DNA from: a virus
IMG/VR virus record: IMGVR_UViG_3300021963_000581
Coordinates: 1 to 25,947 of that record
Strand: one strand, 5' to 3'
Length of the DNA: 25,947 bases
Shown: piece after piece, positions 1-25,947 of the stretch
Numbering within the stretch: the stretch's first letter is position 1
Layout of the letters: every line of letters begins with the position of its first letter
The notes under the pieces: generated by a model
Database searches by the model: none
Seen by the model: the letters and a program-made list of their open reading frames with translations, nothing else
Told to the model about the DNA's origin: nothing
Position numbers and translations under genes: made by a program

Positions 1-3000
1 AACTAAAATTTGACCTGTATTTGGTTGTAATCTTAATGCTCCACCTGCTATTGATGTACCATAGTATGTTTGAAGTTGATACCAACTATCAGTTATTGTT
101 CCACCAACACTTTGTATAGAAAATCCTGCATTACCACCTGAAGCCGGATTTGCATCAATTAGAACAATTTGTGCAGCTACTCCTGAAGTATTCTTTATAA
201 GTAAACCTCCATTTATGTCTAACTTAAATTGAGCTGAGTCATATGGAGAAGCCGTATTTACACCAATACTACTTCCTCCATCATACAATAAACTATTAGT
301 TAAAGTATATGTACCATTTATTTTAGGAATATAGTTTGATGTCCAAGTGCCACTCGCAAGAACCGGATTGGTTAATGCTGATTGTTTATTATTAAAAGTA
401 TTCCAATCAGTACTACTTAAGTATCCATTACTTGCAGTACCTGATTGTGTAATGCTTATTGCACCTGTTCCACTATTATAACTAATTGGAGCCGTTCCAC
501 TTAATGAACTTAACGTAATAAAGTTAGCACCATTGGTTAACTGACTTGTATTAGTTGGTATAGTGATAACACCTGTAGTGCTATTATAAGCACCACTACC
601 TGCTGCAAATGACAATGCCGCACGTGCACGTGTATCTGTATAATATAAATTTGTGACTCCTTCCGAAATATTGTCAGTAGTCAAACTAACAGCACCTGTC
701 TGTCCGTTTACACTTACTACAGCGTCAGTATTATCTACCTGCTGCCATACACCACCATTAAATATCGCCCAATCACCCACAAACCAATCTGTTATTCCAT
801 CAAGATTTGTAGTACCCGCCACTGAAACAATGTAGTAATATCCTTGCGTACCAACTGAACTTGTTAATGTAGGTGTGTTAGTAGCTGCGTTCCACGTTCC
901 TTGATATATTGACCCACCAATAAGTCCGTTTACTTGGTTTTGTAATTTTCCAAAAGCAGTAAGCATCGTATCAGTTGCAAGCACTGTTCCTCCTGTGATA
1001 TTAACACCGGTAAGAATTTTTCCTGTTACCGCAGCATTATCTAAAGTAACTGCAGCAGCACCGGGACCTGTTGCCGTAGCCTCACCCGTAAGCGAAGTAA
1101 TATAGTTACCGGCTACTTGCTTATTATTAAAAGTCGTCCAATCAGTTGAACTTAAATATCCATCCTGACTTCCGCTTGATTGCTGAATTGTTATGTTTGG
1201 AGTAGAGCCACCACTTGAAAATAAAGGAGAAGTAGCTGTAACGCCACCTACCTTGGTATTGAATGTTGACCAATCTGCTGCACTTAATGCACCACGATTA
1301 GCAGCACTTGCTGTAGGTACGTTTAATGTAATCACAGGAGTTGTTGTTCCTGTAGCTACAGATGAACTTAAATCAGTTCCTGTTGTTCCTAATGTCAATG
1401 CAGCTACTGATGTAACTGTACCAACACTCCAACTCCTATCTGCACTCAAGTCATATTGAGTACCATTAATAGAAAGTAATCTTGATGTAGGAACATAACT
1501 GCCTGCCGGCTGCTTGTTATTGAATGTGTTCCAATCTGTAGAAGAAAGGTATCCATCTGTAGAAGCACCTGCTTGCGTAATACTAAATGTTCTATTTGCA
1601 CTCAAATCACCGCCACCTTGTAAAGGAGCCGTAGTTGAAATAGTTGTTGCAGCATTTGCAGGAGTATATCCTAATATGCCACCAATAGTATTTAATTCGT
1701 ATCTGCTATTCGTAATATTCCAATAGATACTTTGGTTAGCTGTAGGACTTGGAGCATAAACGTTGTGCAATTCCCCAAGTTCGTAACCCGTATCAATTGC
1801 CATATAAATCTTACCATTGTTGGCGTGAGCATAAGTCACGTATCCAACGGTAACTGCGTGATTAGGTGCTACCGGTCTAACATTTGTTAATTGACCCGCA
1901 ACTGAAGTTGAAACATATAGAATATCTCCATCAACCCAAGTCTCACCTTGTAGGCTACCTGTAGTATTAATATTTTTAACCTCACCAAATGCAGTAACAA
2001 AACCTTCTTGATTTACAAGAATGGTTTCAGTAACTAATCCTATAACCTCTGTACTATTGTTCTCATTATTGCCTTGTGCCAAGACAACAGCAAGACGCTG
2101 TCCTTGTGCTCCACCTTCTGCAACTTTTCTTACTCTTACAACTTGATAGTTTGCTTCAAGTAAGTCAATGCCTGATTTGTTTACTACTCTTGAAACATTC
2201 TCTTGACCGATTTGAAGTGTAACATTGTTACCCATCAAACGTAAATCCATTGTTCCATCTATAGAGTTCCACTGCATACGCCCAACCTGTAAAGCACCCG
2301 TAGGTGTTAAGTCAGCTTGGAAGTATCCTGCAGAAATACCAAACTCCCCAAGGTCAACATTGGTAGTTGCTCCTGTGTAAGGTACAAATCCTGTTAATCC
2401 CGGGAATGTTTGTAACGCACCCGTTCCATCAATGTACTCAAGTGTTGTACCGGCTCCCGTAACGGCAATCGTACCATTGGAAGTTAATGGGCTGTTAGCG
2501 ACACTAAATGCTGATGGCATACTTACACCAACAGAAGTAAGACCTGTGTCTAAATCAGTCCAAGAAGCAGTAATTGTATTACCGTCTTGTTCATTAAGCG
2601 TTAATGTTTTTGTTGCTGTACCTGTAACTGCAGCGCTTACAATACTTCTATCATATGCTGTATTCCAATTGCTTGAGTTGTCAGTAATATATGAAATGGT
2701 TCCTGCTGTAGACTTAACTAAGCCGGTTCCACCTAAAGCATTTTGCTTGTTATTAAAAATAGTCCAATCAGCAGCGCTAAGGTATCCATCCACCAAAGAT
2801 GTTGCTTTAGGAATACTAAATGCACCTGTCAAATTATTATAAACTAAAGGACTACTTACACTAAGTGAGCCAAGTGTAATATAGCCTGCTCCGTTTAATA
2901 TTTGATTATTGTCAGTAGGAATAGTAATAGCACCTGATGTATTATCATATGCTCCACTACCCGGTAAAAAACTAAGTGCTTGTCTTGCTCTACTATTTAA

Positions 3001-4215
3001 AAAATATAAATTAGTTGTGCCTTCAGGTATATTGTCTGTTGTAAGACTTACTGCTCCTGTAAATCCATTTACTGAACTTACTGACTCAGTATTGTCTACT
3101 TTTTGCCAAGTACTTTCGCTAAATATAGCCCAATCTCCTACTTGCCAATCAGTAATACCATTTAAGTTGGTATTACCTGCCACATTAACAATGTAATAAT
3201 GACCTTGCACACCAACGCTACTTGTTAAAGTAGGTACGTTTGCACTTGCATTCCAAGTTCCTTGGTAAACAACCCCGCCTACCAATGCATTGATTTGACT
3301 TTGAGTCTTACCAAGTGCTGTAAGGATGCTATCACTTGCATTTATTGTACCTGCAGTTGGGTTAAATCCTGTAAGAACTTTGTTAATTACAGCAGAGTTA
3401 CTAAGAGTAACTGATGCCGCTCCGGGACCACTTGCAGTAGCTTCTCCTGTTAATGCAGTAATGTAATTACCTGCATTTTGCTTGCCATCAAATGTAATCC
3501 AATCAGCAGCACTTAAGTAACCTGCTTGATAACTTGCTGCTTGCTGAATGCTAAATACACCTGTTGCACTATTAAATAATAATGGTGATGTTGCAGAATA
3601 AGCAGGTAATGCTACCCATTTAACTCCTGTAACAGTGCTTGATAATACATTACCTGATGCTCCTACACCTCCATCTTCATCTGTAATAGTTCCATCAAAT
3701 GTGATATTGGTATTGATTGTTGCAGTATTTGTATTAACATCTAAAACCTCAAGATTAGCACTTAATAAAATGTCAATAGAAGAAGTATTACCTTCTGTTA
3801 AGACTTGTTCTAAATTCGGAGTAAAGATGGGTGGCAATGTGAACCACTCCACACCATCACCTGTGCTCGTAAGAACCTGACCCGCTGTTCCAACAGAATC
3901 AGCAGAGTCAAATAAACTACCTACTAAGTGAGTCTCCTCATTTAGATAAGTTATAAATAAATTTGCAGTATCAGTTACGTCAAGATTAGTTGTAGTAATA
4001 GTCCCAAACAAGTTAATGTCTTGTGTAGCTGTATTTCCATAATCCAAAATACCTTGCAAATTATTTGCAGGTATTACAGGAAGAAATACTTCTAACAATT
4101 CCTGTAAGGTAAAGTTATACGTTACATCTTCTATCTCACCACCAACACTTGTACCAATTAGCTTATCGGCTAATTTAGGTATAGGAACAACTTCGTATGT
4201 ACTAATCTTTGACAT
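1..4215 (-). CDS. Large phage tail-fibre-like structural protein, C-terminus outside window
   Basis: An open frame of 1405 codons with no stop runs off the left edge, so the protein is incomplete at its C-terminus. It starts MSKISTYEVV. It is rich in Gly, Thr, Ser and Asn and has many beta-type repeats: GYLSxxDWxTFNNKQ-like motifs recur at least six times, NLYYTDTRARAAL-type motifs twice, and VPYTGATTNVDLG lies near residue 615. These motifs are typical of virion fibre or tail proteins of Bacteroidota phages. A unit of about 245 residues occurs twice (about 240-490 and 1030-1270). The first 45 residues resemble the small protein encoded just upstream, which suggests a shared virion-attachment domain. 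Its place at the end of the late block, after the lysis genes, fits a host-recognition fibre. A C-terminal chaperone or receptor-binding domain may lie outside the window. Family-level call is fairly sure; exact role is inferred. Confidence 0.8.
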   Translation of the reverse strand, partial: MSKISTYEVVPIPKLADKLIGTSVGGEIEDVTYNFTLQELLEVFLPVIPANNLQGILDYGNTATQDINLFGTITTTNLDVTDTANLFITYLNEETHLVGSLFDSADSVGTAGQVLTSTGDGVEWFTLPPIFTPNLEQVLTEGNTSSIDILLSANLEVLDVNTNTATINTNITFDGTITDEDGGVGASGNVLSSTVTGVKWVALPAYSATSPLLFNSATGVFSIQQAASYQAGYLSAADWITFDGKQNAGNYITALTGEATASGPGAASVTLSNSAVINKVLTGFNPTAGTINASDSILTALGKTQSQINALVGGVVYQGTWNASANVPTLTSSVGVQGHYYIVNVAGNTNLNGITDWQVGDWAIFSESTWQKVDNTESVSSVNGFTGAVSLTTDNIPEGTTNLYFLNSRARQALSFLPGSGAYDNTSGAITIPTDNNQILNGAGYITLGSLSVSSPLVYNNLTGAFSIPKATSLVDGYLSAADWTIFNNKQNALGGTGLVKSTAGTISYITDNSSNWNTAYDRSIVSAAVTGTATKTLTLNEQDGNTITASWTDLDTGLTSVGVSMPSAFSVANSPLTSNGTIAVTGAGTTLEYIDGTGALQTFPGLTGFVPYTGATTNVDLGEFGISAGYFQADLTPTGALQVGRMQWNSIDGTMDLRLMGNNVTLQIGQENVSRVVNKSGIDLLEANYQVVRVRKVAEGGAQGQRLAVVLAQGNNENNSTEVIGLVTETILVNQEGFVTAFGEVKNINTTGSLQGETWVDGDILYVSTSVAGQLTNVRPVAPNHAVTVGYVTYAHANNGKIYMAIDTGYELGELHNVYAPSPTANQSIYWNITNSRYELNTIGGILGYTPANAATTISTTAPLQGGGDLSANRTFSITQAGASTDGYLSSTDWNTFNNKQPAGSYVPTSRLLSINGTQYDLSADRSWSVGTVTSVAALTLGTTGTDLSSSVATGTTTPVITLNVPTASAANRGALSAADWSTFNTKVGGVTATSPLFSSGGSTPNITIQQSSGSQDGYLSSTDWTTFNNKQVAGNYITSLTGEATATGPGAAAVTLDNAAVTGKILTGVNITGGTVLATDTMLTAFGKLQNQVNGLIGGSIYQGTWNAATNTPTLTSSVGTQGYYYIVSVAGTTNLDGITDWFVGDWAIFNGGVWQQVDNTDAVVSVNGQTGAVSLTTDNISEGVTNLYYTDTRARAALSFAAGSGAYNSTTGVITIPTNTSQLTNGANFITLSSLSGTAPISYNSGTGAISITQSGTASNGYLSSTDWNTFNNKQSALTNPVLASGTWTSNYIPKINGTYTLTNSLLYDGGSSIGVNTASPYDSAQFKLDINGGLLIKNTSGVAAQIVLIDANPASGGNAGFSIQSVGGTITDSWYQLQTYYGTSIAGGALRLQPNTGQILV

Positions 4216-4228
4216 CCGCTAAGAATTT

Positions 4229-4495
4229 TTAATAGACAATCTTCAAATTGTCTCCTGTTCTATAAATTTGACCTGCTGTTAATCCACCCAATAAAGCTGC
4301 AGCATTATCTGCATACTGAGGTACGTTAGCAATTACAATTGCCGGAGCATTAAAGTTCGCTTGAAACAACGCTAACAACTCGGCACCTGTAAAGTTATAG
4401 GTTGCATTTGCAGGTGAATTACCAACTCTTGTACCTACAAGTTTATCATTTAACTGCGGCAAAGCATTGTTAGGATATGAATTAATTTTTCCCAT
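4229..4495 (-). CDS. Small tail-associated protein, paralogue of the fibre N-terminus
   Basis: An 88-residue protein beginning MGKINSYPNNALPQL. Its first 45 residues align with the N-terminus of the large fibre downstream: both have KI..Y, P.L.DKL.GT.VG, TYNFT and ELL..F, about 22 identical positions. The C-terminal half (QYADNAAALLGGLTAGQIYRTGDNLKIVY) looks like the short repeat found at the ends of phage fibre or neck-fibre proteins. It ends 13 nt before the fibre start and overlaps the preceding gene by 14 nt, so the three are probably translated together. It may occupy the same attachment site on the particle as the fibre. Function inferred from the homology only. Confidence 0.75.
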   Translation of the reverse strand: MGKINSYPNNALPQLNDKLVGTRVGNSPANATYNFTGAELLALFQANFNAPAIVIANVPQYADNAAALLGGLTAGQIYRTGDNLKIVY

Positions 4496-4733
4496 CTTCT
4501 TTTTGTTTTACTTCCCCTGTCTGCATATTAATTACAGAGTTAGGACCATATTTCTCAATAAGAACTTTCTCATTGTTAGCAAAAGCCTCTCTGATTTTCT
4601 CTGCTTGAGCAATAAGCCCTTGCTTCTGTAACTCAAGGTCTCCAAGATTAATCTTAATCTTAGTGTACTCCTGTGTTCCTGTTTTGATAAAATCTAATTC
4701 TTCTGCTGTCAAGTTTACTGTTTCGTTTGTCAT
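4482..4733 (-). CDS. Small helical/coiled-coil protein of the tail block
   Basis: An 83-residue protein starting MTNETVNLTAEELDFIK. Residues 10-60 are charged and heptad-like (LxxxLxxLxxQxxxL pattern), suggesting a coiled coil. The C-terminus is polar and lysine-rich. I do not recognise a named family. The start is preceded by the leader AAATCAAATCAA seen at several genes in the window, which supports this ATG. A perfect 12-bp inverted repeat lies about 20 nt upstream of the start. It overlaps the next gene by 14 nt, so coupled expression with the fibre genes is likely. Confidence 0.7.
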   Translation of the reverse strand: MTNETVNLTAEELDFIKTGTQEYTKIKINLGDLELQKQGLIAQAEKIREAFANNEKVLIEKYGPNSVINMQTGEVKQKEDGKN

Positions 4734-4754
4734 TTGATTTGATTTATTTACTTT

Positions 4755-4798
4755 GTAGAGTAGTACAAAGTATATCTTCTATTTCCGTACTACTCTAC
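4755..4798 (-). repeat. Perfect 12-bp inverted repeat in the leader of a tail gene
   Basis: GTAGAGTAGTAC (4755-4766) and its exact reverse complement GTACTACTCTAC (4787-4798) are separated by 20 nt. It lies between the spanin-like gene and the 83-residue gene, ending about 20 nt before that start codon in the direction of transcription. There is no T-run after it on the minus strand, so it is not a standard intrinsic terminator. It could be an mRNA-stabilising hairpin, a processing site or an operator. Confidence 0.7.
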
Positions 4799-4846
4799 GG
4801 AGTGACTTAATTTTTTAAGTTATACAAATATAGTAAATAAAAATTA

Positions 4847-5302
4847 TCATTTTCGTCCGAACCTCCATATAAGCCATAGACAAATAGGTATAAGGCATAA
4901 CCATATGTAAAATAGATAATTTGCTTTCTTTTCAGTCTTCTTCTCAAATCCCTTCTCGTTAACGTCTTTTTTTAATGAAATTTGCTTTTGACTTGATTGT
5001 GTAGTCACTACTTTGGTAGTGTCTACCAATGATTTTCGTACTTTTTTTATCTTTATAACAGCATTAAAATACTTAGTTTCTCCTATAACAATAGGCTTGG
5101 CAGTGTCAATAGGAGTTACCTCTATTTCCTCACTACTATCAGTAATAATAATAGCGTTTTGCTGAACTACTACGCTATCTTTCTTTTCTACAGCTACGCT
5201 GTCAGTATATGTTTGTGTTTGAGTCTTAGTTACAGCCACCTTCCTTGCTGCACAAGAGAATAAAAGGGAAATAACTAACGTCAATATAAAGTATTTCCCC
5301 AT
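4847..5302 (-). CDS. Unimolecular spanin-like lipoprotein (outer-membrane disruption at lysis)
   Basis: A 151-residue protein with an N-terminal lipoprotein signal (hydrophobic residues 4-15, lipobox LLFS-C with Cys17), a Ser/Thr/Lys/Val-rich predicted periplasmic stretch, and a C-terminal transmembrane segment at about residues 127-146 (NYLFYIWLCLIPICLWLIW) followed by a basic tail RFGRK. A lipoprotein N-terminus in the outer membrane plus a C-terminal inner-membrane anchor in one chain is the defining architecture of a u-spanin such as T1 gp11. The gene starts 5 nt after the endolysin and completes a holin-endolysin-spanin order. Spanins diverge too fast for sequence identity, so this rests on topology and position. 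Confidence 0.75.
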   Translation of the reverse strand: MGKYFILTLVISLLFSCAARKVAVTKTQTQTYTDSVAVEKKDSVVVQQNAIIITDSSEEIEVTPIDTAKPIVIGETKYFNAVIKIKKVRKSLVDTTKVVTTQSSQKQISLKKDVNEKGFEKKTEKKANYLFYIWLCLIPICLWLIWRFGRK

Positions 5303-5307
5303 AGGTA

Positions 5308-5814
5308 TTAGATTAGGACAAAGCCATTCTTGTCAACCTTGTCAGTTTTATGTAATTGTTGCAAATCTACAATAGATTTACCAAATGTTTTTTGAAAATG
5401 TGGAGCGTCTACAAATCTCCAATCACCACCCCACTCCCATCCGTATCTTTTAAAGATGGCTACAACTTCCTGCCAATCTCCTTTTTTATCTCCATCAAAG
5501 TCGGACTTGGTGTCCCAACTTGCTGACTCAAATGTACCATTACCGTCTTTATCGACAAGTAGTACAATGTCAATCGCTAGTCCATAGTTATGATAAGACT
5601 GACCACCTCTAGCTTTTGTTACAATAGCTCCCGCTTTACTTCTACCTTGAGCATATAAAGCGTCTTGTTCTGAAAATGTTCTTAAAGTATGGGAGAATCT
5701 GCAAGCAGCTTTTCCTGTTAATTCTTTTACAATATCGTCATATAACAAGATTGCCTCATCTCGTAGTTTGGGATGAAGCAATTTTATTCTTTCTAAAGTC
5801 TTTTCGTCTTTCAT
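5308..5814 (-). CDS. Endolysin, M15-family peptidase (D-Ala-D-Ala carboxypeptidase / L-Ala-D-Glu endopeptidase type)
   Basis: A 168-residue peptidoglycan peptidase. The zinc site is visible: SYHNYGLAIDI supplies His75 and Asp82 (SxHxxGxAxD motif), and DAPHFQ supplies His139 with Asp136 as the likely catalytic acid. Two acidic Ca-loop-like segments, DKDGNGTFE (88-96) and DFDGDKKGDW (105-114), lie between the zinc motifs, as in the calcium-dependent M15 endolysin of phage T5, so calcium activation is plausible. There is no signal peptide, consistent with release through the holin. It overlaps the holin gene by 4 nt (ATGA) and is followed by the spanin, forming a complete lysis cassette. Whether it is an endopeptidase or carboxypeptidase cannot be told from sequence. 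Confidence 0.88.
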   Translation of the reverse strand: MKDEKTLERIKLLHPKLRDEAILLYDDIVKELTGKAACRFSHTLRTFSEQDALYAQGRSKAGAIVTKARGGQSYHNYGLAIDIVLLVDKDGNGTFESASWDTKSDFDGDKKGDWQEVVAIFKRYGWEWGGDWRFVDAPHFQKTFGKSIVDLQQLHKTDKVDKNGFVLI

Positions 5815-6242
5815 TTTATATCGTTAATATCAGTTTTTATCTCTTTGGCTCTACTTAATATTTTCTTTAATATCTTCCAAAAATCTACCTTAAAAGCCTC
5901 TTCAATATTTTCTTTTATTGATACCAACTCAATAAACATCAACAGTATAGCACATATTTTAGTAAACATATATTGAAACCCAAATGCGTGCATTATAAAT
6001 TCATTCAACAAATACTTATCCATTAAAAACAAAAACAATATACATACTTCGTATAATAACATCTTGCTTACAATATTCGATAACTTTCTACTTCTGACAC
6101 TTTTCCATCCAAATATCTTAATTGATTTAAAGATTCCTGTAATTGTGTCAAGGATTATAGCTGATGCCACTGCAATCAGCAATCCGTGTATCGGAGCAAA
6201 TAAAAGTAAAATAGATGCTATAATGTATTGTAAGTATTTCAT
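5811..6242 (-). CDS. Holin, probable phage_holin_4-like family
   Basis: A 143-residue membrane protein with three hydrophobic segments (about 4-34, 62-80 and 88-108) and a lysine-rich cytoplasmic-type tail. DTITGIFKS after the first membrane region matches the D-x-x-TG-x-x-K/S signature of the toxin-secretion/phage-lysis holin family. It would form holes in the inner membrane that release or activate the endolysin encoded immediately downstream with a 4-nt overlap. Its own start overlaps the stop of the preceding tiny gene (ATGA), indicating translational coupling. Family assignment is from memory of the motif and topology. Confidence 0.8.
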   Translation of the reverse strand: MKYLQYIIASILLLFAPIHGLLIAVASAIILDTITGIFKSIKIFGWKSVRSRKLSNIVSKMLLYEVCILFLFLMDKYLLNEFIMHAFGFQYMFTKICAILLMFIELVSIKENIEEAFKVDFWKILKKILSRAKEIKTDINDIK

Positions 6243-6370
6243 CGTCCTTGCCCTCGGTATTGTTTTTTATATAATTTGCTTGTCTTGGTTTTACTTGTTT
6301 GCGTTTTTGCTGCAAGCCCTCTTTTTTTAGGTTTCTTTATATAAGAAACACCACTTGTTGCTTTTGCCAT
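6239..6370 (-). CDS. Tiny very basic protein upstream of the holin
   Basis: A 43-residue protein, MAKATSGVSYIKKPKKRG..., ending QYRGQGR. It is about one-third Lys/Arg with no hydrophobic segment. The TGA stop overlaps the holin ATG, and the start lies 11 nt after the upstream structural gene. I do not recognise it. Similar short MAK-type basic proteins sit further upstream in the same late block, which suggests a packaged or nucleic-acid-binding role, but that is a guess. Confidence 0.6.
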   Translation of the reverse strand: MAKATSGVSYIKKPKKRGLAAKTQTSKTKTSKLYKKQYRGQGR

Positions 6371-6381
6371 AAACCTTTATT

Positions 6382-6873
6382 TTACCAAAGTGCGTTAATA
6401 AGTGTTGCTGTTGTACCACTACCGCTTGAGTGAACCTTTACTACCTGTACAGGTAATACTGTTCCTACAGGAACTGCAGTGAATGTAACTATGTCTTGAC
6501 CAATGGTTGTAACTTTTACATTACCTGCACCACCAACAAACAAGAAACATCCTTGATTGCCAATAGTTGTTTGAGAACTTGCTTGATAGATAGTGTATGC
6601 TTTACCGCTTGCAGCAAAGATGTCATCGTTTAATAATAAAGCTGTTTGGCTTACAACAACAAGAACTGTTGCCGCAGTGCCATCAGTAGTGTTATATACG
6701 ATGTCACCTGTCTTAACATTATTGGTTTCAAATGTAGCTGCACTATCTATAAGAGATGCTACACTAACAGATGTATTTGTTCCGCTTGCATTTGTTGCAG
6801 GGTATGGCACGTTTGCGTTGTCCGTAGGGATAACAGCTAATGCTCTTGAAAATGTTGTTTTAAAAACTGACAT
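6382..6873 (-). CDS. Beta-rich probable virion (decoration or tail) protein
   Basis: A 163-residue protein rich in Ala, Thr, Val, Ser and Gly with few charged residues, typical of phage surface proteins. The C-terminal part (GNVKVTTIGQDIVTF, then PVGTVLPVQVVKV and GTTATLINALW) resembles a C-terminal motif I remember from uncharacterised phage structural proteins. No catalytic residues or signal peptide are visible. It lies between tiny basic genes and the lysis cassette in the late block. Head decoration or a minor tail protein are both possible; mass spectrometry of virions would place it. Confidence 0.6.
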   Translation of the reverse strand: MSVFKTTFSRALAVIPTDNANVPYPATNASGTNTSVSVASLIDSAATFETNNVKTGDIVYNTTDGTAATVLVVVSQTALLLNDDIFAASGKAYTIYQASSQTTIGNQGCFLFVGGAGNVKVTTIGQDIVTFTAVPVGTVLPVQVVKVHSSGSGTTATLINALW

Positions 6874-6877
6874 ATTT

Positions 6878-7054
6878 TTATTTTTTATCTTGATAAGGAA
6901 ATACTCTATTCAATGCGTCTTTGCGTCCTTTGCATCCACAATCTTTACCTGTTACTTTAGCTACAGTTTCAACCACCTTCTTAATTCCGGTAGCTGTTGT
7001 GAACTTCTCAATAGTATCGCCAAGACCTTTGCTTTTTTTTTCTTCTTGTTCCAT
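6878..7054 (-). CDS. Small Cys-containing phage protein
   Basis: A 58-residue protein from MEQEEKKSKG. I chose this start over an upstream ATG at 7111 because the longer form would overlap the preceding gene by 47 nt, and because this ATG has the AAATCAAATCAA leader seen elsewhere in the window. The middle is helical (TIEKFTTATGIKKVVETVAKVTG). The C-terminus KDCGCKGRKDALNRVFPY has a CxC pair plus an LNxxFPY motif that I recall from small uncharacterised phage proteins. Two cysteines alone are not a full zinc site, so any metal binding would need dimers. Function unknown. Confidence 0.65.
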   Translation of the reverse strand: MEQEEKKSKGLGDTIEKFTTATGIKKVVETVAKVTGKDCGCKGRKDALNRVFPYQDKK

Positions 7055-7064
7055 TTGATTTGAT

Positions 7065-7355
7065 TTAATATTTTCCTTTACGACCTTTAGGATTACTTGT
7101 TGTTGAACCACCCGGACCTGCCCATAAGTTTTTACACGCCCAATATCTTGGAGTTAATTTATCTGTAGCTGTATCGCAACTATGTCTTGCTTTAAAACTT
7201 TTACGAGCAGCAGCAGAATAATTATTCCCATATCCCTTTGCTCCAAAGTGGAGGAGTTTCTCCTCCCCATTGGAACAGGCTTTAACCATCTTCTTCTTCC
7301 CCGGTCTATCCGAAGCAGTAGGACGGTTACATTGCATTTTTGACTTATCAGCCAT
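7065..7355 (-). CDS. Small basic Cys-containing phage protein of unknown function
   Basis: A 96-residue protein with Cys9, Cys27, Cys60 and Cys74, a PGKKKMVKAC segment, FGAKGYGNNYS, and KARHSC followed by KLTPRYWACKNLWAG. I recall similar small proteins in phage structural or late regions without an assigned function. The four cysteines plus His59 could bind one zinc. The C-terminal NPKGRKGKY tail is basic. It ends 10 nt before the next gene and begins 5 nt after the preceding one, so it is part of a tight late operon. Confidence 0.7.
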   Translation of the reverse strand: MADKSKMQCNRPTASDRPGKKKMVKACSNGEEKLLHFGAKGYGNNYSAAARKSFKARHSCDTATDKLTPRYWACKNLWAGPGGSTTSNPKGRKGKY

Positions 7356-7360
7356 ATAGA

Positions 7361-7531
7361 TTAGTTTCTAAAATCACGTCTTGCGTGACCCGGATGCTCA
7401 ACTACTTTCTTTGGTTCAGGCATTGCATATGCATCTTTAGGAGCAACTGCTTTCTTTACTTCAGCTACTAACTCTTCAGATACAACAACGTCTTCTTGAA
7501 TTACTTCATCAATTAATTTTGACTTTGCCAT
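7361..7531 (-). CDS. Tiny late protein MAKSKLIDE...
   Basis: A 56-residue frame with an acidic N-terminal half (IDEVIQEDVVVSEELVAEV) and a basic C-terminus (HPGHARRDFRN). It starts MAKS, like the next upstream gene, and has tight spacing: 5 nt to the downstream gene and 17 nt to the upstream one. No family recognised. The codon pattern and operon packing support it as a real gene. Confidence 0.6.
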   Translation of the reverse strand: MAKSKLIDEVIQEDVVVSEELVAEVKKAVAPKDAYAMPEPKKVVEHPGHARRDFRN

Positions 7532-7548
7532 AACTTTTGTTTTAAAGA

Positions 7549-7725
7549 TTAATACATTGCTTTTTTAGTTGCACCTTTACCTGCACCTGTAATCTTTCCT
7601 TTAGAAGGAACACCACCTACCATACCTAATGCTTTTACTTTGATTGCACCTTTGATTGATGGTCCACCGCCTGAAGGCATTTGCATTCTTGATGAAGCGG
7701 GTAAATTTGGAGTTGACTTTGCCAT
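7549..7725 (-). CDS. Tiny basic Gly/Lys-rich late protein
   Basis: A 58-residue frame beginning MAKSTPNLPASSRMQMP, then a run of Gly, Pro, Lys and Ala (SGGGPSIKGAIKVKALGMVGG, and GKITGAGKGATKKAMY at the end). It is strongly basic with low sequence complexity and no hydrophobic segment. Such proteins are often packaged with or bind DNA, but this is only inference. It shares the MAKS start with the downstream 56-residue protein. Confidence 0.6.
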   Translation of the reverse strand: MAKSTPNLPASSRMQMPSGGGPSIKGAIKVKALGMVGGVPSKGKITGAGKGATKKAMY

Positions 7726-7745
7726 TTTTTTAATTTTTATTTTTT

Positions 7746-7949
7746 TTATAATGATTGTAAACCTTGTAAACCTTTTAATCCTTTAACACGACTAATAGCA
7801 CTTTGCTTAGTAGCTTTAGCCCTACCTAGTCCATCTTTTAATCTCTCTTTACCTTCTTGCATAGCTTTAATTTTTCTTGCTTGCTCATTCTTGAATGTAA
7901 TACCATTCAATGTTTCTTGAAGGGTCTCTACTTTTTTGCCTTGTACCAT
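7746..7949 (-). CDS. Small basic helical protein, first gene of the leftward structural sub-block
   Basis: A 67-residue protein MVQGKKVETLQETLNG..., largely helical and basic (net positive from RKIKAMQEGKERLKDGLGRAK), with a repetitive C-terminus GLKGLQGLQSL. It is the first leftward gene after the rightward 7999 gene. A TACATTTG -7-like box lies 27-34 nt upstream, so this is a likely operon start. No family recognised. Confidence 0.65.
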   Translation of the reverse strand: MVQGKKVETLQETLNGITFKNEQARKIKAMQEGKERLKDGLGRAKATKQSAISRVKGLKGLQGLQSL

Positions 7950-7975
7950 AAATTAAAATTATTAACTTTACAGTA

Positions 7976-7983
7976 CAAATGTA
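7976..7983 (-). promoter_or_regulatory. Candidate -7 box (TACATTTG) for the leftward structural genes
   Basis: On the minus strand the sequence reads TACATTTG, an exact match to the Bacteroidota -7 consensus TAnnTTTG, 27 nt before the 67-residue gene, within a 49-bp gap between divergent genes. No TTG is found at the usual distance upstream (nearest TTTG is 28 nt away), so only half of the promoter is supported. Confidence 0.4.
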
Positions 7984-7998
7984 ATAAAATTTAATGAA

Positions 7999-8463
7999 AT
8001 GAAATCACCACCAAATGATTACCTAAAATTTTGGAGGGTCATCAGGTACTATATGAAGGCAAAACACGGATTGGGTCAAGCAGACTTAGACATTATCCTG
8101 TTCCTTTACTCTGAAAGCTACTTCGGAAGAAAAGACTTTGATAGATTTGCTGAACTTGTAAGTTGGGAAGTAGATAGATTTGTTAGACTACACCAAGAAG
8201 GATGGATTGAAACATTTAGGAAAGGACGTGGACCACGCTCTAGGGCACTATACCAATTGTCATACAAGGCTACCCGTGTCGTTCTTGACATCTATAGAAA
8301 ACTAAATGGGGAAGAAATCCCCACTAGCTTGTCTTCTAATCCTATGTTTGCTAAAAATGTAAAGTATAGCGATAAAGTCTATCGTAATATGATTTTAGAA
8401 ATGAACAAGTACCAAAAAGCAAAACGAGTAGTAGCAAGAACTTCTCCCAAAGAAGAAGACTAG
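7999..8463 (+). CDS. Winged-helix-like protein, possible phage transcription regulator, on opposite strand to neighbours
   Basis: A 154-residue protein. Residues 20-90 fit a winged helix: GLGQADLDIILFLYSE, then a helix pair (RKDFDRFAELVSWEVDRFVRLHQEGWI) and a basic wing (RKGRGPRSRALYQLSYKA), as in MarR/PadR-type proteins. The C-terminus is basic. It is the only rightward gene inside the leftward late block. It starts 49 nt from the divergent small gene, and its TAG stop overlaps the groES TAG stop on the other strand through the shared CTAG at 8460-8463. Its isolated orientation suits a regulator of late transcription; a terminase small-subunit-like DNA-binding role is an alternative. The DNA-binding call is moderately sure. 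Confidence 0.65.
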   Translation: MKSPPNDYLKFWRVIRYYMKAKHGLGQADLDIILFLYSESYFGRKDFDRFAELVSWEVDRFVRLHQEGWIETFRKGRGPRSRALYQLSYKATRVVLDIYRKLNGEEIPTSLSSNPMFAKNVKYSDKVYRNMILEMNKYQKAKRVVARTSPKEED

Positions 8464-8717
8464 ATAACTACTACCACATCCCTTTCGGATATAATCGTAT
8501 ACTGAATGTCATCAATCAGCATTGTAAAGCTGTGTGCCTTGTCGTAGTACAACTCATCTCCTTCGTCAATTACTGACACGTCAGTGCCGGATGCTATTAC
8601 CGATGCACGCTTATATCTAAGCTGATTAGTGTCTTCACCCGATAATATTAAACCACTTTCAGTGGTTATTGTCTCTTGGATATCTTTGACGATAATGTAT
8701 TTGCCTATTGGTTTCAT
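8460..8717 (-). CDS. groES: GroES-like co-chaperonin
   Basis: An 85-residue GroES-fold protein from MKPIGKYIIVK. I prefer this ATG to one 21 nt upstream (8738) because the earlier one overlaps the preceding gene and this one has an A-rich AAATAAAACAAAACAAA leader. The family pattern is present: PxGxYIIVKxI at the start, a mobile loop TESGLIL with the hydrophobic tripeptide that docks into GroEL (IVL in E. coli), the turn YKRASVIASG, the GDELYYDK segment, and a terminal strand SERDVVVVI. It would cap the GroEL encoded two genes upstream. It is slightly shorter than bacterial GroES (about 95). The gene order, groEL first and groES last, is the reverse of the usual bacterial operon. Confidence 0.85.
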   Translation of the reverse strand: MKPIGKYIIVKDIQETITTESGLILSGEDTNQLRYKRASVIASGTDVSVIDEGDELYYDKAHSFTMLIDDIQYTIISERDVVVVI

Positions 8718-8728
8718 TTTGTTTTGTT

Positions 8729-9247
8729 TTATTTCCAATGATTATTTTCCATCTCCCACCAAAAAGTTAGGTCCTCTGTACTATCGTTATAATACTCACC
8801 GACATAGTTTGAGTTATAAGCAGAACCTACATTCTCAAACATTGCCACCGTATAAATATCTGTGATACCTCTTTGCTTTAAATAATTATCCAAAAAAGTA
8901 TAGTTGCCACCTCTGATAACCCCGGCTTCAACTAATAATACCCTTTTGTTTTGCAGTTTATTCCCATAAACAGCCATAATATTATTTAGTTCACCCAAGT
9001 ATTTATCGTCCCAATGCTCGTCAGGATAGGGTACATCGACCCCAAACCCATCACAAATCTCCCCATTTGAACTAAGTAAATGCCTTAAAGCCTGACCAAT
9101 TATGGATGAATAGTCTGTAGATACTGTTATGATAACTGTATTGTCAGCACTAAACCCATCCGTAATTAGTTCAGATGCTATCATTTCTATCAAGAACTGC
9201 TCGTCATTAAACGAGACGTTTAATATTTTTTTATTGCTGTTGCTCAT
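8729..9247 (-). CDS. Unknown protein between groEL and groES, possibly phosphoribosyltransferase-like
   Basis: A 172-residue protein from MSNSNKKILNVSFND (a start 27 nt upstream is possible but deepens the groEL overlap). The segment KRVLLVEAGVIRGGNYTFLDNYL resembles the PRPP loop of type I phosphoribosyltransferases (four hydrophobics, acidic residues, then TG-x-T), and the N-terminal half has an alternating helix/strand pattern (NTVIITVSTDYSSIIGQALRHLL). The second acidic residue and the TGxT threonine are absent, so catalysis is doubtful and the fold call is weak. It overlaps the 3' end of groEL by 17 nt and ends 11 nt before groES, so it is tightly embedded in the chaperonin cassette and could be a client-specific factor. 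Confidence 0.6.
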   Translation of the reverse strand: MSNSNKKILNVSFNDEQFLIEMIASELITDGFSADNTVIITVSTDYSSIIGQALRHLLSSNGEICDGFGVDVPYPDEHWDDKYLGELNNIMAVYGNKLQNKRVLLVEAGVIRGGNYTFLDNYLKQRGITDIYTVAMFENVGSAYNSNYVGEYYNDSTEDLTFWWEMENNHWK

Positions 9248-10850
9248 ATGTACGTGCCATTGTAATGATTGCATTAGTGCTAAGAATTGTTACTGCTACA
9301 CTGACAGCATTTTGTAACGCTGACCTTGTAACTTTCAACGGGTCAATAACACCCATCTCAATCAAGTCACCCATCTGACCGGTCTTCAAATTGTACCCGT
9401 GACCAACCGGAGTGCTATCCTTGTAAACATCACTTGGTTTAAGTCCTGCGTTCGTAAGTATCTGTTGGAATGGAGCCATAAGTGCATCTCTCAAAATGTG
9501 AAGTGCTGCATCATATTCCTTACTTGCCTCAGCATATGTGAACAAATCTGCTGACTCATCAAGTAATGCTTTGCCCGCACCCGGTAATATCCCTTCTTCA
9601 AGAGCAGAACGAACTGCACAAACAGCGTCATCAACTCTGTCATACAACTCTTTTTGCTCAAGGTCAGTCTGACCACCTACAAAAATTACGCCTATGCCAC
9701 CCGTAAGTGATGCAATACGCTCTAACAAAAAATCTTTGTCACCTTTTTTAGTTGCTTCTTTGTGTGCGTCCCATAACTGCTTAACTCTTTCGTCAACCAA
9801 AGCCTCGTCAGCCTTCGCTGTACTTCTTATAATCACCGTCTTATCTTTGCTAACTATTACCTTACCTGCGTGACCCAAGTCTCCGTAGTTGATATGGCTT
9901 AAGTCATCACCCGTCTTCTCGCTATAATAAGTTGCACCTACGCTAATTGCAATGTCTTGCATCAACTCGTGCTGCTTATAACCAAAGTTTGGTGGAGGCA
10001 CTGCCACCACTTTCAAATTCCCCTTAACTGAGTTCGCTGCAAGCGTGTTCACTACATTCGTGTTGCACGGAGAAATGATAAGTAACTTCTTGCCTTCTGA
10101 AATGATTGGTTTCAACACATTCTCAATTTGTAAAATATTCGCTATCTCCATATCACATACCAAAACCATAGTGTCTTCAAAGACACACTCGTCTTTTTTA
10201 GCATCATTGATAAACATCGGACTCAAATATCCTCTGTCAAATTTCAACCCTTTAGTGGTCTCTGCATACGTCTCATTTGTTTGGCTTCTTTCCACTGTCA
10301 CAATACCCGTCTTACCCACGTCCTTATAAACCTCAGCTATAATCCTTCCAATCTCTTTGTCGTTGTTTGCAGATATAGCCGCCACGTCCAATAACATTGC
10401 ACTACTGACCTTCTTTGCCTTACGTCTTAACTTGTCCACCACCTTGTTGCTTATGTCCACCATATGTCTTAATACCTCGGTTCTGTTCATATCCTCTTTG
10501 ATATGCTCAAGTCCTCCAAGTACCAATCCCTCTGTCAAAACAATTGCCGTTGTCGTTCCGTCACCCGCAGCGGTAGCTGTTTTGTCTGCCGCCTCTTTCA
10601 TCATCTTAACCGCAAGGTTCTCAGATGGGTCAATCAGGTCAATTGACTTAGCAACTGTTACACCATCCTTAGTAACCGTAATTCCGTGTGTGTGATGTGG
10701 ACTCTCAATTAGTACAGTGTTACCACTTGGTCCGAGTGTTGACTTAACAGCCTTTGACATCTTAACGACACCACTAATAAGTTTCTTTCTTCCTTCTGAA
10801 CCGAACTGCAAATCTTTGGGTGAGTACCCAATGCCTGATGTTTCTACCAT
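9231..10850 (-). CDS. groEL: Phage-encoded chaperonin GroEL (HSP60)
   Basis: A 539-residue full-length chaperonin that folds proteins in an ATP-driven ring. Signatures seen: TLGPSGNTVLI (38-48), TKDGVTVAKSI (60-70, Asp62 matching E. coli Asp52), GDGTTT (96-101), ISANND (159-164), DRGYLSP (205-211), and VDDAVCAVRSALEEGILPGAG (406-426, Asp408 matching the ATPase Asp398). A 10-residue N-terminal extension explains the numbering shift. The C-terminus ends RTYEQQQ and lacks the flexible GGM tail of bacterial GroEL. It is the first gene of the leftward late block, next to groES, so folding of capsid or fibre proteins is the likely role. A -7 promoter-like box and an inverted repeat lie in its leader. 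It is intact, with no sign of decay. Confidence 0.95.
   Translation of the reverse strand: MVETSGIGYSPKDLQFGSEGRKKLISGVVKMSKAVKSTLGPSGNTVLIESPHHTHGITVTKDGVTVAKSIDLIDPSENLAVKMMKEAADKTATAAGDGTTTAIVLTEGLVLGGLEHIKEDMNRTEVLRHMVDISNKVVDKLRRKAKKVSSAMLLDVAAISANNDKEIGRIIAEVYKDVGKTGIVTVERSQTNETYAETTKGLKFDRGYLSPMFINDAKKDECVFEDTMVLVCDMEIANILQIENVLKPIISEGKKLLIISPCNTNVVNTLAANSVKGNLKVVAVPPPNFGYKQHELMQDIAISVGATYYSEKTGDDLSHINYGDLGHAGKVIVSKDKTVIIRSTAKADEALVDERVKQLWDAHKEATKKGDKDFLLERIASLTGGIGVIFVGGQTDLEQKELYDRVDDAVCAVRSALEEGILPGAGKALLDESADLFTYAEASKEYDAALHILRDALMAPFQQILTNAGLKPSDVYKDSTPVGHGYNLKTGQMGDLIEMGVIDPLKVTRSALQNAVSVAVTILSTNAIITMARTYEQQQ
10171..10186. repeat. GTGTC-TTCAAA-GACAC palindrome inside groEL
   Basis: GTGTC (10171-10175) and GACAC (10182-10186) flank TTCAAA. 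It is the same hairpin family seen between rightward genes. Here it lies in the coding region for CVFEDT (222-227) of GroEL, so its sequence is partly explained by codons. Confidence 0.6.
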
Positions 10851-10874
10851 TTGATTGAATTTATTTTAAATAAA

Positions 10875-10893
10875 TACCACGCTATGCGTGCTA
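10875..10893 (-). promoter_or_regulatory. Inverted repeat in the groEL leader
   Basis: TACCACGC (10875-10882) and GCGTGCTA (10886-10893) form arms matching at 7 of 8 positions around a 3-nt centre TAT. It lies 25-43 nt upstream of the groEL start and just downstream of the -7-like box, where it could act as an operator or a 5' mRNA hairpin. It is not the bacterial CIRCE element (TTAGCACTC-N9-GAGTGCTAA), though it also contains TAGCAC. Confidence 0.5.
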
Positions 10894-10898
10894 TTGTA

Positions 10899-10906
10899 CA
10901 AATATA
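10899..10906 (-). promoter_or_regulatory. Candidate -7 box (TATATTTG) upstream of groEL
   Basis: The minus strand reads TATATTTG, an exact TAnnTTTG match, about 48 nt before the groEL start. No TTG lies at the expected -33 distance, so a phage-specific sigma or activator, or a weak promoter, must be assumed. Confidence 0.4.
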
Positions 10907-11040
10907 GTCAACCTATGGTATATTAGCCACTATTTTATAAATATTTTTTAATATTAGGCGAAGACTAATATTCCAAGATAGAGAATTATCCTTTAGGGTT
11001 AGTAGGATTGTACCCTGTAATATTAAAATATCACAGTGCA

Positions 11041-11360
11041 ATGTCGATTTTTAGGGGTGGAATGTCGATTTCTGCAGATAAAATGTCGATTTTAAAAAAG
11101 TTGACATTGGCTTAATATAATGAATACCAATTAGTTATCGTGTATTTATACAACATATGTCGGAAATGCAGAAAAAAATCCCCTACTACTTCTTATATAT
11201 TACTACTTCTTCTTATTATTTTTAGTTCTATATTTTCTCTTAAAAATCGACATTTTCGACATTAAAAGAATAAAGTATTAATAATCAATAAGTTAGAAAA
11301 ATAAAATCGACATAAAAACGACATAAAAACTGTCATAAAATGTCGATATTGACATTACAA
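11041..11360. repeat. Cluster of TGTCGAT / ATCGACA repeats, candidate origin or operator array (copy 1)
   Basis: TGTCGAT occurs at 11042, 11063, 11084 and 11341. The inverted form with core CGACAT starts at 11248, 11257, 11308 and 11319. Degenerate versions (TTGACATT, TGTCGGA, TGTCAT) lie between them. The centre (11180-11245) is AT- and pyrimidine-rich and contains a direct repeat TACTACTTCTT (11184 and 11201), as expected for a DNA-unwinding region. There is no gene here: it lies between groEL and a small leftward gene. The second half (AATCA, GTTAGA, paired CGACAT) closely matches a second cluster in front of the primase-helicase gene. Binding by the phage replication initiator or an early regulator is the simplest reading. 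Confidence 0.75.
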
Positions 11361-11361
11361 G

Positions 11362-11393
11362 ACAAAAAGAAACCCAATATGTAAATATCGGGT
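11362..11393 (-). terminator. Intrinsic terminator after the 79-residue leftward gene
   Basis: On the minus strand, ACCC-x-ATAT and its complement (11372-11380 and 11385-11393) form a stem closed by a short loop, followed by TTTCTTTTTG. It lies about 20 nt past the stop of the 79-residue gene, which is where its transcript should end. Confidence 0.6.
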
Positions 11394-11413
11394 CTCTCTA
11401 ATTGAAGGATAAT

Positions 11414-11653
11414 TTAGTCCATCTCAGAACGAATGTTTCCCAAGAATACAGCCTCAGCCATCATCTGAACCTTCTCAGCTTTCTTGACAACCTTCTTAAC
11501 ATCGGCAGCTTGTCTAATTCCGGTTTGACCATCAGGGCGGTTATTAATCTCCATACCCTTGTTTACAGTCAAACCAAAACTCGCTCCCTTCTGCTGATAG
11601 ATGCTGTTAGACAAATCCTTCTTGTAAACAGAATTTCCAAATTTTAGTTTCAT
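11414..11653 (-). CDS. Small helical protein of unknown function in the divergent hub
   Basis: A 79-residue protein MKLKFGNSVYKKDLSNSIYQ..., with a central GxTVNKGMEINNRPDGQTG segment and a basic C-terminal helix (DVKKVVKKAEKVQMMAEAVFL). The start is preceded by an AAAAAAAATTATT leader. It is flanked by non-coding DNA on both sides and has its own terminator, so it is probably transcribed alone. I do not recognise it. An overlapping rightward frame of similar length (11402-11647) reads less like protein. A small regulator or DNA-binding protein is possible. Confidence 0.6.
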   Translation of the reverse strand: MKLKFGNSVYKKDLSNSIYQQKGASFGLTVNKGMEINNRPDGQTGIRQAADVKKVVKKAEKVQMMAEAVFLGNIRSEMD

Positions 11654-11958
11654 AATAATTTTTTTTGAAGTGTGAAATATTTCAGAGTAAAGATAAAACT
11701 TTTTTTAGATAGTAGTAGTGTTGGGGCTATATAGCGGTTTGGCGGAGCGAGCCGCGAATCGAAAGTGATATTTTTTTTAGGGGGTGGGGGTCGGTTTCCA
11801 AAATTTCTTTCCGATATTTTTAGCTTTTTGGTGGGGCAATCAAGTAGCATATTGACTACGATAATCAGCACATAGAGTGCATCGTATTACGTACACTAAT
11901 TAGCCACATTACGACAGCCTGATGCGAGACGATACACACGCACAACATCCCAAAAGAA

Positions 11959-11976
11959 AGTGTCTTCAACGACACT
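11959..11976. repeat. AGTGTC-TTCAAC-GACACT hairpin in the leader region
   Basis: A 6-bp perfect stem with a 6-nt loop, the same family as the hairpins at 12863, 15106, 16278 and 20245. It is about 225 nt before the first rightward gene and upstream of the candidate promoter. I found no tRNA-like or ribozyme element directly after it. Confidence 0.6.
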
Positions 11977-12110
11977 ACAAGCCCTTTCAGGGGGAGGATA
12001 ACGACCCGTCCTTCGCCTTAGTGCTTAAACGTTTGACCCAATCGCCACGTCATCCTGATTCAATCGCAGTGTGAATTAAAAAAATATTTTAAAAAAACTT
12101 TAATAATTAT

Positions 12111-12140
12111 TTGGTGGAATAAATTATTGTACATAGATTG
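12111..12140 (+). promoter_or_regulatory. Candidate Bacteroidota-type promoter for the early rightward operon
   Basis: TTG at 12111-12113 (TTTG with the preceding T) is followed after 20 nt by TAGATTG (12134-12140), a near match to the -7 consensus TAnnTTTG. The spacing fits the -33/-7 arrangement of this phylum. The first rightward gene starts about 60 nt downstream. Confidence 0.5.
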
Positions 12141-12201
12141 CACAAGCATTGAACAAACAATGTACTAATAATAAACCTAAACAATTAAAAATCAATCAGT
12201 T

Positions 12202-12861
12202 ATGAGTAATCTACTCCAAATCGAAACAAGTTTCTTGAACTTGCCACAAATCAAGACAGCGTTGAATTTACAAGAGATTCGCAGTGTACAACGTACAATT
12301 CAGAATGGTCAGAAGAAAAAATTCGAGCAGACATTATCCCTATCAAAATTGGTATTGGGAGCAGTCAATTGGTTCGCATCGGAAGAGGGTCAACGTGTAT
12401 GTGCTGAGGAGGGGATAGTGTGGAACAATGAGGCAATCGGATTAAAAGTTTTTGGATGGCAGAAGTCATTTTTCTACAAGGTGATGAAAGCCGGTAAATT
12501 GGATGAGGTGGTGGTGTCAACGTTCAAGGCAAAGTGTGATGAGGCAGAGGCACAAGGTGAGGAACCTAATCGTTCATTGGAGGGGCTGTTGAAGTTCGCA
12601 AAGAATGTACACGTTGAAGGAGGTGGAAGTGGTGAGGGAGAAGGTGGAGAAGGTGAGAGTGAAATGGGTGACCCTGAGACCATTGGTGTGGAGGTGAGAG
12701 TGCCAACGATATTCACTATGACCTACAAGCCTGAGGGAGGTGTGAACGTGAGCATCAGAGTGGATGCCAATGGCGTAGTTAAGACCAACAATGAGGGAGT
12801 GCAGATTGATGAGGCAATTGCATTTTTGAAGTTGATAATGGCTAACAATGGCATAGTGTAA
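12202..12861 (+). CDS. First early gene: unknown two-domain protein with acidic Gly/Glu linker
   Basis: A 219-residue protein. Residues 1-137 are mainly helical and include FGWQKSFFYKVMKAGKLDEVV, reminiscent of a helix-turn-helix core. Residues about 139-156 are a Gly/Glu/Ser linker, and the C-terminus (IFTMTYKPEGGVNVSIRVDANG, then DEAIAFLKLI) looks like a small alpha/beta module. No family recognised. As the first gene after the presumed early promoter and the repeat hub it could be a DNA-binding regulator or an initiator acting on the TGTCGA repeats; this is inference from position. It is directly followed by a GTGTC hairpin and a tRNA-like element. Confidence 0.7.
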   Translation: MSNLLQIETSFLNLPQIKTALNLQEIRSVQRTIQNGQKKKFEQTLSLSKLVLGAVNWFASEEGQRVCAEEGIVWNNEAIGLKVFGWQKSFFYKVMKAGKLDEVVVSTFKAKCDEAEAQGEEPNRSLEGLLKFAKNVHVEGGGSGEGEGGEGESEMGDPETIGVEVRVPTIFTMTYKPEGGVNVSIRVDANGVVKTNNEGVQIDEAIAFLKLIMANNGIV

Positions 12862-12862
12862 G

Positions 12863-12878
12863 GTGTCCTCAAAGACAC
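12863..12878 (+). repeat. GTGTC-CTCAAA-GACAC hairpin after the first early gene
   Basis: A 5-bp perfect stem (extended by a G-T pair) with a 6-nt loop, starting 2 nt after the stop codon and ending 2 nt before tRNA-like element A. It would remain as the 3' end of the upstream mRNA if the element is cut at its 5' side. Confidence 0.7.
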
Positions 12879-12880
12879 TA

Positions 12881-12921
12881 TCTGAGAATGGTTTCAGGGA
12901 TGTTCGATTCATCCCCTCAGA
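12881..12921 (+). ncRNA. Minimal tRNA-like structure A (acceptor stem + D-loop motif + T-arm, no anticodon arm)
   Basis: TCTGAG (12881-12886) pairs with CTCAGA (12916-12921). GGGATG (12897-12902) pairs with CATCCC (12910-12915) around the loop TTCGATT (12903-12909), a perfect T-loop. Acceptor plus T-stem give 12 bp with no gap, the same total as in a tRNA (7+5). The connecting 10 nt (12887-12896) start AATGG, as in a D-loop able to contact the T-loop. There is no D-stem and no anticodon arm, so it cannot decode. RNase P recognises such mini-substrates, so a processing site is the likely role. Confidence 0.6.
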
Positions 12922-12955
12922 GCGAATCAAATTTTAAATTCAAAAACCACAATTT

Positions 12956-13873
12956 ATGCAACAAGGAATCGTTTACGGATTGACGGGAGAGTCAGCAAGA
13001 GGTAACGCTCACACGAGGTACCACCACAAGCCTGACCCATTATTTTTGAACAAAACAAAGTTCAAATCTGATGTCAGCGGATTAAAAAAAGCACAGCTAC
13101 GCCAAGCAATTTTGGAGACAGCTATGGAGATGACATCGAAGTTCACCATTGGAATGGAGGTGGAGAAAAACCAATTGCATAGAGGTGCAGTTAGGGAGTA
13201 CGAAATTTTCTGCGGATTTGAGGAGGATGGTAGCTGTGGCTACGAGGCAGTGACACACGTGTTACCATTGTTACCATCAGGTGTATGGCGTACAAAGGTG
13301 TACGATATGATGCACAAGGCAGAGCGAATCATCGATGATAGGTACAGCCCATCTGATAGACGTTGTGGTGGTCACATCACCATAGCTGTGGAGGGATTGA
13401 ATGGTGTGCAGTTGAATCGTGCTATCAGGAAGAATTGTGGCATCGTATTAGCGTTATTCAAAAAGAGACTGAACAGCAAATATTGTGGGTCAAATCGTAG
13501 GATGCAAGACCTGAGTGAGACCAACGTCAATTCGTGGGGAGGTGCATATGAGTATAGGTCAACACAAGCACACCACAAGTACCAAACAGCATTGGTGAAA
13601 GGTAAGTGTTTGGAGTTCAGAGTGCCGAGCAGATTCCAATCAGTAAAGCAGATGATGAGACGTTACGAGTTATTCTATGAGATAGTGAACTTTACTATCA
13701 ATAGACCTAATGGCACACACGATGCGTTACTTAAAATCCTTAAGCCTATCGTACTATCAATGTACAATGGTGACGTTGACAAGACGGATGAGGTGATAGC
13801 GTTATCAAAGCATTTCAGGAAGTTCATTATGAGAGGTGAGATACACCAAGACATCGCCACCTACCTTGCGTAG
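12956..13873 (+). CDS. Putative amidoligase (glutamine-synthetase-fold ligase, Amidoligase_2-like)
   Basis: A 305-residue protein. The motif order fits the amidoligase branch of the glutamine-synthetase/COOH-NH2 ligase fold: GMEVE (66-70, metal/ATP acidic pair), GYEAVT (95-100), CGGHITI (137-143, the GxHxx strand), and CLEFRVPS (218-225, the ExR element) followed by the helix MMRRYELFYEIVNF. Such enzymes use ATP to form amide or peptide bonds. The gene for a glutamine amidotransferase/gamma-glutamylcyclotransferase fusion lies about 1.3 kb downstream in the same operon, and I recall comparative studies linking these families in phages, so they probably act together in making or trimming a gamma-glutamyl-type modification. 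Substrate unknown. A tRNA-like element flanks it on each side. Confidence 0.72.
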   Translation: MQQGIVYGLTGESARGNAHTRYHHKPDPLFLNKTKFKSDVSGLKKAQLRQAILETAMEMTSKFTIGMEVEKNQLHRGAVREYEIFCGFEEDGSCGYEAVTHVLPLLPSGVWRTKVYDMMHKAERIIDDRYSPSDRRCGGHITIAVEGLNGVQLNRAIRKNCGIVLALFKKRLNSKYCGSNRRMQDLSETNVNSWGGAYEYRSTQAHHKYQTALVKGKCLEFRVPSRFQSVKQMMRRYELFYEIVNFTINRPNGTHDALLKILKPIVLSMYNGDVDKTDEVIALSKHFRKFIMRGEIHQDIATYLA

Positions 13874-13877
13874 GTGG
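13857..13877 (+). repeat. 8-bp hairpin overlapping the amidoligase stop codon
   Basis: CCACCTAC (13857-13864) and GTAGGTGG (13870-13877) are perfectly complementary around CTTGC. The stem includes the TAG stop at 13871-13873 and ends 5 nt before tRNA-like element B, taking the place held by the GTGTC hairpin at the other junctions. Confidence 0.7.
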
Positions 13878-13882
13878 TGGTA

Positions 13883-13942
13883 GCTGTGAATGGATGAGGA
13901 TGCGTAAGCAGACTCGTTGAGGGTTCGATTCCCTTACACAGC
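13883..13942 (+). ncRNA. tRNA-like structure B with GNRA hairpin in place of the anticodon arm
   Basis: GCTGTG (13883-13888) pairs with CACAGC (13937-13942). The T-arm GAGGG / CCCTT (13919-13923 / 13931-13935) encloses the loop TTCGATT. An AATGG motif (13889-13893) sits in the D-loop position. The middle folds as GAG-GA-TGC-GTAA-GCA-GA-CTC (13896-13915): two 3-bp stems stacked through a tandem G-A / G-A mismatch and capped by a GNRA tetraloop. This is not an anticodon loop, so it is not a decoding tRNA. A degenerate tRNA is the alternative. Confidence 0.6.
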
Positions 13943-13972
13943 CCTAAACCAAGTCCCGAGAGGGCAACAAAA

Positions 13973-14095
13973 ATGCAACCAATAATCTACAACGGAATGA
14001 CATTTCCGAACGAGAAAGCACTACACGAGTGGCGTATTATTTTCGAGTTCGACTATTTTATGGAGCAAGCAGAACAAAATTTATTAACCAATTAA
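13973..14095 (+). CDS. Short unknown protein after tRNA-like element B
   Basis: A 40-residue frame, MQPIIYNGMTFPNEKALHEW..., ending EQNLLTN. It starts 30 nt after element B and 9 nt after a CCC-GAGA-GGG mini-hairpin (13955-13964), with an ACAAAAATG start context. It ends 11 nt before the next gene. Residues 9-35 could be one amphipathic helix. No family recognised; support is packing only. Confidence 0.5.
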   Translation: MQPIIYNGMTFPNEKALHEWRIIFEFDYFMEQAEQNLLTN

Positions 14096-14106
14096 ATCTA
14101 ATCAAG

Positions 14107-14286
14107 ATGGACACACAAGAAAGGATGGAGTATGTACAAGACGTAATCGATAGACTCTTGTACTTAAAGGATGAAAAGCTAACCGAGTATCAGAACTACT
14201 TGGACGTATTAAAGGATGCCTATCCCATTGACGTAAAGATGGAGAATGGTATCAGAGTTTATCACACTAAAACCGAAGACAAATGA
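14107..14286 (+). CDS. Small acidic/helical unknown protein
   Basis: A 59-residue protein from MDTQERMEYVQDVIDRLL. I chose this ATG over one at 14029 because the longer form overlaps the preceding small gene. The first 45 residues form a likely amphipathic helix pair. Its TGA overlaps the next start (ATGA), so the two are translationally coupled. Function unknown. Confidence 0.6.
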   Translation: MDTQERMEYVQDVIDRLLYLKDEKLTEYQNYLDVLKDAYPIDVKMENGIRVYHTKTEDK

Positions 14287-14435
14287 AAGAGTTAAAGTTC
14301 AGATGGCTGTGGGTTGTCTTATCAGACAACATTCAGTGGGGTGCTTTCAGGTACAAAAAGGAGGCACAAGCCTTTGCTATCAGAATAGGTGGCAAAGTGG
14401 AAGGAAAGCGAAAATTAATCACCGATAAATATTAA
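14283..14435 (+). CDS. Small basic unknown protein
   Basis: A 50-residue frame, MKELKFRWLWVVLSDNIQWG..., with aromatic residues up front and a lysine-rich end (GKVEGKRKLITDKY). It shares an ATGA overlap with the upstream gene and ends 5 nt before the next. Alternating hydrophobics suggest a small beta-sheet domain. No family recognised. Confidence 0.5.
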   Translation: MKELKFRWLWVVLSDNIQWGAFRYKKEAQAFAIRIGGKVEGKRKLITDKY

Positions 14436-14440
14436 CCAAA

Positions 14441-14737
14441 ATGACAAAGGATTATCAACAAATGATGGAGGAGTTGTTCGTGGTGTACTACAAGCAATGC
14501 CCAAAGGAACGAATTAAGTATGCAATATACGACCCAACAAAGACTCAAGGGCATATCGTCTTAGATAATTGGATTGAGATTATCCACTTTACCAATTATC
14601 AGGGAGGGTATGCGATTAAGTTTGCAATTCAACGGGATAATGAAGAGTATTTTTTTAATAGTTATTTAGATGCTAAAAAATATTCAAGTATGCCTCTATA
14701 CGAGTTCAATGAGTATGTATTATCAATCACACTTTAA
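14441..14737 (+). CDS. Unknown early phage protein
   Basis: A 98-residue protein, MTKDYQQMMEELFVVYYKQ..., with aromatic-rich strands (HIVLDNWIEIIHFTNYQGGYAI) and a C-terminal YEFNEYVLSITL. No motif that I can name. Start follows an AACCAAA leader 5 nt after the previous gene; it ends 10 nt before the zinc-finger gene. Confidence 0.6.
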   Translation: MTKDYQQMMEELFVVYYKQCPKERIKYAIYDPTKTQGHIVLDNWIEIIHFTNYQGGYAIKFAIQRDNEEYFFNSYLDAKKYSSMPLYEFNEYVLSITL

Positions 14738-14747
14738 ATCAAATAAA

Positions 14748-15038
14748 ATGACAAGACCAAGCGATGTGTGGGAGTGTGCAAGTTGCTCACGTCCACAAGG
14801 ACGCCACGATATGTGGTTTGAGGATGACTTATGTGAAAGGTGCTACGAGAATCTGCCGAGGTGCAGAGGATGTGACACCAAAGATACCAAGCAGATAGTT
14901 GAGAGCAGATGCGATGCCTATGGGTATGGCACAGGGGATTGGTGCGACAAGTGTTATGACAGCAACAAGTACCCGTATCGTAAGGATAGGTACTTCGACC
15001 CATCGTATGCAGGTGAGAGGTTGGAGGATGATTACTAA
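14748..15038 (+). CDS. Small double zinc-ribbon/finger protein
   Basis: A 96-residue protein from MTRPSDVWECASC. I chose this ATG because it follows the A-rich leader AAATCAAATAAA right after the preceding stop. Four CxxC knuckles are visible: C10/C13, C29/C32, C39/C42 and C66/C69, plus Cys55, enough for two zinc sites. The C-terminus is acidic and aromatic (YRKDRYFDPSYAGERLEDDY). Such proteins bind nucleic acid or other proteins. Its position just before the amidotransferase-cyclotransferase fusion, which itself ends in a cysteine-rich domain, suggests a related adaptor role. Confidence 0.65.
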   Translation: MTRPSDVWECASCSRPQGRHDMWFEDDLCERCYENLPRCRGCDTKDTKQIVESRCDAYGYGTGDWCDKCYDSNKYPYRKDRYFDPSYAGERLEDDY

Positions 15039-15105
15039 AATAAATTTGGCAATGTCGAATTTATGTCTTATCTTCGTTCAATATCAGTTCAATAACAAGG
15101 GTTCT

Positions 15106-15121
15106 GTGTCTTCAAGGACAC
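15106..15121 (+). repeat. GTGTC-TTCAAG-GACAC hairpin before the amidotransferase gene
   Basis: A 5-bp stem with 6-nt loop in a 105-nt gap. The flanks AGGG and CCC match those of the 16278 copy. No ribozyme or tRNA-like element follows; the next gene starts 22 nt later. Confidence 0.65.
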
Positions 15122-15143
15122 TGCCCACAAACAAATTTAGCTT

Positions 15144-16262
15144 ATGTGTGTGATTATTATCAAGCAGAAGGGTAAGAGAATCCCTCGAGAGGTTGCAAAG
15201 ACTTCAGCGAACATCAATCCCCACGGATTGGGTATTATTTGGTTGGACACGTTCGAGGTTACTTACCATCAGTCTACAGCCTACAAGTTGTTAGACACTG
15301 AGCGACCATTCATTGCTCACTTCAGGTATGCCACCATTGGTGCTATCAATAGAGAGAACACGCATCCATTCAGATGCGGTAACAACAAGCAAGAGTGGTT
15401 GATGATGAACGGAACGATTAAGAATCTCGGTGATGCCAAGAAGAGTGACTCAAGAGTGTTGGCGGAGAACTTAGGTGAGATACCAAGACACAAGTGGAAG
15501 CAAGAGTTGGAAGGGTATGAGTGTAGGTTCGTGTCAGTCAACACGCACAGCAAGACGTATCAGATTTACAACAAAGAGTTGTGGACTCAAAGAGATGGTG
15601 TGTGGTACAGCAAGGACAATGTCATTGAGGACAATTTAATTGCTGTTTACGGCACGTTGAAGAAGGGGTATAACAACTACTACAGCTACCTGAGTACGTC
15701 CAAATTTGTGGCTAATGGTGAGACCAAGGATAAGTATCCGCTCATAGTCAGTGGACTACCTTACTTGATTGAGGAGCGTGGAGTAGGTTACAATGTGGAT
15801 GTGGACGTGTTCAGGGTGAGTAACACGACACTAAAGAATCTCGATAGATTGGAGGGTCATCCGGTGTGGTACAAGCGTAAGCAGATAGACATCAAGACCA
15901 AGACCGGAGTGCTTAAGTGTTGGGTGTACTTCAACATCAAAGAGACTGCGGGTGGTAAGGTGTATCACAAGAGTTATTCGCAGAAGGCGAAGCCCCTGAG
16001 TTTTTGGGAGAAGGAGGACGTGGTGGAGAGTAAAAAGTATGAGAGCATATTCAGTAACTATGGCTATGAGGAGCCTAAGAGTGTGTTCCTGACGAGTATA
16101 TTGGACGAGGAGTGTGATGACTGCGAGTTCGACATAGAGAATGAAAAGCCTATATGTGTGAATTGCTTTCAGGACTTACAGCACGATGCGTTCTCAAATT
16201 ATCATTGTAGTGGTTGCGATGAGTGGTTCACTGAGTCTGAGGTTTTACGATTCCAATCTTAG
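15144..16262 (+). CDS. Class II glutamine amidotransferase + gamma-glutamylcyclotransferase + zinc-ribbon fusion
   Basis: A 372-residue three-part protein. Residues 1-about 150 form an Ntn-type glutaminase: Cys2 becomes the N-terminal nucleophile after Met removal, followed by NPHGLGI (25-31), HFRYAT (59-64) and MNG (88-90). Residues about 165-265 are AIG2/GGCT-like: YGTLKKG (169-175, substrate loop) and LDRLEGHP (233-240) with Glu237 in the place of the catalytic acid. The C-terminus has CxxC pairs at 324/327, 338/341 and 355/358, a zinc ribbon. The first part would release ammonia from glutamine; the second cyclises and cleaves gamma-glutamyl amides. With the amidoligase upstream this suggests a phage pathway that builds and edits gamma-glutamyl bonds on an unknown target. 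A hairpin and hammerhead ribozyme follow it. Confidence 0.82.
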   Translation: MCVIIIKQKGKRIPREVAKTSANINPHGLGIIWLDTFEVTYHQSTAYKLLDTERPFIAHFRYATIGAINRENTHPFRCGNNKQEWLMMNGTIKNLGDAKKSDSRVLAENLGEIPRHKWKQELEGYECRFVSVNTHSKTYQIYNKELWTQRDGVWYSKDNVIEDNLIAVYGTLKKGYNNYYSYLSTSKFVANGETKDKYPLIVSGLPYLIEERGVGYNVDVDVFRVSNTTLKNLDRLEGHPVWYKRKQIDIKTKTGVLKCWVYFNIKETAGGKVYHKSYSQKAKPLSFWEKEDVVESKKYESIFSNYGYEEPKSVFLTSILDEECDDCEFDIENEKPICVNCFQDLQHDAFSNYHCSGCDEWFTESEVLRFQS

Positions 16263-16271
16263 ACTTGGCTT

Positions 16272-16299
16272 AGGGTGGTGTCCTCAAAGACACTGCCCT
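16272..16299 (+). repeat. Extended GTGTC-family hairpin before the hammerhead ribozyme
   Basis: The GTGTC-CTCAAA-GACAC core (16278-16293) is extended by tandem G-T wobbles and AGGG/CCCT to a continuous 11-bp stem. It begins 9 nt after the stop codon and its last base is the first base of ribozyme stem III, so ribozyme cleavage after 16304 leaves it at the 3' end of the upstream mRNA. Confidence 0.75.
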
Positions 16300-16350
16300 C
16301 CGTATCGAGATGAGTTGTCTCGACTGATGATTCCGAAAGGATGAAACGGA
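16299..16350 (+). ncRNA. Type III hammerhead self-cleaving ribozyme
   Basis: All core parts are present in order. Stem III is TCCGT (16299-16303) with ACGGA (16346-16350). The cleavage triplet is GTA (16302-16304, NUH rule), then stem I TCGAGA / TCTCGA (16305-16310 / 16318-16323) with a 7-nt loop. The conserved CTGATGA (16324-16330) follows, then stem II TCC / GGA capped by GAAA (16332-16341), then GAAA (16343-16346). Predicted cut is after A16304. The only weak point is a T-T pair at 10.1/11.1 at the base of stem II, where G-C is usual; this may slow cleavage. It lies between the amidotransferase fusion and a small gene starting 22 nt later. Confidence 0.85.
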
Positions 16351-16372
16351 AAGTTAATCAAAACCACAAAAA

Positions 16373-16597
16373 ATGCAAGTATTTAAAATCAACACGAGTG
16401 CGTGGGGGGAAGAAGACTTCTACCTTATGACATCCTTAGATGAGGAGCAAATCAAAAAAATCATTCAGCCAATGGTTGACTACGAAAGGGAGAATGACAT
16501 TATGTACGACAACGAGGACTACATAAATGCTTTAGAGCAGAGGTATCCCAAGGCGACTATTAAACTTTATCAAGACTTTGAACTTATCACATTCTAA
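16373..16597 (+). CDS. Small acidic unknown protein after the ribozyme
   Basis: A 74-residue acidic protein, MQVFKINTSAWGEEDFYLM..., helix-rich in the middle (DEEQIKKIIQPMVDYERENDI). Its start follows AACCACAAAAA 22 nt after the hammerhead, so ribozyme cleavage would place it at the 5' end of a new message. No family recognised. Confidence 0.6.
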   Translation: MQVFKINTSAWGEEDFYLMTSLDEEQIKKIIQPMVDYERENDIMYDNEDYINALEQRYPKATIKLYQDFELITF

Positions 16598-16607
16598 ATT
16601 AAAAAAA

Positions 16608-16739
16608 ATGAAAATTTCAACATCAATCAGGAAAGACGGATTCAAGTTAACAATATTGCCAACGATTCAATACTACTACGCCTATCGTAATGTAGTTTTT
16701 GTATGGCTTAACTATGAATTGCAAATCCATATCATATGA
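16608..16739 (+). CDS. Short unknown protein
   Basis: A 43-residue frame, MKISTSIRKDGFKLTILPT..., rich in Tyr and hydrophobics in its second half (IQYYYAYRNVVFVWLNYEL). It starts after an A-run leader 10 nt past the preceding stop and overlaps the next start (ATATGA). Packing is the only support. Confidence 0.45.
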   Translation: MKISTSIRKDGFKLTILPTIQYYYAYRNVVFVWLNYELQIHII

Positions 16740-16897
16740 CAAAAGAGTTATTATCAGTCATAGCTAATATGCTATTTTTTATTATGATATCACTGCCTAT
16801 AGCTATTATGCTGTATGCAGTGGTAGTTGTAATGAGTTTAGTAAAAGAGTTAATAATCAAAACCAAATCAATATGTCAAAAAATCACTACGAGATGA
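16736..16897 (+). CDS. Short single-span membrane protein
   Basis: A 53-residue frame, MTKELLSVIANMLFF..., with one long hydrophobic stretch (about residues 6-36, LSVIANMLFFIMISLPIAIM and on through YAVVVVMSL) and a basic C-terminus (KELIIKTKS). It overlaps the previous gene by 4 nt and the next by 25 nt. A small early membrane protein could alter host entry or metabolism; nothing in the sequence says which. Confidence 0.45.
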   Translation: MTKELLSVIANMLFFIMISLPIAIMLYAVVVVMSLVKELIIKTKSICQKITTR

Positions 16898-17187
16898 CAC
16901 AGAGTGCTACGGCACAAATCGAAATCGACTTTCTTCGGGATGAGGTAAAGCGATTAAAAGAAAAGTTAAATGACGTGGCAACAGCACGTGCGTTACTAAA
17001 AAGCAAAGGGTACTTTACTGAGAACCTATGGTGCGTTGATGACGTCACTCAAAACTACAAGTGTAGTCGTGACAAGGCTTACGATGTGCTTGACAAAGCA
17101 ATGAGTAACGAGGCAACTATAAACCAAATCTTTTTTGCCATCGATGATGTATGTGACGATTTAGAAATCAAAAAATTAAAAGACTAA
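16873..17187 (+). CDS. Small coiled-coil early phage protein
   Basis: A 104-residue protein. Residues 14-45 are a coiled coil (IEIDFLRDEVKRLKEKLND). Then comes KGYFTENLWCVDDVTQNYKCSRDKAYDVLDKAMSNE, which I recall from small uncharacterised proteins of Bacteroidota and their phages. Its TAA shares the A of the next ATG. Function unknown. Confidence 0.65.
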   Translation: MSKNHYEMTQSATAQIEIDFLRDEVKRLKEKLNDVATARALLKSKGYFTENLWCVDDVTQNYKCSRDKAYDVLDKAMSNEATINQIFFAIDDVCDDLEIKKLKD

Positions 17188-17375
17188 TGAAAAGTAAAAA
17201 AATGCCGATAGCGGTTAAAAAGCAAGTTGATATGTACTTTCTTATGCTCTATGAGTTTATGGGAGACTTTCAGGAGAAGCTAACAAAGGAGTACGAGGCT
17301 ATTCCAAAAAGAAAAAAGAAATTTAGCTACGAACAATTCGTGGTTGCTGTATTCACTAATTTAATATTAAAGTAA
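17187..17375 (+). CDS. Small basic unknown protein
   Basis: A 62-residue protein, MKSKKMPIAVKKQVDMYFLM..., with a lysine-rich patch (PKRKKKFSYEQF) between two hydrophobic helices. It overlaps the previous stop by 1 nt (TAATG) and ends 1 nt before the next gene. No family recognised. Confidence 0.6.
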   Translation: MKSKKMPIAVKKQVDMYFLMLYEFMGDFQEKLTKEYEAIPKRKKKFSYEQFVVAVFTNLILK

Positions 17376-17376
17376 A

Positions 17377-17613
17377 ATGGAAAATCAAATCAATGGTACG
17401 CCAAAGGCGACCTTCTATCTAAACGAGTTGGCATCAGAGATGACAGCTTTATTTATCGAAATCAAGTACGAGGGGCAGAACGTCCCCTTGTACGACATCA
17501 ACAAAGATGAGGACGACAATGGAGAGATGAGTTACACTGAGAAAATTCAAGACGAGTTTAACGAGGTGTATGACAAAGTGGAATCATATTTAATGGAAAA
17601 TAAAATCAACTAA
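17377..17613 (+). CDS. Small acidic unknown protein
   Basis: A 78-residue protein, MENQINGTPKATFYLNELAS..., with a strongly acidic middle (DINKDEDDNGEMSYTEKIQDE). It starts MENQ, as does the next small gene, and both have an AAAATGG start context, suggesting local duplication of the leader. Function unknown. Confidence 0.6.
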   Translation: MENQINGTPKATFYLNELASEMTALFIEIKYEGQNVPLYDINKDEDDNGEMSYTEKIQDEFNEVYDKVESYLMENKIN

Positions 17614-17614
17614 A

Positions 17615-17773
17615 ATGGAAAATCAAAAAACAACAATCGAAGTAAACGTATGTTTTTACGTGGATGAGGCGACAGGTAAGAAGGTTTATGACTTTGAAGA
17701 GATGGCTGATGAGTTTGAGCAGAAGCTATCCGAGTTAGATGAAAGCGTAGTAGTAATGGTATCAATTCAATAA
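17615..17773 (+). CDS. Short acidic unknown protein
   Basis: A 52-residue frame, MENQKTTIEVNVCFYVDEAT..., with strand-like ends (TIEVNVCFYV; ESVVVMVSIQ) around an acidic helix (DFEEMADEFEQKLSELDE), a compact beta-alpha-beta pattern. It starts 1 nt after the preceding stop. No family recognised. Confidence 0.55.
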   Translation: MENQKTTIEVNVCFYVDEATGKKVYDFEEMADEFEQKLSELDESVVVMVSIQ

Positions 17774-17789
17774 AATAAAATCAAATAAA

Positions 17790-18185
17790 ATGGAAATCAA
17801 AATCATCCAAGGAGTAAAGCGAGAAGTCTTAGAAGATGTTTTCGTAACAGCATTAGAAGGTGGCAGTAACTATTGGTACTACCTACCTGAGGATTCAATC
17901 AAAGCAATCCGCAAAGCGGTACCTAAGAGCGAAGACCCGTATCTTAGCACAGCCATTTTAAAGGCTATTTTAGACCACGATGTAAAGGTGCCTATCAATG
18001 ATGCCGAGAACGAAGATGAGGTCATAGGCGTCATTACACGTGGCACTATGCAATCACGATTGCAGTTGCTTGCAGATAGTTCAAACAAGTGGGCATTAGA
18101 AAGACACATTAAAGAAGAAGGGGACGCTGAGTCTGCTGACATTGTGTTCCAATACCTAACAATGGGTGAGGTTGTTTATGGGTAA
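17790..18185 (+). CDS. Conserved-type small phage protein of unknown function
   Basis: A 131-residue protein, MEIKIIQGVKREVLEDVFVT, followed by ALEGGSNYWYYL. The EGGSNYWY motif is one I recall in many small phage proteins without an assigned function. The remainder is helical with an acidic C-terminus (ESADIVFQYLTMGEVVYG). Its start has the AAATCAAATAAAATGG context typical of this phage. Confidence 0.7.
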   Translation: MEIKIIQGVKREVLEDVFVTALEGGSNYWYYLPEDSIKAIRKAVPKSEDPYLSTAILKAILDHDVKVPINDAENEDEVIGVITRGTMQSRLQLLADSSNKWALERHIKEEGDAESADIVFQYLTMGEVVYG

Positions 18186-18211
18186 TTTATTAAAAATTTA
18201 AATTTAAAAAA

Positions 18212-18433
18212 ATGGAGAAGTTTATTGACAGCGGTAGGTTTACAAGAAAAATGGCATTCCTTGATAAGAATCCAATGGAGAAGTTGCTTGATGATTGCAC
18301 TGACGTAGTTCAGTACGAGGGTGGTGCATACATACAAGTTTTAAAGTCGGGTATATTTTATTTAGATGAGAGTTTCAGCAGTCGCTCACTTGATGAAGCG
18401 GAAGTAAAATTGTTGGAAAAAATTAACAAATAA
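18212..18433 (+). CDS. Small unknown early protein
   Basis: A 73-residue protein, MEKFIDSGRFTRKMAFLDKN..., with a mixed strand/helix pattern (GAYIQVLKSGIFYLDES then LDEAEVKLLEKINK). Start preceded by a long A/T-rich leader. No family recognised. Confidence 0.55.
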   Translation: MEKFIDSGRFTRKMAFLDKNPMEKLLDDCTDVVQYEGGAYIQVLKSGIFYLDESFSSRSLDEAEVKLLEKINK

Positions 18434-18489
18434 ATGAACGATATGTGAACATATTGTCGTATGTTTGTTGTCTTAAATTAAATTATATT

Positions 18490-18792
18490 ATGAAACACGA
18501 TGTTTTCAATCAGTACGTAGAAAGGGTTTCAGACTTGTTTGGAATAAGCAAGGACGAAATCTTTTCTAAGTCGAAGAAGAGGGAGTTGGTAGATGCAAGG
18601 CATCTTGTGTACTACCTATGTTCAAAGAGACCTATGCAAGTTACCTATATCCAAAAGTATATGAACGAGGCGGGGTATGACATTAAACACTCATCCATTA
18701 TCCACGGCATCTCTGCGGTTGAGCAGAAGATTGCAGAAGACAAGGACTATGTCTCAGTGGTGAAGGATGTAGAGAGGGCAGTTTTTATTTAG
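18490..18792 (+). CDS. Stand-alone DnaA domain-IV-like DNA-binding protein
   Basis: A 100-residue protein from MKHDVFNQYVERVSDLFGIS (an in-frame ATG at 18445 is less likely, since it would add an unusual CC-containing leader). Residues 11-81 match the C-terminal DNA-binding domain of the replication initiator DnaA: ISKDEIFSKSKKRELVDARHLVYYL followed by a helix-turn-helix with HSSIIHGI in the position of the DnaA signature (DHTTVLHA). There is no AAA+ domain. It would bind DnaA-box-like DNA at the phage or host origin, either to recruit replication proteins or to compete with host DnaA. The next genes encode annealing protein, exonuclease and SSB, so it belongs to a replication-recombination module. 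Confidence 0.78.
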   Translation: MKHDVFNQYVERVSDLFGISKDEIFSKSKKRELVDARHLVYYLCSKRPMQVTYIQKYMNEAGYDIKHSSIIHGISAVEQKIAEDKDYVSVVKDVERAVFI

Positions 18793-18831
18793 TCGGTTAT
18801 CAATCTATCAAATCAAATACAATCAAATCAA

Positions 18832-19479
18832 ATGGAAAAGAAACTTCCGGTTTTCGAGAGGCTATCCGCCATCAACGTCAATGACCACGTTGAAAAGAAA
18901 AGCAATCTAACTTATTTATCTTGGGCTTGGGCTTGGTCAAAGACAAAGACCGAGTGTCCTGATGCCACGTACAAAATCTTAGAGACCGAGTATGACGAGG
19001 CTCTTGGATTTATGTGCCACACTAATGTAACCATCGAGGGCGAGACGCTTGAGATGTGGTTACCGGTGATGGATGGTGCGAACAAGTCAATGAAGAAGAC
19101 TGAGTACAGCTATAGTTCACGCTATGGCGACAAGAAGGTCGAGGCAGCGACAACATTCGACATCAACAAAACCATTATGCGTTGCTTGGTTAAAAACTTA
19201 GCGATGTTTGGGTTGGGGATTTATATCTATGCCGGTGAGGATTTACCTGAGGGAGAGACAAACGTGAAGCCTACAGCCCCATCACAGCCATTGAAAGAGA
19301 TGAAGGCAGATGGGTTACCTGACTTAAAGAAGGGTACTGAGAATTGGGATGCTGTTGTGAAATACGTAACGGCAAACAAGTCGTTAGGTATTACAAAGAT
19401 TGGTGCTCAGTTGGTACGCAAGTACAAGGTAAGCCCTACGTTAAAGAAAGAAATTGCTAACCTAATAACAGCAGAATAA
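18832..19479 (+). CDS. Single-strand annealing protein, Sak3/DUF1071-like
   Basis: A 215-residue protein. Residues 11-40 (LSAINVNDHVEKKSNLTYLS then WAWAWSKTKTECPDATYKI) match the signature of DUF1071, known as Sak3-type phage annealing proteins. DINKTIMRCLVKNLAMFGLGIYIYAGED (about 115-143) is the other conserved block. It would pair complementary single strands in phage recombination. The exonuclease gene starts on the last base of its stop codon (TAATG), the usual annealase-nuclease pairing. The C-terminal 60 residues look like a variable tail. The family call relies on memory of the motif. Confidence 0.78.
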   Translation: MEKKLPVFERLSAINVNDHVEKKSNLTYLSWAWAWSKTKTECPDATYKILETEYDEALGFMCHTNVTIEGETLEMWLPVMDGANKSMKKTEYSYSSRYGDKKVEAATTFDINKTIMRCLVKNLAMFGLGIYIYAGEDLPEGETNVKPTAPSQPLKEMKADGLPDLKKGTENWDAVVKYVTANKSLGITKIGAQLVRKYKVSPTLKKEIANLITAE

Positions 19480-20225
19480 TGGAAGAGCAAGTATCAGAAA
19501 TTATAACGTTGCTCAGAGATGACAACGAGTATTACAATGGGTATGGCAAGAACTATTTATCCAATTCAGACATAGGTGTGTTGCTCAACAATCCTCAGGA
19601 CTTCGGTAAGACCCGTGAGGACAACAAAGCATTTATGGATGGCAGATACTTTCACCAATTAATCTTGGAGCCTGAGAAGGCGAAGGCTATGCCATTTGTA
19701 GATGTGAGCACACGTACAACGAAAGAGTATAAAGCATTCTGCGAAGATAATAACCTACCATTTTGTATGTTAAAGAAGGAGCAAGATGAGATTCAAAACC
19801 TTGTAAGTATTATCAATGGGAACATTGCGTTCTATGATGAGATTTACAAATCAGGTAATGAGTACGAGACTCCGGCAGTTGGAACGATTCAAGGAAGGAT
19901 GTGGAAAGGGAAGGCGGACATCGTTACGGACAATGCAGTGATTGACCTTAAGACTACAAGCGACATTCACAAGTTCAAGTACACTGCTAAGCAGTACAAC
20001 TACGATAGTCAGTGTTATATTTATCAGGAGTTATTTGGTAAGCCATTAGTATTCTATGTAATTGACAAGGGCACCGGAGTTCTTGGTATCTTTAGACCAA
20101 CGGAAGAATTTGTAAAAGGTGGCGAAATAAAAGTAGGAAGAGCGATTGAGATATATGATAAATATTTTAGTGCTTACCCATCAGACGATATAGTTAATTA
20201 CTACATTGACGAGTACTTGTTATAA
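19479..20225 (+). CDS. PD-(D/E)XK exonuclease, RecE/DUF3799-like recombination partner
   Basis: A 248-residue nuclease-fold protein. The N-terminal YLSNSDIGVLLNNPQDF and DGRYFHQLILEPEKA (His59) are typical of RecE-like phage nucleases. The active site reads GKAD (Asp147), IDLKTT (Asp156, Lys158) and YNYDSQCYIYQ (Gln178, Tyr180), i.e. the D-x(n)-(D/E)xK plus QxxxY pattern. It would resect double-stranded ends for the annealing protein encoded directly upstream with a 1-nt overlap. A hairpin and a tRNA-like element follow its stop, marking an mRNA boundary before the SSB-like gene. Confidence 0.82.
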   Translation: MEEQVSEIITLLRDDNEYYNGYGKNYLSNSDIGVLLNNPQDFGKTREDNKAFMDGRYFHQLILEPEKAKAMPFVDVSTRTTKEYKAFCEDNNLPFCMLKKEQDEIQNLVSIINGNIAFYDEIYKSGNEYETPAVGTIQGRMWKGKADIVTDNAVIDLKTTSDIHKFKYTAKQYNYDSQCYIYQELFGKPLVFYVIDKGTGVLGIFRPTEEFVKGGEIKVGRAIEIYDKYFSAYPSDDIVNYYIDEYLL

Positions 20226-20244
20226 TATTGCACCCCCGAAGCAA

Positions 20245-20260
20245 GTGTCCTTAAAGACAC
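20245..20260 (+). repeat. GTGTC-CTTAAA-GACAC hairpin after the exonuclease gene
   Basis: A 5-bp stem with 6-nt loop, 19 nt after the stop codon and 4 nt before tRNA-like element C. Same family as 12863 and 16278. Confidence 0.7.
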
Positions 20261-20264
20261 AGGA

Positions 20265-20355
20265 TGTCAGATAGCTTAATGGTCATAATTAAATTGACCC
20301 TTGAGGAATTAGAGCACTCGCAAGAGATGGTGTGGGTTCGATTCCCACTCTGACG
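20265..20355 (+). ncRNA. tRNA-like structure C with D-loop insertion and GNRA mini-arm instead of anticodon arm
   Basis: The 7-bp acceptor TGTCAGA / TCTGACG (20265-20271 / 20349-20355, last pair T-G) is followed by T8-A9 (TA). The D-stem GCTT / GAGC (20274-20277 / 20312-20315) has the D-loop motif AATGG, and the T-arm GTGGG / CCCAC (20332-20336 / 20344-20348) has the loop TTCGATT. The spacer before the T-arm is 5 nt, as in tRNA. Two things break the tRNA: about 26 extra nt in the D-loop (from 20284 to about 20309), and an anticodon arm cut to CTC-GCAA-GAG (20317-20326), a GNRA hairpin. The 3' end reads ACAAC, not CCA. A degenerate tRNA or a tRNA with an insert are alternatives. Confidence 0.65.
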
Positions 20356-20374
20356 ACAACTAATTTTTAACTTA

Positions 20375-20412
20375 GCCTCAGAGGTTAATGATTGGTATAA
20401 ATAGACTGAGGC
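20375..20412 (+). repeat. 7-bp inverted repeat in the leader of the SSB-like gene
   Basis: GCCTCAG (20375-20381) and CTGAGGC (20406-20412) are perfect complements with a 24-nt loop, ending 20 nt before the start codon. It could control translation of the SSB-like gene or shape the 5' end after processing of element C. Confidence 0.5.
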
Positions 20413-20432
20413 AAACAATAAATTTAAACACT

Positions 20433-20747
20433 ATGGCACAAGATGAAAAAATCTTTGCAGACGGATTCTCATTTAAGAGAAACGAAAAGGCACCTGACTT
20501 TGTAGTTGGGAGATTATCAATGAAGGTAGACGAAGCGGTAGCTTTCGTCAGACAGCACGAGAAAGGTGGATGGGTTAACTTAAACATTAAGACTGCACGT
20601 AGTGGCAATCATTATGTTGAGTTAGATACCTACGAGCCGACTGCTCAGAGTGGTATGAAACCACAATCAGAGAAGCCTGCTACTCCAAAACAAAAGGCAC
20701 CTCAACCTGAGGTAGCTGAGGATGAAGATGGCGAACTTCCATTTTAG
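20433..20747 (+). CDS. SSB-like early phage protein with acidic C-terminal tip
   Basis: A 104-residue protein from MAQDEKIFADGFSFKRN (an upstream ATG at 20388 lies inside the inverted repeat and is less likely). The N-terminal 65 residues (DGFSFKRNEKAPDFVVGRLS, then GGWVNLNIKTARSG and HYVELDTYEP) match a small domain I recall in many phages next to recombination genes. A Pro/Lys/Gln linker leads to EDEDGELPF, which closely resembles the DDDIPF protein-docking tip of bacterial SSB. It probably binds single-stranded DNA and recruits replication proteins. It is the last gene before a clear terminator. Confidence 0.65.
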   Translation: MAQDEKIFADGFSFKRNEKAPDFVVGRLSMKVDEAVAFVRQHEKGGWVNLNIKTARSGNHYVELDTYEPTAQSGMKPQSEKPATPKQKAPQPEVAEDEDGELPF

Positions 20748-20776
20748 AATTAACACCCATTTAGAAAACAAAGATT

Positions 20777-20803
20777 GGGGGAGTGAAAACTTCCCCTTTT
20801 TTT
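20777..20803 (+). terminator. Intrinsic terminator closing the early rightward operon
   Basis: GGGGGAG (20777-20783) pairs with CTTCCCC (20790-20796) through seven pairs including one G-T, with a 6-nt loop, followed directly by seven T. It lies 30 nt after the SSB-like stop codon. Confidence 0.85.
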
Positions 20804-20824
20804 ACCTCTAATGCGTGACGAAAA

Positions 20825-20973
20825 TGTCGATGTGTTTTCCATATATTCTCTATAGGTGTTTTTATATTCTTTATTATTTTTTTAAATTAATAATAGAACT
20901 TAAAATCGACATAATCGACATAGTAGTTAGTAATCAGATAGTTAGATAGTTAAAACCGACATAAAACCGACAT
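20825..20973. repeat. TGTCGA / CGACAT repeat cluster before the primase-helicase gene (copy 2)
   Basis: TGTCGAT at 20825 and CGACAT cores starting at 20907, 20916, 20957 and 20968. The last ends 3 nt before the start codon of the primase-helicase. The pair spacings (9 and 11 nt) and the AATCA-to-repeat distance (25 nt) are identical to copy 1 near 11248-11324. Position in the leader suggests autoregulation by a repeat-binding protein, or an origin beside the initiator gene. Confidence 0.75.
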
Positions 20974-20976
20974 AAG

Positions 20977-23400
20977 ATGGTACATAATGTGACAATATTC
21001 CAAAATATTAGAGATACTGACACCCCATTCTTTCGAGATGTACACGTTATACTCGATAGAATCAAGGAGGGAGCCGGTGCTACTAAGGACTTGGTGAAAA
21101 GAATAAGGTTAGAGAAGAGTAAACCTGAGAGACAAGAGTTGAAGAAGGGTCTACCGGCAATATGTTTCAGTGGCACGTTCAACAAGAGAACAGATATATC
21201 CTTGATAGAGCATTCAGGATTGATATGTTTAGATTTCGATGGCTATACCAAACAGAAAGAGTTGTTGCACGACAAGGAGAACTTATCAAAGAACAAATAT
21301 GTGTTCTCGGTATTCATTTCCCCTTCGGGTAATGGGTTAAAAGTACTCGTTAAGATTCCGGCAGATGCAGAGAACCACACGATGTACTTCAATAGCTTAG
21401 AAAAGTACTTTAATTCGGCTTATTTCGACAAGACGAGCAAGAACCTCAGCCGAGTGTGTTACGAGTCATATGACCCTCTAATTGCGATTAATGAGAATAG
21501 TAGTATTTGGGATACGATTGAGGAACCTGAGTACACTGAGGTGAGCAAGACAAGAGACAAGGCAACCATCCCTATCACGGATGAGAATAAGATTGTGGAG
21601 ATACTTGTTAAGTGGTGGGAGAAAAAGTATCCTATGAGCGAGGGTCAACGTAATACCAATACATACGTTCTTGCGATGGCATTCAATGACTTTGGTATCA
21701 ACAAGAGCCTTGCGTCTTATGTACTAAACCAATTTGCATCGGAGGACTTCACGCTAAGAGAGATTGGAATAACAATTGACTCAGCGTATAGGCACACGAC
21801 AAACTTCGGTACTAAGTACTATGAGGATGAGGAACGCATTAATACCATCAAAGCAAAGCTGATGAGAGGTGTCTCAAAAAAAGAGATTCGCATCCAATTG
21901 CAAGACTCCAACTTGGATAGCGAGACTATCGAATCGGTACTTAACAAGGTTGAGGAAGAGAATGCAATGCAAACCTTTTGGGATAGAAACGATAGAGGGG
22001 TCATCAAGGTGGTACATATACACCTAAAGCAGTTCTTAGAAGACAATGGGTTTTACAAGTACTGCCCTGAGGGGGGAAAGAATTACATATTCGTGAAGGT
22101 TACTAATAATTTAATTGACCACACGTCTGACAAAGAGATTAAGGACTTCGTGCTTACGCACTTGTTAGAGTTGGACGACATCGGAGTATACAATTACTTC
22201 GCTGACAACACACGATTCTTTAGGGAAGAGTTTTTGTCTATGCTATCAACGATAGAGATTTATTTCATCGCTGATACCAAGAGTGCATCGTACTTGTACT
22301 ACAAGAATTGTGCTGTGAAGATTACAAAGGATGGGATAACAACGCTCGACTACTTGGACTTAGGAGGATACGTGTGGAAAGACCACGTGATAGATAGGAA
22401 CTTCAACATATGTAGTGTTACTGAGAGTTGCGACTTCAAAAAGTTTGTGAGCAACATTAATGGTGGAGATGAGCAGAGAGTTAAGTCAATGGAGAGTACG
22501 CTTGGATTTCTAATGCACGGGTATAAGAACTTATCTTTTTGTCCGGCTATTATCTTGAACGATGAGGTTATTAGCGACAATCCGGAGGGAGGAACAGGTA
22601 AGGGACTTCTTATGAATGCACTAAGTAAGATGAAGAAATTAGTTGTGATTGATGGTAAGTCATTTGCTTTCGAGCGTAGCTTCGCTTATCAGTTGGTGTC
22701 AGCAGACACGCAGATACTTTGCTTTGATGATGTTAGAAAACATTTTGACTTCGAGCGACTCTTCAGTGTTGTCACTGAAGGGTTAACTCTTGAGAAGAAA
22801 AATAAGGACGCAATAAAAATTCCATTTAGTCGTTCTCCTAAGATAGCTATCACTACGAACTACGCAATTAAGGGAGCCGGCAATTCATTCGCAAGAAGAA
22901 AGTGGGAGTTGGAACTTCATCAGTATTATACCAAAGAGTACACTCCGCTTGATGAGTTTGGAAAGTTAATGTTTGGTGATTGGAACGATGAGGATTGGTG
23001 TGAGTTTGATAACTATATGATTGGTTGTTTAACGAACTATATAAAGACCGGACTTGTCAAGAGTAAATTTGTGAACCTTAAGATTCGTCAGTTGTCAGCA
23101 GAGACTTGCCACGAGTTTATTGAGTGGTGTGGACTTGTTGATACGCATCAGAACAGAGAGGTGATGTTACAGATGGACACGAGACTTTACAAGAACGAGT
23201 TGTATTCTAACTTTGTGGACGAGTATCCTGACTATGGACCGAGAGGTAGGATGAGTGTAAGTAGAACTAAGTTCTACAAGTGGCTTATCGCTTTTGGTAT
23301 TTACAAAGTTGGGTCAATGCCACAGGAGGATAGAGACCAACAGGGAAGATGGATAATTATTAAAAGCAAACCTGAGGGGCTTGAGGAAGCACCTTTTTAA
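20977..23400 (+). CDS. Primase-helicase fusion (VirE_N/AEP-type primase + SF3-like helicase)
   Basis: An 807-residue replication protein. Residues 1-180 resemble the VirE_N/BT4734-type archaeo-eukaryotic primase domain: LPAICFSGTF (59-68), the acidic pair in LICLDFDGY (Asp86, Asp88) and SPSGNGLKVLVK (115-126). A helical middle region (about 200-330) precedes an ATPase: Walker A GGTGKG (538-543), Walker B ILCFDDV with Asp584/Asp585, sensor KIAITTNY (about 622-629) and ARRKWE (about 639-644) as the arginine finger, as in D5-like SF3 helicases. It would prime and unwind DNA at the phage origin. It heads a three-gene operon directly after the TGTCGA repeats, and those repeats may be its binding site. 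A terminator separates it from the preceding operon. Confidence 0.82.
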   Translation: MVHNVTIFQNIRDTDTPFFRDVHVILDRIKEGAGATKDLVKRIRLEKSKPERQELKKGLPAICFSGTFNKRTDISLIEHSGLICLDFDGYTKQKELLHDKENLSKNKYVFSVFISPSGNGLKVLVKIPADAENHTMYFNSLEKYFNSAYFDKTSKNLSRVCYESYDPLIAINENSSIWDTIEEPEYTEVSKTRDKATIPITDENKIVEILVKWWEKKYPMSEGQRNTNTYVLAMAFNDFGINKSLASYVLNQFASEDFTLREIGITIDSAYRHTTNFGTKYYEDEERINTIKAKLMRGVSKKEIRIQLQDSNLDSETIESVLNKVEEENAMQTFWDRNDRGVIKVVHIHLKQFLEDNGFYKYCPEGGKNYIFVKVTNNLIDHTSDKEIKDFVLTHLLELDDIGVYNYFADNTRFFREEFLSMLSTIEIYFIADTKSASYLYYKNCAVKITKDGITTLDYLDLGGYVWKDHVIDRNFNICSVTESCDFKKFVSNINGGDEQRVKSMESTLGFLMHGYKNLSFCPAIILNDEVISDNPEGGTGKGLLMNALSKMKKLVVIDGKSFAFERSFAYQLVSADTQILCFDDVRKHFDFERLFSVVTEGLTLEKKNKDAIKIPFSRSPKIAITTNYAIKGAGNSFARRKWELELHQYYTKEYTPLDEFGKLMFGDWNDEDWCEFDNYMIGCLTNYIKTGLVKSKFVNLKIRQLSAETCHEFIEWCGLVDTHQNREVMLQMDTRLYKNELYSNFVDEYPDYGPRGRMSVSRTKFYKWLIAFGIYKVGSMPQEDRDQQGRWIIIKSKPEGLEEAPF

Positions 23401-23409
23401 TTAAAAATT

Positions 23410-24864
23410 ATGATAGAACGTACTTCAGGATATGACAACAAGGCAATGTGGGAATACTGCGAGACACTGAAAAATGTTGTGACTCAAACCAAAGAGGTAA
23501 AGTCAGGCAGAGGTAAAGCAGTAGAGATTAGAAAGGTTTTAAAGTATAACACTGATATGCAAACAATAGCAAACATCATAGATAGTGCTACGCATTACAG
23601 AGAGTTATACGAATCAGAAGAGAAAGGAGAGATAGTACTTAGGGACTATCAAGTTGATATTGTTAATAGAGGATATACTATAATTAGTACATATCGATTC
23701 TTGTATCTTGCTATGGAGGTGCGTACCGGTAAGACGCTAACAAGCCTTGCAATAGCAAAGCTGTGTGGTGTTGAGAATGTGTTGTTCATTACAAAAAAGA
23801 AAGCAATTAGTTCAATTGAAGCCGACTACACTGCGTTAAACACAAACTACCACCTACGTGTCATCAACTATGAAAGCCTACACCTCGTTATGAACGACAA
23901 GAAATGGGACATCGTTATTTGTGATGAAGCACATTGTATGGGTGCGTTTCCTAAGCCAAGTGGACGTGCGGAGTTGGTAAGCCAAGTGGTGAGAGTTTAT
24001 AAGACTATGGTTATTTTATTGTCAGGTACACCAACGCCTGAGTCTTACTCGCAGATGTACCATCAAGTATGCTTCCTTCCAACAAATCCATTTAGGGAGT
24101 TTAGGAACTTCTATAGATTCTCTGACGTACACGTTGACGTAAAACAAAAAAAGATTAATGGACTATTCATAAAAGATTATAGTCACGGCAGAGACTCTAT
24201 CCTTAAACTGATGGAGCCGTATACTATTAACTACACACAAGCAGAGGCAGGCTTTAATTCAGAGACCACTGAAGAGGTGTTAGAGGTTGAGATGAGTGAG
24301 TTGACTTATAAAATTATAAAAAAATTAAAGAAAGATTTGGTTGTAGAAGGAAAAGAAAATATAATTTTAGCAGACACTCCCGTTAAATTGATGATGAAAG
24401 TGCATCAGTTGTGCAGTGGTACTATTAAGTTTGAGAACGGAGACTCAATGATAATAGACTTAAGCAAGGCTGAGTTTATAAAGAAAAGATTTAAAGGTTG
24501 TAAGATTGGTATATTCTATAAGTTCAAAGAAGAGTTGAATGCATTATGTCAAGTTTTTGGTGAAGAAAACTTGACAACAGAGTTAAGTGTCTTTGAGGAC
24601 ACCGATAAAAGCATAGCATTACAGATTGTGAGTGGGCGTGAGGGTATCAGTCTAAAGCAAGCAAAGTATTTGGTTTACTACAACATTGACTTCAGTGCTA
24701 CAAGTTATTGGCAGAGCAAAGACCGGATGACAACAAAGGAGAGACTTGAGAATCAGATATATTGGATTTTCTCTAAGGGTGGTATTGAATATGATATATA
24801 CAAGGCTGTAACGAAGAAAAAAGATTATACTCTAAAGCATTTTGAAAAAACACTAATTTTGTAG
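23410..24864 (+). CDS. SF2 (SNF2/DEAH-like) helicase
   Basis: A 484-residue helicase. Motifs in order: Q-like LRDYQVDIV (77-85), Walker A RTGKT (105-109), Ia-like FITKKKAISS, DEAH box (172-175), motif III SGTPTPESY (205-213), and in the second RecA domain IVSGREGISLKQA followed by SATSYWQSKDRMTTKER near residue 440 (motif VI with its arginines). The size and lack of accessory domains fit the compact SNF2-like helicases common in phages, which remodel replication or recombination forks. It starts 9 nt after the primase-helicase. The codons at 24587-24602 contain a copy of the GTGTC palindrome. Confidence 0.85.
   Translation: MIERTSGYDNKAMWEYCETLKNVVTQTKEVKSGRGKAVEIRKVLKYNTDMQTIANIIDSATHYRELYESEEKGEIVLRDYQVDIVNRGYTIISTYRFLYLAMEVRTGKTLTSLAIAKLCGVENVLFITKKKAISSIEADYTALNTNYHLRVINYESLHLVMNDKKWDIVICDEAHCMGAFPKPSGRAELVSQVVRVYKTMVILLSGTPTPESYSQMYHQVCFLPTNPFREFRNFYRFSDVHVDVKQKKINGLFIKDYSHGRDSILKLMEPYTINYTQAEAGFNSETTEEVLEVEMSELTYKIIKKLKKDLVVEGKENIILADTPVKLMMKVHQLCSGTIKFENGDSMIIDLSKAEFIKKRFKGCKIGIFYKFKEELNALCQVFGEENLTTELSVFEDTDKSIALQIVSGREGISLKQAKYLVYYNIDFSATSYWQSKDRMTTKERLENQIYWIFSKGGIEYDIYKAVTKKKDYTLKHFEKTLIL
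24587..24602. repeat. GTGTC-TTTGAG-GACAC palindrome inside the SF2 helicase gene
   Basis: It encodes VFEDT, the same five residues encoded by the palindrome inside groEL. The match may come from the protein sequence or from selection for the DNA/RNA motif. Confidence 0.55.
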
Positions 24865-24865
24865 T

Positions 24866-25837
24866 ATGAAAATAAAAGACCAATTGGCTTTAGAGTACAT
24901 ATCTAAATTCCCATCAATCAGTAAAAGTTCGATAGCTGCCAAACTTTATAACGACCACCCACACGTATTTGGAGACATAGAGGATGCAAGAACAAAGATA
25001 AGAAGATTGACAGGAGCCTCAGGAGTAGGTTCATCAAGAAAAATAAACATACCTCATACTCCTGACTTGCCACCAACAAGGATGACTAATAGGGAGTTTG
25101 TTGACTTGCCAATAAGTAGTAACAATATTTTATGGATGAGCGACATCCATATCCCCAATCAAGACAATGAAGCTATCAAGTTAGCCATTGATTATGGGAT
25201 TAAAAATAAAGTCAACTGCATTGTGTTGGGAGGTGATGTGTTGGACAATACACCATTCACTAATCACGACGCACCTCCCCCATCAGCGGATGACGTAGTA
25301 GAGTGGTTTGAATATTGTCAAATATTTCTTTCTCATTTAAGGACTAAGTTCCCTAAGGCACACATCATTTGGATAGAAGGAAACCACGACAATTGGTACG
25401 TTAGGTACCTAATGAAGAAAGCACCAATGCTTTTCAATGACGACTACTTCAGACTACCACAGAGGCTTGACCTTAAAAAGTATAATATAGACTTTTATGA
25501 ACAGCAGGTAGTAGTAAGAGCGGGTAAGTTGCATATGCTACACGGACACACAATAGTAAGAGGGTTTATGGCACCGGTAAACGCTGCACGTGGCGTGTTT
25601 ATGAGAGCAAAGAGTTCGATGATAATAGGTCACGTTCACTCTACCTCTAATCACTCGGAAACCAATATAAAGGAAGAGCCTATATCTTGTTGGAGTACGG
25701 GATGTCTTTGTACACTTGCACCTGACTACGACCCTCACAATACTAAACATAACTTAGGGTTTGCACACATATTGGTTGAGCAGAGCGGGGACTTCGAGGT
25801 GATTAATAAAAGAATAATCAATAATAAAATACATTAA
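24866..25837 (+). CDS. Calcineurin-like metallophosphoesterase with N-terminal helical domain
   Basis: A 323-residue protein. Residues 1-55 (YISKFPSISKSSIAAKLYND then FGDIEDARTKIRRLTG) form a helix-turn-helix-like DNA-binding domain found ahead of phosphoesterases in other phages. The catalytic domain has the five metal-binding blocks: DIH (93-95), GGDVLDN (122-128), GNHDN (172-176), HGH (226-228) and GHVH (255-258). It may be a nuclease or phosphatase acting on DNA ends or nucleotides during replication. It starts 1 nt after the helicase stop, so it is co-translated with the replication genes. Confidence 0.85.
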   Translation: MKIKDQLALEYISKFPSISKSSIAAKLYNDHPHVFGDIEDARTKIRRLTGASGVGSSRKINIPHTPDLPPTRMTNREFVDLPISSNNILWMSDIHIPNQDNEAIKLAIDYGIKNKVNCIVLGGDVLDNTPFTNHDAPPPSADDVVEWFEYCQIFLSHLRTKFPKAHIIWIEGNHDNWYVRYLMKKAPMLFNDDYFRLPQRLDLKKYNIDFYEQQVVVRAGKLHMLHGHTIVRGFMAPVNAARGVFMRAKSSMIIGHVHSTSNHSETNIKEEPISCWSTGCLCTLAPDYDPHNTKHNLGFAHILVEQSGDFEVINKRIINNKIH

Positions 25838-25850
25838 GAATTGTAAGAAA

Positions 25851-25934
25851 ATGAATTTAGCAGAACAAGAAGAGTGGCTTGTAAAAAAGCTACAAGAACT
25901 TTATAAAATAGAGGACGATTTAAAAAAAAACTAG
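25851..25934 (+). CDS. Short helical protein, possibly frameshifted at an A9 run and continuing beyond the window
   Basis: The frame MNLAEQEEWLVKKLQELYKI... ends after 27 residues at a TAG immediately after nine A residues (25922-25930). With one A more the frame continues (EDDLKKKLAKVR) to the window edge, keeping the helical heptad pattern. A read error, a true indel or slippage on the A-run could each explain this. Start is preceded by a GTAAGAAA leader 13 nt after the phosphoesterase. Confidence 0.45.
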   Translation: MNLAEQEEWLVKKLQELYKIEDDLKKN

Positions 25935-25947
25935 CAAAGGTAAGAGG

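What the first reader, a model, noticed from the sequence alone, without database searches (positions are those of the whole stretch)
12863..20355. Four junctions share a hairpin-plus-cleavable-RNA module, a possible phage mRNA-splitting system
At 12863-12921, 13857-13942, 16272-16350 and 20245-20355 a stable hairpin lies at or just after a stop codon. It is followed within 0-6 nt by a structured RNA expected to be cut at or near its 5' side, and then, 22-77 nt later, by the next gene. In one case the RNA is a hammerhead ribozyme; in three it is a tRNA-like fold (shared TTCGATT loop and AATGG motif) without a decoding arm, a kind of substrate RNase P can cut. In each case the cut would leave the upstream message ending in the hairpin, protected from 3' decay, and start a new 5' end for the next gene. 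Seen: complementarity and spacing. Known: hammerheads self-cleave, RNase P accepts tRNA-like mini-substrates. Inferred: the elements are interchangeable parts of one system.
Basis: partly seen in the sequence, partly recalled or inferred. Interest (0 to 1): 0.92.

Follow-up and report, generated by a model that had tools for sequence, protein, structure and literature searches.

The report
Phage gene-end hairpin plus RNA cutter
In a large family of bacterial viruses, the ends of several early genes carry a small RNA hairpin followed at once by an element expected to cut the message there, either a self-cutting hammerhead ribozyme or a stripped-down tRNA look-alike of the kind RNase P can cut, and related viruses have swapped one kind for the other at the same spot.

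Summary
The 16299-16350 element is a type III hammerhead. In 81 related phage loci plus the window, a structural scan finds 64 hammerheads on the coding strand, none on the other strand and none in a reversed control; stems covary. Nearly all directly follow a hairpin after a stop codon. The 12881 and 13883 elements belong to a "mini-TLS" class: 12-bp acceptor/T helix, GTTCRANTC loop, GG-bearing linker, which matches what RNase P measures. At the junction after gene B, 69 of 86 relatives have a hammerhead and 8, the window among them, a mini-TLS. A gene-B tree needs at least four HHR/TLS changes, so "interchangeable" is supported.

Two corrections. The hairpin core in three of the four modules (GTGTCCTYAAAGACAC) is a dispersed 16-bp palindrome that also lies inside genes, so it is probably a DNA binding site too; only next to hammerheads is it extended into a longer hairpin. 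The 20265 element is a longer tRNA-like RNA that never alternates with hammerheads there, although its class is widespread in phages. RNase P cutting and 3' protection remain untested.

The parts
12202..12861 (+). early gene A (219 aa, no Pfam/PHROG match); upstream message of module 1
12862..12879 (+). module 1 hairpin (core GTGTCCTCAAAGACAC 12863-12878), begins next to the stop codon of A
12881..12921 (+). module 1 mini-TLS: 6-bp acceptor + 6-bp T stem (12 bp), TTCGATT loop, linker AATGGTTTCA; predicted RNase P cut 12880/12881
   Evidence: a hammerhead or mini-TLS follows 12 of 66 A genes
12956..13873 (+). early gene B (305 aa, no Pfam/PHROG match)
13853..13881 (+). module 2 hairpin, 12 bp, contains the stop codon of gene B; not of the GTGTC type
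13883..13942 (+). module 2 mini-TLS with a 29-nt linker holding a small stem-loop; predicted RNase P cut 13882/13883; orthologous junctions carry a hammerhead in 69 of 86
15144..16262 (+). gene H: glutamine amidotransferase-like + gamma-glutamyl cyclotransferase domains
16273..16298 (+). module 3 hairpin: GTGTC palindrome extended by 5 outer pairs (GGGTG/TGCCC)
16299..16350 (+). module 3 type III hammerhead; predicted self-cut 16304/16305
19479..20225 (+). gene T: exonuclease VIII-like (PDDEXK)
20245..20260 (+). module 4 hairpin GTGTCCTTAAAGACAC, no outer extension
20265..20355 (+). module 4 long TLS: 7-bp acceptor + 5-bp T stem, D-arm-like 5' part, 3-bp/GCAA arm in place of an anticodon arm; predicted RNase P cut 20264/20265
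20777..20804 (+). intrinsic terminator-like site (8-bp stem + T7) after the last gene of the block; the four module hairpins are not flagged as terminators
15106..15121 (+). GTGTC palindrome without cutter, before gene H
11960..11975 (+). GTGTC palindrome upstream of gene A, no cutter
10171..10186 (-). GTGTC palindrome inside groEL
24587..24602 (+). GTGTC palindrome inside the helicase gene (SVFEDT codons); kept in about 45 relatives

Best explanation
These are intercistronic mRNA-splitting modules of the phage's early operon. Each is a stable hairpin at the end of a reading frame, followed at 0-6 nt by a cis element that gives a precise cut at or near its own 5' side. The cut comes from the RNA itself (hammerhead: after 16304, leaving a 2',3'-cyclic phosphate upstream and a 5'-OH downstream) or from host RNase P acting on a tRNA-like minihelix (before 12881, 13883 and probably 20265). 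Either way the upstream message ends just behind a hairpin, and the downstream message starts with a folded RNA and a short A-rich leader. The two cutters are functional equivalents that replace one another in evolution. Shown: the elements, their structures and covariation, their placement, and the swaps. Inferred from known biochemistry: cutting by hammerhead and RNase P. Inferred only: that the hairpin protects the 3' end and that the purpose is separate control of the amounts of the early messages. The GTGTC-type hairpin very probably has a second role as a DNA binding site.
For: 64/0/0 hammerheads; covariation on 49 distinct hammerheads: 98.5% of cells paired against 75.0% shuffled and about 43% slid, 12 of 17 pairs with two-sided changes, score 0.668 against 0.230; 98 of 98 covariance-model hits on the coding strand in 63 further loci; in whole records 1-4 per phage, clustered within a few kb, 17 of 22 records positive. 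Strong hairpin upstream of 56 of 59 hammerheads against 22% in shuffles and 21% after ordinary stops; 19 hammerheads have hairpins of unrelated sequence, 16 of them abutting with 0 nt; GTGTC palindromes next to hammerheads have 4.19 outer pairs on average, elsewhere 0.43-0.93 (p < 1e-8). Mini-TLS: 11-13 bp (mostly exactly 12) from T-loop to 5' end, invariant G53-TTC-R-A-C61, GG in a 9-11-nt linker, 97.7% of cells paired against 52.5% when re-paired between sequences, 8 of 12 sit exactly 1 nt behind a hairpin. RNase P is known to cut acceptor/T-arm models and is thought to measure the 12 bp between T-loop and 5' end (PMC11143913). Swaps at orthologous junctions: after B 69 HHR / 8 mini-TLS / 9 none, after A 4 / 8 / 54, after H 43 / 2 / 46; at least 4 HHR/TLS changes on the gene-B tree. 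No terminator at the modules; a terminator-like site ends the block at 20777.
Against: No RNA data. The window hammerhead has U-U at the usually G-C pair next to the core in stem II (11 of the 49 aligned lack a standard pair there), so it may be slow. The 3' trailers are GCG, CCT and ACA, not RCCA, which weakens RNase P recognition. Beside TLSs the GTGTC palindrome shows no extra pairing, and 4 of the 8 mini-TLS after B were scored without a strong hairpin. At the exonuclease junction the TLS never alternates with a hammerhead. Starred branches alone force only one HHR/TLS change.
Confidence: 0.72

Rival explanations
1. The GTGTC hairpin is chiefly a DNA site: a phage-specific 16-bp operator or 'stoperator' bound by a dimeric regulator (for example the lone + strand gene 7999-8463, whose positional counterpart in MW202828 is annotated as a repressor). 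Its place behind stop codons is where such sites do no harm, and it is next to cutters only by co-location.
For: Same palindrome inside groEL and helicase, in minus-strand genes, and upstream of gene A; helicase copy kept at nucleotide level in about 45 genomes; clade-specific versions (GTGTCGTTAACGACAC 14 times in MW202828, where no hammerhead is found; GTCTC type 5 times in L168). Cluster A mycobacteriophage stoperators are a precedent for dispersed repressor sites (PMC9283540, abstract).
Against: Does not explain the 19 hammerheads with unrelated hairpins, nor the outer-stem extension seen only beside hammerheads, nor the non-GTGTC hairpins of the window's module 2 and L163. It says nothing about what the cutters do.
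Confidence: 0.2
2. The tRNA-like elements serve as tRNA mimics (decoys for tRNA-processing, charging or tRNA-targeting enzymes) and do not cut messages; only the hammerheads split mRNA.
Against: Mini-TLSs keep only the part RNase P reads and sit where orthologues have hammerheads; a free decoy would not need that position.
Confidence: 0.15
3. The hairpins are transcription terminators or attenuators.
For: Hairpins directly after stop codons.
Against: No T-tract; only 2 of 64 have 5 T in the next 8 nt; the scan flags none of the four but does flag 20777.
Confidence: 0.03
4. Relic tRNAs and stray ribozymes without function.
For: ARAGORN calls almost none of them tRNA.
Against: Strong covariation, strand bias and fixed position.
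Confidence: 0.02

Closest known systems
Type III hammerhead ribozymes in phages and bacteria (Perreault et al. 2011, PMC3088659)
   Same: Catalytic core, three stems, location in phage intergenic regions; several cases in one polycistronic RNA were shown to cleave; in haloviruses HF1/HF2 a message 5' end maps within 3 nt of the cut.
   Different: Here several per genome at fixed early-gene junctions, each with a hairpin directly 5', and replaceable by a tRNA-like element.
Model RNase P substrates (acceptor stem/T stem/T loop, e.g. AT1) and natural non-tRNA substrates such as phage P1/P7 C4 RNA and a polycistronic mRNA (PMC11143913)
   Same: 12-bp helix, T-loop, expected cut at the 5' end of the helix.
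   Different: Natural, covarying minihelices at phage gene junctions, with a GG linker and no RCCA; cutting not shown.
tRNA punctuation of mitochondrial transcripts (from memory)
   Same: RNAs cut at tRNA structures between genes.
   Different: Not tRNAs, and the slot is shared with a ribozyme.
RNase III processing of T7 early mRNA (from memory)
   Same: Early phage operon cut between genes, messages ending in a hairpin.
   Different: Different cutters; the hairpin is not itself the cut structure.
Theta ribozymes next to phage tRNAs (PMC10879173)
   Same: Small ribozyme and tRNA combined in phages of Bacteroidota and Bacillota.
   Different: HDV-like fold, cuts at the 3' end of real tRNAs; the passages read mention no hairpin module.

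Membership tests
Type III hammerhead ribozyme (16299-16350) | Core CUGANGA ... GAAA with U16.1-A15.1 and non-G cleavage base | tested here: met
   Sequence
Type III hammerhead ribozyme (16299-16350) | Three helices, kept by compensatory change | tested here: met
   98.5% paired, 12 of 17 pairs with two-sided change
Type III hammerhead ribozyme (16299-16350) | Usual G-C pair 10.1-11.1 | tested here: inconclusive
   Not a standard pair in 11 of 49 including the window (U-U there); G-C in 38; conserved rather than strictly defining
Type III hammerhead ribozyme (16299-16350) | Self-cleavage | not testable with these tools
   needs in vitro transcription
Transfer RNA (20265-20355, 12881-12921, 13883-13942) | Anticodon arm, 5-bp stem and 7-nt loop | tested here: not met
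   20265: 3-bp stem with GCAA; the others have no such arm; ARAGORN none, although Rfam tRNA scores 37.8 for 20265
RNase P substrate (mini-TLS) | About 12 bp from T-loop to 5' end with T-loop contacts (G53, C56, A58, C61) | tested here: met
   criterion from PMC11143913
RNase P substrate (mini-TLS) | 3' RCCA pairing with the enzyme RNA | tested here: not met
   Trailers GCG, CCT, ACA in the window; helpful to, not defining of, substrates
RNase P substrate (mini-TLS) | Cut at the predicted 5' end | not testable with these tools
   needs biochemistry
Operator/stoperator set (GTGTC palindrome) | Many copies dispersed over the genome including non-gene-end sites, clade-specific sequence | tested here: met
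Operator/stoperator set (GTGTC palindrome) | Bound by a phage repressor | not tested
   needs binding assay; candidate gene 7999-8463
Intrinsic terminator | GC-rich hairpin followed by a T-tract | tested here: not met

The most novel reading that the evidence does not exclude
A general phage mRNA-punctuation cassette, 'hairpin + any precise RNA cutter', in which unrelated cutters (type III, rarely type I, hammerheads; RNase P mini-substrates; perhaps a third unknown RNA seen at the same junction in L044/L373 and L362) are freely exchanged in evolution.
Probability: 0.5. Interest if true: 0.92.

Novelty: new variant of a known kind. Interest (0 to 1): 0.84.

Why it matters
It would give a concrete job to phage hammerheads, whose role is mostly unknown, and would show evolution replacing a self-cutting ribozyme by a minimal RNase P substrate in the same slot, a natural test of functional equivalence. 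It also gives many ready-made small candidate RNase P substrates and hairpin-coupled hammerheads for study.

Tried and rejected
Megablast of the region against the phage collection: no match. Origin of the long TLS from a host tRNA: rejected, its 23-nt 3' half is in only 6 stretches from 84,980 species genomes, all MAG contigs. 'Every TLS has a hairpin': rejected for the widespread class (33 of 144 against 15% in shuffles). Structured middle of the long TLS: no clear signal (mean z -0.6). Terminator reading: rejected. MAFFT alignment A2 of mini-TLSs put the 5' strand out of register by one, so pairs were counted by script instead. ARAGORN's intron mode calls many 'tRNAs with introns', judged over-permissive because the middles differ in every copy. 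Literature searches found no description of the combined module (open-access papers only).
Full report
What the window is. The window is a whole IMG/VR virus record of 25,947 bases. Its closest named relative is the circular 60,850-base podovirus MW202828.1 from a Florida spring (76.6% identity over the primase-like protein). The + strand block from gene A (12202) to a small single-strand-binding-like protein (ending 20747) holds what look like early genes: gamma-glutamyl cyclotransferase/amidotransferase, Sak single-strand annealing protein, exonuclease VIII-like nuclease. A terminator-like site follows at 20777. In the phage collection, weaker primase matches are mainly to phages of Bacteroidota hosts. 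The primase search found 582 relatives in IMG/VR, 80 of which were fetched.

The observation. All four modules fold as described. The hammerhead is found by Rfam (E 6e-4, below its gathering score), and the 20265 element by the Rfam tRNA model above its gathering score; ARAGORN calls no tRNA.

Hammerheads. A scan that asks only for the core and three stems finds 64 in 81 relatives plus the window, all on the coding strand, none on the other strand, none in reversed sequence. On 49 distinct ones the stems are kept by compensatory change (98.5% paired cells against 75.0% shuffled and about 43% slid; covariation 0.668 against 0.230 +/- 0.012). A covariance model built from them gives 98 matches in 63 further loci (some of these overlap the same phages), all on the coding strand, and in whole records only 1-4 per phage, clustered within a few kilobases.

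The hairpin in front. 56 of 59 hammerheads have a strong hairpin ending within 12 nt upstream, against 22% in shuffles and 21% after ordinary stop codons. In 40 cases it is the GTGTC palindrome; in 19 it has an unrelated sequence, and in 16 of these 19 it abuts the hammerhead with 0 nt. GTGTC palindromes beside hammerheads are extended by 4.19 outer pairs on average; those beside TLSs, inside genes or elsewhere, or behind stop codons without a cutter by 0.43, 0.43 and 0.93 (p from 8e-9 to 6e-18). So a hairpin in the RNA is a selected partner of the hammerhead.

A correction. The 16-bp palindrome itself is not confined to gene ends. In the window it also lies inside groEL, inside the helicase gene and upstream of gene A. 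In about 45 relatives the helicase copy is kept at the nucleotide level, and clades have their own versions. This is how a dispersed operator or stoperator behaves, and the hairpins of modules 1, 3 and 4 probably double as DNA sites. Module 2 has a different 12-bp hairpin and escapes this objection.

The tRNA-like elements. They fall in two classes. Mini-TLSs (40-60 nt; window 12881 and 13883) have no D or anticodon arm; acceptor and T stem stack to 11-13 bp, mostly exactly 12; the loop is GTTCRANTC; a linker of usually 9-11 nt carries GG, as in a D loop; 97.7% of cells are paired against 52.5% when strands are re-paired between sequences (the sequences were found by a scan that asks for pairing, so the strand and reversed controls are the cleaner test). 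They occur 12 times in sense, never antisense or in control, and 8 of the 12 start exactly 1 nt after a hairpin. RNase P cuts acceptor/T-arm models and is thought to measure the 12 bp between T-loop and 5' end (PMC11143913), so cuts at 12880/12881 and 13882/13883 are the natural prediction. Long TLSs (window 20265) have in addition a D-arm-like part and a variable middle. The middle differs between copies, the base before the element is T in 117 of 144, and most lack a hairpin.

Interchangeability. At the junction after gene B, 86 distinct relatives show 69 hammerheads, 8 mini-TLSs (window, L163, L336, L346, L347, L348, L351, L372) and 9 neither. After gene A the numbers are 4, 8 and 54; after gene H 43, 2 and 46 (plus 1 long TLS); after the exonuclease gene 0 hammerheads and 18 TLSs in 89. 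A tree of 82 gene-B proteins needs at least four changes between hammerhead and TLS, although well-supported branches alone force only one. Counts are of distinct sequences, not independent events, and the detector used for this table was a loosened one without its own control. L424 appears to carry a type I hammerhead after gene H (read from the sequence; Rfam lists that stretch only as a weak hammerhead match).

Mechanism. Most likely the early transcript is cut at these junctions, by itself or by RNase P, so that each upstream piece ends just behind a hairpin and each downstream piece begins with a folded RNA and a short A-rich leader (median 22 nt, 77% A+T). Shown: structures, covariation, place, swaps. 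Inferred from known biochemistry: cutting. Inferred only: stabilisation and separate dosage control. Known precedents for parts of this are phage hammerheads whose cut matches a mapped 5' end (PMC3088659) and RNase P substrates among phage and polycistronic RNAs (PMC11143913). I found no paper that describes the combined module, within an open-access library only.

Noticed in passing
window 20359-20412 (5' leader of the SSB-like gene at 20433): Conserved H-type pseudoknot (GCCTCAG with CTGAGGC through the loop of an 8-bp stem) in front of a small protein with an acidic SSB-like tail; 22 relatives, 93.3% of cells paired against 85.8% shuffled, 9 of 15 pairs with two-sided change, 0 of 500 shuffles as high. 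Reminiscent of the T4 gene 32 autoregulatory pseudoknot (from memory). No Rfam match at E <= 1 in the window.
   Followed up: partly
L044 8634-8672 (same phage L373, L410), L362 4965-5010, L465 1389-1427: Possible third element: hairpin with conserved loop CAGAAACGG and bulge ATTTGG, stems differing between phages; in L373 and L362 it sits at the gene-B junction in phages nested among hammerhead carriers; directly behind a hairpin in L044 and L465. No Rfam match.
   Followed up: partly
IMG/VR loci L205-L324: Widespread phage-specific tRNA-Leu-like RNA AGTCAGGTGGCGGAATTGGTAGACGC ... CAGGTTCGAATCCTGTCCTGACTAC with a hypervariable middle and no encoded CCA, up to 7 copies in 5 kb, on contigs up to 270 kb.
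   Followed up: partly
window 10171, 11960, 12863, 15106, 16278, 20245, 24587; MW202828.1: Dispersed 16-bp palindrome, probably the operator of a phage regulator; MW202828 has its own version 14 times. The lone + strand gene 7999-8463 lies where MW202828 has an annotated repressor, so it is a candidate binder.
   Followed up: partly
L225, L233, L240, L167, L170, L183, L201, L126 (9277-9297): Another recurrent hairpin, TGACAGCTCGGAAAGACGAGCA with varying stem (CTCG, CTTG, ACCGG), directly before long TLSs in other phages.
   Followed up: no

Follow-up and report, generated by a model that had tools for sequence, protein, structure and literature searches.

What might a hammerhead ribozyme be doing between two genes of a phage? 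The question is raised by nucleotides 16299-16350 of the window, our term for the whole 25,947-nucleotide stretch of DNA that was analysed (IMG/VR virus record IMGVR_UViG_3300021963_000581). The initial annotation had seen a complete type III hammerhead core here, straight after a hairpin at a gene boundary, and had suggested that it forms the 3′ end of the amidotransferase message. The role of bacterial and phage hammerheads has been described as an open question (PMC6155905).

All the parts listed in that annotation (GTA cleavage triplet, 6-bp stem I, CTGATGA, GAAA-capped stem II, GAAA and 5-bp stem III) were located in the sequence where it had placed them (Table 1), and the Rfam match, covariation and conservation agree with the assignment. 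The GUA at 16302-16304 conforms to the NUH rule for cleavage triplets. The core elements CUGANGA, GAA and A15.1-U16.1 are present at 16324-16330 and 16343-16346 and are invariant among relatives; the GAAA (16343-16346) shares A16346 with the 3′ strand of stem III (ACGGA, 16346-16350). The open end is stem III, which gives the type III helix order, and all three stems covary. Sequence comparison over 134 copies indicated conservation of both loops, UGWGUG-like in stem I and NAAA in stem II, as a tertiary contact between them would require. The G10.1-C11.1 pair closing stem II is absent from the window copy, where, as had been noticed, U-U (T-T in the DNA) takes its place. Folding the intergenic segment in full to minimum free energy yields a single structure with the upstream hairpin and hammerhead stems I-III. 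A model built from the relatives found no second hammerhead in the window, the next best score being 9.9 bits.

Table 1 Features of the window discussed in the text
Feature	Position	Strand	Basis
Hairpin GGTGTC-CTCAAA-GACACT straight after the stop of the 219-aa gene	12862..12879	+	fold
41-nt tRNA-like minihelix: 6-bp acceptor, linker AATGGTTTCAG, T-arm with TTCGATT	12881..12921	+	fold, search
305-aa gene	12956-13873	+	
12-bp hairpin across the stop of the 305-aa gene	13853..13881	+	fold
tRNA-like element, 1 nt behind the hairpin of the 305-aa gene	13883..13943	+	z -4.5 with hairpin
Upstream gene, 372-aa GATase_6 glutamine amidotransferase-GGACT gamma-glutamyl cyclotransferase fusion, stop TAG	15144..16262	+	Pfam
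Upstream hairpin GGGTGGTGTC-CTCAAA-GACACTGCCC, 10 bp	16273..16298	+	fold; adjoins stem III, 0 gap
Type III hammerhead, complete	16299-16350	+	sequence, Rfam, covariation
Stem III, 5 bp, TCCGT/ACGGA	16299-16303/16346-16350	+	sequence, Rfam, relatives' model, covariation
Cleavage triplet GTA (GUA)	16302-16304	+	sequence, Rfam; predicted cut after A16304
Stem I, 6 bp	16305-16310/16318-16323	+	all pairs covary among relatives
Stem I loop TGAGTTG (UGAGUUG)	16311-16317	+	sequence
Core CTGATGA (CUGAUGA)	16324-16330	+	unchanged among relatives save N7
Stem II UUCC-GAAA-GGAU, U-U at 10.1/11.1	16331-16342	+	sequence, covariation alignment
Core GAA + A15.1, then stem III 3′ strand (GAAACGGA)	16343-16350	+	sequence, Rfam
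Downstream gene, 74 aa	16373..16597	+	ATG 22 nt 3′ of stem III

The initial annotation had proposed an Rfam comparison as a check. Hammerhead_3 (RF00008) is the sole meaningful match at 16299-16350 (34.2 bits, E 1.2e-5), and its score lies below the gathering score of 48.5 because the 10.1/11.1 pair is U-U. The annotation would have given up the hammerhead on a sub-threshold score combined with a lack of conservation; the score is indeed sub-threshold, yet all 20 phages of the window's nearest supported clade carry a hammerhead at the 3′ site of this gene. With the same model, copies were found in 27 of 30 related records and just one match exceeded the model's own cut-off. Nearly all copies of the family thus fall below the cut-off and nevertheless covary, so the low score of the window copy is no objection to it. 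Annotation at Rfam cut-offs overlooks almost this entire family of hairpin-hammerheads.

A strict descriptor run over 0.67 Mb of DNA around relatives of the GATase_6/GGACT gene returned 135 hammerheads. Every one of them lies on the gene strand; the opposite strand, the reversed DNA and 5x local shuffles of the same DNA gave none. When 95 distinct copies were aligned, 96% of the cells were paired and 13 of the 15 pairs had two-sided changes, giving a covariation score of 0.761 against 0.232 for shuffled and at most 0.132 for slid controls; stem I was paired in 100% of cells with two-sided changes in 6/6 pairs. The relatives' model scores the window copy, itself one of the 95 model-building sequences, at 71.7 bits (E 2e-16) and identifies 1-5 copies per record in 44 of 48 whole related phage records. 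From these comparisons, 16299-16350 is a genuine member of the type III hammerhead class and is predicted to cleave itself.

Hammerheads strongly, though not absolutely, prefer a G10.1-C11.1 closing pair. Within the family alignments G-C, U-U, A-A and rarely G-U are observed at this position, neither A-U nor C-G occurs, and U-U or A-A is found in 30 of 95 relatives, about a third. Copies with U-U carry A17 or U17; C17 accompanies U-U in 0/37 copies versus 76/92 for G-C. The avoidance of C17 by U-U recurs in an independent sample with one exception (Fisher 3e-4 on clusters below 75% identity). Relatedness inflates these counts and the tree provides too few independent pairs for a decision, so the alignments suggest but do not prove a coupling of U-U to a nucleotide 17 other than C. 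Both U-U and A17 of the window copy deviate from the fastest core, and together they could make cleavage slow. Natural U10.1-U11.1 hammerheads and activity of the mismatch have been reported (PMC3088659), thus the preference for G10.1-C11.1 does not define the class.

The gene upstream of the ribozyme had been called an amidotransferase, and Pfam bears this out, finding GATase_6 (3.2e-6) fused to GGACT (6.3e-20); more than 80 relatives of this gene are present in IMG/VR. Its stop codon is followed by the hairpin at 16273-16298, which meets stem III with no gap, just as had been described. There is no U-run behind the hairpin at 16299-16310, and the site does not qualify there as an intrinsic terminator. 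We predict that this hairpin is the 3′ end of the processed upstream message. We note that another hairpin, GGGTTCTGTGTCTTCAAGGACACTGCCC at 15099-15126, sits shortly before the GATase_6/GGACT gene with neither cutter nor U-run, and that many relatives have a similar one at the equivalent place.

Almost every copy of the family has the same order of parts: stop codon, roughly 5-14 nt, hairpin, hammerhead, some 20-25 nt and the next ATG. The hairpin has 6-15 bp and abuts stem III. A hairpin score of 7 or more is observed beside 110 of 133 hammerheads (10% of random sites), the gap to stem III being 0 nt in 99 of these 110, and the copies with an adjoining hairpin have 70 different hairpin stem sequences. 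The tail between hairpin and predicted cut is 4-7 nt long in 110 of 119 copies, with a median of 6; stem III itself is short, 4-5 bp in 101 of 119. The preceding stop codon lies 4-14 nt before the hairpin in 94/113 cases; in 88/134, no more than about 50 nt separate the hammerhead from the beginning of the next ORF of 50 aa or longer. ORFs were called mechanically for these distances, so the longer ones in part reflect small genes. One particular hairpin, GTGTCTTCAAAGACAC, was considered as a specific bait for hammerheads and rejected, since the motif also occurs widely in phages of other kinds, within coding sequence and in the role of a terminator.

The arrangement recurs, less frequently, in two other samples. 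An independent set of viral contigs, chosen by the hammerhead alone, has a hairpin score of at least 6 in 96 of 136 cases (background 20%), and in contigs of bacterial genome assemblies, mostly labelled Patescibacteria, the hairpin is present in 18 of 31. A set of MAG contigs (L332-L357), again mostly labelled Patescibacteria, contains type III hammerheads whose loops follow the same design, and in many of them a hairpin adjoins the ribozyme. A hairpin with an 11-nt loop, for example GAGCA-AGGCGTTAAAC-TGCTC, is present in some of these contigs and in phages L017, L064, L065 and L079.

What stands at the end of the GATase_6/GGACT gene in other phages is informative. A hammerhead follows the stop codon in 35 of 70. 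A similar hairpin is followed by a T-run, as in an intrinsic terminator, in L056, L058, L064, L065 and L074; the hairpin stands alone in L057, L068, L069 and L076, and a tRNA-like element is found in L042 and L043. The automatic site classes are rough, L074 having been labelled a hairpin despite its T-run and L043 being actually tRNA-like. Phage L070 has a type I hammerhead at 5144-5215 (Rfam RAGATH-1 match, E 0.006); because stem III of a type I hammerhead is a closed hairpin ending at the cut, the upstream product would again be hairpin-ended. Some sites in relatives have a hairpin with neither cutter nor U-run, some gene ends are bare, and the presence of a hammerhead at a given site is patchy among distant relatives. 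Other compact structures were seen at equivalent gene ends in L055/L081 (after 5089) and L063 (after 5047), and L085/L086 have a compact structured element after their homologue of the 305-aa gene; the forms in this group are a 72-nt closed domain, a three-way-like fold and a possible pseudoknot. These compact elements could be further types of cutter.

The 305-aa gene of the window, for which no match was found among Pfam, PHROGs and PDB sequences, provides a second site. Its 3′ site has a hairpin and hammerhead in 48 of 59 relatives by a strict test, and in more by eye, and the pair is retained behind homologues at 31-50% protein identity. In L060 the copy at this site has an altered core, CTGATGT (A9 changed). 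L070 carries a type I-like hammerhead here too, so that both its gene ends are type I where its relatives have type III. Whereas a hammerhead follows the hairpin at this site in most relatives, in the window a tRNA-like element does. No Rfam family matches 13883-13943 significantly, a weak match to tRNA-Sec reaching 21.6 bits. A third gene, of 219 aa, ends in a hairpin followed by a tRNA-like minihelix; a search for such minihelices in reversed DNA gave 0 matches. In both tRNA-like elements (12881-12921 and 13883-13943) an acceptor stem is stacked on a T-arm with a TTCRANN loop, and the normal D/anticodon domain is missing. Similar minihelices of 41-46 nt, with a linker that is mostly D-loop-like ATGGT, are present in L042, L043, L045, L057 and L061. 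A hairpin and a possible cutter thus mark the ends of three genes in the window (16273-16350, 13853-13943 and 12862-12921). We propose that the tRNA-like elements are alternative cutters, putative substrates of RNase P.

Two further observations concern other parts of the window. At 20265-20356 there is a tRNA-like gene with a long variable region, which scores above the Rfam tRNA gathering score (37.8 bits) and is not called by ARAGORN. The minus strand at 9231-10850 encodes a GroEL-type chaperonin (Cpn60_TCP1 3e-61; PHROG groEL 5e-136); it is also conserved in MW202828, a related phage.

The alternatives seen at these gene ends share a hairpin that would become 3′-terminal, either by termination or by a cut behind it, which suggests that the unit makes the 3′ ends of messages. 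The suggestion of 3′-end formation in the initial annotation is thereby supported at the level of sequence, since a hairpin abuts nearly all copies and a U-run or another cutter replaces the hammerhead at orthologous ends. We think it likely that the hammerhead and the hairpin in front of it are a cis-cleaving message-end cassette that splits a long early transcript. As polymerase passes the gene boundary, the hammerhead would fold and cut after A16304. The upstream message would be left with its 10-bp hairpin and, behind it, roughly 6 nt ending in a 2′,3′-cyclic phosphate, an end that 3′ exonucleases should find hard to enter. To engage structured RNA, RNase R needs a single-stranded stretch of about 7 nt (PMC12320835); with tails of 4-7 nt, the upstream product should thus be poorly accessible to it. 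The downstream message would begin with a 5′-OH right at stem I, some 70 nt ahead of the next gene. The cassette would in this way provide a terminator-like 3′ end while transcription continues, so that one long early transcript could be divided into separate messages. We infer from the sequences that cleavage would occur in the cell, protecting the 3′ end and affecting expression, and that RNase P would act on the tRNA-like elements. Against the cassette stand the possibly slow core, the gene ends of relatives with a lone hairpin or nothing at all, the weakness of an outer helix around hairpin and ribozyme, and the patchy presence, which might equally come from the spread of a neutral or selfish element.

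More tentatively, and with rather less confidence than doubt, we extend this to a set of exchangeable two-part cassettes, each with a 3′-protecting hairpin and a cutter. A hammerhead of type III or type I, or a truncated tRNA mimic cut by host RNase P, would as cutter take the place of the U-run of an intrinsic terminator, the cores with U-U and a non-C nucleotide 17 being a second natural core type. If the cassette is real, early message ends of these phages would be formed without ending transcription, and one phage transcript would be split into separately stable messages without terminators. The fixed anatomy, the position at gene ends and the natural swaps make for a precise claim, that phage hammerheads are makers of message ends.

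The zero gap, the short stem III and the closeness of the ribozyme's end to the next ORF would also be expected if the cut served the downstream side, through a 5′-OH leader or a ribosome site that is exposed or hidden, with the hairpin a co-axial prop for stem III. A stacking prop covers the zero gap but not the similar hairpins that, at the ends of orthologous genes, stand by themselves or beside a U-run or tRNA-like element; the hairpin is used there without a hammerhead and so has a role that does not depend on stem III. Spacing to the upstream stop is also tighter than that to the next start, and the downstream genes vary among relatives. We regard a purpose on the downstream side as unlikely, if still worth weighing.

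A regulated switch, with folding tied to translation, to polymerase pausing at the hairpin or to an effector so as to tune the adjoining genes, seems improbable. Some copies do have strong alternative pairing between the upstream and downstream flanks, e.g. TGTGTTAG/CTAACACA, and the U-U and A17 cores may be slow on purpose. Pairing of the flanks, however, barely exceeds the shuffled expectation (11.5 versus 11.0) and is not conserved; an outer helix enclosing hairpin and ribozyme was dropped as a general feature, being weakly above shuffled flanks, and there is no aptamer-like domain between hairpin and ribozyme. The hammerhead might also be a selfish or neutral relic that has spread among phages, possibly inactive and without function for the message. 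Its patchy presence in distant relatives and the changed core in L060 would fit, but the stems covary around an otherwise invariant core, the same gene end is kept across proteins 31-50% identical, stem sequences have fully turned over with pairing retained, and the copies are always on the gene strand; we give this reading very little credence. A chance match to the hammerhead consensus, in whose favour stands the sub-threshold Rfam score, is refuted by covariation, the relatives' model scores, conservation (44/48 records) and the strand and shuffle controls (135 versus 0), and can be set aside.

The cassette reading can be placed against known systems. With RF00008 type III hammerheads the family shares the CUGANGA/GAA(A) core, the NUH site, the type III stem order and closed stems I and II, whose loops might make contact; it differs in having U-U or A-A at 10.1/11.1 in about a third of copies, an upstream hairpin fused to the ribozyme and scores that are nearly all below the cut-off. 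RAGATH-1 hammerheads (RF03152) are represented at the GATase_6/GGACT gene end by the L070 element, with a type I topology in which stem III itself supplies the hairpin at the 3′ end of the upstream product. Intrinsic (Rho-independent) terminators likewise have a hairpin soon after the stop, and the GTGTC-NNNNNN-GACAC hairpin of relatives bears a U-run; the window site has none, and its 3′ end is proposed to arise by cutting and not by polymerase release. Processing of polycistronic RNA at tRNAs by RNase P (tRNA punctuation) is established. The tRNA-like elements behind comparable hairpins at equivalent gene ends resemble it, while differing in that they are truncated, putative RNase P substrates and that at the GATase gene the cutter is a ribozyme.

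The closest published counterparts are hammerheads in tandem around prophage genes, for which processing of long transcripts was proposed (Perreault et al. 2011, PMC3088659); an array from A. tumefaciens cleaves in vitro and in E. coli (PMC3088659). As here, several hammerheads flank single genes or short gene blocks. That text does not mention an upstream or terminator-like hairpin, whereas here hairpin and hammerhead form one unit that is kept behind orthologous genes and gives way, in some phages, to a terminator or a tRNA-like element. In the open literature searched, neither a hairpin-cutter cassette nor the interchangeability of such cassettes was found, nor anything on hairpin-hammerhead units, hammerheads of Patescibacteria or hammerheads with terminators. 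Arrays of hammerheads in phages, their proposed part in transcript processing and natural U10.1-U11.1 cores have been described before; what goes beyond them is that hairpin and cutter form a fixed unit, that orthologous genes keep it at their ends, and that terminators, type I hammerheads and tRNA-like elements can stand there in its place.
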